Source: Kitasatospora sp. NBC_00315
GTDB taxonomy: Bacteria > Actinomycetota > Actinomycetes > Streptomycetales > Streptomycetaceae
Direction of reading: 5' to 3'
Length of the DNA: 64,000 nucleotides
NCBI RefSeq assembly: GCF_041435095.1
Contig: NZ_CP108025.1
Span: forward strand, 1,054,001 to 1,118,000
A model generated the notes under the pieces. The model was not told the origin of the DNA. It did not search any database and saw only the letters and a program-made list of their open reading frames with translations. Both the position numbers and the translations under genes were made by a program. Below are positions 1-64,000 of this stretch, one piece after another (position 1 is the stretch's first letter; every line of letters starts with the position of its first letter).

Positions 1-897
1 TGCTTCGACTACGGGAACAGTGAGACGGACCGCAAGGCCGACGGCGCCGGCGCCATGAACGCCATCTACTTCGGGACCAGCTGCTGGTTCGGCGGCTGCT
101 CGGGAACCGGTCCATGGGTGCAGGCCGACCTCGAATACGGCCTGTACTCAGGCGGCAGTTCGTCGTGGAACCCGAACCAGAGGGCCTTCTCCAGCCGCTA
201 CGTCACCGCGATGCTGAAGAACAACGGAACCTCCCAGTTCGCGCTCAAGGGCGGTGACGCCCGGTCCGGCGGGCTCACGACCCTCTGGAACGGCGCGCTC
301 CCGGCCGGCTACAGCCCGATGAAGCAGCAGGGCGCCATCATCCTGGGCAGCGGCGGCGACTGCTGCGCCGGCAACACCAACCAGAGCCTCGGGACCTTCT
401 ACGAAGGCGCCGTCGTCAGCGGCTACCCGTCCGACGCCACCGACAACGCCGTCCAAGCCGACATCGCCGCGGCCGGCTACAGCACGGGCACGGGCGGCAC
501 CAGTTCCGGCCCGCTGCACGCCGTCGGCGCCGGAAAGTGCCTGGACATTCCCAACTCCAGTACCACCAGCGGCACCCAGGCCCAGATCTACTCCTGCTCC
601 GGAGGTGCGAACCAGGTGTGGACCGCCACCGCCTCGGGCCAGCTGACCGTGTACTCGGGCAGCAGTCAGATGTGCCTGGACGCCAACGGCACGGGCACCG
701 TCAACGGCACCAAGGTAATCATCTGGACCTGCAACGGACAGCCCAACCAGCAGTGGACCCGAAATGTCAACGGCACCATCACCGGAGTCCAGTCAGGGCT
801 CTGCCTGGACGTCAGTGGAGCGTCGACGGCGAACGGCGCGCTGGTCCAGTTGTATGCCTGCAACGGACAGAGCCAGCAGCAGTGGAAACTCGGATGA
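1..897 (+). CDS. Alpha-L-arabinofuranosidase B-type enzyme with C-terminal ricin-B lectin domain (5' partial)
   Basis: This is the 3' part of a secreted glycosidase that begins before the window; the reading frame is open from base 1. Visible residues 1-160 match the GH54-type arabinofuranosidase catalytic fold, opening with the CFDYGNSET motif. E45 in DLEYG and D120 in GSGGD fit the family's nucleophile and acid/base, 75 residues apart as expected. Residues about 170-298 form a ricin-B/CBM13 trefoil with three QxW-type repeats (NQVW, NQQW, QQQW) and paired cysteines. By family it removes arabinose from plant polysaccharides outside the cell. An internal ATG at 55 is not the real start because similarity continues upstream of it. 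Confidence 0.9.
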   Translation, partial: CFDYGNSETDRKADGAGAMNAIYFGTSCWFGGCSGTGPWVQADLEYGLYSGGSSSWNPNQRAFSSRYVTAMLKNNGTSQFALKGGDARSGGLTTLWNGALPAGYSPMKQQGAIILGSGGDCCAGNTNQSLGTFYEGAVVSGYPSDATDNAVQADIAAAGYSTGTGGTSSGPLHAVGAGKCLDIPNSSTTSGTQAQIYSCSGGANQVWTATASGQLTVYSGSSQMCLDANGTGTVNGTKVIIWTCNGQPNQQWTRNVNGTITGVQSGLCLDVSGASTANGALVQLYACNGQSQQQWKLG

Positions 898-978
898 GCC
901 CTGACGAAAGGCTCCCCTCCTGAGATCCACTGCGGGTGGATCGGCGCGCCGTTCGATCGCGCCGGTCCGTTCCGGTCG

Positions 979-1012
979 GGGCCGGTTCCGACCGTACGGT
1001 CGGAACCGGCCC
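979..1012. terminator. Perfect 34-bp palindrome, bidirectional terminator candidate
   Basis: Two perfect 17-base arms (left arm begins GGGCCGGTTCCGACC) meet at GTAC. It lies between the convergent arabinofuranosidase and membrane-protein genes. There is no T tract, as is common for streptomycete terminators. The rest of the 898-1270 gap shows no gene. Confidence 0.65.
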
Positions 1013-1270
1013 GGCGGGGGCGTCCTCAGCTCGCGGTGCGCCGGGGGATGCCGTTCCTGTCGTTCCGGATGCCCTGGGCGCCGAAAAGTGCTGTCGGCCC
1101 GCCCGGGTGCTGTCGGCCCGCTCGACTTCGCCTCGCCCCGGCCTCGCGCGGCCGACAGGTCGGCGGCGTCCCCGACCCGGCCACACAGCTCAAAGAGCAG
1201 GTTGGGCCGCGTCCGACAATGCGCGTCGGATCGGCGCGACCCCTCAAGGCCCCCGGCTCCCGACGCCGCC

Positions 1271-2944
1271 TCAGCCGTTCGGGCAGCGCTCGCCCCTCGG
1301 CAGGGCGTACCGGCCGAGCACCCGGTAGGTGCCGGGCCCCGGTGCCCGCAGCAGCGTCCAGCCGTCCTCCTCGGCCAGGCAGCCCCGCGCGCCGCCCGCC
1401 GGGCCGTCGACGGCGAGCCACGGCGACCACGGGATCCGCAGTCGCACCGCGCCGGCGCCGGCCGTCTCGACGGTCAGCGCGGCCGGACCGGCCCGGAGCA
1501 CGGTGGCGGGCGGGTCCGCCAGGGGCAGGGCGTCGACGACCCGGAAGAGCCGCCATCGGTCGTCCCGCCAGACCGGCGCGAGCCAGGAGGGCCCGGACGC
1601 GACGATCCGGGCCTCGTCCACCGCGGCGTCGTCCGGTGTCGCGGCGGGCAGTACGACGTAGCCGACGCCCCAGGTCCGCAGCCAGGCGTGGTAGTCCTCG
1701 GGGGCGAGCGCGGCGGTGTAGAAGAGGGGATTGCGGGCCACGTCCGCCTGGCGGTTCCAGCCACGGGCGAGGTTGACGTAGGGCGCGAAGCCGGAGGCCT
1801 CCAGGTGGGAGCGGAGCGGGACGATCTCCACCCGGCCCCGGTCGGCGCCGAGCCGCCGGAGCTCGTCGATCAGCGGCCCGGTGTCACGGACGCTCGCCGA
1901 CACCGGGAGGCTGGTGACCAGATCCCCGGCGGGTTTGGCGACCTGCCAGGTGGCCACGGTGAGGAAGACGGCGCCGGCGGCCAGCGCCCGACGGCGCCCG
2001 ACCGCGACCGGACGCCGGGCGACGACGAGCAGGACGGTACCGGCGAAGAGCAGCGGCAGCCGCTCGACGTTGCTGCCCACCGGGGAGGGCACCGCCCAGG
2101 TCAGCGCCGCCCCGGCCGCGTACACCACCGCGCCGCCGCGCACCGCGCGCCAGGTGCGCGGCACCAGCACCGCCACCGCGACGGCCGACGCGACCACCGG
2201 TGCGGCGAGGTACCAGTCGAAGGGCTGCACGCCCCGGAAGGGGAACAGCAGGGCGGTGCCGGCCAGCACCAGGCCGGGCCCGACGGTCAGGACGCAGGCG
2301 TCCCGGCGGCGGCCGGTCAGCGCCAGCGCGGCCCCGACGACTCCCAGGAACAGCCCGGCCAGCGGACTGCCTATGGTCGCGAGGGTGGCGAGCGCCGCCG
2401 GCGCGAGCACGCCGAGCGCGCGCGGGACCGGCCGCCCGGGCGCGGCCCCGCCCGGTGCGGGCGGCAGCAGGGCGAGCGCCGCCAGGCCGAACGCGACCCC
2501 CACGGCGAAGGTCACCCGTCCCGAGACGACGTTGCACCAGAGCGCGAACGCCGTCCAGAGCGCGGGCGGCAGCGGCCGCGGGACGGCGGCGCGGACCAGC
2601 AGCCGGGCGGCGGCGGCCGCCGCGAGGGTTCCGGCGAGGACACCCGTGGTCCGGACCCCGAGCCAGCCCATCAGGTACGGCGCGACGAGGCTGTAGGACG
2701 CGGTGTGCATGCCGCCGTACCAGGACAGGTTGTACGCCGACGCCGGATGGCGGCTGGCGAACTCCGTCCAGGCGTACTGGGCCGCCAGATCGCCCGCGTC
2801 CCGGGCCAGGAAGAGCGCCCACCCCCCGTGCAGCAGGAGCGCCAGCAGGGCGGCGGCGACAACCGGGCGGCGCAGCACCGCGAGCGCCGGGCCGACGGGG
2901 AGAGGTACCTCGGCGGGCAGGCCGACCGGCTCCGTGGTGGTCAT
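1271..2944 (-). CDS. Polytopic membrane protein, possibly a GT-C-type glycosyltransferase
   Basis: Encodes 557 residues from an ATG at 2944 (MTTTEP). The frame is open further upstream, but that part looks non-coding. After a hydrophobic segment at about residues 28-45 comes a loop with NLSWYGGMHTASYS, then about ten hydrophobic helices. The last 200 residues are soluble, with W/G-rich motifs (SPWLAVDG, CLAEEDGW, PGTYRV). A multi-pass core followed by an extracytoplasmic C-terminal domain resembles GT-C mannosyl- or arabinosyltransferase-like proteins, which are often mislabelled MFS transporters. I see no certain catalytic motif, so function is not assigned beyond membrane protein. Confidence 0.75.
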   Translation of the reverse strand: MTTTEPVGLPAEVPLPVGPALAVLRRPVVAAALLALLLHGGWALFLARDAGDLAAQYAWTEFASRHPASAYNLSWYGGMHTASYSLVAPYLMGWLGVRTTGVLAGTLAAAAAARLLVRAAVPRPLPPALWTAFALWCNVVSGRVTFAVGVAFGLAALALLPPAPGGAAPGRPVPRALGVLAPAALATLATIGSPLAGLFLGVVGAALALTGRRRDACVLTVGPGLVLAGTALLFPFRGVQPFDWYLAAPVVASAVAVAVLVPRTWRAVRGGAVVYAAGAALTWAVPSPVGSNVERLPLLFAGTVLLVVARRPVAVGRRRALAAGAVFLTVATWQVAKPAGDLVTSLPVSASVRDTGPLIDELRRLGADRGRVEIVPLRSHLEASGFAPYVNLARGWNRQADVARNPLFYTAALAPEDYHAWLRTWGVGYVVLPAATPDDAAVDEARIVASGPSWLAPVWRDDRWRLFRVVDALPLADPPATVLRAGPAALTVETAGAGAVRLRIPWSPWLAVDGPAGGARGCLAEEDGWTLLRAPGPGTYRVLGRYALPRGERCPNG

Positions 2945-3201
2945 CTGTCCTCTCTCGGCCACTGCGCGCGGGCGGGGACTCCAGGGATAGCAGACCGGCC
3001 GCACGTTGCCGGGTGGGCGCACCGCGACCCCGATCACGGGTGGATTCATATGCTTGTCGACTGTCGGTCGGGCCGGTGCGGCTCGGTTCCGAGGAGCCCC
3101 GCGCGGCCGGGCGGCGGCGGCCGCCGCCGGGGAGCTGCGGACACCCACCGGGCGTGCCAGGCTGGTCAGCGGGGAGAACCACGGCTTCCGGAGGTACCAC
3201 C

Positions 3202-3684
3202 ATGAGCGTCGAACCCGTTCCCGAGGGCTATCCGCGGGTCTCGCCCTACCTGTACGTGCACGACGCCGCAGCCGCCGTCGACTTCTACCGGGACGTGCTG
3301 GGCGCGGTGGAGCGGGTGCGGATGCCAGGGCCCGGCGGCCGGATCGGGCACGCCGAGCTGACGATCGGCGAGTCGGTGCTGATGCTCGCGGACGAGTTCC
3401 CCGACATGGACGCGCTCGGCCCCCGGACGGTCGGCGGCTCGCCCGTGACGATCTTCGTGTACGTCGAGGACGTGGACGACGTGCACGCACGGGCCCTCGC
3501 CGCCGGCGCCAGGGAGCTGAGCCCGGTGAAGGACCAGTTCTACGGCGACCGTTCGGGTGGCTTCGAGGACCCGTTCGGTCACCGGTGGAACGTCGCCACC
3601 CACGTGGAGGACGTCGGCCCCGAGGAGATGAAGCGCCGGATGGACGAGGCGATGGCCGCCGGGTCGGACACCGCCGCCGGCTGA
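3202..3684 (+). CDS. VOC-family (glyoxalase/PhnB-like) protein
   Basis: A 160-residue protein starting at ATG 3202, seven bases after a GGAGG ribosome site. It has the PhnB-like signature: SPYLYVHDAAAAVDFYRDVLGA near the N-terminus, GHAELTIGESVLMLADEFPD in the middle and FGHRWNVATHVED near residues 130-142. The two beta-alpha-beta-beta-beta modules match the vicinal oxygen chelate fold, and the metal-ligand set (H, E, H) is partly visible. Members include glyoxalases, antibiotic-binding proteins and uncharacterised PhnB relatives; the exact role cannot be read here. It is monocistronic and convergent with the sensor kinase gene. Confidence 0.85.
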   Translation: MSVEPVPEGYPRVSPYLYVHDAAAAVDFYRDVLGAVERVRMPGPGGRIGHAELTIGESVLMLADEFPDMDALGPRTVGGSPVTIFVYVEDVDDVHARALAAGARELSPVKDQFYGDRSGGFEDPFGHRWNVATHVEDVGPEEMKRRMDEAMAAGSDTAAG

Positions 3685-3749
3685 CCGGCGCGCGCGGGGG
3701 CGGCCGGCCGCGGGAAGGGGGCGCGGGCGGCGCGCCGTCGGACGGGGGA

Positions 3750-4997
3750 TCACGGCGCGGGCTGCGGCCCGGTCCCCTCGATCTCCGGCGCTCCGCCCAC
3801 GGGCAGGCGCAGTTCGGCGACCGCGCCGCCGTCCGGATCGTTGCGAAGCCGCAGGTCGATGCCGATCGCCTCGGCGTGGCCCTGGGCGATGGTCAGGCCC
3901 AGGCCGTGCCCGTGCCCCCGCTCGCGGGCACCGGTCCGGAACCGCTGCGGCCCGTACCGCAGGACGTCGTCCGGGTAGCCGGGGCCGTGGTCGCGGATGG
4001 TCAGCGTGGTGCCGGCCACCCGCACCGTCACCGGCCCGGCGCCGTGCCGCCGGGCGTTGGCCAGCAGGTTGGAGACGATCCGGTCCAGCCGGCGCGGATC
4101 GGTGGTGACCGGTGCGTCCGAGTCGATCCGCAGCCGCACCGAGGGGTCGGCCGCCCGGATCATCGCGGTGGCCAGCGGCCCGAGCCGGACCACGGACAGC
4201 TCCGCGCTCTCGGCCTTCGCGTCCAGCCGCGAGACCTCCAGCAGATCCTCCGTCAGGCCGCAGAGGAAGTGCACCCGGTCGCGCACCAGCTCGGTGGGGC
4301 GCCCGGGCGGCAGCAGCTCCGCCGCGGTGAGCAGCCCGGTCAGGGGGGTGCGCAGTTCGTGCGCGACGTCGGCGGTGAAACGCTGCTCGCCGGCCAGCCT
4401 GCCGCGCAGCACTCCCGACATCGAGTCGACGGCCGCGGCCAGCTCGGCCACCTCGTCGCGCGGTCCGCCGAGCGGGCCGATCCGCGCGTCCAGGTCGCCC
4501 TGGGCGATGCTGCGGGCGGTGCGGGCCGCGGTGCGCAGCCGGCTGCTGATCCGATCCGCGGCGAAGACCCCGGCGAGCACGGTCACGACGACCGCGAGGG
4601 CGGCCGAGAGCAGGATCGTCCGGTCGAGATCCGCGATGGAGCGCTCGTCCTCCCGGTAGTCGATCCGGACCGAGAAGACCCGGCCGCCACTGCCGGCCGC
4701 CGCCCACATCGCGGTGCCGTCCGGCCCCGGACCCAGCGTCGAACCCTCGTGCTCCTGGCCGGCGAGCCGCCGCAGCTCGGCGGGCAGCGCCGGGTCGTCC
4801 ACCGCGCCGGTGGCTCCGAGCACCTGGCCGGTGCGGTCGTAGCCCGCGAGCAGCGCGTCGAGTGCGGCCACCGCGGAGCGGCGGGCCTGCTCGGTGTGCT
4901 GACGCACGGACGCCTGGTGGACGAGGACGCCGAGGGTGAGGGCCACCAGGAAGGAGACGACGGCCACGGTGACGGCGATCTGCCGACGGAGGTTCAC
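3750..4997 (-). CDS. cseC: CseC-like sensor histidine kinase
   Basis: A 415-residue membrane kinase from a GTG at 4997 that overlaps the response-regulator stop by four bases (GTGA), implying translational coupling. Layout: helix at about 8-26, extracytoplasmic sensor of roughly 110 residues, second helix at about 150-170, HAMP segment, dimerisation motif DVAHELRTPLTG with phospho-acceptor H213, then an ATPase with NLLANARRHG, DHGPG and GHGLGL boxes. Helix two continues into AADRISSRLRTAARTARSI, a close match to CseC of Streptomyces. CseC phosphorylates CseB in response to cell-envelope stress. The usual partner sigE is not adjacent, so it may be a paralogue. Confidence 0.85.
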   Translation of the reverse strand: MNLRRQIAVTVAVVSFLVALTLGVLVHQASVRQHTEQARRSAVAALDALLAGYDRTGQVLGATGAVDDPALPAELRRLAGQEHEGSTLGPGPDGTAMWAAAGSGGRVFSVRIDYREDERSIADLDRTILLSAALAVVVTVLAGVFAADRISSRLRTAARTARSIAQGDLDARIGPLGGPRDEVAELAAAVDSMSGVLRGRLAGEQRFTADVAHELRTPLTGLLTAAELLPPGRPTELVRDRVHFLCGLTEDLLEVSRLDAKAESAELSVVRLGPLATAMIRAADPSVRLRIDSDAPVTTDPRRLDRIVSNLLANARRHGAGPVTVRVAGTTLTIRDHGPGYPDDVLRYGPQRFRTGARERGHGHGLGLTIAQGHAEAIGIDLRLRNDPDGGAVAELRLPVGGAPEIEGTGPQPAP

Positions 4998-5755
4998 CGG
5001 ACGCGCCGCAGCTTGTAGCCGAAGCCGCGGATGGTCTCGATCCGCTCCGCGCCGATCTTGGCGCGCAGCCGCTGGACGTGGACGTCCACCACCCGGGTGT
5101 CGGCGCCCCAGGAGTAGTCCCAGACCCGTTCCAGCAGGGTCTGCCGCTCCAGCACCACGCCGGGGGCCGCGGTGAACTCCAGCAGCAGGCGCAGTTCGGT
5201 CGGGGTGAGCGGGATCTGCCGGCCGGCCACCCGCACCTCCATCGCGTCGGTGTCCACCTCCAGACCGTCGATCTGCCGCAGGGCGCGCGGCGGTTCGGGC
5301 GGCCGGGGCGTTTGCGGGGCGGCCGGGCCGGCCGGTGGCGGCGCCGTCAACGGGTGGGTGCCGATCCCGGTGCGCCGCAGCACCGTACGGATCCGGGCGA
5401 CCAGCACGGCCGTCTCGAACGGCTTGACGATGTAGTCGTCGGCGCCGGCCTCCAGCCCGGAGATGACGTCGATCGGCTCGGTGCGGGCGGACATCATCAG
5501 GATCGGCAGCAGGCTCTCCTCGCGGATCCGGCGGCAGAGTCCGACGCCGTCGAGCAGCGGGAGCATCACGTCGAGCAGCAGGAGGTCCGGGGGGTGGGCG
5601 CGGAACCGCTCCAGGCCCTCCAGGCCGTCGGCGGCCGTGTCGACCGGAAAGCCGTAGCGCTCCAGGGCCATCCGGGTGGCCTCGCGGATCACCTCGTCGT
5701 CCTCGACCAGCAGGATGCGGGGGGTGCCGGGAGCGGCACCGGCCGGGCCGCTCAC
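4994..5755 (-). CDS. cseB: CseB-like OmpR-family response regulator
   Basis: A 253-residue regulator from a GTG at 5755, with four-base overlaps at both ends (GTGA), so it is locked into the lipoprotein-regulator-kinase operon. The receiver domain (about 15-130) has acidic residues in VEDDE, phospho-acceptor D62 in LLLLDVMLP and K in DDYIVKPFE. A proline-rich linker of about 30 residues leads to an OmpR-type winged helix (about 160-253; LTPTELRLLLEF, VDVHVQRLRAKI, RGFGYKL). The receiver resembles CseB of Streptomyces, which activates sigE transcription. The proline-rich linker is longer than usual. Confidence 0.9.
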   Translation of the reverse strand: MSGPAGAAPGTPRILLVEDDEVIREATRMALERYGFPVDTAADGLEGLERFRAHPPDLLLLDVMLPLLDGVGLCRRIREESLLPILMMSARTEPIDVISGLEAGADDYIVKPFETAVLVARIRTVLRRTGIGTHPLTAPPPAGPAAPQTPRPPEPPRALRQIDGLEVDTDAMEVRVAGRQIPLTPTELRLLLEFTAAPGVVLERQTLLERVWDYSWGADTRVVDVHVQRLRAKIGAERIETIRGFGYKLRRVR

Positions 5756-6609
5756 GGCCGCCTCGCGGCGCTGGGCTGCGGTGCGGCGGGGACGGCGGTC
5801 GCCACCGGCGCGGTGCCCGGCCGGGCGCCGCCCGCCACCGGGCTTGCTCCCGTACCGGCCCCCGCGCCTGCTCCCGAGACGGCGGGCGTGGCGACGCCCG
5901 AGCTCGGCCGGGCCGGCTCGGCCGTCGGCCCGCTCGGCGGGCACCCCGGTACGTCGGCGGCAGGGCCGGTGGCACGGATCTGGCGGGTGTCGAAGGCCAG
6001 CCGGACCGTGTCCCAGCGGTAGGTGCTGTTCGTCTCGGTGACCTCGCTGGTCGGCTCGTGCACGAGCAGGTCGGCGCCGACCGTGTCGGCGCTGAAGCCC
6101 GGCAGTGTCTGGAGGGCGAGGATCGGCACCGGCCGCCGCGCGTCCAGGGTGTAGACGTGCAGGAAGGCGCTGCGGTCGGCCGTGAGGACGGCGGTCAGGA
6201 GCTCGTCGCGCCCGTCACCGGTCAGATCGCGGTACTGCGGCGGCCGCACCGAGCATCCGGGGCAGCCCGCCAGCGCCTCCCGCTCCTCCGTCCGGACGGC
6301 CGGGTCCTTCTCCAGCAACGCCAGGACGTCGACCGCCCTGATGTCGTCACCCGGGCTGCTGACGCCCGGCACCGGGACCGGCGGCGGCTGCACGGTGGCG
6401 CTCGGGGTCGGCACCGGCGAGACGTCGGCGGCCGGCCAGAGCACCTGGGGGCTGGGCCAACTGGTCACCTGGCGGGTACGCCCGGCGTCCTGGAGCTGTC
6501 CGGCGGAGGTGCAGCCGGACAGCTCCAGGACGGCCAGGACGGCCAGGACGGCCAGGACTGCCGGCAGCAGGCCCCGGACCGGTGCGGTGCGGCTGAGCCA
6601 GGTCCTCAC
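5752..6609 (-). CDS. CseA-like lipoprotein
   Basis: A 285-residue exported lipoprotein; the GTG at 6609 (VRTWLSRTAP) gives a normal signal sequence ending in lipobox LSGC at about residue 33. The middle contains an FG-GAP-like element (DLTGDGRDELL) and CPGC. The C-terminus is low-complexity Ala/Pro/Gly. It occupies the cseA position before cseB and overlaps it by GTGA. In Streptomyces, CseA is a lipoprotein that dampens SigE signalling. The AVLAVLAVLAVL stretch of the signal peptide is encoded by a short DNA repeat. A longer frame upstream would translate the tandem array as PHHPY repeats and is unlikely to be real. Confidence 0.75.
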   Translation of the reverse strand: MRTWLSRTAPVRGLLPAVLAVLAVLAVLELSGCTSAGQLQDAGRTRQVTSWPSPQVLWPAADVSPVPTPSATVQPPPVPVPGVSSPGDDIRAVDVLALLEKDPAVRTEEREALAGCPGCSVRPPQYRDLTGDGRDELLTAVLTADRSAFLHVYTLDARRPVPILALQTLPGFSADTVGADLLVHEPTSEVTETNSTYRWDTVRLAFDTRQIRATGPAADVPGCPPSGPTAEPARPSSGVATPAVSGAGAGAGTGASPVAGGARPGTAPVATAVPAAPQPSAARRP

Positions 6610-6630
6610 GTGGGTGCACGCCTTTCGGTA

Positions 6631-6750
6631 CGGGTACGGGTGATGCGGGTACGGGTGATGCGGGTACGGGTGATGCGGGTACGGGTGATGCGGGTACGGG
6701 TGATGCGGGTACGGGTGATGCGGGTACGGGTGATGCGGGTACGAGTCGGG
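6631..6750. repeat. 15-bp tandem repeat, seven perfect copies
   Basis: Unit CGGGTACGGGTGATG is repeated seven times without change from 6631 to 6735, followed by a degenerate eighth copy. It lies 22 bases upstream of the CseA-like start, in the promoter/leader region where a sigE gene would be expected. There are no spacers, so it is not CRISPR. Confidence 0.95.
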
Positions 6751-6950
6751 TCGGGTCGGTCGGGTCGTCACACGTCATCACGCGCGCCGCCGCGGACCGG
6801 TTGCACGTCAGGTGACGCGCGGCGACCGCGCACCGCAGCGACCCTGCACCGCAGCGGTCGCCCTCCGACCTCCCCGGACGCCGCCCCGACCGGGCCGACC
6901 GCCCCGATCGCGCGGCCCGGAGGTCCGACCCCGGCCCGCGAGCGCGTCGG

Positions 6951-7006
6951 GCGACGAGCGACGAGCGACGAGCGACGAGCGACGAGCGACGAGCGACGAG
7001 CGACGG
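6951..7006. repeat. 7-bp tandem repeat, seven perfect copies
   Basis: Unit GCGACGA is repeated seven times from 6951 to 6999, ending with the variant GCGACGG. It sits just after the sortase gene, in the same gene-free 6610-7030 stretch as the 15-bp array. The remainder of that stretch shows no gene. Confidence 0.95.
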
Positions 7007-7030
7007 TCGCCGGGTCAGCCGGCCGGCGGG

Positions 7031-7744
7031 TCAGCCGGTCGACGGGGTGGCCGGGTCCAGATCCGCGAGGACGATGATGTTGTCGGTGTAGTGGCCGTCG
7101 GACGCCACCCGACCGCCACAGGTGATCAGCCGCAGCTGGGGGCTGTCGGTGTTGCCGTAGACCACCTGGGTGGGGAAACCGCTCTTCGGGGCCTGTCGGA
7201 GCTCCCGCACCAGGAAGACGACGGTGCTGCCGTCCTGCCGGTGGATCTCGATCCGGTCTCCCGGGCGCAGCTGTGGGAGTCGGTGGAAGACCGCCGGGCC
7301 CTTGCGGGTGTCGAGGTGACCGAGGATCACGGCCGGTCCGGTCTGGCCGGGCGCGGGACCGTTGCGGTACCAGTCGACCTGCCCGGGGTGGTCGGCCGGC
7401 GGGACCTCGACGGAGCCGTCGCGGTTGAGGGCGCCCGGCGCGACCGGCGCGTCCACCGCGATCCGGGGAATCACCAGGCGCACGGGGGGCGACACCGGAG
7501 CGTCGGGCGCCGGGGCGGCGGCCGGGCGCGGGGCGTCGGGGGCCGGGGTGGCGGCGCCCGGGTCAGCGGGGGCAGCGGCCACGGCGGGCGCGCGACCGGC
7601 GAACTCGATCCGGACCGGCTCGTGCTCCGGGGCGGGCACGAGGATCAGCGCCGCGAGGGCGAGCGAGAGGCTGCCGGCCGCCGCGACCGGCGCCCACGAG
7701 GGGCGCCGGCCACGACGGTTCCGGTCAGCGCTGTGCGCCGGCAC
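7031..7744 (-). CDS. Class F sortase
   Basis: A 237-residue membrane-anchored transpeptidase using a GTG at 7744 that overlaps the upstream gene by 20 bases; the exact start is uncertain because the frame stays open upstream. One N-terminal membrane helix (LSLALAALILVPA) is followed by an Ala/Pro-rich stalk of about 60 residues and the sortase barrel. Catalytic H143 lies in ILGHLDTRKGPAVFHRL and C209 in LRLITCGG, followed by the typical HYTDNIIV ending. Class F enzymes attach C-terminally tagged proteins to the actinobacterial wall. The neighbouring exported protein is the obvious candidate substrate. Confidence 0.9.
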   Translation of the reverse strand: MPAHSADRNRRGRRPSWAPVAAAGSLSLALAALILVPAPEHEPVRIEFAGRAPAVAAAPADPGAATPAPDAPRPAAAPAPDAPVSPPVRLVIPRIAVDAPVAPGALNRDGSVEVPPADHPGQVDWYRNGPAPGQTGPAVILGHLDTRKGPAVFHRLPQLRPGDRIEIHRQDGSTVVFLVRELRQAPKSGFPTQVVYGNTDSPQLRLITCGGRVASDGHYTDNIIVLADLDPATPSTG

Positions 7745-8171
7745 GGCGCCGAACGACGGCGAAGCCGATACCGGCCACGCCCGCGAGGGCCAGGCCGGAG
7801 CCGGCCACCAGGGTGGTGGTGGACCGTCCGGTCTCCGCCTCCCCGGTCTGCGCGCCGCCCCGGGGGACCGCGCTGACCTGCGGCGCGTTCGCACCGGTGC
7901 CCGCGCTGACGGCGCCTGCCGTCGGGGCGGCCCCGACCTGCGGCGCCGAGGCCACGGTCGGCACCGCGCTCGGGGCCCGGCTCGGGCTGGCGGTGGAGGC
8001 CGGGGCCGCGGAGGGGGCCGCCGGGGCCGCGCCGTCGGCGAACGCGACGGTGCCCGAGCCGGCCAGCGCGGCGGCGACGCCGGCGGAGACCAGCGCGAAC
8101 CGGACCGCCCGGCGTACACCGGCGGGACGCGACGTACGGGTGGCCGCGCGGAAGGCCAGGGGACCTGACAT
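7725..8171 (-). CDS. Exported Ala/Pro-rich protein with sortase-type C-terminus
   Basis: A 148-residue protein from an ATG at 8171 with a good GGAGG ribosome site. A signal peptide (residues about 20-45, ending TVAFADG) precedes a low-complexity Ala/Ser/Pro/Gly region. The end reads GGAQTGEAETGRSTTT, a hydrophobic helix (LVAGSGLALAGVAGIGFAVV) and RRRAGAQR. That is the tripartite layout of a sortase substrate, but the sorting box is noncanonical (AQTG or AETG rather than LPXTG). It overlaps the class F sortase gene. It may be wall-anchored or simply remain in the membrane. Confidence 0.75.
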   Translation of the reverse strand: MSGPLAFRAATRTSRPAGVRRAVRFALVSAGVAAALAGSGTVAFADGAAPAAPSAAPASTASPSRAPSAVPTVASAPQVGAAPTAGAVSAGTGANAPQVSAVPRGGAQTGEAETGRSTTTLVAGSGLALAGVAGIGFAVVRRRAGAQR

Positions 8172-8259
8172 GGGAGAACCTCCATGATCGCCGCTTCCGG
8201 CCCGGTTGGCCGGAAGCTGACACCGCAGACGTTAGGAAGCGCTCCGCACGGACGGCCGC

Positions 8260-8294
8260 CGGATGTGTAACAGCCCTCCGGCGGATGTGTAACA
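8260..8294 (-). promoter_or_regulatory. Direct repeat CGGATGTGTAACA, two copies one 22-bp period apart
   Basis: The 13-base sequence CGGATGTGTAACA occurs at 8260-8272 and 8282-8294, about two helical turns apart. It lies roughly 90-120 bases upstream of the exported-protein/sortase operon and next to the SPFH promoter. The arrangement suggests a regulator binding as a tandem dimer. Confidence 0.5.
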
Positions 8295-8308
8295 CGCCAC
8301 CCCCTCTG

Positions 8309-8362
8309 TTTTCGTCTTCTTGACGATAAGCAGGGGCACCGTTATCGTCATAGGGACGAAAA
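8309..8362 (+). promoter_or_regulatory. Promoter embedded in two 21-bp dyads upstream of the SPFH gene
   Basis: Dyad 1 is TTTTCGTC-N5-GACGATAA (8309-8329) and dyad 2 is TTATCGTC-N5-GACGAAAA (8342-8362), separated by 12 bases. A core promoter fits between them: -35 TTGACG (8320-8325), 17-base spacer, -10 TATCGT (8343-8348). Each core element lies inside one dyad, so a repressor on these sites would block RNA polymerase. The regulator is not identified. Confidence 0.7.
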
Positions 8363-8371
8363 GGGGTTCCG

Positions 8372-9490
8372 ATGGCCGACATCACCAAGCGCTTCGGCAT
8401 GCGCCACCTGCGTGCCGCTCCGACCGCGCACATCCGCCACCTGCGCAAGGGCGTCCTCGCCCACGACGGCACCGGCCTGGCCTTCTGGTTCCGGCCACTG
8501 ACCGCCGCGCTCTCCGAGATACCGGTGGACGACCGGGAGCTGGGGATGCTCTTCCACGCCCGCACCGCCGACTTCCAGGACCTCACCGTCCAGGCCACCG
8601 TCACCTACCGGATCACCGACCCCGCCGTGGCCGCGACACGGATCGACTTCGGCATCGACACCCGCACCGGCTCCTGGCGCGCCGCTCCCCTGGAGCAACT
8701 CGGGAACCTCCTCACCGAGACCGCCCAGCAGTACGCGCTCGACCTCATCGCCCGCATCCCGCTCGCCGACGCCCTGGTACGCGGGGTCACCGCGGTGCGG
8801 GAGCGGGTCACCACGGGTCTCACCGCCGAACCCCGGCTCACCGAAACGGGCCTGGCGGTGATCGCCGTACGGGTCATCGCGTTGCGGCCCGAGGCGGAGC
8901 TGGAGCGCGCGCTGCGCACACCCGCCCGCGAGCAGGTCCAGCAGGACGCCGACCGGGCGACCTACGAGCGGCGCGCCGTCGCCGTCGAGCGGGAGCGCGC
9001 GATCGCCGAGAACGAGCTGGACAGCCAGATCGAGCTCGCCCGCCGCGAGGAGCAACTCGTGGAGCGGCAGGGGGCGAACGCCAGGCGCGGCGCAGAGCAG
9101 GCGGCCGCCGCGGACGCCGTCCGGGCGGAGGCGGAGGCCGTGCGCCGCACCCGGCTGGCGAGCGCCGAGGCGCAGGCGGCCCGGGTCCTGGCCGCCGCGC
9201 AGGCGGAGTCGGAACGCGTCCTGGGCGAGGCGAAGGCCGCTGCCGAACAGGCCTGGCTGACGGCCCACCAGCAGGTCGACCCCCAGGTCCTGCACGCGCT
9301 CGCCCTGATGCGGCTGGCCGAACACCTGCCGAACATCGGCAGCGTCACACTCACCCCCGACCTGCTCACCGATCTGCTCGGCCGGCTCGGCGGCCCCGCC
9401 ACGGCGCCGGACGCGGCGGCGGCAACGGCGGCACCGGGCGCAACAGCCGGTGCGGCGACGAGCGGACCGACCGGAGCCGGGGCCCGATGA
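8372..9490 (+). CDS. SPFH/band-7 domain protein
   Basis: A 372-residue protein from an ATG at 8372. Residues about 20-180 form an SPFH/band-7 domain ([51 protein letters not shown]). An Ala/Glu/Arg-rich coiled coil follows (about 190-300), then a conserved helix ([28 protein letters not shown]) and a disordered Ala/Thr/Gly tail. There is no N-terminal membrane helix, so association with membrane would be through oligomers or partners. SPFH proteins form large scaffolds. Its stop overlaps the NAD-kinase-like start by ATGA, implying a joint function. Expression is probably controlled by the dyad-embedded promoter just upstream. Confidence 0.85.
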
Positions 9491-10623
9491 CACTCGCACC
9501 CCGGGTGGTCCTCGTGCACCGACGCACCGAGTACGAGGAGCTGCTCGCCCGGCACGGCTCCCGCGGGCACGCCGCCTTCTTCCTCTCCTCGCGCGGCGGC
9601 TCGCTCGACGAGGCCGAACTGCGCCACCACCGTGCCCTGGCCACGCTGGCGGAGGTCGCCGCGGCCGTACCGCTGGACTGGCGCCGCGGCCGCGTCGAAC
9701 GCGGCGACCTGGACCGCTTCCTGTTCGCACCCGACGACGTCGTGGTGGTGGTCGGCGCGGACGGCCTGGTGGCCAACGCCGCGAAGTACCTCTCCGGCCA
9801 GCCCGTGATCGGCATCGACACCGATCCGGGCCGCAATCCCGGCGTCCTGGTGCGCCACCGGGCGACGGACGCGGCCCGGCTGGTGCGAGCCGCCGCCGCA
9901 CCGGGCGCGGACCGGCACGTGGAGGAGCGCACCATGGTCGAGGCGGTGGCCGACGACACCCAGCGCCTGCTGGCCCTGAACGAGATCTACCTCGGCCAGA
10001 GCGGCCACCAGACGGCACGCTACCGGCTCGCGGTGCCGGCGGGCACGACGGCACCGGGCCCGTCGGCTCCCCGACCGCCGGGCTCGGCGGAGGGCCCGGG
10101 CCGGGGCCACGGGGAACGGCCCGGAGACGGTGAACGGTCGTGCCACGGTGAACGATCGGGGGACGGTGAACACCGGGGAGGCACGGACGCCGGCCGGACT
10201 CCTGCGGTCGGGCCGGACCGCGCAGGCGGGCGGAGCCCGGGAGAGGGGCGAGGGGCGCCACGCGCCGGGGACCTGCGGCTCGCGGTGGAGGCACAGGCCT
10301 CCTCGGGTGTACTGATCGGCACCGGCACCGGGGCGACCGGCTGGTGCCGCTCGGCCTGGCTGGAACGACGCAGCCCGCTCCCGCTGCCCGGCCCCTGCGC
10401 ACCCGCGCTCAGTTGGTTCGTCCGGGAGGCCTGGCCCTCCCCGGCCACCGGCACCGGTCTCGTCCAGGGCCTGCTGGGCACCGACGAGCGGCTCACTCTC
10501 ACCGTGGAGTCCGACCGGCTGGTCGCCTTCGGGGACGGTGTGGAGTCCGACGCCCTCCACCTGACCTGGGGTCAGAGCGTCCGGGTGGGCGTCGCCACGG
10601 AACGGCTGCGGCTGCTCTGCTGA
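9487..10623 (+). CDS. Divergent NAD-kinase-like protein
   Basis: A 378-residue protein coupled to the SPFH gene by an ATGA overlap. Its fold signature is that of NAD kinases: a [18 protein letters not shown] segment where the GGDG motif reads G90-A-D92-G, then [17 protein letters not shown], an N-E pair in [10 protein letters not shown], and [16 protein letters not shown] in place of the ligand-binding PTGSTAY region. Between the two halves (about residues 190-265) lies a low-complexity insert with GDGE/HGER repeats. The altered GGDG box suggests weak or different catalysis, or NAD sensing rather than phosphorylation. Family membership is inferred from motifs only. Confidence 0.65.
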
Positions 10624-10729
10624 CCGCGCGCCCTGATGGCGGCACGGCGCCGCCACGCGACCGCGTACGGCCGCCCCCGTGATCGGACGGACGGCGCAGG
10701 GGGTACGGACCACGGGTCATGACGGGCGA

Positions 10730-11506
10730 TCAGAAGGACCGGACGGCCTCGTCCTCGGTCTCGAAGACCTCGGACAACGACCCGAGCCGGGCGACGCCCA
10801 GGAGATCCGGCACCTCGGCCGGAAGGTTGGCCAGGACCAGCCTCGCCCCCCGGTTCCTCGCGGCCGTGGACGAGCCGACCAACTCCCCCACACCGGCGGA
10901 GTCGACGGCGGTGGTCTTGGCCAGGTTGAGGACGATCCCGGTGGTGCCGAGGTCGAGCTCCTCCCTGACGGCCTCCCGCAGCGCCAGGTCTCCCACCCCG
11001 ATCGTCAGCCTGCCGTTCAGGTCGAGGATCGTCACCTCAGCGCTCCGGCGGGTCGAGACGATCATCGTCGGCGCGCCCTCCGCCGCTCCCCCGTGGGCCC
11101 CGTCGACGAGAAGGTTCTTGCGCAGCGTGACGCGGGTGCCGCCGTCGACCGGAAAGGCGAAGTCGACGCCGTCCATCAGGTGGTGCATCAGGAACACACC
11201 CCGGCCCCCGGGGAGCAGCAGTCGCTCGGGCGACCGCGGATCCGGGCAGGCTCGCGGGTCGAAACCCGGGCCGTCGTCGACGACGGTCAGGACGAACTGC
11301 CCGGCCACCACGTCCGTCTCCAGCAGCACCCAACCACGCCCGCCCTGCCGCCGACCGTGCCGGACGGCGTTGGACACCGCCTCCAGCACCGCGGTGATGA
11401 CCTGGTGCCGGCTGTCGGGCCCGAGCGGGAGCGAGTCGAGAGCGCCGTTCACGGCGTCCTCCACAGCGCCGAGATCCGGCAGGTCGCGACTGATCGTCAG
11501 GCGCAT
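10730..11506 (-). CDS. RsbW-like ATPase fused to a STAS (anti-anti-sigma) domain
   Basis: A 258-residue protein from an ATG at 11506 (MRLTISRDL). Residues 1-135 are a GHKL/HATPase domain of the anti-sigma kinase type, with N box EAVSNAVRHG, DDGPGFD and GGRGVFLMHHLMD. Residues about 150-258 are a STAS domain (EVTILDLNGRLTIGVGD, GIVLNLAKTTAVDSAGVGELVGS). Kinase and antagonist normally act as separate partners; here they are one chain. In the D-S-x-G phosphorylation loop the second Ser/Thr is Ala (DSAG). It could therefore be a self-contained switch or a scaffold. A strong hairpin separates it from the roadblock operon upstream. Confidence 0.85.
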   Translation of the reverse strand: MRLTISRDLPDLGAVEDAVNGALDSLPLGPDSRHQVITAVLEAVSNAVRHGRRQGGRGWVLLETDVVAGQFVLTVVDDGPGFDPRACPDPRSPERLLLPGGRGVFLMHHLMDGVDFAFPVDGGTRVTLRKNLLVDGAHGGAAEGAPTMIVSTRRSAEVTILDLNGRLTIGVGDLALREAVREELDLGTTGIVLNLAKTTAVDSAGVGELVGSSTAARNRGARLVLANLPAEVPDLLGVARLGSLSEVFETEDEAVRSF

Positions 11507-11810
11507 GCGTGGGCTCGGTCGGCGCTGCGGGACGGCCGGTCGGCACCGGCCGGGCACCGGGGCGCGGGCCTGCCCCTGGCGGACCGGCTCGGTCCACCGA
11601 CGGCGACGGTCATGGGCACTTCCTCTCCAGGGCAGGGGTCCGCACCCCTGGATCCGGCAGACGCGACACATCGTGCCCGACCCATGGCCGGAAGTGGGTG
11701 ACTTCGACGCCTGGTCCATCAGATCGGGCGAAGGTGGCGACCGAGAGGTTTGTCCACGATCCGCCCCCCGGCCACGACTGCCGCGGCCCCGGGGAGGTCC
11801 GCACCTGCGC

Positions 11811-11836
11811 GGGGCGGGCCCTGGCGGGCCCGCCCC
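11811..11836 (-). terminator. GC hairpin after the roadblock operon
   Basis: An 11-base perfect stem (GGGGCGGGCCC / GGGCCCGCCCC) with loop TGGC lies downstream of the minus-strand roadblock genes. It is likely their terminator. Nothing else gene-like is seen in the 11507-11954 gap. Confidence 0.6.
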
Positions 11837-11954
11837 TGTGGTGCACGGTCTCGGGCGTCCCCCGCGACGGCGCGACACCGCGAGCCCTGGACCGGGCGCA
11901 CGGCACCCGGCGCACTCGGCGCGCGGTGCCCGGTCGGGAGGGGTGCTCGGCCGC

Positions 11955-12329
11955 TCAGACCTCCAGATCGGCCTCGATCCGGGTGAGCTGGTGCCTGGCC
12001 ATGGCCATGTTGGCCCGGCCCCGGTCGAGCGCGAGGTAGAGGAAGAGGCCCTTGCCGGTCCGGCCGGTGAGCGGCCGGATCAGGTGGTACTGGTTGGTGA
12101 GGGTGATCAGGATGTCCTCGATGCCGTCCTTGAGGCCCAGCATGTCCATCGTGCGCATCTTGGCCCGTACGACATCGGTGTTTCCCGCCGCCGCGACGTT
12201 GAGGTCGAGGCCACCGGCCCCGTCGATGGTGCCCAGGGCCATGCCGCTGTTGTAGTCCACGAGAGCGGCCCCGATGGCTCCCTCGATCGTGGTCATCGCC
12301 TGCCTGAGTGCGGTGTCGACGTCAGTCAT
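11955..12329 (-). CDS. Roadblock/LC7 domain protein
   Basis: A 124-residue single-domain protein. Features of the roadblock/LC7 fold are clear: EGAIGAALVDYNSGMALGT, the central helix region VVRAKMRTMDMLGLKDGIEDILITLTNQYHLIRPL and the C-terminal LYLALDRGRANMAMARHQL. Roadblock proteins dimerise and often regulate small Ras-like GTPases such as MglA or the conservon GTPases. No GTPase gene is nearby. It is the last gene of a cluster with two further roadblock-type proteins; the 200-base gap before it is filled by degenerate CGTGCGGTCGT-like repeats. Confidence 0.85.
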   Translation of the reverse strand: MTDVDTALRQAMTTIEGAIGAALVDYNSGMALGTIDGAGGLDLNVAAAGNTDVVRAKMRTMDMLGLKDGIEDILITLTNQYHLIRPLTGRTGKGLFLYLALDRGRANMAMARHQLTRIEADLEV

Positions 12330-12530
12330 GTCGGTCTCCTGTTTTCCGGGGTGTCGGGTCGTGCCGTGACGCGGTCGTACGTCGTGCGGTCACGGGCTGT
12401 ACGGTCCACGTCGGGCGGTGGTCGGGCGGGTACTGCGGTCGTCGGGTCGTGCGGTCGTCGGTACTGCGGAACTGCCGTCAGCGGCGAGGCGGTCGGTCGT
12501 GCGGCGTCGGCCGGGCGGGCCCGGTCGGCG

Positions 12531-12971
12531 TCACACCACTTCCTTGGGAGCGAGCGAGTCCTCCAGGAACACGCCGACGCGTTCGGCGGAGCGCCGCGCC
12601 TCCAGGTGCAGGCGTCCGACGTTCACGTCCGGGTGCGCCAGCACGGTGAGCACGCAGGCCGAACCGGCCGCGTAGGTGGCGACGTAGCCGTGCTCGCCAC
12701 GGACCAGCGACTCGCGGAAGTCGCCCTGCCCGGTCGTGTCGGCGAGGCGCTGGGCCAGCCCGAGCGCGGCAGCCGTGAGCGCCGCCAGACCGGCCGGTTC
12801 GGTGCCGTGGGTGTCGTGGGCGATCAGCAGTCCGTCCACGCTGGCCACCAGGCCTCCCGCCAGGTGCGGCACGCGGTGCCGCAGGGCGCGGAGTTCGGCC
12901 AGCAGCTCGGTCTCCAGGGCGATCAGCTGTCTCCTTCCGGCGCGCTGCTTGAGGGCCCGCCTCATGGACAC
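12531..12971 (-). CDS. Roadblock/LC7 domain protein with N-terminal helix
   Basis: A 146-residue protein from a GTG at 12971; an alternative ATG at 12965 would remove two residues. A basic helical extension (RRALKQRAGRRQLIALETELLAELRALRHRV) precedes a roadblock-type alpha/beta domain: LAGGLVASVDGLLIAHDTHG, TAAALGLAQRLADTTGQGDFRESLVRGEHGYVATYAAG and VLTVLAHPDVNVGRLHLEARRSAERV. It lies between the DUF4388-like gene and the third roadblock gene on the same strand. Its role is probably as a partner in a roadblock complex; no GTPase is visible. Confidence 0.8.
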   Translation of the reverse strand: MSMRRALKQRAGRRQLIALETELLAELRALRHRVPHLAGGLVASVDGLLIAHDTHGTEPAGLAALTAAALGLAQRLADTTGQGDFRESLVRGEHGYVATYAAGSACVLTVLAHPDVNVGRLHLEARRSAERVGVFLEDSLAPKEVV

Positions 12972-12999
12972 GGGCGTGGGACGGCGGGCGGAGCGGGGG

Positions 13000-13959
13000 T
13001 CACAGTCGGGCCTCCAGGGCGATTCGGACCCGGTTCAGCAGGGCGATGTCCGGGTCGGGGACGGACAGCGGGTGGGCCGCTGCGTGCGAGGGTCGGCGCA
13101 GGGGGCGGGGCTCGCCCCGCCGGCGGGCGGCGGCGCCGCCGGGGAGGGCGGCCAGCGCCGCGCCCGGGCTGCGGCGCTCCAGACCGGCGAGCGTGAACTC
13201 GACGGTGTCGGCGTCCACGTCCGCCGCCGGGGCGGTCCGCCCGCCGACCGGCCGGTCCACCGTGGCCGGGGCCGCGCCGCCCGGCGGGGTGGCGACCAGA
13301 CCCGCCGCGGCGAGCCGGCGGACGTCGGCGGTGGTCGCGAAGGCCGGTCGGCCGAGCAGCCGGGCGAGGTCCAGCGGAGTGCGCAGGCCGTCCACGTGCG
13401 CCAGCAGTTCACGCTGCCTGGCAGTGGTGGCCCGGCCACCGGTCCGCCCGCCCCGGGCCCCCACCACGGGTGCGGTGTCGAGCTGCGGGCAGGGCCAGAT
13501 CCGCTCCAGCAGGCTCCGGCGGCGCAGCGTCTCGCGGCGCAGCCGGTGGACGCTGACCGGGCGGACCGGGCCCAGCCAGTGCCGGGCTCCGGATTCGAAC
13601 CAGCTCGTCGTCGAACGGGCCGGCAGGACGAAGTAGGCCGCGTCGTAGAGCGCCGCCAGGTGGCAGAGCTCCAACTCGCCGCGGGTCAGCCGGCCCTGGT
13701 CGACCAGCGCGCGGCCGACCCGGCAGTCCGGCCCGAACGTGCGAACGGTCTCCTGCCAGACCTCGGCCGGGATCCGGCCGCAGGCCGCCAACGCACCGGC
13801 CATGCCCGGGGTGTGGGCGCTCTCGACGTTGACCACCCAGCCGTCCGCGAAGTGGACCGTACCGCTCTCGCAGTGCAGCGCGCCGGTGGCGCCCCGTTCG
13901 GCCAACTGCTCGATCGTCTCCCCCGACAGCCGGCGGAAGCGCACGAGTGGGCTCGTCAT
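13000..13959 (-). CDS. DUF4388/PATAN-like protein of the roadblock cluster
   Basis: A 319-residue protein from an ATG at 13959. The N-terminal 110 residues (GETIEQLAERGATGALHCESGTVHFADGWVVNVESAHTPG, then GRALVDQGRLTRGELELCHL) resemble the DUF4388-type module that binds small ligands or partner proteins and is often found beside roadblock proteins. The C-terminal part (TARQRELLAHVDGLRTPLDLARLLGRPAFATTADVRRLAAAGLV) looks like a winged helix, followed by an Ala/Arg-rich tail. It may link roadblock signalling to DNA or to another protein. The assignment rests on layout and context rather than on a certain motif. Confidence 0.65.
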   Translation of the reverse strand: MTSPLVRFRRLSGETIEQLAERGATGALHCESGTVHFADGWVVNVESAHTPGMAGALAACGRIPAEVWQETVRTFGPDCRVGRALVDQGRLTRGELELCHLAALYDAAYFVLPARSTTSWFESGARHWLGPVRPVSVHRLRRETLRRRSLLERIWPCPQLDTAPVVGARGGRTGGRATTARQRELLAHVDGLRTPLDLARLLGRPAFATTADVRRLAAAGLVATPPGGAAPATVDRPVGGRTAPAADVDADTVEFTLAGLERRSPGAALAALPGGAAARRRGEPRPLRRPSHAAAHPLSVPDPDIALLNRVRIALEARL

Positions 13960-14074
13960 CCCGGCCCCCGGCGGTTGCCGGCGGAGCGGCTCGCCCCGTC
14001 GGTGGCGTCGACCGGTGCCGGTGGCCGAAACGCGCCGCGTCCGGACGGCCCGGTGTGGATCGGTGCGGTGCCGG

Positions 14075-14458
14075 TCATCCCAGGACCAGCTCCTCGGCGA
14101 GGGCCTGCAACCGGTAGCGCGCGCCGGCCAGGTTGCCCTCGGTCCGGTCCAACCAGAGGTGCAGGGCGAGCCTGCTGTCGAAGACCGTGCCGACGAAGCA
14201 GAACAGGTGGTAGCTGCGGCCGCCGGTGACGATGATGTCCTGGAGCGGAAGCCCGGAGTCCTCCTGGTCGGAAAGTGTCGGACTGTCAGCCGCCGCCCTG
14301 AGAAGATCAGTTGCCTCGGCCGCCACCGCCTCGTGATCACCTGTCGGACTGTCCCCGGCGCTGCCGAGCGCGAGGCCGCTGCTCCAGTCGATGAGGCTCG
14401 CGCCACGAGCACCACCGATCGCCATCGCCCGCGACAGGCATTCGTCGATACCCGGCAC
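14075..14458 (-). CDS. Roadblock-type protein, first gene of the cluster
   Basis: A 127-residue protein. The GTG at 14458 is chosen because an AAGGAG ribosome site sits five bases before it; a longer frame upstream lacks support. The sequence follows the roadblock pattern: VPGIDECLSRAMAIGGARGASLIDWSSGLALGSAG, EAVAAEATDLLRAA, QDIIVTGGRSYHLFCFVG and LALHLWLDRTEGNLAGARYRLQAL. The ending is very like the downstream 124-residue roadblock protein, consistent with duplication. An AT-rich stretch about 110-150 bases upstream probably contains the operon promoter. Confidence 0.8.
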   Translation of the reverse strand: MPGIDECLSRAMAIGGARGASLIDWSSGLALGSAGDSPTGDHEAVAAEATDLLRAAADSPTLSDQEDSGLPLQDIIVTGGRSYHLFCFVGTVFDSRLALHLWLDRTEGNLAGARYRLQALAEELVLG

Positions 14459-14899
14459 ACGGGCTCCTTCTGAGGGTTTTCGGCAGCAGGGCACACAGGA
14501 GCAGGCGCGACCTGGGCCACCGTTCGAGTCGCTGTTCCGACACGGAAGGCTACTCAGGGTTTCCGTATGACGAACATTCCATTGGCATATTCGATTTCAC
14601 GACGATAGTTTCCAGCCACCTACCGGCCGGCGGCGCGCACTCCGCTCCCCCGGAACAGGCAGGCAGCGGGCCTGCTCACACCGGTGGACCGGGCAGCCCA
14701 GCAGGTGGAGACGTTGGCCGATTCCCACGGCAGGGCCGAGGTTTCGACGACCGTCAGCCACCGCTTGCCTCGATTCCGTACCAACGACCATCGAACAGCT
14801 CACCGCCCAGCTCACCCGACCGGCCCGGCGCCGCACCGGCGCTGATCGCCCTTCGGGCCTCGCCTCCGCCCGCCCGGGCCCTGATCGGGTCCTGCACAC
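14459..14899. other. Gene-poor stretch upstream of the roadblock operon
   Basis: No convincing coding sequence is seen. The AT-rich part around 14565-14610 is likely to carry the roadblock-operon promoter on the minus strand. From about 14750 the plus strand may hold decayed upstream parts of the methyltransferase relic, but no recognisable motif remains. Confidence 0.4.
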
Positions 14900-15262
14900 C
14901 AGGCTGTGCGTGCTGCACGACCGGGAGCACCGTTTCGACCTCGTCCTTCTGACGGCGGTCTGGATGCACCTGGGCGAGCGGCAGCGACCGGCCGCGATGG
15001 CCGGCGTGGCGCGGCCGCCGGCGGCGGCCGCGTGGTGCTGTCGCTGCGGCACGGCCCCGTACCGGCGGGGCGGCGGATGTTCGCCGTCTCGGCGCGGGAG
15101 ACCCTCCGGCTCGGCCGGAGGCAGGGCCTGGAGGTCGTACACCTCGGCGAGCGCCCGGATCCGCACGGACGGCCCGGCGTGAGCCGGAGCACCGTGGGTC
15201 TGCGGGCTGCGCTGCTCCGCGCCCGACGCCCGGCGGCTGTGATCCGACCGGCCGCTCCGTCC
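14900..15262 (+). pseudogene. Frameshifted, truncated SAM-dependent methyltransferase
   Basis: Two consecutive pieces of one class I methyltransferase lie in different frames. The first, about 14904-15015, reads LHDREHRFDLVLLTAVWMHLGERQRPAAMAGVARP, the post-II/motif-IV region. The second, about 15018-15262, reads GGRVVLSLRHGPVPAGRRMF, then LEVVHLGERPDPHGRPGVSRSTVGLRAA, the C-terminal half. The frame changes in the GGCGGC-rich run near 15015-15030. The SAM-binding N-terminal part cannot be recognised upstream. It is therefore a decayed gene, unless the shift is a sequencing error and the N-terminus is highly divergent. Confidence 0.7.
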
Positions 15263-15287
15263 TGACGCGACGGAGCGCATCGCTCCG

Positions 15288-16271
15288 TCAGTGCTGCGCC
15301 GCCCCCAGGCTCCAGGCGGCGGCCGAGATGGTCGCCATCGACAGCAGGGTGGAGTACAGCACCGAGTCGCGGGCCAGTACCGTGCTCAACTCGTACTGGC
15401 GTGCGTAGATGAAGACGTTCTGCGCGGTGGGCAGCGCGGAGCACACCACCACCGCGAGAAGCTGGTGCGCGGGCAGGTGCAGCAGGAGGCTGCCCGCGGT
15501 GAAGGCGGCCAGCGGCTGCACCAGCGTCTTGATCACGACGCTCGCCCCCACCTCGGCGGGCAGGCCGACGCCGGCGCCGGCCCGCCTGCCGTGCAGGGAC
15601 ATCCCGAGGACGATCAACGCCGTCGGCACGCCCGCGCCGCCGAGCAGTTCGCAGGGGTGCGCGAGCACCGTCGGCAGGTGCCGTCCGGAGAGCGAGACCA
15701 GACAGCCGAGCCCCGAGGCGAGGATGATCGGGTTGCGCAGCGGGAGCAGCAGCACCCGCGCGGTCCGGGCGCCGCCACGCGCCGTACCGGCCGAGGTCGC
15801 GTCCGCGCTCAGGCCCCGTCCCGTCAGGGCCTCCAGGACGGAGAGGATCACCGGGGTGACCACCAGTACCTGGAAGAGCAGCACCGGCGCGATGAACGTG
15901 GCGTCGCCAAGCACCTGGACGGCCACCGGTATGCCCAGGTTGGCGGAGTTGACGTAGCCGGCGGCCATACCGCCGATGGCCTGCTCCGCCGGACGCCGCC
16001 CGAACGCCCAGCGGCTGACCGCGACACCCAGCAGGCAGGCCAGCACGGTACCGACCGCGAAGGCGAGCATGGACGCGTTGGCGAACGAACCCAGAGGCGT
16101 CCGGGCCGTCATCGTGAAGAGGGCCGCCGGCATGGCCACCTGGAAGACGAACCGGCCGAGTACGTCCTCCGCGTGCTCACCCAGGGCTCCCGTCCGACCG
16201 ACCAGGTAGCCGACGGCGGTGAGCGCCCAGATCGGCCCGAAGGCGGACAGCAACGGGGAGAGTGAGGCCAC
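15288..16271 (-). CDS. AEC-family (auxin efflux carrier-like) transporter
   Basis: A polytopic membrane protein of 327 residues from a GTG at 16271; a GTG at 16304 would add 11 residues and cannot be excluded. It has about ten hydrophobic helices arranged 5+5, with the family hallmarks VGYLVGRTG near the start, YVNSANLGIPVAVQVLGD in the central discontinuous helix, and SALPTAQNVFIYARQYEL near the end. AEC proteins export organic anions such as malate or malonate. Nothing around it indicates a substrate. Its 3' end faces the methyltransferase relic. Confidence 0.9.
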   Translation of the reverse strand: MASLSPLLSAFGPIWALTAVGYLVGRTGALGEHAEDVLGRFVFQVAMPAALFTMTARTPLGSFANASMLAFAVGTVLACLLGVAVSRWAFGRRPAEQAIGGMAAGYVNSANLGIPVAVQVLGDATFIAPVLLFQVLVVTPVILSVLEALTGRGLSADATSAGTARGGARTARVLLLPLRNPIILASGLGCLVSLSGRHLPTVLAHPCELLGGAGVPTALIVLGMSLHGRRAGAGVGLPAEVGASVVIKTLVQPLAAFTAGSLLLHLPAHQLLAVVVCSALPTAQNVFIYARQYELSTVLARDSVLYSTLLSMATISAAAWSLGAAQH

Positions 16272-16556
16272 CGCCCTCAGCCGTTCACGTGGAGCGCGGA
16301 GCACGCGGAAGGCGTGGGCCGCGTGGGCTGCTTGAGGCGCCTGGGCTGCTTGAGGCGCGTGGGTCGCTCGACGCGCTGCCGACCCCGATCGGTATCCGCC
16401 CCTGCCGCTCGCACCGCCCGGACGCGTCGTTCACCGGCTCAGCGTCGCAGACGCCCGCTGTCCGGTCCATCGCTTTCGGGCCGCCGGTCACCGCCCGGAC
16501 GGCCGTCGGTCGGTGCCGGAGCGGCGTCACCGGCGTCACCGGAGCGGCGCACCGCG

Positions 16557-17282
16557 TCACCGGTGCCGGTCCAGCCCGAACGTGTCGGCCAGCGTGGCGA
16601 TCTCCACCTGGAGCAGGACCTGCGGATCATGCCCCATACCGGTGAAGTGGCCTTCGACCTCCAGACCGACCACGCCGTGCAGCCGCGTCCACGCCAGCAC
16701 CGCCCCGGCCAGCGCGACCCCCGCAGCCCCCTCCGACCGACCTGCCGGGAGGAGGTCCGCCACCCACGCCCCGACCTGGGCGTCCTGTCGGGCCCAGGCT
16801 TCGAACTGCTCGACCGCCGGACGGACCGCGTCGCTCGGCCTCGCGCCGCCGAACACGGCCAGGAACGGCCCGAGTGCGGCGCGGGCCTTCAGCAGGGTCT
16901 CGGGCGGCGCGACGTAACCGGGCAACGGGGAGCCGAGCAGCAGCAGATACCGGTGGGGCTGCCCGAGCGCCCAGGCTCGGTACCCGTCCGCGAGCGCCAG
17001 CAACCGCTCGCGGGGGGTGCGGCCGGCGACCGCGCCGGCGGCCACGCCGATCTCGACCGCGAAGTCGTCGTAGCCGTCGCTGATCAGGGCTCCGAGCAGG
17101 TCGTCCCGGCCGGCGAAATAGCGGTACAGCGCGGGGCCGGAGAGGCCGAGTTCCTTGGCGATCCGGGTGAGTGCCACCGCGGAGACCCCGCCCTCGGCGA
17201 GCTGACGCAGCGCCACGGCCTTGATCTCCGCTCGGGTCTGCTCCCGGTAGCGGGCCCGGGGGCCCTCGGCCGCTGCTGCCAT
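16557..17282 (-). CDS. TetR-family transcriptional regulator
   Basis: A 241-residue regulator from an ATG at 17282 preceded by an AAGGA ribosome site. The N-terminal TetR helix-turn-helix is clear (REQTRAEIKAVALRQLAEGGVSAVALTRIAKELGLSGPALYRYFAGRDDLLGALI). The C-terminal half matches the WHG-type ligand domain (YRAWALGQPHRYLLLLGSPLPGY; AWTRLHGVVGLEVEGHF). It is transcribed away from the epimerase-like gene at 17396, and the 113-base gap between them holds dyads, so it probably represses both. Confidence 0.9.
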   Translation of the reverse strand: MAAAAEGPRARYREQTRAEIKAVALRQLAEGGVSAVALTRIAKELGLSGPALYRYFAGRDDLLGALISDGYDDFAVEIGVAAGAVAGRTPRERLLALADGYRAWALGQPHRYLLLLGSPLPGYVAPPETLLKARAALGPFLAVFGGARPSDAVRPAVEQFEAWARQDAQVGAWVADLLPAGRSEGAAGVALAGAVLAWTRLHGVVGLEVEGHFTGMGHDPQVLLQVEIATLADTFGLDRHR

Positions 17283-17324
17283 GACTGTCCTTCTTCGGGT
17301 CGCCGTCCATGCCTGTTGCAACCG

Positions 17325-17351
17325 ACCCTAGCAAGAGTTACGCTCCATAAC
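17325..17351. promoter_or_regulatory. Dyads between the TetR and epimerase genes
   Basis: The divergent gap contains the 8-base palindrome GTTGCAAC (17325-17332) and GTTA-N7-TAAC (17337-17351). A related GTTGCGATTGACCGTAAC follows. These are reasonable TetR operator candidates, though no one site stands out. Confidence 0.4.
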
Positions 17352-17395
17352 AGTTGCGATTGACCGTAACAATTCGCCGTTCGAAGGAGCCCGCC

Positions 17396-18472
17396 ATGTC
17401 GTTCCCCGCGCCCACCGCCGCCCCCGCCGGCCCCGAGCGGCACGTCGTGCTCGGCTCGGGCCCGGCCGGAACCACCCTCGCAGCCGAACTCGCCGGCCGG
17501 GGGCACCACGTCCGCCTGGTGAACCGCACCGGCGAGGGCCCCGCGATCCCCGTCCCCAGCCACTCGACCCCCAGCCACTCGACCCCCACCACCGCCGCCA
17601 CCCCCACCACCACCGCCGCCACCACCACCGCCGCGGACGCCGCGCGCGGCACCGTCGAGCGCTACGCCGCCGATGCGACCGACCAGGAGGAGCTGCTCCG
17701 AGCGATCACCGGCGCCACGGTCGTCCATCACTGCGTCAACGTGGCGTACCACCTCCAGACCGAGGTGCTGCCGCGTGTCCAGGAGGCCCTGCTCGGCGCG
17801 GTCGGCGAGACCGGCGCGCGGCTGGTCGTCCTGGACACGCTGTACCCGTACGGCGAGACCGGCGGCGCCGTGATGACCGAGGACTCGCCGTGGCTGGCGA
17901 CCAGCCGCAAGGGGCGGATGCGCGCCCGGCTGGACGAGGCGTACCTCGCCGCTCACCGGGCCGGCCGGGCCCGGGTGGTGCTCGGACGGGCCGCCGACTT
18001 CGTCGGCCCCGGGGTGATCGGCTCCAGCCTCGGCGGGGCGGTCTTCCCGGGCGCGATCACCGGCGGCGACGTGCTGGCGCTGGGCGACATCGACCTGCCA
18101 CACAGTCACACGTACATCGGCGACGTCGCCGTGGGACTGGCCACGCTGGCCGCGCACCCGGAGGCCGACGGCCGCGTCTGGCACCTGCCGACCGCCCCCG
18201 CCCTGACCACCCGCCGGATCCACGCCATGATCGGGGAGCGGGTCGGACGGACCCTGCACGCCGTCGTCCTGGACCGCCCGGAGCCGTTCGGCCCGTTCGA
18301 CGAAACCTTCATGGCCGAGTACGCCGAGATGTTCTACCAGCACACCGAGCCCCAGATCGTCGACTCGTCCGCGTTCGAGCGCGACTTCGGCGTCAGGCCG
18401 ACCTCGATGGCGGCCGCTCTCGACGCCACGCTGGCCTGGTACCGGGCCGGCCTCGTCGCACCGCGGCCCTGA
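17396..18472 (+). CDS. NAD-dependent epimerase/dehydratase-like protein with low-complexity insert
   Basis: A 358-residue extended-SDR protein from an ATG at 17396 after a GAAGGAG ribosome site. The Rossmann start is VVLGSGPAGTTLAAELAGRGHHVRLVNR. Further landmarks are VVHHCVNVAYH, VVLDTLYPYG, the substrate helix of nucleoside-sugar epimerase relatives, and SHTYIGDVAVGLATLAAHP. The YxxxK motif is not preserved in its usual form. Between beta-2 and the DATDQEEL strand lies a Ser/Thr/Pro/Ala insert of about 30 residues, encoded by ACC-rich DNA repeats. Transcribed divergently from the TetR gene, it is probably the regulator's main target. Confidence 0.8.
   Translation: MSFPAPTAAPAGPERHVVLGSGPAGTTLAAELAGRGHHVRLVNRTGEGPAIPVPSHSTPSHSTPTTAATPTTTAATTTAADAARGTVERYAADATDQEELLRAITGATVVHHCVNVAYHLQTEVLPRVQEALLGAVGETGARLVVLDTLYPYGETGGAVMTEDSPWLATSRKGRMRARLDEAYLAAHRAGRARVVLGRAADFVGPGVIGSSLGGAVFPGAITGGDVLALGDIDLPHSHTYIGDVAVGLATLAAHPEADGRVWHLPTAPALTTRRIHAMIGERVGRTLHAVVLDRPEPFGPFDETFMAEYAEMFYQHTEPQIVDSSAFERDFGVRPTSMAAALDATLAWYRAGLVAPRP
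17558..17640 (+). repeat. In-frame ACC-rich simple repeat inside the epimerase gene
   Basis: Two copies of CCCAGCCACTCGA are followed by a run of CCACC/ACCGCCGCC units that encode PSHSTPSHSTP and a Thr/Ala tract. The tract stays in frame with the gene and looks like replication-slippage expansion. Confidence 0.8.
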
Positions 18473-18544
18473 GCGACCGCAGACCACCGCGCACACAGAC
18501 CCGCAGACCGCCCACCGCCCACCGCCGACCAACCCCGGGAAATC

Positions 18545-18592
18545 GTCAACCAACGGTTGACTTCAGTGGAATGGTCAACCTATCGTTGACGC
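18545..18592 (+). promoter_or_regulatory. Leaderless promoter overlapped by two 17-bp dyads
   Basis: GTCAACC-AAC-GGTTGAC (18545-18561) is a perfect dyad covering the -35 element TTGACT (18557-18562). GTCAACCTATCGTTGAC (18574-18590) is a second dyad covering the -10 element TATCGT (18581-18586). The spacer is 18 bases. The -10 box lies six bases before the ATG at 18593, so the transcript should start at the start codon. Repression by a dimer on each dyad is the simplest reading. Confidence 0.7.
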
Positions 18593-19339
18593 ATGGTGAA
18601 TCCCGTCCGTGTGACGAATCCCGTCCGACTCGACGATCTGATCGAGGCCATCAAGCAAGTCCACTCCGACGCGCTGGACCAGCTCTCCGACGCGGTGATC
18701 GCGGCCGACCACCTCGGCGAGGTGGCCGACCACCTGATCGGCCACTTCGTCGACCAGGCACGGCGGTCCGGTGCCTCCTGGACCGACATCGGCCGCAGCA
18801 TGGGGGTCACCAAGCAGGCCGCCCAGAAGCGCTTCGTCCCGAAGGCCGCCGGCGAACCGTCCGACCTCGACCCGAGCCAGGGCTTCAGCCGCTTCACCAC
18901 GCAGGCGCGCAACGTCGTGATCGGGGCGCAGAACGAGGCCCGCGCGGCCGGCAACAACGAGATCGGGCCGGAGCACCTGACCCTCGGCCTTCTGAGCGAG
19001 CCGCAGGCGCTGGCGGCGCTGGCCGTCGTCGCCCAGGGCACCACCCTGGATAACCTCCGCCGGGTCGTCACCGCCGCACTGCCTCCGGCCGCCGAGGAGA
19101 TGCCCGCCCTGGTGCCGTTCGACGTCCGGGCCAGGAAGGCCCTGGAGCTCACCTTCCGGGAGGCGCTGCGCCTGGGGCACGCGTCCGTCGACACCGAGCA
19201 CATCCTGCTCGCCCTGCTGGAGCTGGAGGGCGGCTCCGGACCGCTGTCCGGCCTCGGCATCGACAAGGCGGCCACCGAGACCTTCGTCGTCGAAGCCGTG
19301 GCGGCGGCCTCGGCAGCCGAAGGCGAGCAGCAGGACTGA
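18593..19339 (+). CDS. Clp N-terminal repeat protein with helix-turn-helix N-terminus
   Basis: A 248-residue protein from an ATG at 18593. Residues 1-95 are helical and include a helix-turn-helix-like segment at about 61-83 (ASWTDIGRSMGVTKQAAQKRF). Residues about 98-165 and 178-235 are two Clp-N repeats (FTTQARNVVIGAQNEARAAGNNEIGPEHLTLGLL; ARKALELTFREALRLGHASVDTEHILLALL). There is no AAA+ ATPase, so it is not a ClpC unfoldase. It may act as an adaptor, a stress sensor or a transcription factor. Because its own promoter carries two dyads, autoregulation is plausible. Confidence 0.85.
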   Translation: MVNPVRVTNPVRLDDLIEAIKQVHSDALDQLSDAVIAADHLGEVADHLIGHFVDQARRSGASWTDIGRSMGVTKQAAQKRFVPKAAGEPSDLDPSQGFSRFTTQARNVVIGAQNEARAAGNNEIGPEHLTLGLLSEPQALAALAVVAQGTTLDNLRRVVTAALPPAAEEMPALVPFDVRARKALELTFREALRLGHASVDTEHILLALLELEGGSGPLSGLGIDKAATETFVVEAVAAASAAEGEQQD

Positions 19340-19505
19340 CCGGCCCGGACTCGCAGCCGGGTCCGGACGCGGACCCGAGCCCGAGCCCGAGCCGGTGGAT
19401 CCGGCCGGGCGCGTCGGTCGGCTCGGCCGAACCCCCCGGGCCGACCGGTGCAGCCCCGGGCGGTTCGACCCCGGGCGGTTCAGCCGTTCGTCCCCGGCCG
19501 TTCGG

Positions 19506-21116
<1,611 letters not shown>

Positions 21117-21157
21117 CGCGGACCTCCCTCGCAGGGGCCGTGCCGGACATCGCCACC

Positions 21158-21175
21158 GTATGCCCGGTATGCCCG
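21158..21175 (-). promoter_or_regulatory. Tandem 9-bp repeat upstream of gltD
   Basis: GTATGCCCG occurs twice head-to-tail (21158-21166, 21167-21175), 42-59 bases upstream of the gltD start, followed by an AT-rich ATTTATTGAG stretch. It could be part of the promoter or a regulator site. Confidence 0.35.
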
Positions 21176-21361
21176 ATTTATTGAGCGGCGGAACCAGCCG
21201 GACCCCCCGGGTCGAAAAGGGTCGTCCGCCACCACGTACGGTGTTCGAGTCGTCACGCAGATGTGACGTGGCACACGTCCGCCGACCCTACTGTCATGTA
21301 CATGATGTGCAATACTCGCCAGAGCAAGCCCAGTGCCTTCATTTACAAGGGAGTTGATGAA

Positions 21362-21805
21362 ATGCGCGCTCGGATCGCAGTTCTGATGGCCGCCACGGCA
21401 GGTCTGGCCCTGACAGTGGCCGCCCCCGCGTCGGCCGCCCCGACGCCGCTCGCCCCCACGCTCACCCCGACGCCGGTCACCGCCCCGGCAACGCCCGGCG
21501 CCGGCTGTACGGCCGTGGCGAACCACCCCTGCAGCTGGCACGAGCGAGGGGCGGACGGCCTGATCGCCGGCGCCGAGGTCAGCGCCGACCCCGGCCAACT
21601 GACCCTGCTCCGCGTGGAGGTCAGGACCCAGCGGGCCTGGGGCAGCCCCTGGGAGACGGTGGCCTCGGCGAGCCGCGTGCAGTACGGCTCGGTGAGCGTC
21701 GCCGTTCCGCGCCTGGACCTGCTCGGGCCCGTCGTCATCTGCGCGACGGGTGGCCCCGCCCTCCGGCCCGAACTGCGGTCGACGACGTGCACGACGCCGC
21801 GCTGA
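21362..21805 (+). CDS. Small secreted protein, unknown function
   Basis: A 147-residue protein from an ATG at 21362, with AAGGGAG eight bases upstream. A signal peptide (MRARIAVLMAATAGLALTVAAPASAAP, cleavage near residue 26) is followed by a Pro/Thr linker. The mature domain of about 95 residues contains four cysteines (CTAVANHPCSW early; VVICATGG and STTC late) that could form two disulfides. I do not recognise a family. The upstream region contains the 10-base palindrome CATGTACATG (21295-21304). It stands alone, downstream of a gap shared with gltD. Confidence 0.75.
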   Translation: MRARIAVLMAATAGLALTVAAPASAAPTPLAPTLTPTPVTAPATPGAGCTAVANHPCSWHERGADGLIAGAEVSADPGQLTLLRVEVRTQRAWGSPWETVASASRVQYGSVSVAVPRLDLLGPVVICATGGPALRPELRSTTCTTPR

Positions 21806-21840
21806 GTCGCCCCGCATCGAGCCGCCCGGTCACCCGCATT

Positions 21841-21880
21841 GAGCCGCCCGCCACCCGCATCGGGCGCGGCCGGGCGGCTC
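21841..21880 (+). terminator. Hairpin after the small secreted protein gene
   Basis: GAGCCGCCCG (21841-21850) pairs perfectly with CGGGCGGCTC (21871-21880) across a 20-base loop. Related GC-rich copies flank it. Its position 36 bases after the stop fits termination. Confidence 0.5.
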
Positions 21881-21985
21881 GGTGCGGGGCCGGGCGGGTC
21901 GGCGCGGGGCCGGGCGGGTCGGCGCAAGCGGGTGAACCTCACGCCCGGGGCGTACCCCCGGGACGGAGCCGCGCGTTGAGGGGAC

Positions 21986-22348
21986 GTGAGCATCAGCCCC
22001 GGAGAGCACCGGGCCCCGGCCGGACGGCGTGCGGCGTGGTCGCCCATGCTCCCCGTCACCGAACCCCCGCCCGTCCGCGAGGGCGCCGGGCGTCGCCCGG
22101 GCGTCGCCGCGGCCCCCGGTCCGCCGGCCGCGCAGGACACCCTCCATGTGATCGCCAACGCCGACCGCTGGGTGCAGCTGACCCACGCGCTCGACGAGGC
22201 CCGGGTCCCGCTCGCCGTCGGCGACGTGGACGCGATGCGCCGGATGGCCAAGCTGGAGCAGCCCGTCCTCGACGCCCTGACCCGCTGGATCAGCACCGCG
22301 AACCGCGGGCCGGGCGACGCTTCCGGGCCCCCGGTGGCAGCGCCCTGA
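21986..22348 (+). CDS. Hypothetical protein
   Basis: A possible 120-residue protein from a GTG at 21986 preceded by GAGGGGAC; an ATG at 22046 is an alternative start. The first 50 residues are low complexity. The remainder (about 52-108: DTLHVIANADRWVQLTHALDEARVPLAVGDVDAMRRMAKLEQPVLDALTRWIST) reads as a compact helical domain with typical streptomycete third-position GC. I recognise no family. It lies between the secreted protein gene and the convergent GH64 gene. Confidence 0.5.
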   Translation: MSISPGEHRAPAGRRAAWSPMLPVTEPPPVREGAGRRPGVAAAPGPPAAQDTLHVIANADRWVQLTHALDEARVPLAVGDVDAMRRMAKLEQPVLDALTRWISTANRGPGDASGPPVAAP

Positions 22349-22450
22349 CGACTGTCGGCCGACGCCATGCCGGCCGACAGCCGTGGGCCCACCCGGGTAC
22401 CGCCCGGGCTCAACCGAGCGGCGGGCGGGTGAAAACCCCGTGTTCTGTGA

Positions 22451-23662
22451 TCAGTTGAACGGGTCGAGGGTCACGTAGGCCTGCTGCGGGCTGCCGTCGT
22501 TCACCAGCGACTCGTGGTGGCCCACGTCGTCGAAGGCGAAGGCGTACGCCATGCCGTCGGCCATCTGCGCGTGGACGTTGCGGGCGAACTGGTTGGTCAC
22601 CGCGTCCTGGTAGAAGTTGGCGCCGCCGGCATCGGGCTGGTTCGGGTTGGTGAGGAGCGTGGTCCGGTTGTACCCGGCGCAGAGCGTACGGGAGATCGGA
22701 CCGCGCACCAGGTCGTTCGGCGCGTCCAGCAGCTTGTAGCAGCCGAAGATGCTGTCCGAGTCCGGCTTCTGGAAGGAGGTGACCACCGCGCCGGCGCTGT
22801 TGGTGAAGTTCATGACGTTGCCGGAGACCCGGCCGAAGTACTTGGTGCCCGGCTGGTCCGTGAACGGCGTCACGGTCAGCGTGGAGGTCGTGTACTTGCT
22901 CCACACCCGGTTGACGTAGTCGGCCATGGCCGTCGCCGGCAGCGCGCCGGACTCGATCCCGTGGCCCGGCGCGAGCGCGCGCAGCACGGTGCCGTCGGAA
23001 CGAGTCTGGATCAGGTTGCCCCAACCCCCCGGCTGCGCCCGCAGGGCGTTGTAGAAGCCCTGGTAGCCACCGGACTTGAGGTGCCCCGTGCTCTTGACCG
23101 TACCGTTCGAGCTCTTGACCCCGACGCCGTACGGGGCCGAGAACATGTCGACCTGCGTGCTGTTCAGCCAGATTCCGGCGTCGTTCAGCGTGTACTCGGA
23201 CCAGTTGAACAGGATGTTGTGGTTCGGGTCGGTGGGGTTCTGCACGGCCGGCTGCACCAGGCCGCCGGTGGCCAGCTTGAAGACGAGCTTCTGGCCGTAG
23301 GAGAAGTAGAGCCGGCCGGAGAACTTCGGCATCTGGATCGTCTTGCTCTGGCCGTTGGCGGGCCCGGCGATCGCCACGTCGGGCGCCGGCGCCGGCGGGT
23401 TCGCGCCCGCCGGCCAGGGATGGAACACGCCTCCCGCGTCCGCCCAGCCCTGCTGGCCGGTGGAGAGCAGGGTCCCGAGGTTGTAGATGTACACCGGCTC
23501 GCTGCGCCCGGAGCTGTTGGTGAACGTGAGCGGGATGGTCGTGGGCACCGCGGCGGCGGCCGGGGCAGGGATGCCCGCCGTCAGGCCCGCGGCCACGGCC
23601 AGGGCCGCCGCGAGTCCGACCGGCAGGGCCCTGCGGGCGGCCGGGACTGTCCTCGTCCTCAT
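22451..23662 (-). CDS. GH64 endo-beta-1,3-glucanase
   Basis: A 403-residue secreted enzyme from an ATG at 23662 with an AAGGAG ribosome site seven bases upstream. The signal peptide ends near residue 38 (APAAAAVP). The thaumatin-like GH64 fold follows (IPLTFTNSSGRSEPVYIYNLG; GRLYFSYGQKL; NILFNWSEYTLNDAGIWLNSTQVDMFSAPYGVGV). E156 and D172 are spaced as the catalytic Glu/Asp pair of the laminaripentaose-producing enzyme. The family hydrolyses beta-1,3-glucan, as in fungal walls. No carbohydrate-binding module is present. Two LacI-type operators upstream suggest sugar-dependent repression. Confidence 0.93.
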   Translation of the reverse strand: MRTRTVPAARRALPVGLAAALAVAAGLTAGIPAPAAAAVPTTIPLTFTNSSGRSEPVYIYNLGTLLSTGQQGWADAGGVFHPWPAGANPPAPAPDVAIAGPANGQSKTIQMPKFSGRLYFSYGQKLVFKLATGGLVQPAVQNPTDPNHNILFNWSEYTLNDAGIWLNSTQVDMFSAPYGVGVKSSNGTVKSTGHLKSGGYQGFYNALRAQPGGWGNLIQTRSDGTVLRALAPGHGIESGALPATAMADYVNRVWSKYTTSTLTVTPFTDQPGTKYFGRVSGNVMNFTNSAGAVVTSFQKPDSDSIFGCYKLLDAPNDLVRGPISRTLCAGYNRTTLLTNPNQPDAGGANFYQDAVTNQFARNVHAQMADGMAYAFAFDDVGHHESLVNDGSPQQAYVTLDPFN

Positions 23663-23761
23663 CGGGTCACTCCTTCGAAATCGGCTCCGCTCCGCGACGA
23701 CGGCGCCACCCTGGGGGCGGAGGACACCGCGCAAGGCCGGGGATGGGCGGCCTCCACGTCG

Positions 23762-23775
23762 TGAGAGCGCTCTCA
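23762..23775 (-). promoter_or_regulatory. LacI-family operator upstream of the GH64 gene
   Basis: TGAGAGCGCTCTCA is a perfect 14-base palindrome 100 bases upstream of the glucanase start. It has the central GAGCGCTC form of LacI/CebR-type operators controlling polysaccharide hydrolases in Streptomyces. Confidence 0.75.
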
Positions 23776-23960
23776 GAATGGCTGGTCAGCCGTGGGCACG
23801 TCAATGACCCGAGCGGGACGGAATCGATCCGCAGGAGAGTCACCCATGCCGCCAATCAGACTGGCCCGCAAGGGTCATGGAGATGATGCGGAATCGGTTC
23901 GCGAGGTCGGGGCCGGATGGGCCGGCGCTCGACGACCCGCCCACCCTCGCCCTCCGCCGG

Positions 23961-23974
23961 TGAGAGCGTTCTCA
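23961..23974 (-). promoter_or_regulatory. Second LacI-like operator upstream of the GH64 gene
   Basis: TGAGAGCGTTCTCA has one imperfection relative to the first operator. The flanks are also similar (both continue CAGA-A/C-TG and then TTGGTC or CTGGTC), so the two sites look duplicated, 199 bases apart. Nothing gene-like is seen between them. Confidence 0.6.
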
Positions 23975-24057
23975 GACTGTTGGTCATTCGGCGGCGGCCA
24001 CCTCGGTCGGAGCCCGTCCGGACACTCCGTGAATCGTATGTGTGTTCTATTAAGGCG

Positions 24058-24069
24058 TAGGCTCGACTC
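24058..24069 (+). promoter_or_regulatory. -10 element for a leaderless alkB-like transcript
   Basis: TAGGCT (24058-24063) lies six bases before the ATG at 24070, which predicts transcription starting at the start codon. No ribosome-binding site is visible and no clear -35 is present. Confidence 0.5.
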
Positions 24070-24705
24070 ATGACCATCCAGCTCCAGGGCTCCCTGTTCG
24101 ACGAGGCCGACCAGATCGGCCTGCGCCCGCTCACACCCGTCCACCGCACGGTGCTCGGCAGCGGGGCGTGGGTGGACGTCCTGCCGGGGTGGCTGGCCGG
24201 CGCCGACGAACTGTTCGAACGACTGGCGGCGGACGTGCCCTGGCAGGCCGAGCGGCGGCAGATGTACGAGCGGGAGGTGTCCGTCCCGCGGTTGCTGGCC
24301 CACTACCGGGAGCACCAGACGTTGCCGCACGCCGTCCTGACCCGGGCCAGGGAGGCATTGAGCGCGCACTACGCGGCCGAACTCGGGGAGCCGTTCGCCA
24401 CCGCCGGCCTCTGCTACTACCGCGACGGGCGCGACAGCGTCGCCTGGCACGGCGACCGGATCGGACGCGGGGACCGGGAGGACACGATGGTGGCGATCGT
24501 CTCGGTCGGCGAACCACGCGCCCTGCTGCTGCGACCGCGCGACGGCCACGGCCACGGCGCCGGTGTGCGCTACCGGCTGGGGCACGGGGATCTGATCGTC
24601 ATGGGCGGATCCTGCCAGCGCACCTGGGAGCACGCCGTACCGAAGACCCTCCGGCCCGTGGGGCCGCGGATCAGCGTCCAGTTCCGGCCGCGCGGGGTGA
24701 ACTGA
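24070..24705 (+). CDS. AlkB-type 2-oxoglutarate/Fe(II)-dependent dioxygenase
   Basis: A 211-residue protein. The double-stranded beta-helix metal site is intact: H127 and D129 in AWHGDRIG and H188 in WEHAVPK. R200 and R206 in RISVQFR fit the 2-oxoglutarate and substrate-binding arginines of AlkB. The N-terminal WQAERRQMYEREVSVPRLLAHY resembles AlkB homologues that act on alkylated bases. It should repair methylated DNA or RNA by oxidative demethylation. It is monocistronic, apparently from a leaderless promoter, and precedes a minus-strand tRNA-like gene. Confidence 0.92.
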   Translation: MTIQLQGSLFDEADQIGLRPLTPVHRTVLGSGAWVDVLPGWLAGADELFERLAADVPWQAERRQMYEREVSVPRLLAHYREHQTLPHAVLTRAREALSAHYAAELGEPFATAGLCYYRDGRDSVAWHGDRIGRGDREDTMVAIVSVGEPRALLLRPRDGHGHGAGVRYRLGHGDLIVMGGSCQRTWEHAVPKTLRPVGPRISVQFRPRGVN

Positions 24706-24750
24706 CCGGGAGGACCGAGGCGAACGCGGCCGGGCCGGCCCGGAAAAGAT

Positions 24751-24823
24751 TGGAGCGCCGGGCCCGATTCGAACGGACTCTTCCTACTGAAAGTAGGACG
24801 TGCTCCACCAGCACCACCGACGC
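24751..24823 (-). tRNA. Divergent tRNA-Glu(UUC)-like gene, copy 1, with encoded CCA
   Basis: Read on the minus strand, a complete cloverleaf forms: acceptor GCGTCGG/CCGGCGC, D stem GTGC/GCAC with loop TGGTGGA, anticodon stem TCCTA/TAGGA with loop CTTTCAG (anticodon UUC), three-base variable region, T stem GTCCG/CGGGC with loop TTCGAAT, then T73 and CCA. All stems pair, allowing G-U. Unusual traits are no A14, a short D loop, a three-base variable region and U73. A -10-like TAGTAT lies 31 bases upstream. U11-A24 and the short variable loop agree with tRNA-Glu identity, but translation use is unproven. Confidence 0.7.
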
Positions 24824-24854
24824 GTGGTCGAAGATCGTTCCTTCGACGAACCGA

Positions 24855-24860
24855 ATACTA
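24855..24860 (-). promoter_or_regulatory. -10 element of tRNA-like copy 1
   Basis: TAGTAT on the minus strand, 31 bases before the mature 5' end. The intervening leader (TCGGTTCGTCGAAGGA...) is conserved at the second copy, where TAATGT lies at nearly the same distance. No clear -35 element is seen. Confidence 0.45.
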
Positions 24861-24996
24861 GCAGTTCAGCGGACCGGTCCGATCAGCATCCCGCCGGGCC
24901 GAGCAGCGGGGCCGTCGGGCCGTCGCCCGCCGGCCCCGCACTCCCCCGCGACCGCGACCGCGCCGCACGGGGCCCGGTCCTCGGCCGCGGCGACCG

Positions 24997-25029
24997 GCGC
25001 CGGGCGCCGGGCGCCGGGCGCCGGGCGCC
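24997..25029. repeat. 7-bp tandem repeat GCGCCGG, four copies
   Basis: Four perfect units plus five bases lie just after the amidohydrolase stop. The tract is self-complementary enough to fold and may also serve as that operon's terminator. Confidence 0.85.
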
Positions 25030-25045
25030 CGACCACTCGGCCGGC

Positions 25046-26692
25046 TCAGTCGGCCCGGTGCACCACCTCGCCGGCCACCACGCCCAGCTCCACCCGCGCG
25101 TCCAGGATCGCCTTCGGTTCGGCGGCGAACAGGTCGTCCGAGAGCAGCACCAGGTCGGCGAGCTTGCCGGGGGCCAGCGAGCCGAGCTCGGTCTCCAGGA
25201 AGTTGGCGTACGCGCTGCCCAGCGTGTAGCCGCGCACGGCTGTGGCGAGGTCCAGCGTCTCCTGCGGCATCCAGGCGGGCCCGCCGGCCAGGCCCTGCCG
25301 GGTGACGGCGGTGTAGAGGCCGACCAGCGGGTCCATCTCGGCGACGTTCCAGTCGCTGGAGAGCGCGAGTGTGGCACCGGCCTCGTGCAGGCTGCGCATC
25401 GGCCAGGCCTTGCTCCACCGCTGCTCACCGACCGCCTCGGCCCAGTCCCGGCCGGGACCGGCGATGTCCGGCGAGCAGTGCCGGGGCTGCATGCAGGCCA
25501 CCACGCCGAGCTCCGCGAAGCGCGGGACGTCCGCCCGGTCGAGGCACTCCACGTGCACCACCTGGTGCCGGGCGTCGCGCGGTCCGTTGACGGCGCGGGC
25601 GTGCTCGACGGCGTCCAGGACGGTCCGGATGCCCCGGTCGCCGGTGGCGTGCACGAAGGCCTGGAACCCGGCCGCGTCCAGGGTGGCCAGTACCTCGGCG
25701 AACTCCTGCGGCGGGTAGAAGGTCTCGCCCCGGTGGCTGTGGCAGCCGGCGTACGGCTCCAGCAGGGCGGCGGTACGCGGCTCCACGACGTCGTCGATGT
25801 AGAGCTTCAACGGGCCGACCCGCAGCCGGTCGGAGGTGTACCGGCGGCCCGCCTCGGCGAACTCGGCGAGATCCGCCGGGGTCGTTCCGCGCGGGTGGAA
25901 CAGCGCCGCGACCAGCCGCGAGCGGAGCCTGCCCTCGGCGGCCGCGCGCTCGAACAGGGCCAGGTCGTCCAGCGAGTTCTGCGGTTCGACGACGGTGGTG
26001 ATGCCGAACCGGGCCGCCATGTCGAGGCTGCTGACCAGCCGCCCGTACTGGCGGTCCACCGCGGCCCACGGCACGCCCGCGGCGCGCAGCGCCCGGTGGC
26101 CGTCGCGGGAGAGGCCCTTGACGGCGAAGTCGGTGAGGAAGCCGGTGGGTTCGCCCGTCGCGGGGTCCTTGCGGACGGTCCCGTACGGCAGCCCGGTGGT
26201 GTCCCTGGTGATGCCGAGCCGGTGCAGGGCCGCGGTGTTCAGCCAGGCGGTGTGGACGTCGTAGCTGAGCACGAACGCGGGCCGCCCACCGGTGTACGGG
26301 TCGAGGTCCGCGGCGGTGGGCATCCGGCCGCCGGGGATCGCGGAGTAGTCGAACGCCTCGCCCTCGATCCACTCCTCGTCCGGGTGGCTGCGCAGCCGGG
26401 CGGCGATCCGGGCACCGATCTCGGCGAGGCCGGTGGCGCCGGCGAGTTGGACGCAGTCGGCGTCGGACCCGAGCCGGACGTGGTTGTGACTGTCCACGAA
26501 GCCGGGCAGCACCAGGCGGCCCCGCGCGTCCACCACCTCGGTGTCGGGACCGGTGAGTTCGCGCCAGCCCGCGCCGTCGCCGACCCAGGTGATCCGGCCG
26601 TCGCGGACGGCGATCGCCTCGGCGCGGGGCCGGGAGTCGTCCACGGTGTGGACGTGGGCGTTGTGCAGGACGAGGTCGGCGGGGCGGTTCAC
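25046..26692 (-). CDS. YtcJ-like metal-dependent amidohydrolase
   Basis: A 548-residue protein whose GTG start at 26692 overlaps the permease stop by GTGA. Hallmarks of the amidohydrolase superfamily are GRLVLPGFVDSHNHV (first metal HxH-type motif), YIDDVVEPRTAAL, FQAFVHATGDRGI, HVECLDRADVP and LALSSDWNVAEMDPL, with the closing LAPGKLADLVLLSDD strand. It resembles YtcJ/exoenzyme-regulatory-protein AepA relatives that hydrolyse N-acyl or formamide groups. Coupling to an amino-acid-type permease suggests it acts on an imported amide or cyclic amino compound. Substrate is not predictable. Confidence 0.88.
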   Translation of the reverse strand: MNRPADLVLHNAHVHTVDDSRPRAEAIAVRDGRITWVGDGAGWRELTGPDTEVVDARGRLVLPGFVDSHNHVRLGSDADCVQLAGATGLAEIGARIAARLRSHPDEEWIEGEAFDYSAIPGGRMPTAADLDPYTGGRPAFVLSYDVHTAWLNTAALHRLGITRDTTGLPYGTVRKDPATGEPTGFLTDFAVKGLSRDGHRALRAAGVPWAAVDRQYGRLVSSLDMAARFGITTVVEPQNSLDDLALFERAAAEGRLRSRLVAALFHPRGTTPADLAEFAEAGRRYTSDRLRVGPLKLYIDDVVEPRTAALLEPYAGCHSHRGETFYPPQEFAEVLATLDAAGFQAFVHATGDRGIRTVLDAVEHARAVNGPRDARHQVVHVECLDRADVPRFAELGVVACMQPRHCSPDIAGPGRDWAEAVGEQRWSKAWPMRSLHEAGATLALSSDWNVAEMDPLVGLYTAVTRQGLAGGPAWMPQETLDLATAVRGYTLGSAYANFLETELGSLAPGKLADLVLLSDDLFAAEPKAILDARVELGVVAGEVVHRAD

Positions 26693-28140
26693 ATCTTCTC
26701 CGTGAGGGCGGTGCGGGCCGCGTCGGCGGCGGAGGCCGACGGGGCGGCGGGAACGACGGCGGGGTGCTCCCCGGCGAGGTCGGCGGGCAGGCTGAGCATC
26801 CAGTGGGTGGCACCGCGCGGGCGCAGGTAGCCGAACCAGTAGGCGACGCCGACGAGCAGCACGGCGCCGGTGATCAGCAGGTCACGGGCGCTCTGCTGGG
26901 TGAGCGAGTAGCCGAGGACGCCGATGGTGACCAGCGGGACGACGGGCCACAGCGGCATCCGCCACGCGGGGGTGGCGCGGTGCCGGGCCCGGCGGGCGGT
27001 CAGGGCGGCGCAGCCGAGCAGCAGGTAGATGACGGCGACGACGACACCGGTGAAGCCGAGCAGCGCCTCGATCGGCACGGCCAGCGCGAGCACGATGCCG
27101 GGAACCCCGATGGCCAGGGTGGCGACCCAGGGCGAACCCCAGCGCGGGTGCAGACTGCCGAGCGCCCGGTTGACCGGGTCGGGCCAGGTGCGGTCGCGGG
27201 CGGAGGCGTAGAGCACCCGGCCGTTCTGCAGCACCATCACGATGACGGCGTTGAGGATCGCGGCGGCGATGCAGAGGCTGACGAAGGTGCCCACGGTGCT
27301 GCCCGCCCAGGAGTCGACCACCGCGACCAGGTCGCCGGTGGCGAGTGCGTCCGGCGAGGCGACGCCCAGACAGATGGCGGTGACCGGGACGCTGATCAGG
27401 ACGACCCCGGCCAGCAGCGACCACAGGACGGTCCGGGCGACGCTGCGGCGCGGGTCGCGCAGGTCCTCGGAGAGGTACACGGCGGTGCCGAACCCGTTGT
27501 AGGTGAAGAGGGCGACCGCGAGTCCGGAGACGAGCAGCCCGGCGGTGAACGGACTGGTGCCGCCCTGGCCGTCCGGCACCACGGCGTGCAGCAGGGTGGA
27601 GACGGGCTGGCGTACGTGCAGGAAGCCGAGCACGCTGACCACGGCGGCGGCGAGCACCTCGATGCCGAGGAAGACGCCGGTGATCAGGGCGTTGGACTTG
27701 ATGTCCAGCACACCGACCGCGACGGCCAGGGCCATCACCGCCGCTCCGGCCACCGCGGGGTCGAGGGAGACCACCGAGGAGAGGTAGCCGGCCGTACCGA
27801 GGGCGATGATCGGCGGGATCACCAGCAGCGACACCACGGAGATCACGAAGACCAGCCAGCCGGCGAGGCGCCCGAGCAACTGCCCGACGATCGAGTACTC
27901 ACCGCCGGCGCTGGGGACGAGCGTTCCCAGCTCGGCGTAGCAGAAGCCGACGCCGAGCGAGAGCAGGGCCGCGATCAGCAGGGTCAGCACGGCGCCGCTC
28001 CCCTGGCTCTGCAGCAGCGGCGGAACGACGATGAACAGGGAGGAGGCGGGTGTGACGCAGGAGAGCGTCAGCAGGACGCCGCCGAACACGCCCAGCGAGC
28101 GGGGCAGCGCGGCGAGGTCCGGCTTCGGGGTTTCGGTCAT
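26689..28140 (-). CDS. APC-family amino acid/amine permease
   Basis: A 483-residue transporter with twelve hydrophobic helices. The first helix motif GVFGGVLLTLSCVTPASSLFIVVPPL and FCYAELGTLVPSAGGEYSIVGQLLG identify the APC superfamily. It lies 119 bases after an AsnC-type regulator gene and is translationally coupled to the amidohydrolase, forming a likely uptake-and-hydrolysis unit. Substrate specificity cannot be read; amino acids or amines are typical. The intergenic region carries a GTCAACC/GGTTAAC dyad. Confidence 0.9.
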   Translation of the reverse strand: MTETPKPDLAALPRSLGVFGGVLLTLSCVTPASSLFIVVPPLLQSQGSGAVLTLLIAALLSLGVGFCYAELGTLVPSAGGEYSIVGQLLGRLAGWLVFVISVVSLLVIPPIIALGTAGYLSSVVSLDPAVAGAAVMALAVAVGVLDIKSNALITGVFLGIEVLAAAVVSVLGFLHVRQPVSTLLHAVVPDGQGGTSPFTAGLLVSGLAVALFTYNGFGTAVYLSEDLRDPRRSVARTVLWSLLAGVVLISVPVTAICLGVASPDALATGDLVAVVDSWAGSTVGTFVSLCIAAAILNAVIVMVLQNGRVLYASARDRTWPDPVNRALGSLHPRWGSPWVATLAIGVPGIVLALAVPIEALLGFTGVVVAVIYLLLGCAALTARRARHRATPAWRMPLWPVVPLVTIGVLGYSLTQQSARDLLITGAVLLVGVAYWFGYLRPRGATHWMLSLPADLAGEHPAVVPAAPSASAADAARTALTEKM

Positions 28141-28203
28141 CGGGCACCCGGACTCGGTAGAAGGTGGGGGTGCCGGTCATTCAACGCGCGGCGAAAAGAT
28201 CGC

Positions 28204-28223
28204 GTCAACCCTTCTTGGTTAAC
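28204..28223 (-). promoter_or_regulatory. Imperfect dyad in the AsnC-permease gap
   Basis: GTCAACC-CTTCTT-GGTTAAC (one mismatch between arms) lies 64-83 bases upstream of the permease start. It could bind the adjacent AsnC-type regulator. On the minus strand it includes a TTGACG -35-like hexamer. Confidence 0.45.
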
Positions 28224-28258
28224 GTTTCACGCTCAGATGACTTCTTTTTCTCCTATTC

Positions 28259-29239
28259 CTAAGTTGAGAGCACTCCAGACAAAGGATTCACCGGTCGGAG
28301 CGGTAGATCGTAGGTGTAGGACTCCTTGACGATCTCCAGGTGGTACCAGGACTCCACCCGGACGACGCCCTCCGCGCCGCGCAGCGCGTCCAGCGTCGCG
28401 AGCAGCGCCGGGCGGTCGCTCGCGTCCACCCCGCACACCACGTCGAAGCGGCCGTGGCCGGCCGCCACGTAGTTGACCCCGGGCAGTCGCGCGGCGGCTC
28501 CCGCGGCGGCCGGCGCGCTGCCGCGTACGGTCAGGCCGACGCCCACCGCCTCCCGCACCCCGACCGCCCGTGAGTCGACCAGGCCGGTCACGTGGACGGC
28601 TCCCGACTCCAGCAGCCTCAGCACCCGTGCCCGGGTGGCAGGCTGGGACAGCGCGACGCGCTCCGAGAGCGCGGCGAACGAGGCGCGGCCGTCGGCCTGC
28701 AGCAGGCCGAGCAGCGCGCGGTCGACGTCGTCCACCAGTGGGCGGCGTTCGGCGCCGCCCGCTCCCGGCCCGCCGCCCGCTCCCGGCCCGCTCTCGGCCT
28801 CCCGCACCGGCGAGTAGGCGTCCTTGACCAGCCGGGTGCACCGGAACACCTCGATCCCCCGCACCCCGGGCGCCGACCGCAGCGCCGCGAACTCACGCTC
28901 CAGCGCCGACTCGTCGGCGACCCGGAGTTCGACCACCACGGCGCGGGCGCCGGCGGTGCAGGACACGAAGCTGGTCGCCGGGCGGGCGGCCGCCGCGTCG
29001 GCGGCCGCCCGCCCGGGGCCCTCGACGTCCAGCGAGACGTGCGCCACCGCGCCGATCCCGACGACCCACGGCTGGACGATCCCGACCACCCGCACCGTCC
29101 CGGTCTCCAGCAGCCGGTGCACCCGGGCCCGGGCCGCCTCCCGCGAGACGCCCAGCAGCTCGGCGAGCCGCTGGTGGCTGATCCGGCCGTCCCGCTGCAG
29201 TTCGCGGACCAGCGCGGCGTCGAACGCGTCCAGCATCAT
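28259..29239 (-). CDS. Tandem-domain Lrp/AsnC-family regulator
   Basis: A 326-residue protein from an ATG at 29239 (GGGAG five bases upstream; a second ATG follows immediately). It contains two complete Lrp/AsnC units: an HTH at about 5-50 (DAALVRELQRDGRISHQRLAELLGVSREAARARVHRLLETG) with a RAM domain to about 145, a Gly/Pro linker, then HTH (DRALLGLLQADGRASFAALSERVALSQPATRARVLRLLESG) and RAM domain ending WYHLEIVKESYTYD. Such fused dimers are common in actinobacteria. It is probably the specific regulator of the permease/amidohydrolase genes downstream and likely senses their substrate. Confidence 0.9.
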   Translation of the reverse strand: MMLDAFDAALVRELQRDGRISHQRLAELLGVSREAARARVHRLLETGTVRVVGIVQPWVVGIGAVAHVSLDVEGPGRAAADAAAARPATSFVSCTAGARAVVVELRVADESALEREFAALRSAPGVRGIEVFRCTRLVKDAYSPVREAESGPGAGGGPGAGGAERRPLVDDVDRALLGLLQADGRASFAALSERVALSQPATRARVLRLLESGAVHVTGLVDSRAVGVREAVGVGLTVRGSAPAAAGAAARLPGVNYVAAGHGRFDVVCGVDASDRPALLATLDALRGAEGVVRVESWYHLEIVKESYTYDLPLRPVNPLSGVLST

Positions 29240-29306
29240 GGGCACTCCCCTCGTCCCGGCGATCGTACCCATCGCCCCTCCCCGCCCGGCGCCACCTTTC
29301 CTGACC

Positions 29307-29314
29307 GAACGTTC
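29307..29314 (+). promoter_or_regulatory. GAACGTTC palindrome before the TetR gene
   Basis: An eight-base perfect palindrome inside ACCGAACGTTCCAGT, 23 bases upstream of the TetR start. The position fits an autoregulatory operator overlapping the promoter. Confidence 0.45.
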
Positions 29315-29336
29315 CAGTGGAAGTCAGGGTCGACTC

Positions 29337-29918
29337 GTGGCCAGGACCAAGGAATTCGACCCGGACGTCGCCCTTCGCGCGGCCCTGGGGCTGTTCTGGG
29401 AGCGCGGCTACGAAGCGACGTCGACGAGCGACGTCGTCGCGCGCCTGGGCATCGGACGCGCCAGCGTCTACGCCACCTTCGGCAGCAAGCACGAGCTGTA
29501 TCTCCGCGCGCTCGACCGGTACGCGGAGCAGACCGATCCGCGCCTGCTGGAGGAGCTCTCGCAGCCGGGCGCCGTCCTGCCGGCGGTCCGGGCGCTGGTC
29601 CGCCGGTTCGCCGAGAAGGCCGGTTCGGAGCGGCGGACCCTCGGCTGTTTCGTCACCAACACCGCCGCCGAGCTGGCCGCCCACGACCGTGAGGCGGCCC
29701 GCCGGGTCGAGGCCGGCTGGGACCACCTGGAGACGCTGCTGCACTCGGCCCTGGTGCGGGCCGCGGCCCGGGGGGAGCTGGCCGCGGAGCGGGACCCCCG
29801 GGGGATCGCCCGACTCCTCGTCGTGCTGATGCAGGGGATGCGCGTGGTCGGCAAGGCCGCCACCGACCCGGGCCGGGTGCGGGACGCCGCCGAACAGGCA
29901 CTGACGCTGCTGGACTGA
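29337..29918 (+). CDS. TetR-family regulator (YxaF/AcrR-like)
   Basis: A 193-residue regulator from a GTG at 29337 (VARTKEFDPD). The helix-turn-helix is typical (ALRAALGLFWERGYEATSTSDVVARLGIGRASVYATFGSKHELYLRAL). The C-terminal domain has the GCFVTNTAAELAAHD signature of the subgroup that includes regulators of oxidoreductases and efflux pumps. Such genes commonly stand beside the short-chain dehydrogenase they control. Here only a small SDR-like remnant remains downstream, so the regulator may have lost its local target. Confidence 0.9.
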   Translation: MARTKEFDPDVALRAALGLFWERGYEATSTSDVVARLGIGRASVYATFGSKHELYLRALDRYAEQTDPRLLEELSQPGAVLPAVRALVRRFAEKAGSERRTLGCFVTNTAAELAAHDREAARRVEAGWDHLETLLHSALVRAAARGELAAERDPRGIARLLVVLMQGMRVVGKAATDPGRVRDAAEQALTLLD

Positions 29919-30031
29919 CCCGGCCGAGCCGAGCCGGCCCTCGTCCGGGTGCCCCTGCGCCCGGCGGCCCGCACCCCCGCCTCGCCTTGGACCTCGCCCT
30001 CGCCCGGTGACACTGTGCTCCGACTCGATAC

Positions 30032-30067
30032 CGGACCGATCGATCCACTGTCGACTCGATCGGTCCG
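30032..30067. repeat. Perfect 12-base inverted repeat in the TetR-GNAT gap
   Basis: CGGACCGATCGA (30032-30043) and TCGATCGGTCCG (30056-30067) flank a 12-base loop. It could terminate the TetR transcript or serve as an operator. Confidence 0.55.
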
Positions 30068-30113
30068 ACCGTTGGGCCCGATCGTCCGCCCCGTCACCCG
30101 CTCGCCCGCTCAG

Positions 30114-30167
30114 CGCGGCCGACCCAGGGGCACCGACCTGGTGGTCGACGGCGGGACCTCCACCTGA
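30114..30167 (+). pseudogene. C-terminal relic of a short-chain dehydrogenase
   Basis: The plus strand reads RGRPRGTDLVVDGGTST followed by a stop, which is the standard C-terminal signature of SDR enzymes (TGTDLVVDGG). No Rossmann start, SYK triad or other SDR motif is found upstream in the 29919-30113 stretch. It lies just after a TetR gene of a type usually paired with an SDR, so it looks like the last remnant of the deleted target gene. Confidence 0.5.
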
Positions 30168-30331
30168 CCGCTCCCCGGGCCGCCTGCCTCCGGCCCGAGC
30201 GAGCCGACGCGGACCGGCGGCGGGCAGGGCCGGGCAGGGCGGGACCAGCCGGGCGTAGCGGGTGGTCGGAACAGCGGTGCAGCCGGGGAACAGGCAGGTC
30301 ACAGGCCCGGGACGGGGTGGAGCCGCCGGGC

Positions 30332-30343
30332 TAGGGTGGGGAG
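30332..30343 (+). promoter_or_regulatory. -10 element close to the GNAT start
   Basis: TAGGGT (30332-30337) lies six bases before the ATG at 30344, so transcription should begin at or next to the start codon. GGGGAG overlaps the gap and could instead act as a weak ribosome site. Confidence 0.45.
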
Positions 30344-30952
30344 ATGAACACCGGATACCGACCTGTTCCCGCGCGGGTGGCCGAGCCCGCGGACATCGAC
30401 GCCGTCGTCGCCGCACTGACGACCGCCTTCTTCGAGGACCCGCTGTGGGGCCCGGCCTTCCCCGACCCGGACCGCCGCGCGGTACAGGCGGCGGCCATGT
30501 GGCGGCTGTACGTGACGTCGGCCCAGCGCTACCCCTGGACACTGGTGACACCGGGGGTGGAGGCCGTCGCCGTCTGGATCCCGCCGGGCGGCACCGAGCT
30601 GACCCCCACCGAGGAGAGCGGGTTCGCGGACTTCCTCGCCGACTGCGCGGGCCCCGAGGCGGCCGCGGGCATCATCGGCATCTGCGAGCTGCTGGAGGCG
30701 GCCCGCCCGAGCGAGCCGCACTTCTACCTCACCCTGCTGGGGACCCACGACGACCATCGCGGCAAGGGGCTCGGGATGGGCGTGCTCGCCGAGAGCCTGA
30801 CCCGCGTCGACGCCCTCGGCGCTCCGGCCTACCTGGAGTCGTCCAACCCCGCGAACGACGCACGGTACGAGAAGGCGGGCTTCGTGGCCCGCGACCGGAT
30901 CACCACGGCGACCGGCCATGTCGTGACGACCATGTGGCGCCCGGCCCGCTGA
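30344..30952 (+). CDS. GNAT-family N-acetyltransferase
   Basis: A 202-residue enzyme. The acetyl-CoA loop is visible as HDDHRGKGLGMGVLAESLTRVDALG (Q/R-x-x-G-x-G/A form), preceded by strand YLTLLGTH and followed by AYLESSNPANDARYEKAGFVARDRI, the typical C-terminal GNAT ending. The N-terminus (ADIDAVVAALTTAFFEDPLWGPAFPD) matches a common streptomycete subgroup whose substrates are unknown. It stands alone, convergent with the SDR gene, and may be expressed from a promoter almost at its start codon. Confidence 0.9.
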   Translation: MNTGYRPVPARVAEPADIDAVVAALTTAFFEDPLWGPAFPDPDRRAVQAAAMWRLYVTSAQRYPWTLVTPGVEAVAVWIPPGGTELTPTEESGFADFLADCAGPEAAAGIIGICELLEAARPSEPHFYLTLLGTHDDHRGKGLGMGVLAESLTRVDALGAPAYLESSNPANDARYEKAGFVARDRITTATGHVVTTMWRPAR

Positions 30953-31124
30953 CCACCGCTCCGCCGCCTCTCGGTCCGCCGCCCCGCTCCGGCTCCGGCG
31001 CGCGCCGGTACCGGCACCGACCCGGTGAGTTCCTCCGCGCCGGACCACCCCGGCGGCTCCCGGCGGCGGTTCGCGGCGCGCCCGGATCGGGGCGCGCCGC
31101 GAACCGGCGGCCGGGGAGCGGCCG

Positions 31125-31892
31125 CTACTGCGGGGTCACGTACGCGCCGGAGATGCCGCCGTCCACCAGGAAGGTGCTGGCGGTCATGAACGACGAGTCG
31201 TCGCTGGCCAGGAAGGCGACCGCGGCCGCGATCTCGTCCGGCTCGGCGAAGCGGCCGAGCGGGATGTGCACGAGCCGACGCGCGGCCCGCTCCGGGTCCT
31301 TGGCGAACAGCTCCTGGAGCAGCGGGGTGTTGACCGGCCCGGGGCAGAGCGCGTTGACCCGGATGCCCTCGCGGGCGAACTGGACGCCCAGCTCGCGGGA
31401 CATCGCCAGCACGCCGCCCTTGGAGGCGCTGTAGGAGATCTGCGAGGTGGCGGCGCCCATCACCGCGACGAAGGAGGCGGTGTTGATGATCGAGCCCTTG
31501 CCCCGCTCGCGCATGTGCGGGATCGCGTACTTGCAGCAGAGGTAGACGCTGGTCAGGTTGACGTCCTGGACCCTCTTCCAGGCCTCCAACCCGGTGGTGA
31601 GGATGGAGTCGTCCTCGGGCGGCGAGATACCGGCGTTGTTGAACGCGATGTCCAGGCGTCCGTACTCGGCCACCGTGGTCTCGTACATCGCGCGCACCGC
31701 GTCCTCGTCGGCGACGTCGGCCCGGATGAACAGGCCGCCGACCGAGGCCGCGGCCGCCTTGCCCGACTCCTCGTCGAGATCCACGCAGACCACCTTCGCC
31801 CCCTCGGCGGCGAAGCGGCGGGCGGTGGCGAGGCCGATTCCACTGCCCGCGCCGGTGATGACGGCCACCCGGCCGTCGAGTCGCTCGGTCAT
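31125..31892 (-). CDS. Short-chain dehydrogenase/reductase (FabG-like)
   Basis: A 255-residue enzyme from an ATG at 31892, four bases after the aldehyde dehydrogenase stop with a GGAGG site inside that gene. It has the complete classical SDR set: cofactor loop VITGAGSGIGLATARRF, acidic residue in VVCVDLDEE (NAD preference), FNNAGI, catalytic ISYSASKGG (Y-x-x-x-K) and terminal FLVDGGISGAY. As the last gene of the permease-ligase-hydrolase-dehydrogenase operon, it probably oxidises or reduces an intermediate of amine breakdown. Exact substrate unknown. Confidence 0.92.
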   Translation of the reverse strand: MTERLDGRVAVITGAGSGIGLATARRFAAEGAKVVCVDLDEESGKAAAASVGGLFIRADVADEDAVRAMYETTVAEYGRLDIAFNNAGISPPEDDSILTTGLEAWKRVQDVNLTSVYLCCKYAIPHMRERGKGSIINTASFVAVMGAATSQISYSASKGGVLAMSRELGVQFAREGIRVNALCPGPVNTPLLQELFAKDPERAARRLVHIPLGRFAEPDEIAAAVAFLASDDSSFMTASTFLVDGGISGAYVTPQ

Positions 31893-31896
31893 GGCG

Positions 31897-33273
31897 TTAC
31901 TCCTCCGTGGAGATGAAGACGTTCTTGGTTTCGGTGAAGGCGTGCAGCGCGTCGGGCCCCAGCTCCCGGCCGAGGCCGGACTGCTTGAACCCGCCGAACG
32001 GGGTCGAGTACCGCACCGAGGAGTGCGAGTTGACGGAGAGGTTGCCCGCCTCCACGCCCCGGGCGACCCGCAGGGCCCGTCCCACGTCCCGGGTCCAGAT
32101 GGAGCCGGAGAGGCCGTAGTCGGTGCTGTTGGCGATCCGCACGGCGTCCTGCTCGTCGCGGAACGGGACGACGGTGACCACCGGCCCGAAGATCTCCTCG
32201 GTGAACGCCCGCGCGTCGTGGTCGACGGGCGACAGGACGGTGGGCGGGAACCAGAAGCCGGGGCCGTCGGGCGCGCTGCCGGTGAAGGCGACCGGGCTGC
32301 CGTCGCCGAGGTAGGAGGCGACCCGTTCGCGGTGGGCCGCCGAGATCAGCGGGCCCATCTCGGTCTTCTCGTCGGTCGGGTCACCGACCCGCACGCCCCG
32401 GACGGCCGGCTCCAGCAATGCCATGAACTCGTCGAACACACCTGCCTGGACGAGGATCCGGGAGCGCGCGCAGCAGTCCTGTCCGGCGTTGTCGAACACG
32501 GCGTACGGTGCGGTGGCGGCGGCCTTCGCCAGATCGGCGTCGGCGAAGACGATGTTGGCGCTCTTGCCGCCGAGCTCCAGGGTGACGGGCTTGACCTGCT
32601 CGGCGCAGCCGGCCGCGATGCCCTTGCCGACCCGCGTGGAGCCGGTGAACACGACCTTGCGGACGTCGGGATGGGTGACGAAGCGCTGCCCCACGACCGG
32701 GCCCCGCCCCGGCAGCACCTGGAGCACTCCTTCGGGAATGCCCGCGTGCAGGGCGAGTTCGGCCAGGCGCAGGGCGGTGAGCGGGGTGAGTTCCGCGGGT
32801 TTGAGCACCACGGTGTTCCCCGCGGCGAGTGCCGGCGCCAGGCCCCAGGCCGCGATCGGCATCGGGAAGTTCCAGGGCACGATGACGCCGACCACCCCGA
32901 GCGGCTCCTGGAAGGTGACGTCCAGGCCGCCGGCCACCGGGATCTGCCGGCCGAAGAGGCGTTCGGGCGCGGCGGCGTAGTACTCGATCACGTCGCGCGC
33001 GTTGCCCGCCTCCCAGCGCGCGTTGCCCACCGTGTGACCGGCGTTGGCGACCTCCAGCGCGGCCAGTTGCTCGCGCTCGGAGTCGACGGCGGCGGCGAAG
33101 GCCCGCAGCAGGCGGGCCCGGTCGGCCGGGGCGACCGCGCGCCAGCTCTCGAAGGCGGTCCTGGCGCGGGCCACGGCGGCGTCGGTCTCGGCGAGACCGG
33201 CCATCGCCACCGTCCGGATCACCTCCTCGGTGGCGGGGTTGACCACCTCGAAGAGGTCCTGGTCCGAACTCAC
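31897..33273 (-). CDS. Aldehyde dehydrogenase (PuuC/GabD-like)
   Basis: A 458-residue enzyme from a GTG at 33273 with GAAGGAGA upstream. The ALDH landmarks are present: PWNFPMPIAAW, KPAELTPLTALRLAEL, FTGSTRVGKGI, catalytic Glu in LELGGKSANIVF and catalytic Cys in NAGQDCCARSR, plus EEIFGPVVTVVPF. The operon encodes a gamma-glutamyl ligase and a gamma-glutamyl hydrolase, so it probably oxidises a gamma-glutamyl-aminoaldehyde or a semialdehyde, as PuuC does in putrescine breakdown. Pathway placement is inferred from the neighbours. Confidence 0.92.
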   Translation of the reverse strand: MSSDQDLFEVVNPATEEVIRTVAMAGLAETDAAVARARTAFESWRAVAPADRARLLRAFAAAVDSEREQLAALEVANAGHTVGNARWEAGNARDVIEYYAAAPERLFGRQIPVAGGLDVTFQEPLGVVGVIVPWNFPMPIAAWGLAPALAAGNTVVLKPAELTPLTALRLAELALHAGIPEGVLQVLPGRGPVVGQRFVTHPDVRKVVFTGSTRVGKGIAAGCAEQVKPVTLELGGKSANIVFADADLAKAAATAPYAVFDNAGQDCCARSRILVQAGVFDEFMALLEPAVRGVRVGDPTDEKTEMGPLISAAHRERVASYLGDGSPVAFTGSAPDGPGFWFPPTVLSPVDHDARAFTEEIFGPVVTVVPFRDEQDAVRIANSTDYGLSGSIWTRDVGRALRVARGVEAGNLSVNSHSSVRYSTPFGGFKQSGLGRELGPDALHAFTETKNVFISTEE

Positions 33274-33345
33274 GGTGCTGTCTCCTTCAGGTGGTGGATG
33301 TCGACGTGCCACGAAGGTGGCGGGCGTGGCGGCTGCCACGGGGCT

Positions 33346-34053
33346 TCAGGTGCCGGGCGTGGCGGCTGCCACGAAGGCGTTGAACAGACGGGGGTCGGAG
33401 GGGTCGGCCTCCGGGTGCCACTGGACGCCCAGGACGAAGCGGCGGCCGGGTAGTTCGAGGGCCTCGATGGTCCCGTCGGCGCTCCAGGCCGTCGCCAGCA
33501 GTCCGTCGCCGAGCCGGTCGACGGCCTGGTGGTGGTAGCAGGCCACCTTGGCGGCGTGGCCGAGGACGGTGGCGAGCGTGGCGGCGGGCCTGACGGCCAC
33601 GGCCTGCGTGGCGAACGTGGCGGGCGCGATCCGGTGGCTCTCGTCCCCCGTCCGGTCCGGCAGGTGCTGGATCAGCGTGCCGCCCAGGGCGACGTTGAGC
33701 AGCTGCATGCCCCGGCAGATGCCGAGCACCGGGACGTCCAGCTCGAGCACCCCGCGCAACAGGTCGAACTCCCAGGCGTCGCGCACCCGGTGGGGCTCAC
33801 CGGCCTGGGGGTGCGGCGCCTCGCCGTACCGTCCGGGGTCGATGTCGGGACCGCCCGCGAGCAGCAGACCGTCGAGCCGGGCCAGCAGCCGCCCGGTGTC
33901 ACCGGTCTGCGGGGGCAGGAGGACGGGGACGCCGCCTGCGCGCGTGACGGCGTCGACGTAGCTCTGCGGGATGAGGGCGGCGGGCTGGCGCCAGACCCCC
34001 CAGGCGGCGTCCTCCAGATAGCCGGTGATCCCCACCAGCGGCGCGGCGGTCAC
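33346..34053 (-). CDS. Gamma-glutamyl-gamma-aminobutyrate hydrolase (PuuD-like, class I amidotransferase fold)
   Basis: A 235-residue enzyme whose GTG at 34053 overlaps the ligase stop by GTGA. The peptidase C26 pattern is clear: GITGYLEDAAWGVW, GLLLAGGPDIDPGRYG, nucleophile C113 in VLGICRGMQLLNVALGGTLIQHL, and the His/Glu pair in GVQWHPEADP. In the glutamylated putrescine route this enzyme frees GABA from gamma-glutamyl-GABA. The 3' end and following gap contain a short direct repeat (GGGCGTGGCGGCTGCCACG). Confidence 0.93.
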   Translation of the reverse strand: MTAAPLVGITGYLEDAAWGVWRQPAALIPQSYVDAVTRAGGVPVLLPPQTGDTGRLLARLDGLLLAGGPDIDPGRYGEAPHPQAGEPHRVRDAWEFDLLRGVLELDVPVLGICRGMQLLNVALGGTLIQHLPDRTGDESHRIAPATFATQAVAVRPAATLATVLGHAAKVACYHHQAVDRLGDGLLATAWSADGTIEALELPGRRFVLGVQWHPEADPSDPRLFNAFVAAATPGT

Positions 34054-35408
34054 AGTCGCTCGAATCCGCGCCGACGCTCCCAGTCGGTCACCGCCGCGTC
34101 GTAGGAGGCGAGTTCGACCCGGCCCGCGTGGGTGTAGTGCCGCACGACGTCCTTGCCGAAGGCGAGCGCGGCGGCCTCGCTCCGCTCGAACGCCCCGACG
34201 GCGTCGCGTAGCGTGGCGGGCACCCGGGGCGCGTCCGAGGCGTAGGCGTTTCCGGTGAACTCCGCCTCCAACGAGAGCTGTTGCTCGACCCCGTGCAGGC
34301 CGGCCGCGATCAGGGCAGCGACCGCGAGGTAGGGGTTGACGTCCCCGCCGGGCACCCGGTTCTCGAACCGCAGCGAGGCCCCGTGGCCGACCACCCGCAG
34401 CGCGCAGGTGCGGTTGTCCCTCCCCCACGCGATCGCGGTGGGGGCGAAGCTCCCCGGCACGTACCGCTTGTAGGAGTTGACGGTGGGGGCGAGCAACAGC
34501 GCGAAGTCGGCCAGGCAGGCGAGCTGTCCGGCCAGGAAGTGCTCCATCACCGGCGAGAAGCCGTGCGGGCCGTCGCCGGGCATCACCGGGGCGCCCCGGT
34601 CGTCGCGCAGGCTCAGGTGGATGTGGCAGGAGTTGCCCTCGCGCTCGTTGTACTTGGCCATGAAGGTGAGGCTGCACCCCTCCTGCGCGGCGATCTCCTT
34701 GGCGCCGGTCTTGTAGACCGCGTGGTCGTCGCAGGTGCGCAGCGCCTCGGCGTACTTGAAGGCGATCTCGTGCTGGCCGAGGTTGCACTCGCCCTTCGCC
34801 GACTCCACGGTGAGCCCGGCGCCGGCCATCTCGTTGCGCACGCGGCGCAGCAGCGGCTCGACCCGGGAGGTGCCGAGGATCGAGTAGTCGACGTTGTACT
34901 GGTTGACGGGCGTGAGCCGGTGGTAGTCGCGCTCCCAGGCCTGCTCGTAGCTGTCCTTGAAGACGATGAACTCCAGCTCCGTGCCCGCGTAGGCGTGCCA
35001 GCCGTAGCCGGCCAGGCGCTCCAGCTGGCGGCGCAGGATCTGCCGGGGCGAGACGCTGACCGCCCGGCCGTCGTGGTGCGCGACGTCGCACTGCACCATG
35101 GCGGTGGCGGGATGCCAGGGGACGGTGCGCAGGGTGGCGAGGTCGGGGGTGAGGACGAGGTCGCCGTAGCCGCTCTCCCAGGAGGAGATCTCGTAGCCGT
35201 CCACGGTGTTCATGTCGATGTCGACGGCGAGCAGGTAGCCGCAGCCCTCGGCGGAGTTGGGGACGACGTCGGAGAGGAAGTACTCGGCGGCGACCCGTTT
35301 GCCCTGCAGACGGCCCTGCATGTCCGTCATGGCGAGTACGACGGTGTCGATCGCGCCGGTGGCGACGCGGGTGCGCAGGTCCTCCAGGGTGAGGCGCGGA
35401 CTGCTCAT
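34050..35408 (-). CDS. Glutamine-synthetase-like gamma-glutamylpolyamine/amine ligase
   Basis: A 452-residue enzyme from an ATG at 35408, overlapping the permease stop by ATGA. It has the GS beta-grasp N-terminus (VVLAMTDMQGRLQGKRVAAEYFL) and the catalytic barrel (GTELEFIVFKDSYEQAW; KGECNLGQHEIAFKYAEAL; GNSCHIHLSLRD; PTVNSYKRYVPGSFAPTAIAWG; RFENRVPGGDVNPYLAVAA). The sequence and gene company fit PuuA/GlnA3/GlnA4-type ligases rather than housekeeping GlnA. It probably attaches glutamate to an imported amine to start its degradation. Confidence 0.9.
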   Translation of the reverse strand: MSSPRLTLEDLRTRVATGAIDTVVLAMTDMQGRLQGKRVAAEYFLSDVVPNSAEGCGYLLAVDIDMNTVDGYEISSWESGYGDLVLTPDLATLRTVPWHPATAMVQCDVAHHDGRAVSVSPRQILRRQLERLAGYGWHAYAGTELEFIVFKDSYEQAWERDYHRLTPVNQYNVDYSILGTSRVEPLLRRVRNEMAGAGLTVESAKGECNLGQHEIAFKYAEALRTCDDHAVYKTGAKEIAAQEGCSLTFMAKYNEREGNSCHIHLSLRDDRGAPVMPGDGPHGFSPVMEHFLAGQLACLADFALLLAPTVNSYKRYVPGSFAPTAIAWGRDNRTCALRVVGHGASLRFENRVPGGDVNPYLAVAALIAAGLHGVEQQLSLEAEFTGNAYASDAPRVPATLRDAVGAFERSEAAALAFGKDVVRHYTHAGRVELASYDAAVTDWERRRGFERL

Positions 35409-37045
35409 GGGATCTCCGGTTCGGCTTCGAGGGCGGGGAGTTCCTCGGCCGGGTGCTGGATCCCCGGTCCGGTGAACCAGTGCCTGGCGGAGACCAGCCA
35501 CCAGCTCCCGGCGAAGCCGAGGACGACCAGGACCGCGACCGGCGTGTAGTTGAAACTGACGGCGGTGACCGGGCTGACGGTGGGCAGCATGAACAGCACG
35601 GTGATCAGTGCCGTCCACCCGACGGCCACCACGCCGATCGGCCGGCTCCAGCGGCCCAGGTGCCAGGGCCCGCGTTCGAAGGCCTCGCCCTGCCTGAGTC
35701 TGAGGAACACCGGGATGACGTAGGCGAGGTAGAGACCGATCACCGAGACCGAGGTCACCGCGGCGTACGCGGTGGTGTTCCACAGGGCCGGCAGGCCGAG
35801 TACGAAGGCCCCGCCGGTGGCGAGTCGCACGGCGCTGGTGGGCGTCCGGGTGCGGGGGTCGATCCGGTGCCACAGACGCGAGCCGGGCAGTGCGCCGTCC
35901 CGGGAGAAGGCGTAGATCATCCGGGAGTTGGCGGTGACGGAGGCCATGCCGCAGAAGAACTGGGCGCCGATCACGATGAGCAGCAGCAGTTCGGCGCCGC
36001 GGTCACCGACGGCGTCGATGAAGATCTGGGCGGGCGGCACGCCGGTCGAGCCGCCGAGCGCGCCGTCGTAGTCCTGGATGGCGAAGGTGAGGCCGAGCAG
36101 CAGGATCCAGCCTGCCACCAGCGAGACCAGCACCGAGTTGACGATGCCGCGCGGGCCGGAGCGGGCGGCGTCCCTGGTCTCCTCGGTCATGTGGGCGGAG
36201 GCGTCGTAGCCGGTGAGGGTGTACTGGGCGAGCAGCAGGCCGATCATGGCCACGTAGAAGGAGCTGTGGAACCCGGTCCTGTTGACGAAGCCGGTGAGGA
36301 CGAAGGAGGCCGAGGCGTGGTGCGCGGGCACCAGGACGAGCACGCCGACGATGATCGTGACCCCGGCCAGGTGCCACCAGACGCTGACGTTGTTGAACAG
36401 CGCGACCAGTCGCACGCCCCGGGTGTTGAGCAGGCCGTGGACGAGCAGGATCACTCCGAACAGCGTGACGGTGTGGACGGGGGTGGCCGCGAAGCCGAAC
36501 CGCATCTCCAGCAACGCGTTGGTGAAGATGGCGGCGCCGTAGTCGACACCGGCGGTGACCGCGATCTGGCCCAGCGTGTTGAACCAACCGGTGAACCAGC
36601 TCCACGCCGGGCCACGGGAGGGGGCCAGTTTGGCCGCCCAGTAGTAGAGGCCGCCGGCGGTGGGGTAGCTGGAGCAGATCTCGGCCATCGACAGGGCCAC
36701 GCACAGGGTCATCAGCCCGACCACCGGCCAGCCCCAGGTGATGATCGCGGGCCCCCCGGTGTTCAGGCCGAAGCCGTAGAGGGTCAGGCAGCCGGAGAGA
36801 ATGGAGACGATCGAGAAGGACACCGCGAAGTTGGAGAAACCGGACATCGAGCGGGCCAGTTCCTGGGTGTAGCCGAGTTCCCGCAGCCGCTGCTCGTCCG
36901 AGGACGGGGCGGTCCCGCCGGGCATGTCGGCGGGATCCGCCACGGCGCCGCCCGCCGACATGCCGGGCGCGTCCGCCGGAAACACCCGGGTGGCAGCCTG
37001 CTCGGGAGGTGAGTGGTGGTCGACCGGTGAGTGTTCGGGAGACAT
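35405..37045 (-). CDS. APC-family amine/amino acid permease (PuuP-like role)
   Basis: A 546-residue membrane protein from an ATG at 37045 with AAGGGG five bases upstream. A disordered N-terminal tail of about 55 residues precedes twelve helices with APC motifs (RSMSGFSNFAVSFSIVSILSGCLTLYG; CSSYPTAGGLYYWAAKLAP; LTGYDASAHMTEETRDAA). The EETRDA loop is typical of the amino acid-choline/GABA permease branch. It is the first gene of a five-gene operon and probably imports the amine later glutamylated by the next enzyme. A strong palindrome lies 56 bases upstream. Confidence 0.92.
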   Translation of the reverse strand: MSPEHSPVDHHSPPEQAATRVFPADAPGMSAGGAVADPADMPGGTAPSSDEQRLRELGYTQELARSMSGFSNFAVSFSIVSILSGCLTLYGFGLNTGGPAIITWGWPVVGLMTLCVALSMAEICSSYPTAGGLYYWAAKLAPSRGPAWSWFTGWFNTLGQIAVTAGVDYGAAIFTNALLEMRFGFAATPVHTVTLFGVILLVHGLLNTRGVRLVALFNNVSVWWHLAGVTIIVGVLVLVPAHHASASFVLTGFVNRTGFHSSFYVAMIGLLLAQYTLTGYDASAHMTEETRDAARSGPRGIVNSVLVSLVAGWILLLGLTFAIQDYDGALGGSTGVPPAQIFIDAVGDRGAELLLLIVIGAQFFCGMASVTANSRMIYAFSRDGALPGSRLWHRIDPRTRTPTSAVRLATGGAFVLGLPALWNTTAYAAVTSVSVIGLYLAYVIPVFLRLRQGEAFERGPWHLGRWSRPIGVVAVGWTALITVLFMLPTVSPVTAVSFNYTPVAVLVVLGFAGSWWLVSARHWFTGPGIQHPAEELPALEAEPEIP

Positions 37046-37100
37046 GCGCACCCCTTGGGGGTCGATGCGGGATCCGGAACGTGCGCCAGCAGCATGGAAA

Positions 37101-37126
37101 CCAATGGACCGAAACCGGACCATTGG
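37101..37126. promoter_or_regulatory. 26-bp palindromic operator between permease operon and FadR gene
   Basis: CCAATGG and CCATTGG flank a 12-base centre that itself repeats GGACC. The site is 56 bases upstream of the permease ATG and about 200 bases upstream of the divergent FadR-type gene. It is the best candidate operator for that regulator. Confidence 0.65.
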
Positions 37127-37317
37127 CGTAGTGCGCATGCTTTACCCTGGCGCACCACCGCGTCAAGGGGACCGGCCGAGGGCCGTCCGGCCACCGCCCG
37201 GCCACGCCACGACCGCCGCCCGACCGCACAGCCGCCCGCACACCCGACCGCACAGCCGAGCGCCGGGACGCCCGCCGGACGCCCCGGGCCCGCCCGCTGC
37301 GCCGACCCGTACCTCGG

Positions 37318-37329
37318 TACGATTCCGGA
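37318..37329 (+). promoter_or_regulatory. -10 element for a leaderless fadR-like transcript
   Basis: TACGAT (37318-37323) lies six bases before the GTG at 37330, predicting a leaderless mRNA. CCGGAG directly before the GTG is too close to act as a normal ribosome site. Confidence 0.5.
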
Positions 37330-38076
37330 GTGGACCTGGCGGGCGGGCGCGACGCGCGGACGGACTGGCGGGGCGGCGCGATCTTCCGCCCCGTCCGGAC
37401 GGGCAATGCGTTCGAGGAGACGGTCGAACGGATCCTGGAGGCGATCAAGCTCGGCGTCCTGGGCCACGGCGACCGGCTGCCGCCCGAACGCGAGCTGGCG
37501 GTCCGGCTCGGCATCAGCCGCGAGACGCTGCGGGAGGCGATCCGCTCACTGCGGCAGGCCGGCTTCGTCGACTCCCGCCGGGGCCGCTACGGCGGGACCT
37601 TCATCACGTACCGGCTGCCGCCGCCCGACCTCGGCGATCTCCGCCGGGCCGTCCAGGATCTGGGCGCCGAGCTGGAGGACGCGCTCACCTACCGGATGGT
37701 GCTGGAGACCGGCGCGTCCGAGCAGGCCGCCCGGCGCGTGCTCACCGAGGAGCAGCGCGCGTATCTGCGTGAGCGCCTGGACGTTCTGGAGGACGCCCCC
37801 GCCGAGGAGTACCGCCAGCTGGACTCGCGCTTCCACCTGGCGATCGCCGAGCTGACCGGCTCGCCCTCACTGGCCGCCCGCATCACCGAGAGCCGGATGC
37901 GCCTCAACGACCTCCTGAACGCCATACCCATGCTGCCGCGCAACATCGATCACGCCTGTGAACAGCACCGGACCATGGTGCGGACCATCCTGGCCGGCGA
38001 CGCCGAGGGCGCCCGGCGTTCCACCGAGGAACATCTCGAGGCCACCGCGGCCCTGCTGCGCGGATTCCTCGGCTGA
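37330..38076 (+). CDS. FadR/GntR-family regulator of the amine-degradation operon
   Basis: A 248-residue regulator from a GTG at 37330. The GntR winged helix lies at about 22-95 (NAFEETVERILEAIKLGVLGHGDRLPPERELAVRLGISRETLREAIRSLRQAGFVDSRRGRYGGTFI). The FCD ligand domain follows (YRMVLETGASEQAARR; LDSRFHLAIAELTGSPSLAARI; HRTMVRTILAGDAEGARRSTEEHL), with the His/Asp residues that usually bind metal. It is transcribed away from the permease operon, with a palindrome between them, so control of amine uptake and breakdown is the likely job. The Streptomyces EpuRI-type regulators are functional analogues by context. Confidence 0.9.
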   Translation: MDLAGGRDARTDWRGGAIFRPVRTGNAFEETVERILEAIKLGVLGHGDRLPPERELAVRLGISRETLREAIRSLRQAGFVDSRRGRYGGTFITYRLPPPDLGDLRRAVQDLGAELEDALTYRMVLETGASEQAARRVLTEEQRAYLRERLDVLEDAPAEEYRQLDSRFHLAIAELTGSPSLAARITESRMRLNDLLNAIPMLPRNIDHACEQHRTMVRTILAGDAEGARRSTEEHLEATAALLRGFLG

Positions 38077-38135
38077 CGGGCCCCGCGGACCGCTCCGACG
38101 ACGGCGGCGGTGGCGGTCGCGCCCACTGCGGCATT

Positions 38136-38170
38136 GGAGTGATCCGAGTCACTCCGACGATGCGTAACGT
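38136..38170 (+). promoter_or_regulatory. hrdB upstream region: dyad and -10 candidate
   Basis: GGAGTGA-N6-TCACTCC (38136-38155) is a perfect 7-base dyad, followed by TAACGT (38165-38170), a plausible -10 hexamer. A GGGAAC at 38180 could belong to a second, ECF-type promoter. All are within 150 bases of the hrdB start. Confidence 0.45.
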
Positions 38171-38286
38171 CTTCGGCCTTGGGAACGATTAGTCGAACGG
38201 TGCTTGCCGCGTGGAGGATCCCTGATCCGTCACACTCCCCGTGCGCGGCGGAGCCGTATCATGCCCACTGCACCGAGAGGCCACTC

Positions 38287-39867
<1,581 letters not shown>

Positions 39868-39878
39868 GTCCGGCCCGG

Positions 39879-39925
39879 GAGAACGCGCCCCCTGTCCGCG
39901 GATGCCGCGGGCGGGGGGCCTTCTC
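39879..39925 (+). terminator. hrdB terminator hairpin
   Basis: A long interrupted stem: GAGAA pairs with TTCTC, GCCCCC with GGGGGGC and CCGCGG with CCGCGG around loop ATG. It begins 12 bases after the hrdB stop. Confidence 0.8.
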
Positions 39926-40045
39926 GTGCCCCCGTCGCCGTCCCTCCGGGCCGGGTGACCGGGACGGCCCGGGGCGGCGCACGGGTAAAAGCCACGGGCC
40001 CGGCCGATCCGCCGTGGGGCGGACCGGACCGGGCCCGGAAAAGAT

Positions 40046-40118
40046 TGGAGCGCCGGGCCCGATTTGAACGGACTCTCCCTACTGAAAGTAGGGCGTGCTC
40101 CACCAGCACCTCCGACGC
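40046..40118 (-). tRNA. Divergent tRNA-Glu(UUC)-like gene, copy 2, with encoded CCA
   Basis: Same layout and length as the gene at 24751-24823: acceptor GCGTCGG/CCGGCGC, D arm GTGC-TGGTGGA-GCAC, anticodon loop CTTTCAG (UUC), T stem GTCCG/CGGGC, U73 and CCA. Differences are few. The anticodon stem is CCCTA/TAGGG where copy 1 has TCCTA/TAGGA, a compensatory change that keeps pairing. Position 8 is A instead of U, and the T loop is TTCAAAT. A -10-like TAATGT lies 32 bases upstream (40151-40156) after a leader similar to copy 1. The 3' trailer ATCTTTTCCGGGCC is also shared. Confidence 0.7.
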
Positions 40119-40310
40119 ATGTCCAAGAGATCGCTCTCTCGACGAACAGAACATTACCAGGTCGCGGGGGGGTGCTCCCGACACCGGCGGTCGACGGCGG
40201 CCCGCTCGGCTTCCGGGTGTGCTCCGCGCCCGGGCCGGGAGTCGCCGGGCGCGGAGGGCGGCGGCCCTCGGCGTCCGGGCGCCGTCCCGGCCGAACGGCG
40301 GCCGGTGGGG

Positions 40311-40541
40311 TCAGGCGTCGCCGCTGTCGCCCGGTGCCGCCTCACCGAGCACGGCGAGGGTCAGCACGTTGCCGCCGATCCCCCAGCCGCCGTCGGCGAC
40401 CTCCTCGACCAGAACCATGGTGGTGGCGCGGGCGCGCTCGCCGTAGATCTCGACGTACAGCTCGGTGGTGCGGGTGACGATCTCCTCCTTCTGCTTCGGG
40501 GTGAGGGTCTTCTCGGGGACCTTGAAGTTCGCGAAAGGCAT
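40311..40541 (-). CDS. 4-oxalocrotonate tautomerase-family protein
   Basis: A 76-residue protein. Removal of Met exposes the catalytic Pro (MPFANFKVPEKTLTPKQKEEIVTRTTELYVEIYGERARATTMVLVEEV), the standard 4-OT layout of beta-alpha-beta with a C-terminal hairpin (GGWGIGGNVLT). The usual length is 60-80 residues. It sits 43 bases after the SDR gene on the same strand and may share its transcript. The substrate is unknown; family members tautomerise or dehalogenate small keto acids. Confidence 0.88.
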   Translation of the reverse strand: MPFANFKVPEKTLTPKQKEEIVTRTTELYVEIYGERARATTMVLVEEVADGGWGIGGNVLTLAVLGEAAPGDSGDA

Positions 40542-40584
40542 GGCTGGTCCTTCTTCGTCGATCGATGGGTGGGCTGCGGGCGGT

Positions 40585-41367
40585 TCAGACGATTCCGCCG
40601 TTGGCCCGGACGACCTGTCCGTTGATCCAGTGGCCGGCCGGGGAGGCCAGGAACGCGACGACCTCGGCGATGTCGGCCGGGGTGCCGAGTCGCTCCAGCG
40701 GGGGCTGGGCGGCCAGGCGGGCGACGGTCTCCTCGTCCTTGCCGTCCAGGAACAGGTCGGTGGCCGTGGGGCCGGGCGCGACGGCGTTGGCGGTGACGTC
40801 CCGGCCCCGCAGCTCCCGGGCCAGGATCAGCGTCAGCGCCTCGACCGCGCCCTTGCCTGCGCAGTACGCGCCGTAGTTCGGGAGGGCCAGCCCCACCGCG
40901 GACGTGGAGAACGTCACGATCGCACCGCCGGGGCGCACCCGGCGGGCGGCCTGCTGGACGACGACGAACGTGCCGCGGATGTTGGTGCGGTGCAGGTCGT
41001 CCAGGACGGCCAGGTCCAGCTCGGCGATCGGCGCCGTGTGCATCCGCCCGGCCGCGTGCACGACGACGTCGACGCCGCCGAACTCTGCTTCGGCCACGTC
41101 GAACAGGGCCGCGACCGCGTGTTCGTCGGCGACGTCGGCGCGCACCGCGACCGCCCGGGCGCCGCCGGCGACGGCCTCCTCCACGGCGGCCTCGGCCTCG
41201 GCCTGGTTGCCGGCGTAGCCGACCACGAGGGCGTACCCGTCGGCGGCCAGCCGGGCGACCGTCCGGCGGCCGATGCCGCGCGAGCCGCCGGTGACGATCG
41301 CGACCCGGGGGGCGGCGGCGGGCCGGGCGGCGGCGGCGGTTTCGTCGAGGGACGTGGGGACGGGCAT
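40585..41367 (-). CDS. Short-chain dehydrogenase/reductase
   Basis: A 260-residue SDR from an ATG at 41367 preceded by CAGGAG. Motifs: VAIVTGGSRGIGRRTVARLA (cofactor loop), VVVHAAGR (in place of NNAG), TFSTSAVGLALPNYGAYCAGKGAVEALT with catalytic S, Y and K, and APGPTATDLF. The C-terminal GHWINGQVVRANGGIV is typical. The basic cofactor loop and lack of an acidic residue after beta-2 suggest NADPH. It is transcribed divergently from an XRE-type regulator and together with a tautomerase gene, the classic setup of a regulator controlling an oxidoreductase. Confidence 0.92.
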   Translation of the reverse strand: MPVPTSLDETAAAARPAAAPRVAIVTGGSRGIGRRTVARLAADGYALVVGYAGNQAEAEAAVEEAVAGGARAVAVRADVADEHAVAALFDVAEAEFGGVDVVVHAAGRMHTAPIAELDLAVLDDLHRTNIRGTFVVVQQAARRVRPGGAIVTFSTSAVGLALPNYGAYCAGKGAVEALTLILARELRGRDVTANAVAPGPTATDLFLDGKDEETVARLAAQPPLERLGTPADIAEVVAFLASPAGHWINGQVVRANGGIV

Positions 41368-41525
41368 GGCTGACTCCTGTGCTGGATGCGGATCAGGCCG
41401 CGGTCTCGCCGTCGTCCTGCTGTGTCCTCCACGATCGGCCGATCCCCCGGCCGTAGCCAGGGCTGCGTCCACCCGGGGGATGCCGACCCCTGGCTCCGGT
41501 TCGGCGCGCGAGCGACCATGGAGGG

Positions 41526-42431
41526 GTGAACCTCCCAGAACTCGGCGCCTTCCTCAGAACTCGCCGCGACCGCATCCGCCCCACCGAGGTCGGTCTGCCC
41601 CACGGCCCGCGCCGGCGCGTCCCCGGGCTGCGCCGTGAGGAAGTCGCCCAGCTGGCCGGGCTGTCGGCCGACTACTACACCGAGTTGGAACGCGGCAGCG
41701 CAGAACACGGCGTGCAACCCTCGGCCCAGACCCTGGCCGCCCTCGCCCGAGCCCTGCGACTGAACGGCGACGAGCGCGACCACCTGTTCCACCTGGCCGA
41801 ACGGCCGATCCCGCCGTCGGCACACGGACCGTCGGCACACGTGCAGCCCGCGCTTCTCGGACTGTTGGACCGGTTGTCCACCACCCCCGCGCGGGTCATC
41901 ACCGACCTGCACGAGACCCTGGTGGAGAACAACCTCGCTCTGAGCCTGCTCGGCAGGTCCCCGGCGCACCGCGGCCCGACGGCGAGCTTCGTGTACCGCT
42001 GGTTCACCGACCCGCAGGCGCGCGAGATCTACCCGCCCGAGGACCACCCGCGCCACTCCCGGGTGTTCGTGGCCGACCTCCAGGCAGCGGCTGCCCGGCG
42101 CGGCCGGGACGCGGAGGTCGCGAAGATGGTCGCCATGCTGCGCCGCCGCAGCCAGGAGTTCGCGGCTCTCTGGGACACCCATGACGTCGCGGTGCGCCGC
42201 ATGGACCACAAGAAGATCGTCCACCCCACGCTCGGCGTCGTCGAACTCGACTGTCACAACCTGCTCAGCGAGGACGGACGCCAGCGCCTGCTGTGGTTCA
42301 CCGCGCCGCCCGGCAGCCCGGGAGCCGAGCAGCTGGAACTGCTGTCCGTCCTGGGCACCCAGGACCTGAGCGTCCCCGGGGGCACGGCGCCGGACGGGTC
42401 GCCTGCGGCCCAATCCCGATCACAGCGCTGA
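41526..42431 (+). CDS. XRE-family regulator with MmyB-like ligand domain
   Basis: A 301-residue regulator from a GTG at 41526. The N-terminal HTH (ELGAFLRTRRDRIRPTEVGLPHGPRRRVPGLRREEVAQLAGLSADYYTELERG) and the C-terminal MmyB-like domain (FHLAERP; NNLALSLLGRSPAHRG; SFVYRWFTDPQAREIYPPEDHPRHSRVFVADLQAAAARRG; HPTLGVVELDCHNLLSEDGRQRLLWFTAPPGSPGAEQL) are diagnostic. Such proteins often activate or repress an adjacent divergent dehydrogenase gene. GGAGG lies only one base from the GTG, so the start is slightly uncertain. Confidence 0.92.
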   Translation: MNLPELGAFLRTRRDRIRPTEVGLPHGPRRRVPGLRREEVAQLAGLSADYYTELERGSAEHGVQPSAQTLAALARALRLNGDERDHLFHLAERPIPPSAHGPSAHVQPALLGLLDRLSTTPARVITDLHETLVENNLALSLLGRSPAHRGPTASFVYRWFTDPQAREIYPPEDHPRHSRVFVADLQAAAARRGRDAEVAKMVAMLRRRSQEFAALWDTHDVAVRRMDHKKIVHPTLGVVELDCHNLLSEDGRQRLLWFTAPPGSPGAEQLELLSVLGTQDLSVPGGTAPDGSPAAQSRSQR

Positions 42432-42506
42432 CCCGCGCCGCCGAGGACGCCGAGGGGCCGCCCGGACACGGCGGTGACGGCCCCCCAGAACTGGTGCCCG
42501 GCCGGG

Positions 42507-43091
42507 TCAGAGGTGCCTGGCGATCTCGGGCAGCAGTTCCTTGAAGGTCCGGCCCGCGGCCGGCTCGCCGATCGCGGTCAGCTGCCAACCGGTGCCGGAG
42601 CGGTGCACCTTGGCCATGATCTGGGCCGTGTACGGGCCGCCGCCGGTGAGCGTGTAGCGGGCCAGCTCGGCGCCGGTGGTCTCGTCCACGAGCCGGCAGA
42701 AGGCGTTCTGCACCTCCTGGAAGGTCTGTCCGGTGAACGAGTTCACGGTGAAGACGATCTGCTCCACCTGGGTGGGCACGCGCTGCAGATCCACCACGAT
42801 GGACTCGTCGTCGGCGCCCTCGCCGGCGCCGCCGGTGAGGTTGTCGCCGCTGTGCCGCACCGAGCCGTCCGAGCTGGTGAGCTTCTGGAAGTAGACCACC
42901 TCGACCGGCTTGGTACCGGCGAAGAGCACGGCGGACGCGTCCAGGTCGATCTCCCTGGCCGGGATCAACTTGGCCAGGAAGCCCTTGCGGGGGGACGCCT
43001 TCCAGCCCAGGCCCATCCGCACCAGGCTCAGCGCTCCGCCCCCGGCCTTCTCCAGGCTGATCTTCTGTCCCTTGCCGAGGTTGACCGTCAT
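42507..43091 (-). CDS. TerD-family stress protein
   Basis: A 194-residue protein from an ATG at 43091 after AGGAG. It has the TerD fold motifs: VNLGKGQKISLEKAGGGALSLVRMGLGW, EIDLDASAVLF, the Ca-binding [30 protein letters not shown], and FTVNSFTGQTFQEVQNAFCRLVDETTGAELARY. The duplicated acidic loops normally bind calcium. TerD proteins are linked to tellurite, phage and stress responses and, in Streptomyces, to differentiation. It lies 221 bases downstream of a second TerD gene on the same strand. Confidence 0.94.
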   Translation of the reverse strand: MTVNLGKGQKISLEKAGGGALSLVRMGLGWKASPRKGFLAKLIPAREIDLDASAVLFAGTKPVEVVYFQKLTSSDGSVRHSGDNLTGGAGEGADDESIVVDLQRVPTQVEQIVFTVNSFTGQTFQEVQNAFCRLVDETTGAELARYTLTGGGPYTAQIMAKVHRSGTGWQLTAIGEPAAGRTFKELLPEIARHL

Positions 43092-43312
43092 GCGTCCCGC
43101 TCTCCTGCCTGTCGGCCGGCGGTTGCCCGCCGGCGCCTGCCTCTCAGCCCGCGCGCCGCACCCGGACCGGCCGGTGGGACCGGCTCCGCGTGCGGCGACG
43201 GGTCACGACGGTGCGGCGGCGCGGCGGGCCGGCGGCTCCTGACGAGCCGCCCACCACCGCCTGCCGGACGCCCGCCGCCGCCCGTCCGGCGGACGACGGC
43301 GTCCACCGGCGA

Positions 43313-43888
43313 TCAGACGTTGACCCCGTAGTCGGAGGCGATGCCCCGCAGGCCGGAGGCGTAACCCTGGCCGATGGCACGGAACTTCCAGTCGGTGCCG
43401 TAGCGGTACAGCTCGCCGAAGACCATCGCGGTCTCGGAGGAGGCGTCCTCGGTCAGGTCGTAGCGGGCGACCTCGGCCCCGTTGGCCTGGTTGACGATCC
43501 GGATGAAGGCGTTGCGCACCTGGCCGAAGTTCTGCAGCCGGGCGTCGGCGTCGTAGATGGAGACCGGGAAGACCACCTTGGCGACGCCCGCCGGGACGGC
43601 GGCCAGGTCGACCTTGATCTGCTCGTCGTCACCGTCCCCGCCGCCGGTGAGGTTGTCGCCGCTGTGCTCGACCGAACCCTCGGGGCTGCGAAGGTTGTTG
43701 AAGAACACGAAGTGCTGGTCGGAGACGACCCGGCCGGCCTCGTTGCACAGCAGCGCGCTGGCGTCGAGGTCGAAGTCGGCACCCGTGGTGGAGCGGACGT
43801 CCCAGCCCAGGCCGACGATGACCGCGGTGAGGCCCGGCGCCTCCTTCGTCAGCGAGACGTTGCCACCCTTGGCCAGCGAGACTCCCAT
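43313..43888 (-). CDS. TerD-family stress protein
   Basis: A 191-residue TerD protein from an ATG at 43888 with AGGAGG four bases upstream. Motifs: [74 protein letters not shown] and [39 protein letters not shown]. It is nearer the canonical TerD/TerE sequence than its neighbour, so the pair is probably not a recent duplication. Neither TerC nor the wider ter cluster is present here. Its promoter shares the intergenic region with the BlaI-type operator. Confidence 0.95.
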
Positions 43889-43957
43889 GTGCCCTCCTGG
43901 GGACTCCCCGCGCCGGGCCCGGAACGCCCGGCTCTCTATCGGTACGGGGATCATAAA

Positions 43958-43973
43958 TCTACAACACTGTAGA
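43958..43973. promoter_or_regulatory. BlaI-type operator
   Basis: TCTACA-ACAC-TGTAGA is a perfect 16-base dyad of the TACA-N-TGTA type bound by BlaI/MecI repressors. It lies 132 bases upstream of the BlaI-like gene and 70 bases upstream of the divergent terD-like gene. Confidence 0.75.
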
Positions 43974-44045
43974 GCGATCGAGAATCTGTCCGCCCGTCAT
44001 CGGTGCCCCTCCCCCGCGACGCCCGGGCCCCGCCGAACCGCTCGG

Positions 44046-44051
44046 TAGGAT
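44046..44051 (+). promoter_or_regulatory. -10 element for the blaI-like gene
   Basis: TAGGAT fits the streptomycete -10 consensus TANNNT and lies 54 bases upstream of the ATG. No clear -35 is visible. Confidence 0.4.
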
Positions 44052-44104
44052 GGCCGGTGCTCTCCCGGCAGCGCGGGCGGGCGCAACCGGAGAAAGAGGC
44101 CGCC

Positions 44105-44509
44105 ATGGGCACCGAACGGGAGACCCCCGCCGCGTACTCGCGCGTCCGCAGGCGCGGCCAGGGCGAGTTGGAGGCCCAGGTGCTGGCAGCCCTGCAGGCC
44201 GCTCCCGGCCCGGCCACCGCGGTCTGGGTCCAGCAGCACCTGGGCGACGGCCTGGCGTACACCACGGTGATGACGATCCTGTCCCGGCTGCACGCCAAGA
44301 AGGCCGTCTCCCGGACCCGCGCGGGCCGCTCCTACGTCTGGCGGGCCGCCTCCGACACCGCCGGTCTCGCCGCCCTGCGGATGCGCCGGATGCTGGACGG
44401 CGAGCGGGACCGCGACGCCGTGCTGGCCAGCTTCGTGAGCACCCTGCTGCCCGACGACGAGGAACTGCTGAGAGCCCTGCTGGACAGCGCCGCCGACGAC
44501 GGGAGCTGA
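44105..44509 (+). CDS. BlaI/MecI/CopY-family repressor
   Basis: A 134-residue winged-helix repressor from an ATG at 44105. The DNA-binding domain is RRGQGELEAQVLAALQAAPGPATAVWVQQHLGDGLAYTTVMTILSRLHAKKAVSRTRAGRSYVWRA, with the YTTVMTIL recognition helix characteristic of BlaI/CopY. A C-terminal dimerisation helix (AALRMRRMLDGERDRDAVLASFVSTLLPDDEELLRALL) follows. In the family, cleavage by a partner M56 peptidase relieves repression; that gene lies five bases downstream. Confidence 0.94.
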   Translation: MGTERETPAAYSRVRRRGQGELEAQVLAALQAAPGPATAVWVQQHLGDGLAYTTVMTILSRLHAKKAVSRTRAGRSYVWRAASDTAGLAALRMRRMLDGERDRDAVLASFVSTLLPDDEELLRALLDSAADDGS

Positions 44510-44514
44510 CCGGG

Positions 44515-45474
44515 GTGGGCGTCTTCGTGTTCCTCCCGCTCGTCCTGCCGCTGACGGCCCTGCCGATCGCCCGGCTGGCCGAACTGCACCTGCACCCGCG
44601 CAGCGCCGCCCGCCTGCTGACCGGCATCGGCGCCGTCATGGCCGTCTGCAGCACGCTCTGCCTGGGACTGCTCGGCGTGATCGGCACCGCGCAGATCCCC
44701 GGCAACCCGCTGCCGGACAGCTGGTCGAATCCCGCCGTGCGCGACGTGGTGCCGTTCCACGAGATCGTCGGCTTCACCGCGATCGCCCTGCTCGGGGTGA
44801 TCGCCGTGGCCTGCGCCGTCACCGTCGGACGCCATCTGCGGGTCAGGTCCCGCGCCCGGCAAGCCCTCGCCGCCGTGCCGCCCGGGCGCGACATCGCCGT
44901 CCTCCCGGACGAGGCTCCGTACGCCTATGCGCTGCCGGGGCGGTCCGGGCGGTGCGGACGGATCGTGGTCTCCACCGCGATGCTGGCCGGGCTGGCCGAC
45001 GACGAGTGCCGCGCCCTGGTCGCCCACGAGCGGGCCCACCTGGCGCACCGGCACCACCGGATCCTGTTCGCCACCCAGCTCGCCGGCCGCGTCAACCCGT
45101 TCCTGCGGCCGTTGCGGCGGGCGGCGGCCTACAGCACCGAGCGGTGGGCCGACGAGGAGGCCGCGCAGGCGGTCGGCGATCGCCGGCTGACCGCCCGGGC
45201 GGTGGCGAACGCCGCTCTGCTCTCGCACCGGAGCGGCCGGCCCGGCCCGGCGGCCCCGGCCGGACTGGCCGCGTTCGCCGCGCCCGGCCCGGTCCCGCGC
45301 CGGGTCGCCGCCCTGCTCGGCCCCGTCCCGGCGGCCGGCGTCTGGCCGCCCGCGCACAGCCCGGCCGGACTGGCCGCCATGGTCGCGGCGGCGGGGACGG
45401 CCGCCTCGGCGCTGTCCGCGCTGAACGCGGCGGTCGCCCTGCTGCTCGTCCTGAAGGCGGCCACACCGCTCTGA
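44515..45474 (+). CDS. M56-family membrane metallopeptidase (BlaR1-like antirepressor protease)
   Basis: A 319-residue membrane protein from a GTG at 44515 with GGGAG nine bases upstream. Three N-terminal hydrophobic helices precede the zinc protease site H171-E-R-A-H175 in RALVAHERAHLAHRHH, followed by the third-ligand region YSTERWADEEAAQAVG. A last helix closes the protein. It lacks a penicillin-sensor domain. Paired with a BlaI-type repressor, it should degrade the repressor in response to some envelope signal. Such blaI-M56 pairs are widespread in actinobacteria. Confidence 0.93.
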   Translation: MGVFVFLPLVLPLTALPIARLAELHLHPRSAARLLTGIGAVMAVCSTLCLGLLGVIGTAQIPGNPLPDSWSNPAVRDVVPFHEIVGFTAIALLGVIAVACAVTVGRHLRVRSRARQALAAVPPGRDIAVLPDEAPYAYALPGRSGRCGRIVVSTAMLAGLADDECRALVAHERAHLAHRHHRILFATQLAGRVNPFLRPLRRAAAYSTERWADEEAAQAVGDRRLTARAVANAALLSHRSGRPGPAAPAGLAAFAAPGPVPRRVAALLGPVPAAGVWPPAHSPAGLAAMVAAAGTAASALSALNAAVALLLVLKAATPL

Positions 45475-45608
45475 ACCGGTCGGCCGTGCCCCCGCGACCG
45501 GGGCACCGGCCGACCGGTGCTCACCGCGGCCCGGTGACGCGTTCCAGGTGACTGCCACCGGCGGGGCGTCTCGGGGAGCCCGCCACCGCACAGCCGTCAC
45601 CAAGCACG

Positions 45609-45659
45609 CGTCACCGGGCGAACGTCACCGGGCGAACGTCACCGGGCGAACGTCACCAG
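45609..45659. repeat. 14-bp tandem repeat, three perfect copies and a partial
   Basis: Unit CGTCACCGGGCGAA is repeated at 45609, 45623 and 45637, with a partial copy that runs into the last codons of the GH87 gene. It lies between the convergent M56 and GH87 genes. Confidence 0.9.
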
Positions 45660-47710
45660 GCGGACGGCGCCGGCGGTGCGACGAGCGGCGGGTGGTCGTC
45701 GCAGGTGATGGTGTTCGGCAGCTCCCACGGGGCGAGCCAGGCACCGGTGGTGCCGCCGCCGTCGTTGCCGCCGAGGTCCTTCAGCGAGAACTCCGAACCG
45801 GCGCCGGTGAAGTGGAACGTCCCGCAGTTGTTCACGCCGACCGCGCCCACGTTGCGCGCGTCCACGTTCTCGAAGGTCGCCGAGCCGGCCGCGCGGGCGC
45901 TCAGCACCGAGGTACCGGCGCCATCCACCTTGATGTCCTTGAAGTGCAGGTTGTCGACCGAGTAGAGGTCCTTCACCGGCCAGTCGGCGACCAGCATGAT
46001 CGCGTTGTACGTGTTGTCCAGGAAGTTGTCGCCGGTGACCTGGATGTCAGCGTCGATGTTCTTCTCCAGCGCGTAGAACCAGATGGCCCCGAGGCCGATG
46101 TTCCAGTTCAGCTCCTTGGTCCCGGAGCGGACGGTGGTGTTGTCCGTGATCCAGAGGTGGCCGGTGAACGCCTCGGCGCCGAAGCGGGAGCCGACCTGGA
46201 TCGCGCTGCCCTCCCGGATCGGGTCGGCGATCAGGTTGTTCGAGACGGTGTTGTCGGTACCGCCGTAGATCGCGATGCCGTTGGCGAGCACCGGCGTCTG
46301 GACGGTGTTGTGGTCGAAGGTGTTGCGGGCGTCCTCGGTCTTCTCGGACCACATCGCGAGGCCGTCGTCACCGGTGTTGCGGACGAAGTTGTTCGACACC
46401 AGCGAGTCGGTGACGCCGGTGTGGAAGTTGATGCCGTCGGCGATCTGGTCGGCGATGACGTTGCCGGTGATCCGCAGGTTGCTCATCGGCCCGTCGAACC
46501 ACATGCCCACCTTGGTGTGGTGGATGTAGAGGCCCTCGATGGTCGAGTCGCTCAGCGAGCCGCCGATGCCGTTCACCTGGTCGGTGTCGACCCGCTCCCG
46601 GACGTCGCCCTCGATCGCGAAGCCGGACAGGTGCACGTTGCGGCTGCCGCCCGCCGACGCGTCCTTGCCGTAGAAGCCGACGCCGGTGTGCACCGAGCCG
46701 TCCGGGGCCGGGGTGGCGAGATCGACCTGGTGGCCCTTGATGACCGTGTACCAGCTGCCCGCCCCCTCGATCGTCACGTCGTCGACGAGGATGTGACGGT
46801 TCACCTGGTAGGTGCCCGGCGGGATGTAGACCTTGAGGTGGCTCTTCTTGGCGAAGGCGATCGCCCGGTCGATCGCGTCCGCGGAGTCGTGCCTGCCGGA
46901 CGGGTCCGCGCCGAACGCCAGCACGTTCGCCGCGAGCAGGTCGACGTGCGGCAGGCCGACGAGCTGCGAGTCGAGCAGGTCGACCGTGACGGTGGCGCTG
47001 CCGGCCGGCACGGCGAGCCGGACCTTGTCGCCCGCGCGGTAGGTCCGCCCGAGGAGCAGACGCTGCTCGTCGAAGGCGTGGTTCGGCCGGAACGGCGTGT
47101 CGACGACCGGGGCGGGCGTGGTGGCGGCCGGCACGCAGCCGCACTCGGTGATCCACCAGTCCGTGTGCATCACGCCGGCCTGCGGGTCGTTCGAGAAGGG
47201 GTACTGGTTGTACAGCCAGGCGTACTTGGACGTCAGGTTCATGGTGGTGCGGCCCTTGCCGTTCACCGTGACGTCGAGCGGTGCGGTGGTGCCGCCGCCG
47301 GACGGCGCGTCCGGGACGCTGTAGCGCACGTTGATCGCGTTGGCGGCGGCCGGGAGGGTGAACTCGACGTACTGACCGGGCTTCAGGGTGACCGCCTGGC
47401 GGCCGGACGCCTCCGCGGCGACGGTGTAGGCGGTGCGGTCCGGGCCGAGCACGGTGCCGTCGGTGGCGGCGTTCTCCGCCTCCTGCTCGGCGAAGTCGAC
47501 CGCGGCGCCCCGGCCCGCGACGAGCGAGGGATCGAGGGCGGCACGCGTCACGACCGGGGCCCGGCCGGTGCTCGGGGCCGCGGCCAGGGCCGTGCCCGCG
47601 AGCGGGAGGCCGAGACCGAGGGTGGCCGCGGTGACGGTCGCCACCGCGGCCGCGGTTCTCCGCCGTGCCCTGCTGGAGCCCGCTTCGGCTCCGGTGATGC
47701 TCCGTGACAT
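45653..47710 (-). CDS. GH87 alpha-1,3-glucanase (mycodextranase-like)
   Basis: A 685-residue secreted enzyme from an ATG at 47710. A signal peptide (AAVATVTAATLGLGLPLAGTALA, cleavage near 44) is followed by a CBM6/35-like beta-sandwich (about 75-280) and a right-handed beta-helix starting VLAFGADPSGRHDSADAIDRAI. GH87 hallmarks are strong: VTIEGAGSWYT, SRNVHLSGFAIEGDVRERVDTDQVNGIGG, DGINFHTG and RNTGDDGLAMWSEK. D425, D448 and D449 correspond to the catalytic aspartates. The family cuts alpha-1,3-glucan or nigeran in fungal walls. With the GH64 glucanase, it suggests antifungal or mycelium-degrading capacity. Confidence 0.9.
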   Translation of the reverse strand: MSRSITGAEAGSSRARRRTAAAVATVTAATLGLGLPLAGTALAAAPSTGRAPVVTRAALDPSLVAGRGAAVDFAEQEAENAATDGTVLGPDRTAYTVAAEASGRQAVTLKPGQYVEFTLPAAANAINVRYSVPDAPSGGGTTAPLDVTVNGKGRTTMNLTSKYAWLYNQYPFSNDPQAGVMHTDWWITECGCVPAATTPAPVVDTPFRPNHAFDEQRLLLGRTYRAGDKVRLAVPAGSATVTVDLLDSQLVGLPHVDLLAANVLAFGADPSGRHDSADAIDRAIAFAKKSHLKVYIPPGTYQVNRHILVDDVTIEGAGSWYTVIKGHQVDLATPAPDGSVHTGVGFYGKDASAGGSRNVHLSGFAIEGDVRERVDTDQVNGIGGSLSDSTIEGLYIHHTKVGMWFDGPMSNLRITGNVIADQIADGINFHTGVTDSLVSNNFVRNTGDDGLAMWSEKTEDARNTFDHNTVQTPVLANGIAIYGGTDNTVSNNLIADPIREGSAIQVGSRFGAEAFTGHLWITDNTTVRSGTKELNWNIGLGAIWFYALEKNIDADIQVTGDNFLDNTYNAIMLVADWPVKDLYSVDNLHFKDIKVDGAGTSVLSARAAGSATFENVDARNVGAVGVNNCGTFHFTGAGSEFSLKDLGGNDGGGTTGAWLAPWELPNTITCDDHPPLVAPPAPSAW

Positions 47711-47862
47711 CGCAATGCTCGTTTCTGTCGGGAGGGCGGGCGCCTGAACACGCTGCGGCGCCGCGAACGCCATGAGGGTCAGCCGACAGTAGGGCTCCCG
47801 CATCCCACTCCACAAGATCTCTGCCAAATATTTTCGCTCGCCTGCCAGCTTGCTACGCTTCA

Positions 47863-47883
47863 GATTACGTTTCTTGCGTAATC
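47863..47883. promoter_or_regulatory. 21-bp dyad between the GH87 and DUF4389 genes
   Basis: GATTACG-N7-CGTAATC is a perfect 7-base inverted repeat in an AT-richer patch of the divergent gap, 153 bases from the GH87 start and 173 from the DUF4389 start. It is a good operator candidate for either gene. No gene is seen in 47711-48055. Confidence 0.6.
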
Positions 47884-48055
47884 ACTTCGGGCGGATTGCA
47901 GAGAGGGCCCCGGGACGAGGCTCCGCGCCGAGGGCGGACAAGGCGCCGAGGTCGCCCACTCAGGCCACCCGGCGGGCGGGCACGGCGGGTGGCTGCGATC
48001 TTCGGAGCACGCGGCTGCGCCGCTTCCGCCCTGGTTCTGACACCTGGAGGCCCGG

Positions 48056-48916
48056 ATGTGGGACGCCCGCACAGCCGCTTCACCGATGTCCGCCGAGTTC
48101 CTGCCGACGCTGGACATCCTCGAGCCGGATCAGCAGAACCGCCTGACCGTCCTGTTGCGACTGCTGCTGCTGATCCCGCAGTTCGTCGTGGTCTGGGTGC
48201 TGTCGGTGGTGGCCTTCTTCGTGGCCGTGATCGGCTGGTTCGGTGCGCTGGTCCTCGGACGGCTGCCGGACTTCGCCGCGACGTACCTGGCGGGCTACCT
48301 CGGATACGACACCCGGGTGAGCGCGTACGCGATGCTGACGCTCGACCGCTATCCGCCCTTCGGCTTCGACACCCCGCAGTACCCGGCCCGGATCGGACTG
48401 AAGCCGGGCCCGCTGAACCGGGCGGCGGTGTTCTTCCGGCTGATCCTGGCCGTCCCCGCGATGATCATCCAGGGTGTGCTGGTCACCGGGTGGTGGTCCG
48501 TCTCGTTCATCAGCTGGCTGGTGGTGCTGGTGCTGGGCCGGATGCCCCGGCCGCTGTTCGAGGCGACGGCGGCGATCGTGCGCTACCGGATGCGCTTCCA
48601 GGCGTACCTGCTGATGCTCTCCTCCGCCTACCCGAAGGGGCTCTTCGGCGACGACGAGAGCGTCCTGCTCGGCACCGCGGTTCCGGGCGCCGCCACGACG
48701 GGTGCCCCGGGCACGGTCGGTGGCGCGGGCGCCGCGTCGGCGACCAGGCCGCTGGTGCTCAGCGGCGCGGGGCGCGGGCTTCTGGTGGCCTTCATCCTGC
48801 TCGGGCTGCTCGCCTCGACCACCTCCTCGTTGACGTCGGCGTTCACCTCGGACGACGACGACACGGCCCGGGCCACCGGGCCGCTCGCACCTGGACCGGG
48901 ACCCGCCCGGCGCTGA
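48056..48916 (+). CDS. DUF4389 membrane protein
   Basis: A 286-residue protein from an ATG at 48056 with GGAGG five bases upstream. Two repeats of a membrane hairpin module occur (LLLLIPQFVVVWVLSVVAFFVAVIGWFGALVLGRLPDF; LILAVPAMIIQGVLVTGWWSVSFISWLVVLVLGRMPRPLF), each followed by a Y-R-rich loop, which is the DUF4389 pattern. A Gly/Ala linker and one further helix precede an acidic tail. Its function is unknown; members are common in actinobacteria and single-gene operons. An alternative ATG at 48086 would remove ten residues. Confidence 0.85.
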   Translation: MWDARTAASPMSAEFLPTLDILEPDQQNRLTVLLRLLLLIPQFVVVWVLSVVAFFVAVIGWFGALVLGRLPDFAATYLAGYLGYDTRVSAYAMLTLDRYPPFGFDTPQYPARIGLKPGPLNRAAVFFRLILAVPAMIIQGVLVTGWWSVSFISWLVVLVLGRMPRPLFEATAAIVRYRMRFQAYLLMLSSAYPKGLFGDDESVLLGTAVPGAATTGAPGTVGGAGAASATRPLVLSGAGRGLLVAFILLGLLASTTSSLTSAFTSDDDDTARATGPLAPGPGPARR

Positions 48917-49068
48917 CGCCCGGCGGCCAGGTCCGGCACGTGGCCGTCGGCGGGAGGCGCCGGGTGGGCGGGCAGCCCCGGGCGGGGGGGGAATGGCCCG
49001 GGGCTGCTCCGACGACGGCCTGTCGGGGGGGGAGTGCCAGACCGTCGATGAGACGTCTGACCCGTTCT

Positions 49069-49087
49069 CGGCCGGCCAAACCGGCCG
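49069..49087 (+). terminator. Hairpin after the DUF4389 gene
   Basis: CGGCCGG and CCGGCCG flank a five-base loop CCAAA, between convergent genes. Runs of eight and nine G bases occur just upstream in this gap, which otherwise shows no gene. Confidence 0.45.
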
Positions 49088-49189
49088 CGAACGGATTTGT
49101 TCTCGCGGCGCCGGGCCGGGGGCGGCGACGGCCCGGTCGCTCACCGCCGGCCGCTCACCCCGCGGGTGGGTCGGACCGGTCGGCAGCGG

Positions 49190-50272
49190 TCAGGCCAGCA
49201 GCAGGCCGAGCAGCCCGGCCCGGCCACCCTCCTGCCACGCCCGGCGCTGACGCTGCGCGCCCGTCCCCGCCGCCCGGTGGTCCTTGAGCAGCACCTCGAC
49301 CCGGGCGCCGTCGCCGGTGTCCGCGAGGCCGGGCGCCGCGTACGCCAGGAACTCCTCGACCACGGCGTCGGCCGGCCGGGCCCGGCCGTCCACCGGTGAC
49401 ACCAGATCGCCGCCCAGCCCGTTGTGCGCGGCCTGCCAGGTGGCCGCCCGCAGCATCTCCTCCTGGACGCGGGGCAGCGGTGCGCCCCGACGCTCCTCCG
49501 CCAGTGCGGACGCCACCGCGGCCCGGGTCAGAGCAGCGAACAACTCTGCTTCTTCGACGGTGAGTTGGACGTCGGCGGCGCGGACTTCGATGGTCGGGTA
49601 GCGCTCGGAGAGCCGGGCGTGCCAGTAGAGGCCGGCCCGGTCGCGGATCAGGCCGGCCTCCTCCAGGGCCGTCACCCGCCGCTCGTAGTCGGCCGCGTCG
49701 GCGAAGACCGGTGGCTGACCGCTGGCCGGCCAGCGGTCGAAGTGGATCGTCCGCCAGCCGGCGAAGCCGGTCTCCCGCCCGCCCCAGAAGGGGGAGTTGA
49801 CGGTCATCGCGACCAGCACCGGCAGCCAGGGGCGGATCCGGTTCAGGGCGGCGACGCCCTGCTCGCGGTCCGGCACGCCGACATGCACGTGCATACCGTT
49901 CAGCATCAGGTCGTCGACCAGCTGCGGCGCCTCGGCCCGCGCCGAGCGGTAACGCGCCCGGTCGGTGACCGGGACGGGGGTGAGACCGGTGAACGGCGCG
50001 GCGCCGACCGCCGCGATCCTGCAGCCCACCGACCGGGCGGCCTCGTCGACGGCGCCGCGCAGGCGCTCCAGGTGGGCGGCGCCCTCGGCCAGGTGCTCGC
50101 AGACCGGCGTGGCCACCTCGACCTGGACCTGCAGCAGCTCGTGCTGGGCCTCCTCCGGCCGCAGGGCCGACAGCAGATCCGCGGCGGCCAGCACCTCCGC
50201 CGCCCGTGGCACCGGCACCCCGCTCACCGGATCGATCAGCAGGTACTCTTCCTCGACTCCGAAGGTCAGCAT
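49190..50272 (-). CDS. Carboxylate-amine ligase of the glutamate-cysteine ligase 2 (YbdK) family
   Basis: A 360-residue enzyme from an ATG at 50272 (MLTFGVEEEYLLIDPVSG, the family-defining start). Further motifs are ELLQVQVEVATPVCEHL, NGMHVHVGVPDREQGVAALNRIRPWLPVLVAMTVNSPFWGG and RYPTIEVRAADVQLTVEEAELFAAL. YbdK enzymes are ATP-dependent and weakly form gamma-glutamylcysteine. Streptomycetes use mycothiol, so the real substrate may differ (other carboxylate-amine pairs or ergothioneine-like routes). No partner genes are adjacent. Confidence 0.93.
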   Translation of the reverse strand: MLTFGVEEEYLLIDPVSGVPVPRAAEVLAAADLLSALRPEEAQHELLQVQVEVATPVCEHLAEGAAHLERLRGAVDEAARSVGCRIAAVGAAPFTGLTPVPVTDRARYRSARAEAPQLVDDLMLNGMHVHVGVPDREQGVAALNRIRPWLPVLVAMTVNSPFWGGRETGFAGWRTIHFDRWPASGQPPVFADAADYERRVTALEEAGLIRDRAGLYWHARLSERYPTIEVRAADVQLTVEEAELFAALTRAAVASALAEERRGAPLPRVQEEMLRAATWQAAHNGLGGDLVSPVDGRARPADAVVEEFLAYAAPGLADTGDGARVEVLLKDHRAAGTGAQRQRRAWQEGGRAGLLGLLLA

Positions 50273-50328
50273 GGTGCGCGGCTACCCCCGGCGGCCGGGT
50301 CCAACCCCGGCCGCCGGGGGTGCAGGAG

Positions 50329-50571
50329 CTAGGTGACCGGCGCCGGAGCGGGCCCGGGCCCCGGCAGCGGTCCCGGTCCGGGGCCGGGCACGGGCGGCGG
50401 CACCGGGTCCGGCCAGGGGTCGGGCCCGGGCGGACCGGGCGGCGTCGGCGGCACCGGGTCGGGGCCTCCCGGCGCGGGGGCGGGCCCCGGCAGCGGTCCG
50501 GGCCCCGGGCCGGGCCCCGGACCGGGCGCGGGCGTCGGGTTGGGCGGGACGGGATCGGGCGGGCGCGTCAT
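50329..50571 (-). CDS. Small proline/glycine-rich protein
   Basis: A possible 80-residue protein from an ATG at 50571, with GGAGA four bases upstream. The sequence is almost entirely Pro, Gly, Asp and Ala in PGPGPGP and PDPVPP patterns; no fold is expected. The frame opens on a decent ribosome site and follows transketolase on the same strand. The DNA is a GGGCCC-rich simple repeat, so it may equally be non-coding expansion. Function unknown. Confidence 0.4.
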   Translation of the reverse strand: MTRPPDPVPPNPTPAPGPGPGPGPGPLPGPAPAPGGPDPVPPTPPGPPGPDPWPDPVPPPVPGPGPGPLPGPGPAPAPVT

Positions 50572-50596
50572 GCGGTCTCCCTCTCGACGGTCATTC

Positions 50597-50672
50597 GGTC
50601 TCCCTCTCGGTGGCCGGTCTCCCTCTCGGTGGCCGGTCTGCTTCTCGGTGGCCGGTCTGCTTCTCGGTGGCC
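50597..50672. repeat. 19-bp tandem repeat, four copies
   Basis: Two copies of GGTCTCCCTCTCGGTGGCC are followed by two copies of GGTCTGCTTCTCGGTGGCC, filling the gap between transketolase and the proline-rich ORF. On the minus strand every unit contains GAGAGGGAG or GAGAAGCAG, so the array also repeats ribosome-site-like sequence upstream of the small ORF. Confidence 0.95.
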
Positions 50673-50680
50673 GGGGCCGG

Positions 50681-52810
50681 TCAGCGGGTGGCGGCGAGGC
50701 TCTCCTTCGCGGCCAGCGCCACCGCCTCGGCCGTGATGCCGAACTCCTGGTACAGCCGCTCCTGGTCGGCGGAGGCGCCGTAGTGCTCCAGAGCGACGAT
50801 CCGGCCGGCGTCGCCCACCAGCTCGCGCCAGCCCAGCCCGACCGCCGCCTCCACGCTGACCCGGGCCCGGACCTGCGGCGGCAGCACCTCCTCGCGGTAC
50901 GCCCGGGGCTGCGCGGCGAACCACTCCAGACAGGGCAGCGACACCACCCGCGCCGCGACGCCCTCGGCGGCCAGTTGTTCGGCCGCCTCCAGCGCGATCG
51001 ACACCTCGGAGCCGGTGGCCAGCAGCAGTACCTCGGGCGCCGCTCCCCCGGCGGGCTCGGCCAGCACGTAACCGCCCCGGGCCGCACCCTCGGCCGGCGC
51101 GCAGGCCCGTTCGCCGCGCTCCAGGACGGGCACCTTCTGACGGGTCAGCACCAGGCCGGCCGGGCGGTCGGTGTGCTCCAGGACGGTGCGCCAGCAGACC
51201 ACCGTCTCGTTGGCGTCGGCGGGTCGCACCACGTCCAGTCCGGGGATGGCCCGCAGAGCCGCGAGGTGCTCGACGGGCTGATGGGTCGGACCGTCCTCGC
51301 CCAGACCGATCGAGTCGTGGGTCCAGACGTACACGGCGGGCAGCTTCATCAGGGCCGCGAGCCGCACGGCCGGGCGCATGTAGTCGCTGAACGTGAGGAA
51401 GGTGCCGCCGTACGGGCGGGTGAGGCTCTGCAGCGCGATGCCGTTGAGGGTCGCGCCCATCGCGTGCTCGCGGATCCCGAAGTGCAGGGTCCGGCCGTAC
51501 GGCCCGCCCTTCCACATCGAGGTCTGCCGGTCCTCGGGCAGGAAGGAGGGCTCGCCGTCCATGGTCGTGTTGTTGCTGCCGGCCAGGTCGGCGGAGCCGC
51601 CCCACAGTTCGGGCAGGACGGGCGCGAGTGCGCTGAGCACCTTGCCCGACGCCTCACGGGTGGCCATGCCCTTGGGATCGGCCGGGAACCGCGGCAGCGC
51701 GTCCTGCCACCCCTCGGGCAGCCTTTGCTCGCGGAGCCGGTCGAGCAGGGCTGCGCCGTCCGGGTGGTCCGCGCGCCAACGCTCGTAGCGCGGCTGCCAG
51801 CTCTCGTGCAGTTCGCGGCCCCGCTCGCGGGCCCGGCGGGTGTGCGCGAGCACCTGCGGCTCCACCGTGAAGTGGGCGGCGGGATCGAAGCCCAGCAGCC
51901 GCTTGGTCTCGGCGATCTCCTCCTCGCCCAGCGCGGCGCCGTGCGCCTTGCCGGTGTCGCTCAGGTTGGGGGCGGGCCAGCCGATCACCGTCCGCAGGAC
52001 GATCAGGGACGGACGGTCGGTCTCCTCACGGGCGGCGTCCAGCGCGCCCAGCACCGCGTCGACGTCCTCGACGTAGCGGCCGGTGCCCGTCCAGTCGACG
52101 CTCTGCACGTGCCAGCCGTACGCACGGTAGCGGGCCGCCACGTCCTCGCTGAAGGAGACGTCGGTGTCGTCCTCGATCGAGATGTGGTTCTGGTCGTAGA
52201 CGAGCACCAGGTTGCCGAGCCGCTGGTGCCCGGCGAGCGAACTCGCCTCCGAGCTGACGCCCTCCATGATGTCGCCGTCCGAGGCCAGCACGTAGACGTG
52301 GTGGTCGAACGGGCTCTGCCCGACCGGAGCCTGCGGATCCAGCAGTCCGCGCTCGCGACGGGCCGCCATGGCCATCCCCACCGCGGCGGCGAGCCCCTGG
52401 CCGAGCGGACCGGTGGTGATCTCCACACCCCGGGTGTGCCGGTACTCGGGGTGGCCGGGAGTGGCCGAACCCCAGGTGCGCAGCGCCTGCAGATCGGCGA
52501 GCTCCAGGCCGTAGCCGGTCAGGTACAGCTGGGTGTACAGCGTCAGGCTGGTGTGACCGCAGGAGAGCACGAAGCGGTCGCGGCCGAGCCACTGGTCGTC
52601 GGCGGGGTCGTGCCGAAGGACGTTCTGGAACAGCAGGTGGGCCAGCGGCGCCAGGCTCATGGCGGTGCCCGGGTGGCCGTTGCCGGTCTTCTGGACGGCG
52701 TCGGCCGCCAGCAGCCGGGCGGTGTCGACCGCGCGGACGTCGGTCTCGGTCCACCCGGCGAGTTCGGCCAGCGGCGGGGCCAGCGAGATGTGACGGACGG
52801 GGGCTGTCAT
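50681..52810 (-). CDS. tkt: Transketolase
   Basis: A 709-residue thiamine-diphosphate enzyme from an ATG at 52810 with GAGGAGG nine bases upstream. Motifs: ADAVQKTGNGHPGTAMSLAPLAHLLF, ASDGDIMEGVSSEASSLAGHQRLGNLVLVYDQNHISIEDDT (ThDP/Mg site), GGSADLAGSNNT, FGIREHAMGATLNGIALQ and HDSIGLGEDGPTHQPVEHLAALRAIPGLDVVRPADANE. Length is normal for the family. It moves two-carbon units in the pentose phosphate pathway. Tal, zwf and other pathway genes are absent here, so this may be a second, standalone copy. Confidence 0.95.
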   Translation of the reverse strand: MTAPVRHISLAPPLAELAGWTETDVRAVDTARLLAADAVQKTGNGHPGTAMSLAPLAHLLFQNVLRHDPADDQWLGRDRFVLSCGHTSLTLYTQLYLTGYGLELADLQALRTWGSATPGHPEYRHTRGVEITTGPLGQGLAAAVGMAMAARRERGLLDPQAPVGQSPFDHHVYVLASDGDIMEGVSSEASSLAGHQRLGNLVLVYDQNHISIEDDTDVSFSEDVAARYRAYGWHVQSVDWTGTGRYVEDVDAVLGALDAAREETDRPSLIVLRTVIGWPAPNLSDTGKAHGAALGEEEIAETKRLLGFDPAAHFTVEPQVLAHTRRARERGRELHESWQPRYERWRADHPDGAALLDRLREQRLPEGWQDALPRFPADPKGMATREASGKVLSALAPVLPELWGGSADLAGSNNTTMDGEPSFLPEDRQTSMWKGGPYGRTLHFGIREHAMGATLNGIALQSLTRPYGGTFLTFSDYMRPAVRLAALMKLPAVYVWTHDSIGLGEDGPTHQPVEHLAALRAIPGLDVVRPADANETVVCWRTVLEHTDRPAGLVLTRQKVPVLERGERACAPAEGAARGGYVLAEPAGGAAPEVLLLATGSEVSIALEAAEQLAAEGVAARVVSLPCLEWFAAQPRAYREEVLPPQVRARVSVEAAVGLGWRELVGDAGRIVALEHYGASADQERLYQEFGITAEAVALAAKESLAATR

Positions 52811-52935
52811 GGAACGGCTCCTCCTCGACGGTGCGGGTGACCACCCGAACGGGTGAACACCTAGGCGGGCGCGGGCCGGTGCTTCCTCGAAGCGCCCGCC
52901 TCCCGGTGTGCGGCCGGCGGGCTGGACCGGCGGGT

Positions 52936-52957
52936 GTCGCACGGCGGTCCGTGCGAC
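52936..52957. repeat. Hairpin in the transketolase-MFS gap
   Basis: GTCGCACGG and CCGTGCGAC form a perfect nine-base stem with loop CGGT. It lies between the divergent tkt and MFS genes. No gene is seen in 52811-53147. Confidence 0.5.
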
Positions 52958-53147
52958 CGCCGGCCCCGAGGGCCCTGTCGCCGGGCGCCTACCCGGATCG
53001 GTCCGGCCCATGTGAGCCTGCCCCCCATGCCCTCGCGGCGCATGCCGGGGCGGACCGCCCAGGTGTCGGTGGGGTGATCCGGGGCAAGCGGGACCGGCGG
53101 GGCGACCGGGCCCGGATGGGGCGGCCCGGGCCCGGGAGGAGGCGGTC

Positions 53148-54704
53148 ATGCAGAACTCGGCACACGCGGGCGCGGCGGCGCCCGACAGGCCCGTCGGGCC
53201 GGGCGGCGCGGCGGACGGCACGAAGGACGGCACGGCGGACGGAGCGGCGGTACGCACCCGGGTTCCCGCCCGGCTGGACCGGCTGCCGTGGTCGCGCTGG
53301 CACTGGCGGGTGGTGATCGGACTCGGCACCGTCTGGATCCTGGACGGGCTGGAGGTGACGATCGTCGGCAACATCGCCGGCCGGCTCTCGGCCCGGGGCA
53401 GCGGCCTGGACATCAGCACCGCGCAGGTGACCACCTGGGCCGCCGCGCTCTACGTGGCCGGCGCCTGCTGCGGCGCGCTGGTCTTCGGCCGGCTCACCGA
53501 CCGGTTCGGCCGCAAGAAGCTGTTCATGGTGACCCTCGCGGTCTACCTGGCGGCCACCGCCGTGACCGCGTTCTCCTGGACGGCGTGGTTCTTCTTCCTC
53601 TGCCGCTTCCTCACCGGCTTCGGGATCGGCGGCGAGTACGCGGCGATCAACTCCGCCGTCGACGAGCTCATCCCGGCGCGGGTCCGCGGGCGGGTCGACC
53701 TGGTGATCAACGGCAGCTTCTGGATCGGCGCCGCGGTGGGAGCCTTCGCGTCGATCGCGCTGCTGAACACGGCCCTGTTCGCGACCGACCTGGGCTGGCG
53801 GCTCGCCTTCGCGATCGGTGTGGTGCTGGGCCTGGTGATCCTGCTGGTGCGTCGGCACGTACCGGAGAGCCCCCGCTGGCTGATCACCCACGGGCGGGCC
53901 GAGGAGGCCGAGCGCCTGGTGGACGGGATCGAGCGGACGGTCGAGCAGGAGACCGGCGAACCGCTGCCCGAGCCGGAGGGCGAGATGGTCGTCCGCCCGC
54001 GCCACTCGATCGGCTTCGCGACCATCGCGCGGACGGTCTTCCGGGACTACCCCCGGCGGACGGTGCTGGGGCTGGCGCTCTTCGTCGGCCAGTCGTTCCT
54101 CTACAACTCCGTCACGTTCGGCTACGCCGCCATCCTGACCACCTTCTTCGACGTACCGGCCGGGGAGACCGGCTACTACTTCGCGGTGATCGCGATCGGC
54201 AACTTCATGGGCCCGCTGCTGCTGGGCGGCCTGTTCGACTCGGTCGGCCGCAAGCCGATGATCGCCGGCACCTACGTCGGCTCGGGTGTGCTGCTGGCCG
54301 GCACGGCGCTGCTCTTCCAGCAGGGCGTGCTCGGCGCGGTCACCATGACGGCCTGCTGGACGGCGGTGCTGTTCCTCGCCTCGGCCGGTGCCAGTTCCGC
54401 GTACCTCACGGTCAGCGAGATCTTCCCGCTGGAGACCCGGGCGCTGTGCATCGCCTTCTTCTACGCGCTCGGCACGGCGCTGGGCGGCATCACCGGGCCG
54501 CTGCTCTTCAACGGACTGGTGAGCAGTGGCAAGCCGGGCGACACCACGTTGGCGTTCTGCATCGGCGCGGCCCTGATGGTCGCGGCCGGGCTGGTGGAGG
54601 CGGCGATAGGGGTACGCGCCGAGCGGCGCAGCCTGGAGTCGCTGGCCACGCCGCTCACCGCCGACGGGGCCGGCACCGGGCCGGCCCGGGCCTCGACCTC
54701 CTGA
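53148..54704 (+). CDS. MFS transporter of the sugar/organic-acid porter type
   Basis: A 518-residue transporter from an ATG at 53148 after GGGAGGAGG. A disordered 40-residue tail is followed by twelve helices. The A-like motif [14 protein letters not shown], the PESPRWL motif ([21 protein letters not shown]) after helix six, and [14 protein letters not shown] are typical of sugar porter/AAHS-type carriers. Helix one has [15 protein letters not shown], seen in carriers of aromatic or organic acids. The substrate is not determined. It is divergent from tkt and convergent with the next MFS gene. Confidence 0.92.
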
Positions 54705-54728
54705 CCGCCGCGCTCCCGGCCGGCGCGG

Positions 54729-56276
54729 TCACCGGCGCTCCTCGCGGGCCTGGTCACCGTCGCCGGCGGGCCCCGGTCGGACGGCGTGCGCGCTCGCCGT
54801 CCGGGCGGGGCCCGCGCCGGTCCCGCCCGACAGGACGTCCGCCAGTGCGGTGGCCAGGGCCAGCAGGACGAAGCCGATCGCCACCGCGAGGCCGAGCTGG
54901 AAGGCCCCGGCCCAGTCCCCGGGGTGGCCGGCCAGCCGGGCGAAGAACACCGAGCCGACGGCGGCGATGCCGGCCGCCGACCCGATCCGCTGGGCGGTCT
55001 GCAGCACTCCGGCCGCGCTGCCGGCCCGGGCCACCGGCACCCCGTCGAGGGTGAGCGCCTGGTTCGGCGAGATCACCAACCCGCTCCCGATGCCCGCCAC
55101 CAGCAGCGGTGCGGCCGTCAGCCAGCCGACGTGCGGGCCGGACCACAGGTGCACCACACCGCCGGCCACCGCCAGGCCGAACGCCACCAGCACCAGTCCG
55201 CCGGTCACCAGCGGCCTTCCGACGCGGTGCACGACGCGTCCGCCGACCGCCGCCGCCGCGCCGGAGCCGAGTGCGAACGGGGTCACCGCCAGGCCGGCGG
55301 CCAACGCGCTGTAGTGCAGCCCGCTCTGCAGGTAGAGCGTGAAGATGAAGAAGATCGCCGTGAAGCCGGCGAAGTACACCAGGGACAGCAGCGTGCCGAG
55401 CGCGTACGGGCGGGCCCGGAACAGGCTCATGCTGACCAGCGGCTCGCGGCGGCGCGCGTAGCGCACCTCCCAGCCCGCGAACGCGGCCAACAGGGCGAGC
55501 GCGAGCGGCAGCAGCAGCCACTTCGCCGCGCTGTGCCACTGCTCGCGCTGGACGAAGGGCAACAGCAGCAGGATCGTCCCGGCGCCCAGCAGCAGCACAC
55601 CGACCGGGTCGAAGTCGCCACGCCGCCGCGGCCCGCCCGCCGGTGCGGCCTTCGGCGGGGCCGGGGCCGGCAGCAGGCGGTACGCCAGTGGCAGCGCGAC
55701 CAGGCCGATCGGCAGGTTGACGTAGAAGACCCAGCGCCAGCCCTCCTCGGTGCCGAAGGCCTGGATCAGCAGGCCGCCGAGCAGCGGGCCGACGGCGGTG
55801 GAGACCCCGATGGTGGCGCCCAGCAGCCCGAAGGCGCGACCCCGTTCGGCGCCCTGGAAGAGCTGTTGGATGAAGCCGGAGACCTGCGGGACCAGGATGC
55901 CGCCGGCGACCCCCTGCGCGAGGCGGGCCGCGACCAGCCACTCCTCCGTCCGGGCCGCGCCCGCCAGCACGCTGGTGGCCGTGAAGAGGGCCAGCCCGAC
56001 CATGAAGACCGCGCGGCGGCTGCGGGCGTCCCCGAGCCGGCCGGCGGGGACGAGGGCGAGGCCGAAGGTGAGCGCGTATCCGGAGAGGACCCACTGCAGG
56101 CCGCTCTCCGACATGTCCAGGCCGCTGCGGATCGAGGGCAGCGCGACGTTGACGATGCTGACGTCCAGCAGGGTCATGAAGCCGGCCACCAGGCAGACCG
56201 CGAGGGCGTGCCAGCGGTGGTCGCGGCCGGGGCCGGTGGCGGCGTCCGCTGCTCCCCCGCGCACCGCGTCCGTCAT
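54729..56276 (-). CDS. DHA2-family (14-helix) MFS drug efflux transporter
   Basis: A 515-residue exporter from an ATG at 56276. Signature elements are FMTLLDVSIVNVALPSIRSGL (motif D1), GRLGDARSRRAVFMVGL (motif A) and LGATIGVSTAVGPLLGGLL (motif C, antiporter-specific). Fourteen hydrophobic helices and length fit EmrB/QacA relatives. It should export hydrophobic compounds using the proton gradient. No regulator gene is adjacent. The ribosome site is weak (GGAC right before ATG). Confidence 0.93.
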   Translation of the reverse strand: MTDAVRGGAADAATGPGRDHRWHALAVCLVAGFMTLLDVSIVNVALPSIRSGLDMSESGLQWVLSGYALTFGLALVPAGRLGDARSRRAVFMVGLALFTATSVLAGAARTEEWLVAARLAQGVAGGILVPQVSGFIQQLFQGAERGRAFGLLGATIGVSTAVGPLLGGLLIQAFGTEEGWRWVFYVNLPIGLVALPLAYRLLPAPAPPKAAPAGGPRRRGDFDPVGVLLLGAGTILLLLPFVQREQWHSAAKWLLLPLALALLAAFAGWEVRYARRREPLVSMSLFRARPYALGTLLSLVYFAGFTAIFFIFTLYLQSGLHYSALAAGLAVTPFALGSGAAAAVGGRVVHRVGRPLVTGGLVLVAFGLAVAGGVVHLWSGPHVGWLTAAPLLVAGIGSGLVISPNQALTLDGVPVARAGSAAGVLQTAQRIGSAAGIAAVGSVFFARLAGHPGDWAGAFQLGLAVAIGFVLLALATALADVLSGGTGAGPARTASAHAVRPGPAGDGDQAREERR

Positions 56277-56598
56277 GTCCGCCCGCCCGCCCGGTCCGGG
56301 AGAGGCCGGTCCCGGACCGCTGGGCCGTGGGCCGGCCGCTGACCACTGTCGTCCCGGTTCGCCATCGTCACTCCGTCCGGCCGGGGCTGCGCGGGCCCGA
56401 CGGGTCCGCGCCCTGCGTCCAGTGTCGGCCGAAGGGCCGGACACGGCTTGTCCGGGCGCGGGAGGGCAGCCGTGCCACGGGCGGTGACCGGCGGGGGCGC
56501 CCGCCGGTCACCGCCCGCGCATGGGGCGGCCCGCAGCGGGCAGACGCGCCGCCGTGGACCTGGACGGACCAGGGACCACCGAGACGAGGAGCATGCTC
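56277..56598. other. Gene-free gap
   Basis: This is the shared upstream region of the divergent MFS and GlsB-like genes. It is uniformly GC-rich. I see no gene, clear promoter, dyad or repeat in it. Confidence 0.4.
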
Positions 56599-56859
56599 AT
56601 GTCATTCCTCTGGGCCGTCATCGCGGGGCTGGTCATCGGTCTGCTGGCGAAACTCCTGCTACCGGGGCGCCAGCCCGTTCCGCTCTGGCTGACCATCGTC
56701 CTGGGCATCATCGGCGGCGTGGCCGGGAACGCGCTGGCCGGCGCGCTCGGGGTCCGCGACACCGGCGGCATCGACTGGATCCGGCACCTGCTCCAGATCG
56801 GGGTCGCCGCCGTCCTCATCGCCGTGTTCTCGCCGGTCTGGGGTCGTCGGCGCGTCTGA
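56599..56859 (+). CDS. GlsB/YeaQ/YmgE-family small membrane protein
   Basis: An 86-residue protein. The ATG at 56599 is preferred over the one at 56593 because GAGGAG lies seven bases upstream of it. Three hydrophobic helices with glycine motifs (FLWAVIAGLVIGLLAKLLLPG; LTIVLGIIGGVAGNALAGALG; HLLQIGVAAVLIAVFSPVW) match the transglycosylase-associated protein family. Members are stress-associated inner-membrane proteins without a known activity. It lies upstream of the SsgA-like gene but 113 bases apart. Confidence 0.9.
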   Translation: MSFLWAVIAGLVIGLLAKLLLPGRQPVPLWLTIVLGIIGGVAGNALAGALGVRDTGGIDWIRHLLQIGVAAVLIAVFSPVWGRRRV

Positions 56860-56972
56860 CCCGCGGTGGCCTCCCTGACAGGCCGACAGAATCGCCCCTG
56901 CCGTGGGGAGTAGCCGGCCCGAACCGGGGCACGCGGGAGACCACCGCTACGAATTCCGGAGGCTGCCGGTTC

Positions 56973-57443
56973 ATGGACGCACAGAGGGACGCCTACACCG
57001 AGACAACCGTGGAGCGCGCGCTGGCGGCGCATCTGGCCGGACCGGTCCCCCGGACCCTGCGCATGGTGGCGCGGTACGACACCGGCAACCCGTACGCGGT
57101 CTCGCTCTGCTTTCCCGCCCCCGCCGTCCTCGCCGACGGTCTGACCGTCGAGGACGGCGGGCGGCCCGAGGACGGCACGGTCTGGACCGTCTCCCGGGAG
57201 CTCCTGACCGACGGCGTGCGGCTGCCGGCCGGCCTCGGCGACCTCCGGGTCCGGCCGGCCGGGGGCGGGCTGACCCGGCTTGAGTTCCACGGGATCGCGG
57301 GGGTCGCGCTCGTCCACACCGACACCTGCGCGCTCGCGGGATTCCTTTCGGACGCCCACGCCCTGGTGCCCGCCGGTACGGAGCACCTGCTGATCCGCTG
57401 GCCGGACACCGTCGAGACGCTGCTCGGGCAGGGCGGCCGATAG
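56973..57443 (+). CDS. SsgA-like protein (SALP, sporulation/cell-division regulator)
   Basis: A 156-residue protein from an ATG at 56973 with GGAGG ten bases upstream. It matches the streptomycete SsgA family: TVERALAAHLAGPVPRTLRMVARYDTGNPYAVSLCFPAP, VWTVSRELLTDGVRLPAGLGDLRVRPAG and CALAGFLSDAHALVPAGTEHLLIRWPDTVETLLG. SALPs occur in sporulating actinomycetes and control septum placement, wall remodelling and spore maturation. Which SALP this is cannot be decided. It is strong evidence for a morphologically complex host. Confidence 0.95.
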   Translation: MDAQRDAYTETTVERALAAHLAGPVPRTLRMVARYDTGNPYAVSLCFPAPAVLADGLTVEDGGRPEDGTVWTVSRELLTDGVRLPAGLGDLRVRPAGGGLTRLEFHGIAGVALVHTDTCALAGFLSDAHALVPAGTEHLLIRWPDTVETLLGQGGR

Positions 57444-57452
57444 GCCGACCGG

Positions 57453-59156
57453 ATGACCGGCAGCGCGCGGGTGGCGCTCCCGGGCCCGATCCGGGAACCC
57501 TCTGCCGGGCAGGGCGGTCCGCGCCGTGCCACGGGCGGAAGGCGGGCACCTGTGGGATCCGAGGGCCGACGGGCGAGGGTGTCCGCGCAGCGGGGGACGA
57601 GCAGGCGGCTCGCCCTCGCCGGCATGCTGTTCGCCGTCTCGATGACCTTCATCGACCAGACCATCGTCTCCATCGCCGCACCGAGCATCATCGGTGAGCT
57701 CGGGCTGTCGAGCGCCGGTATGCAGTGGGTGGTCAACGCCTACCTGCTCTCGCTGGCCGCCTTCTTCGCCCTGGGCGGCCGGCTCGCCGACGTACTGGGG
57801 CACCGTCGGCTGATGCTGATCGGCACGGTCACCTTCGTCGTCGCCTCCGCGCTCTGCGGGGCGGTCCCCACCGGATCGGCCGCACAGGTCTGGCTGATCA
57901 CCTTCCGGGCCGTCCAGGGCCTCGGCGCCGCCCTGATGTTCCCGGCCGCCCTGGCCGTGGTGGTCGAGGTGTTCCCGGTCGAACGGCGCGGGGCCGCGCT
58001 GGCGGTGTTCTTCGGGGTCGCCGGCGGGCTCACCGCGATCGGCCCGATCCTCGGGGGCTGGCTGACCGCCTGGACCTGGCGGGCGATCTTCTGGGTGAAC
58101 GTCCCGGTGGCCGTGATCGCGATCGTGCTGACGCTGATGGCCCGGATCCGCAACCGCCCGCGCCCCGAACCCGTCGACTGGCCGGGTGCCGCGCTGGTGG
58201 CGGTCGGGATGGGTCTGAGCGTGCTCGGACTCCAGCAGGCCTCGTCCTGGGGCTGGGGAAGTCCGGCCACCTGGCTGTGCGTCGGCGGGGGGCTGCTGGT
58301 GCTGGCCCTGTTCGTCGTGGTCGAGCTGCGCGGCGAGGACCCGCTGATCACCATGCGGGTCTTCACCGACCGGGCCTTCTCCGTCGACAACGCCGTGCTG
58401 TTCTTCGCGATGATGTCGTTCGTCCCGGTCTTCTTCTTCGCCTCCGTCTACGCGCAGGTCGCGCTCTCCTCGTCCCCGCAGGAGGCCGGCCTGTACCTGC
58501 TGGTCTTCTTCGCCGGGTTCGCGCCCGGGTCGCAGATCGGCGGCCGGATGCTGGACCGGCGGGGCGCCCGGCGCCCGATGGTGCTGGGGACCCTCCTCGG
58601 CGCCGTGGGCTTCGCCCTGTGGGCGCACAAGATCACCGATCTGTCGCTGAACGCGCAGTGGCCCTACATCGTGCTGTCGGGCGCCGGGATCGGACTGCTG
58701 CTGACCCCCGCCTCGACCGACGCGGTGAACCGGGCCATCGGCGCCTCCTACGGCGAGGTCACCGGCATCACCCAGACGATCCGCAACTACTCGGCCAGCG
58801 TGAGCCTGGCGGTTCTCGGCACCGTGCTGCTGAACGCCACCACCACGAACATCCGGCGGACCCTGCTCCGGCAGGGCCTGTCGGAGCAGGACGCCCGGGG
58901 CACCGCGACGGCGATCGCCCGGAGCGTCGCCGGGCAGGGCGGCTCGAACGGCTCCGGCGGCTCGGGCCGGCTCGGCGCCGCCGCCATGGACGCCGTCCGG
59001 CTGGACTTCGCGCAGGCCAACCGTCCGGTGTTCTACGGCATGGCCGCCGCGCTGGCGGTCGCCTTCCTCTGCGCGCTGCTTCACCCGGGGACGCGGGTGA
59101 CGGCGCCCTCCGGTGAGTCCGAGGTGCCCGAGGAGTCAGCCGTGGAGCGGGGCTGA
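57453..59156 (+). CDS. DHA2-family (14-helix) MFS drug efflux transporter
   Basis: A 567-residue exporter; the ATG at 57453 gives a 50-residue basic tail, and a GTG at 57579 is an alternative start. The core shows TFIDQTIVSIAAPSIIGELG (motif D1), GRLADVLGHRRLMLIGT (motif A), GVAGGLTAIGPILGGWL (motif C) and fourteen helices. The C-terminal tail (about 30 residues) overlaps the convergent membrane-protein gene by 76 bases. It begins nine bases after the SsgA-like stop. Substrate unknown; multidrug or metabolite export is typical. Confidence 0.92.
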   Translation: MTGSARVALPGPIREPSAGQGGPRRATGGRRAPVGSEGRRARVSAQRGTSRRLALAGMLFAVSMTFIDQTIVSIAAPSIIGELGLSSAGMQWVVNAYLLSLAAFFALGGRLADVLGHRRLMLIGTVTFVVASALCGAVPTGSAAQVWLITFRAVQGLGAALMFPAALAVVVEVFPVERRGAALAVFFGVAGGLTAIGPILGGWLTAWTWRAIFWVNVPVAVIAIVLTLMARIRNRPRPEPVDWPGAALVAVGMGLSVLGLQQASSWGWGSPATWLCVGGGLLVLALFVVVELRGEDPLITMRVFTDRAFSVDNAVLFFAMMSFVPVFFFASVYAQVALSSSPQEAGLYLLVFFAGFAPGSQIGGRMLDRRGARRPMVLGTLLGAVGFALWAHKITDLSLNAQWPYIVLSGAGIGLLLTPASTDAVNRAIGASYGEVTGITQTIRNYSASVSLAVLGTVLLNATTTNIRRTLLRQGLSEQDARGTATAIARSVAGQGGSNGSGGSGRLGAAAMDAVRLDFAQANRPVFYGMAAALAVAFLCALLHPGTRVTAPSGESEVPEESAVERG

Positions 59157-60763
59157 GCGGAGTCGAGCGATGGCTGCTGCGCCGTCGTGACCACCGTCCA
59201 GGGCCGAGCGGCCCGCTGACGGCCGAGCAGCCGGCCCCGCAGCGGCGCCACCAGCAGGCCGAGCAGTGCGGACAGCAGGCAGAGCGCCACCGCGGGGGCC
59301 GTCCCCGGGCCGTCCGTCAGCAGCAGCGGCAGCACCGGTGCCACCGCGAGGGCCCCGAGCCCGACCGGCAGCAGCAGGGCCCCGGCGTTCCCCGTGCCGG
59401 CGGCCGGCCGGGGCCGGACCGGCGCGGTCGTCCGCCTGCTGTTGCCGTCGCCGAAGAACGCGCGGACGGCCTCCGGGGATTCGAACTCGCCCCAGTGACA
59501 GACGCCGGCGTCGGTCACCAGGACCACCGGGCACCGGCCGGTGAGCAGCCGCCAGTGCCGCGGGGCCAGCAGCCAGGCCTCCTGACCACCGGCGAACCGG
59601 GCCACCAGCGCCGGGGCGTCGTCGGCCGGGTCGAGGAACAGCTCGGCCCCGGCGCCGTCGGCCCGCAGCACGCGCAGGTACTCGCGCACGGTGACGGGAG
59701 AGGCGCCCCGCAGGCCGCGCAGGTACGACCGCACCCGCGCGCCCGAACCGCCCCGGAGCATGCGCAGGACCGCGCCCAGGGACGTGCCCAGGGACGTGCT
59801 CAGGGACGTGCTCAGGGACGTGCGCACCGTGACGGGGGAGGCCCCTCGAAGCCCGCGCAGGTACGACCGCACCGTCACGGCGGAGCCGCCGCGGACCGGG
59901 ACGGGCCGAACGCTCTCCTCCCGGACGGCGGCCTGCGGGGTGACCCGGACGCCGAGCACCTCGCCGCCGCGGGCGTCGCGCAGGAGCACCCGGGCCTTGG
60001 CGTGGGCCGAGCGGCCCGCGGCCGCGTACGGCACCAGGACGAGCAGCAGGAGCAGGGCGAGGAGCGCGACGCCGGGGTGGACCGACAGGTACCACCCGGA
60101 GGTCAGGCGCAGCCGCCACGCGGCCTCGTCGACGATCCCGCCCAGCTCCGGGTGGGATCGGGCCAGCAGGACCTGGTGCCGGTCGCCGATCCTGGGCGGG
60201 GCGCCCAGTCCGGTACCGAGCACGGTGATCCGCACGGGGCGGCCGCCCGCGTCCGCGACGGTCATCACCAGGGTGGCGCGGTATCGCGCCGGTGTGCCGC
60301 CGAGCCGGGTCACGTCGGTGGGCCCGGCGCTCACCTGTCCGGTGACCAGCGAGGAGCCCGCCGCGTGGATCTCCCGCAGTCGCGCCTGCTCGGCGCCGCG
60401 TGGGAGCGCGACCGCGGCGACGAGGCCCCAGCCCAGCAGGACCACCAGCACCGTGCCGACGGCGGCCCGCCGCAGCGGGCGGGGCAGCGGAAGCCGCAGC
60501 GGCAGCGCCGGCGGGGCGATCGGGCGGCGGTGGGGCGGGGCGCCCGCCTCCCCCGCCGCCGGCTCGCTCCGGGTCAGCGCGGCCCGGAGCAGCCCGAGCA
60601 GCAGGGCCGCCGCGATCACCGCGACGACGTCCCAGCGCGGGCGGGGTACGTCCGCGCGCAGCGCGACCAGCAGGGGTGCCACCGCCGCGCACAGCAGGGC
60701 GGTGGCACCGACGGCGCGCGAGGCGGCAGTGGAGGCACGGGGTGCCCGCAGTCTGTCGATCAT
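59081..60763 (-). CDS. Membrane protein of unknown function with in-frame repeats
   Basis: A 560-residue protein from an ATG at 60763. Two helices near the N-terminus (about 20-65) and one at about 100-120 precede a soluble domain (RATLVMTVADAGGRPVRITVLGTGLGAPPRIGDRHQVLLARSHPELGGIVDEAAWRLRLTSGWYL). After another helix comes a cytosolic domain containing DPADDAPALVARFAGGQEAWLLAPRHW, then two final helices. Between them SYLRGLRGASPVTVR occurs twice, separated by STSL repeats, all from DNA duplications. Its 3' end overlaps the convergent MFS gene. No family is recognised. Confidence 0.75.
   Translation of the reverse strand: MIDRLRAPRASTAASRAVGATALLCAAVAPLLVALRADVPRPRWDVVAVIAAALLLGLLRAALTRSEPAAGEAGAPPHRRPIAPPALPLRLPLPRPLRRAAVGTVLVVLLGWGLVAAVALPRGAEQARLREIHAAGSSLVTGQVSAGPTDVTRLGGTPARYRATLVMTVADAGGRPVRITVLGTGLGAPPRIGDRHQVLLARSHPELGGIVDEAAWRLRLTSGWYLSVHPGVALLALLLLLVLVPYAAAGRSAHAKARVLLRDARGGEVLGVRVTPQAAVREESVRPVPVRGGSAVTVRSYLRGLRGASPVTVRTSLSTSLSTSLGTSLGAVLRMLRGGSGARVRSYLRGLRGASPVTVREYLRVLRADGAGAELFLDPADDAPALVARFAGGQEAWLLAPRHWRLLTGRCPVVLVTDAGVCHWGEFESPEAVRAFFGDGNSRRTTAPVRPRPAAGTGNAGALLLPVGLGALAVAPVLPLLLTDGPGTAPAVALCLLSALLGLLVAPLRGRLLGRQRAARPWTVVTTAQQPSLDSAQPRSTADSSGTSDSPEGAVTRVPG
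59691..59874. repeat. 46-bp in-frame duplication flanking a 12-bp tandem array
   Basis: Near-identical 46-base copies at 59691-59736 and 59829-59874 are exactly 138 bases apart. Between them CAGGGACGTGC(C/T/G) is repeated four times at 59777-59824. All periods are multiples of three, so the reading frame of the membrane protein is kept. Confidence 0.85.
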
Positions 60764-60856
60764 CAAATTGATGCTGCCGGAGCGCGGGCGGTGGTGGTAC
60801 GGCCGGCCGGTCTCGATCACACAACGAAGCCCGGAGCGGCCGTACCCGACCGGCCG

Positions 60857-61705
60857 TCAGTCCTTGACGGCGCCCGCCAGGCCGGAGACCAGCTTGCGCT
60901 GGACGGCGACGAAGAACACCAGCACCGGCACGGTCATCAGCGTCGAGGCCGCCATGATGGCACCCCAGTCTGCCTCGTCCGGTTTGAAGAAGACCAGCAG
61001 CGCCGAGGGCAGCGTCTGGTTCTGGGTGGCGCTGATGATGAACGTCTTCGCGAAGACGAAGTCGTTCCAGGCCGCGATGAACGAGAACACGCTGGTGGCG
61101 GCCAGGCCCGGGGCGACCAGCGGCAGCAGGATCCGCCACAGGATCCTGCTCCGGCTCGCCCCGTCGATCTGCGCCGCCTCCTCGATCGAGACCGGGACGG
61201 CCGCGACGAAGCCGCGCATCATCCAGATGCCGAACGGCAGTGAGAAGGCCAGCTGGACCAGGATCAGCGAGGCGAGGGTGTTGAGCCCGATGCCCGGGGC
61301 GAAGCGGCCGGCGTCACGGAACATGAAGAACAGCGGGATGGTCAGCGCCTCGACCGGGATCATCTGGGCGATCAGGAACATCACCATGATCGTGGTGCGG
61401 AAGCGGAACCGGAACCGGCTGACGGCCACGGCCGCGAGGAAGACCACCAGGCCGGACAGCACCACGACCGCCAGCGCGATCACCACGCTGTTGAGGAAGT
61501 AGCGCCCGAAGCCGTCGACGCCCAGCACCTGCCGGAAGCTCTCCAGCGTCGGGTGCGCGGTCCACGGCTTCGGGTGCAGGGACTGCACCTCGCCCTTGGG
61601 CTTGAAGGCGGACAGCACCATCCAGAAGATCGGGAAGGCGGTGACCGCGGCGACCGCGTAGGCGGTGGTGTTGGCGGCGAACCGCCACCGGCTGCGGGTG
61701 TTCAC
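60857..61705 (-). CDS. Carbohydrate ABC transporter permease, MalG-type
   Basis: A 282-residue permease whose start at 61705 overlaps the MalF-type stop by GTGA. Six hydrophobic helices are present, with the inner-membrane EAA loop SIEEAAQIDGASRSRILWRILLPLVAPGLAATSVFSFIAAWNDFVFAKTF, the contact site for the ATPase. The N-terminal FPIFWMVLSAFKP is typical of MalG-like proteins. No ATPase gene is visible; streptomycetes often share one MsiK ATPase among sugar importers. It is the last gene of the binding-protein/permease/permease operon. Confidence 0.95.
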   Translation of the reverse strand: MNTRSRWRFAANTTAYAVAAVTAFPIFWMVLSAFKPKGEVQSLHPKPWTAHPTLESFRQVLGVDGFGRYFLNSVVIALAVVVLSGLVVFLAAVAVSRFRFRFRTTIMVMFLIAQMIPVEALTIPLFFMFRDAGRFAPGIGLNTLASLILVQLAFSLPFGIWMMRGFVAAVPVSIEEAAQIDGASRSRILWRILLPLVAPGLAATSVFSFIAAWNDFVFAKTFIISATQNQTLPSALLVFFKPDEADWGAIMAASTLMTVPVLVFFVAVQRKLVSGLAGAVKD

Positions 61706-62682
61706 AGTTCATTCCCCGTACGTCGCAGGGTGCGGATGTGGAGAACCGTCGGGACGACCAGGATCAGCAGCATGATCACGCCGATGGCCGCGCCCAGCCC
61801 GTACTGCGAGGAGGCGAAGGCCTTCTGGTACGCGTACACGTTGAGCACCAGGTTCTGCCCGGCGATACCGCCGCCGGTGGTCATCACGTAGATCTGGGTG
61901 AAGACCTTGAAGTCCCAGATGACCGACTGGATGACCACGATGGTCAGGATCGGCCGCAGCATCGGCGCGGTGATCCGGCGGAACGTCGTCCAGGTGCCGG
62001 CGCCGTCCAGCGACGCGGCCTCCAGGATCTCGCCGGGGATGGCGTTGATGCCCGCGTAGAGCGTCACCATCACGAACGGGAAGGAGTGCCAGACCACGAC
62101 GGCGCCGACGATCAGGAACGCCGTCCACTTGTCGTAGAACCAGTTGTACTCGTGGAAGCCGGACAGGCCGAGCTTCACCAGCAGGTCGTTGACCAGCCCG
62201 AGGTTGGTGTCGAACAGGAAGCTCCACACCGTGGATCCGGTCATGGCCGGCGCCGCCCAGGCCGCCATCGAGGCGGTGGTCAGCACCAGCCGGGCGACCT
62301 TGCCGATCCGGGTCAGCAGGACGGCCAGGGTGGCCCCGACCGCCAGCGTCGCGAGGACGCAGAACGCCGCGAAGCCGACCGTCTGGGCCAGCACCGTCCA
62401 GAACTGCCGGTCGCCCAGGATGGTGGAGTAGTTCTCGAACCCGACGAACCGGGTGGGCACTCCCCCGGACGCCTGCGCCTGGCCGAAGTCGAGCACCGAG
62501 AGCAGACCGAGCTGGTAGATCGGGTAGAGGACCAGCGGGATCAGGATGACGAGGGCCGGCAGCAGCAGCCAGAGCGGGGTCAGGCGACGGCGCCCGCGCG
62601 CGGGCGCGACCGGGCCGGCGCCCCGGCGGCGCCCGGCGGGGGGAGTCGGCGCCGCCGGGGCGGTCGTGAGGGAAGCGGACAC
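61702..62682 (-). CDS. Carbohydrate ABC transporter permease, MalF-type
   Basis: A 326-residue permease from a GTG at 62682. A basic proline-rich tail precedes six helices. LLLPALVILIPLVLYPIYQLGLLSVLDF is the first helix, and the EAA loop is IPGEILEAASLDGAGTWTTFRRITAPMLRPILTIVVIQSVIWDFKVFTQIYVMTTGG. It follows the binding-protein gene by 15 bases and is coupled to the MalG-type gene by a four-base overlap. Together they import a sugar or oligosaccharide of unknown identity. Confidence 0.95.
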   Translation of the reverse strand: MSASLTTAPAAPTPPAGRRRGAGPVAPARGRRRLTPLWLLLPALVILIPLVLYPIYQLGLLSVLDFGQAQASGGVPTRFVGFENYSTILGDRQFWTVLAQTVGFAAFCVLATLAVGATLAVLLTRIGKVARLVLTTASMAAWAAPAMTGSTVWSFLFDTNLGLVNDLLVKLGLSGFHEYNWFYDKWTAFLIVGAVVVWHSFPFVMVTLYAGINAIPGEILEAASLDGAGTWTTFRRITAPMLRPILTIVVIQSVIWDFKVFTQIYVMTTGGGIAGQNLVLNVYAYQKAFASSQYGLGAAIGVIMLLILVVPTVLHIRTLRRTGNEL

Positions 62683-62697
62683 GTACGGGACCTGCTC

Positions 62698-64000
62698 TCA
62701 GTGCGCCTGGAAGGCGGTGTTGATCTGCTGGGCCGCGTCGCCGGAGGCCCTCGCCACGTCGGCCTTGCCGGTGACGACCTGCTGGAGCATGGTCGGCACG
62801 ACGGCCTGCGCGTCGATCTGCGCCCAGCCCTGGTCCATCGGGACGAAGCGGGTACCGGCCGCGATGGTGTCGGTGAACGGCTTCAGGAACGGATCCTTCG
62901 CCGCGACGGCGGTGTTGACCGACTTCAGGGTCGGCAGGTTGCCCATCGCGTCGTACATCGCCTGCTGGTTCTCCGGGCTCGCCAGCAGTTCGGCGAACTG
63001 GGCCGCCAGCGTGCGGTGCTTGGCCGCCTTCATGACGCCGAGGTTGTTGCCGCCGGCGAAGGCCGGGGCGATCGAGCCGGCCTCGGCCCCGGGCAGCGGG
63101 ACGACCGCGTACTTGCCCTTGGCGGCTCCGGCGTCGACCTTGCTGCGGCTGGAGTTGGGCAGGATCGCCATCGCCGCCTTGCCGGCCGCGAACAGGTCGA
63201 CGGTCTTGCCGCCGGTGAGGTCCGCGCACTGCTGGGCCGGGCACCCGTCGGCGCCGAACAGGTCGGTGTAGCGCTTGACACCCGCCTGCGACGCGGCCGA
63301 GTCGATGGCCGCGGTGTACGTGTCGCCCGTCTTCGCGGCGATGTCGCCGCCGGCGTCCCAGACAAACGGCAGCGCGCCGAAGGTGTACTTGCCGCCGACC
63401 GCGATGCCGAAGGTGTCGGCGTGCTGGGCGTGGATCTTCCGGGTGGCGGCGACCAGGTCGTCGTACGAGGCCGGGGCGCCGAGGCCGGCCTCGGCGAACA
63501 GATCGGTGCGGTAGTACAGCGCCCGCACGCCCACCCACCAGGGCAGGCCGTAGGTCTTCCCGTCGAGCACCGCGGTCTTGGCGATGGCCGGGTCGAGGTC
63601 GTCCTTCGAACTCCAGCCGCTCAGCTCGGCCCCGATGTCGGCGAGACCGCCGGCGGCCACGTAGCCCGGGAGGTCGGTGTTGCCGAACTCGACCAGGTCG
63701 GGGGCGCTGGACGGGTCGTTGAAGGCCCCCTTCATCTTCGCCGCGCGAGCCGCCGCGTCGGTGTCGATGTAGCTCACCTTGACGGTGACGCCCTGGTGGG
63801 CCGCCTCGAAGGCGGTGACCGCCTTCGCGACGACGGCCTCCTTCGGCGCGTTGCCGGCCTCGTTGTACAGCCAGACCTGCACGGTGCCGCCCTTGTCGTC
63901 GGCGGCCTTGCCGTCGGCGGGCAGCGCGGTGCCGGGCGAACAGGCCGAGAGGGCGAGACTGCCGACGGTCAGTGCGGCGGCCGCGGCGGTCCATCTGATG
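62698..64000 (-). CDS. Sugar-binding lipoprotein of an ABC importer (5' partial)
   Basis: The gene enters from beyond the right edge; the frame is open to base 64000. Visible residues start IRWTAAAAALTVGSLALSACSPG, a lipoprotein signal with lipobox LSAC, so only a few codons are missing. The mature part is a family 1 extracellular solute-binding protein (VQVWLYNEAGNAPKEAVVAKAVTAFEAAHQGVTVKV; PDLVEFGNTDLPGYVAAGGLADI; YGLPWWVGVRALYYRTDLFAEAGL; AILPNSSRSKVDAG). It captures the sugar for the two permeases downstream. An LacI-type regulator might lie just outside the window. Confidence 0.93.
   Translation of the reverse strand, partial: IRWTAAAAALTVGSLALSACSPGTALPADGKAADDKGGTVQVWLYNEAGNAPKEAVVAKAVTAFEAAHQGVTVKVSYIDTDAAARAAKMKGAFNDPSSAPDLVEFGNTDLPGYVAAGGLADIGAELSGWSSKDDLDPAIAKTAVLDGKTYGLPWWVGVRALYYRTDLFAEAGLGAPASYDDLVAATRKIHAQHADTFGIAVGGKYTFGALPFVWDAGGDIAAKTGDTYTAAIDSAASQAGVKRYTDLFGADGCPAQQCADLTGGKTVDLFAAGKAAMAILPNSSRSKVDAGAAKGKYAVVPLPGAEAGSIAPAFAGGNNLGVMKAAKHRTLAAQFAELLASPENQQAMYDAMGNLPTLKSVNTAVAAKDPFLKPFTDTIAAGTRFVPMDQGWAQIDAQAVVPTMLQQVVTGKADVARASGDAAQQINTAFQAH

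Follow-up and report, generated by a model that had tools for sequence, protein, structure and literature searches.

Two tRNA-like elements in the window

The window, meaning the whole 64,000-nucleotide stretch of Kitasatospora sp. NBC_00315 analyzed here, carries on its minus strand two copies of a tRNA-like element that lie 15,295 bases apart, each with a -10-like box and a short leader ahead of the body. Their parts are as follows:

40046-40118, minus strand: tRNA-like body of copy 2 (ARAGORN; cloverleaf fold z -3.07; orthologues)
40046-40048, minus strand: encoded CCA of copy 2
40121-40143, minus strand: 5' leader hairpin of copy 2, after the -10 box and ahead of the body (own fold weak, z -0.88; relatives' leaders)
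40151-40156, minus strand: -10-like box TAATGT of copy 2, then a 32-base leader (sequence; motif in relatives)
39985-40039, minus strand: long G+C-rich hairpin followed by CUUUU, 3' of copy 2 (fold z -6.03)
24751-24823, minus strand: tRNA-like body of copy 1 (ARAGORN; cloverleaf fold z -2.85)
24827-24847, minus strand: 5' leader hairpin of copy 1 (own fold z -0.76; relatives' leaders)
24855-24860, minus strand: -10-like box TAGTAT of copy 1, then a 31-base leader (sequence; motif in relatives)

Both copies are called tRNA-Glu with anticodon UUC by ARAGORN, and this call, stem-pair counts and folding agree on a cloverleaf with stems of 7, 4, 5 and 5 pairs and a 7-base anticodon loop, to which the MFE fold adds three pairs, two of them within the anticodon loop and the third in the D loop. 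Copy 2 combines the acceptor stem GCGUCGG/CCGGCGC, the D stem GUGC/GCAC, a 5-bp anticodon stem, the anticodon loop CUUUCAG, a 3-base variable loop (AGA) and the T arm GUCCG-UUCAAAU-CGGGC, followed by U73 and the encoded CCA. Copy 1 has U8, U27-A43 and the T loop UUCGAAU, whereas copy 2 has A8 and C27-G43; the paired anticodon-stem change and the unusual A at position 8, both pointed out in a preliminary description of this DNA, are thus read directly in the sequence. The identical trailer that it reported likewise holds through AATCTTTTCCGGGCC, in which the first A also ends the encoded CCA, but it forms the start of a strong hairpin only at copy 2 (z -6.03 versus 0.36 at copy 1).

The Rfam tRNA covariance model RF00005 matched neither window copy, even at E=10, and the sole tRNA-like Rfam match to them was a weak one to mascRNA. 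Over the whole genome, RF00005 found 70 tRNAs and none of the four copies of the element that the genome contains. ARAGORN, run on 40 stretches of this genome covering 69 of the 70 standard tRNAs, found those 69 together with the four elements, illustrating that conserved tRNA-like genes can escape the standard tRNA covariance model.

Copy number and distribution

The four copies lie on one contig, all on the minus strand, at 1078751, 1094046, 1127592 and 1321199, so the further-copy search proposed earlier yielded two more in the chromosome. The fourth has no encoded CCA; its stems stay intact because G6-C67 is replaced as a pair by A6-U67. The earlier picture of a dispersed pair 15 kb apart therefore stands for the spacing but gives way to four copies here and, in some related genomes, to tandem copies approximately 210 bases apart.

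A covariance model, R1, built from 33 distinct bodies of the 73-base size class (class 1), matched 32 of 70 genomes of the genus, or 30 of 70 after two weak matches (G002 and G024, 30.2 and 28.8 bits), whose sequences proved unlike the element on reading, were discarded; the positive genomes hold one to eight copies each, and 38 of the 70 gave no R1 match. Besides class 1, the genus has a second size class of 72 bases, found at 10 places in 9 genomes. Its members (L121-L130, anticodon UUC) combine U8, A14, the D-loop GG and UUC in the T loop with a shortened anticodon stem, and class 2 is possibly nearer the ancestral form.

A scan of 297 family genomes with R1 added members from two further genera, which ARAGORN calls tRNA-Gly(UCC). 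With a wider model, R2, and a threshold of E <= 1e-11, 178 of 394 family genomes were positive: 30 in the host's own genus, 1 in genus g19, 6 in g20 and 141 in g23, the last being probably Streptomyces, as judged from an identical body in Streptomyces plasmid records. Outside the genus, the R2 matches whose sequence was read comprised 26 aligned places and 20 fetched ones chosen to include doubtful cases; 16 of these 20 were family members, and all members read had the anticodon UCC. Ordinary tRNA-Gly is also matched by R2, more weakly (58.9 bits in the two read), and because of this the R2 result for the phylum (283 of 396) is not a count of the family.

The Streptomyces-type (UCC) body occurs at 137 places in 71 plasmid records, 69 from Streptomyces and 2 from Streptantibioticus; the megaplasmids of S. 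clavuligerus (H3-H18) carry four to eight such places per record. None was found in phage records, and none of the 20 matches listed overlapped an annotated gene, in a collection that carries no RNA genes. We also considered whether the window copies themselves came from a phage or plasmid and rejected this, since searches of plasmids, phages and viral contigs gave no match to them at the settings chosen.

Selection on the fold

Across the 33 distinct class 1 bodies, all 693 of 693 stem cells form standard pairs, in a set gathered by similarity to known copies from which strongly decayed copies could be missing. Two-sided changes occur at 5 of the 21 pairs, in 17 cells, and neither value was reached in any of 500 shuffles, while shifting the stem partners lowers pairing to 28-49%. 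The pair 27-43, at which the two window copies differ, is U-A in 19 bodies, C-G in 8 and U-G in 6. A wider set of 28 distinct bodies has 0 of 572 counted cells unpaired, with gapped cells excluded and an alignment made to the model and so biased towards it. Since every stem pair is kept and five pairs show two-sided changes, the elements are selected RNAs and not decaying repeats; the earlier argument for selection on the fold is thereby extended from two copies to an orthologue set, and the unpaired stem changes that were to be sought against it did not appear in any class 1 cell.

At positions 18 and 55, 26 of the 33 class 1 bodies have A-G and 7 have G-U. This covariation is perfect in class 1 but not in the UCC set (A-G in 13, A-U in 3, G-G in 1 and G-U in 1 of 18), and it is therefore not taken as proof of a tertiary pair.

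The putative transcription unit

The -10-like boxes previously noted 31-32 bases upstream are present at both window copies, and the motif [CG]TG[CGT]TANNNT recurs in 80 of 82 distinct 80-base upstream stretches against 0.64 in shuffles, a contrast that is generous because the motif was derived from the same data. A weaker TTCGG-like conservation lies 18 bases upstream of the box, with a poor match at window copy 2; a gap of 18 bases is the spacing of vegetative promoters. Copies closer than 80 bases to the start or 110 to the end of their locus were dropped, and the 2 of 84 units without a box were left out of the leader folds.

Between box and body, MFE folds of 82 leaders place a hairpin in most units, and 70 distinct 32-base leaders have a mean fold z of -1.67. 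In 20 leaders taken from the 43 distinct ones of 34 bases, to which the pair counts were limited, 80.6% of cells at the hairpin positions are paired, a share reached by 0 of 500 shuffles, and two-sided changes occur at 4 of 8 pairs, a number that 23 of 500 shuffles reach. The leaders of the window copies are not significantly folded on their own (z -0.88 for copy 2, z -0.76 for copy 1); the shared leader elements that had been described for them are borne out by the leader folds of orthologues.

On the 3' side, the strong hairpin of copy 2 ends in a short T run and has no counterpart at copy 1. It is a possible terminator, perhaps common to copy 2 and a convergent gene at 38344-39867 (plus strand), which encodes a principal-type sigma-70 factor with regions 1.2 to 4. 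Strong hairpins also follow the body in the relatives L055 and L095 (z -4.06 and -4.10), with a T-rich run in L055 only. Consensus scans of the window copies returned neither a promoter nor a terminator by their scan rules. From the sequence features as a whole, we infer that the element is transcribed and processed.

A glycine-like acceptor end and a glutamate-like anticodon loop

A mixed glycine/glutamate identity, absent from the sequence-only preliminary description, emerges when element bodies are compared with the standard tRNAs of the host. In a set of 57 distinct bodies, assembled before 16 further members were read, G1-C72, C2-G71, G3-C70 and U73 are present in 57 of 57, as is U11-A24. 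All 39 Kitasatospora bodies carry the glutamate anticodon UUC, and all 18 from elsewhere the glycine anticodon UCC. C32-G38 is likewise universal (57 of 57) versus 1 of 48 distinct standard host tRNAs, and the strong EF-Tu pairs G49-U65 and G51-C63 are each found in none of the 57. By comparison, the five host tRNA-Gly genes, with three anticodons among them, have G1-C72, C2-G71, G3-C70, U73, G49-U65 and G51-C63; the single standard tRNA-Glu(UUC) has G1-C72, C2-G71, C3-G70, A73, A49-U65 and G51-C63; and the three tRNA-Glu(CUC) have G1-U72, C2-G71, C3-G70, A73, G49-U65 and C51-G63.

Within class 1, the anticodon loop is invariant and the acceptor stem nearly so, while the elbow drifts. The bodies have A37 and a 3-base variable loop, and 33 of 33 have U14 and A21, a possible fifth D-stem pair that forms in the MFE fold of the window copies. 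The canonical U8-A14, R15-Y48 and U54-U55-C56 are thus not found as a set: besides U14, positions 15-48 are A-A or G-A in all 33 (A15-A48 in 30, by alignment-assigned positions, with G15 in the host-genome copies), and U-G-C stands at 54-56 in 26 of 33 class 1 and 40 of 57 distinct bodies, the host-genome copies keeping UUC. U-G-C at 54-56 is also a feature of staphylococcal non-proteinogenic tRNA-Gly. A18 and G55 each occur in 26 of the 33, subject to an uncertain D-loop numbering, and the host-genome copies keep GG. CCA is encoded in 26 of the 33 distinct class 1 bodies.

According to a review, glutamate identity is specified by U34, U35, C36, A37, U11-A24, a U13-G22:A46 triple and the absence of base 47; E. 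coli does not need N73, and another bacterium has an augmented D stem together with deletion of 47 (PMC9976931). For glycine, the same review gives G1-C72, C2-G71, C35, C36, U73 and further bases that vary by organism, C35 being a main determinant (PMC9976931). Set against these lists, the UUC element has most glutamate features but C13-G22 in place of U13-G22, and it has the bacterial glycine core except C35. These matches make the anticodon loop and core look glutamate-like and the acceptor end glycine-like.

Neighbors and candidate partner genes

No gene is constantly found next to the element across loci, and the neighbors differ. At 19 loci, the first gene of a roadblock-like set (c0, c1, c4, c6) lies in the element's neighborhood, usually just downstream. 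This set was rejected as an operon partner and as a cause, because other copies lie elsewhere and the set in the window has no element upstream. Where the sequence between element and genes was read, at L055 and L095, the element is followed by the strong hairpin. The window set, at 11955-14458 (minus strand), resembles c0, c1, c4 and c6 by eye, and its first protein has no Pfam match. Elsewhere in the window, 25046-36961 encodes an amidohydrolase, a glutamine-synthetase-like enzyme and a peptidase C26, and the neighbors of these genes resemble ones for gamma-glutamyl polyamine breakdown.

A dedicated synthetase was likewise rejected after a search that covered the GluRS and GlyRS families: the host genome has one GluRS match, and its GlyRS segments belong to one frame. 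By eye, some Kitasatospora genomes have a second GluRS-like gene, and these include genomes that carry the element and genomes that do not. The GlyRS frame is often longer in element genomes (500-524 codons, once 576) than the common 469, and the longer form is absent from the host genome and several other element genomes; it may reflect relatedness or start-site choice only. A FemAB-type gene is present in all 70 of 70 genus genomes, with or without the element, so its presence does not discriminate.

Possible roles

Our leading, still tentative, reading is that the element is a non-standard predicted tRNA that the single GluRS would charge with glutamate and whose main use would be as an amino-acid donor off the ribosome. 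Charging by GluRS would follow from U34, U35, C36, A37, U11-A24, the short variable loop and U14-A21, which match glutamate identity; the altered elbow, C32-G38 and lack of strong EF-Tu pairs would then exclude the element from bulk decoding. An acyl-transfer enzyme would read the acceptor end, which is constant, in the way that Fem enzymes draw on the non-proteinogenic Gly-tRNA of staphylococci. A reader other than a synthetase is suggested because the acceptor end is fixed across both anticodon types, though N73 is reportedly unneeded by GluRS. Glutamate is thus the favored cargo for the Kitasatospora element, with glycine a possible one, and the Streptomyces members, having a glycine anticodon, would carry glycine.

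Several observations sit uneasily with a glutamate donor. The elbow of the host-genome copies, with its GG D loop and UUC T loop, is less altered than in most relatives, and because the host tRNA-Glu(CUC) has C51-G63 as well, that pair does not establish weak EF-Tu binding for a glutamate tRNA. The U13-G22:A46 triple is missing (C13-G22), the constant glycine-type acceptor end is also compatible with charging by GlyRS, and neither a recipient enzyme nor a constant neighbor gene was found. Moreover, a distribution so scattered, and in part on plasmids, is more in keeping with an accessory role than with a core one in the cell wall. A wider proposal, which we consider doubtful, is a family-wide off-ribosome tRNA system in Streptomycetaceae that switched from glycine to glutamate in Kitasatospora, in which anticodon, variable loop and D stem would have shifted to glutamate identity and the acceptor end, recognized by a putative transfer enzyme, would have stayed fixed.

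It seems rather unlikely that the element is a supplementary tRNA-Glu(UUC), charged with glutamate and reading GAA/GAG, perhaps as a spare when an anticodon nuclease cuts the standard tRNA. Most listed glutamate determinants are present, and the host genome has four element copies versus one standard tRNA-Glu(UUC) gene; yet such a decoder would hardly be expected to escape RF00005, to have no match in 38 of 70 genus genomes, or to keep a GCG..CGC-U73 end in 57 of 57 bodies, although E. coli reportedly needs no particular N73 (PMC9976931).

Programmed mistranslation, in which GlyRS would charge the glycine-type body and glycine would enter at GAA/GAG in the manner of tRNA-ProX, is in our view unlikely. 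It would make sense of the mixed Gly/Glu identity, and the tRNA-ProX of Streptomyces and Kitasatospora likewise have A15-A48 (PMC11415595), which 30 of 33 class 1 bodies share; the host-genome copies, however, have G15. C35, a main glycine determinant (PMC9976931), is U in the UUC element, no dedicated GlyRS was seen in the host genome, C32-G38 and an altered elbow are odd for a decoder, and the UCC members have no identity mismatch.

An uncharged structured RNA, for instance a decoy or sponge for some protein that binds or cuts tRNAs, is quite improbable. A drifting elbow between an invariant anticodon loop and a nearly invariant acceptor stem would suit it, as would an accessory distribution that includes plasmids and a CCA encoded in only 26 of 33 class 1 bodies, but the invariant G1-C72, C2-G71, G3-C70 and U73 and the glutamate determinants of the anticodon loop would then be needless. 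Decaying tRNA-derived repeats, which the dispersal of the copies and the missing CCA of the fourth host-genome copy might recall, are extremely improbable and refuted for the set examined, given no broken stem cell among 693, the box in 80 of 82 distinct leaders and copies at matching positions across different genomes.

Comparison with known systems

We conclude from sequence comparison that the elements are a real, selected, multicopy family of noncanonical predicted tRNAs, and a search of the open-license literature found no report of it. It would be a large addition to the noncanonical tRNAs of the main antibiotic-producing bacteria and poses testable questions as to the amino acid carried in vivo, entry into the ribosome and other users; dedicated aminoacyl donors or programmed mistranslation would, if true, each be of interest.

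The element resembles the host tRNA-Glu(UUC) in its UUC anticodon and G1-C72, and the host tRNA-Gly(UCC) in its GCG..CGC-U73 end. It differs from both in C32-G38, U14, the short variable loop, G49-C65 and C51-G63, and in not being found by the Rfam tRNA model.

Among extra tRNAs, the tRNA-ProX group (tRNA-ProA, ProN and ProT) has a dual identity and inserts proline at Ala, Asn or Thr codons; it has a dedicated ProRSx and mistranslates in E. coli (PMC11415595, PMC10365949). It shares with the element the combination of one amino acid's body with another's anticodon and hosts in Streptomyces and Kitasatospora (PMC11415595, PMC10365949), and its A15-A48 recurs in most class 1 bodies, though not in the host-genome copies (PMC11415595). 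The element has a glycine-type body with U33 and U34, whereas tRNA-ProX is proline-type with A33 and A34. Furthermore, no co-encoded synthetase was found with the element, and its Streptomyces relatives have a matching body and anticodon. Because it lacks the proline body, A33, A34 and a synthetase partner, the element is not a member of tRNA-ProX.

The staphylococcal non-proteinogenic tRNA-Gly of the pentaglycine bridge are also additional tRNAs of the glycine type, in which elbow bases are replaced and, as in the element, the strong EF-Tu pairs are missing (PMC4052509). In contrast to them, the Kitasatospora element has a glutamate anticodon, its host-genome copies keep the D-loop GG, and it forms stand-alone units with leader hairpins and has an accessory distribution. 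The element may work like tRNA-ProX, like the staphylococcal tRNAs, or like neither.
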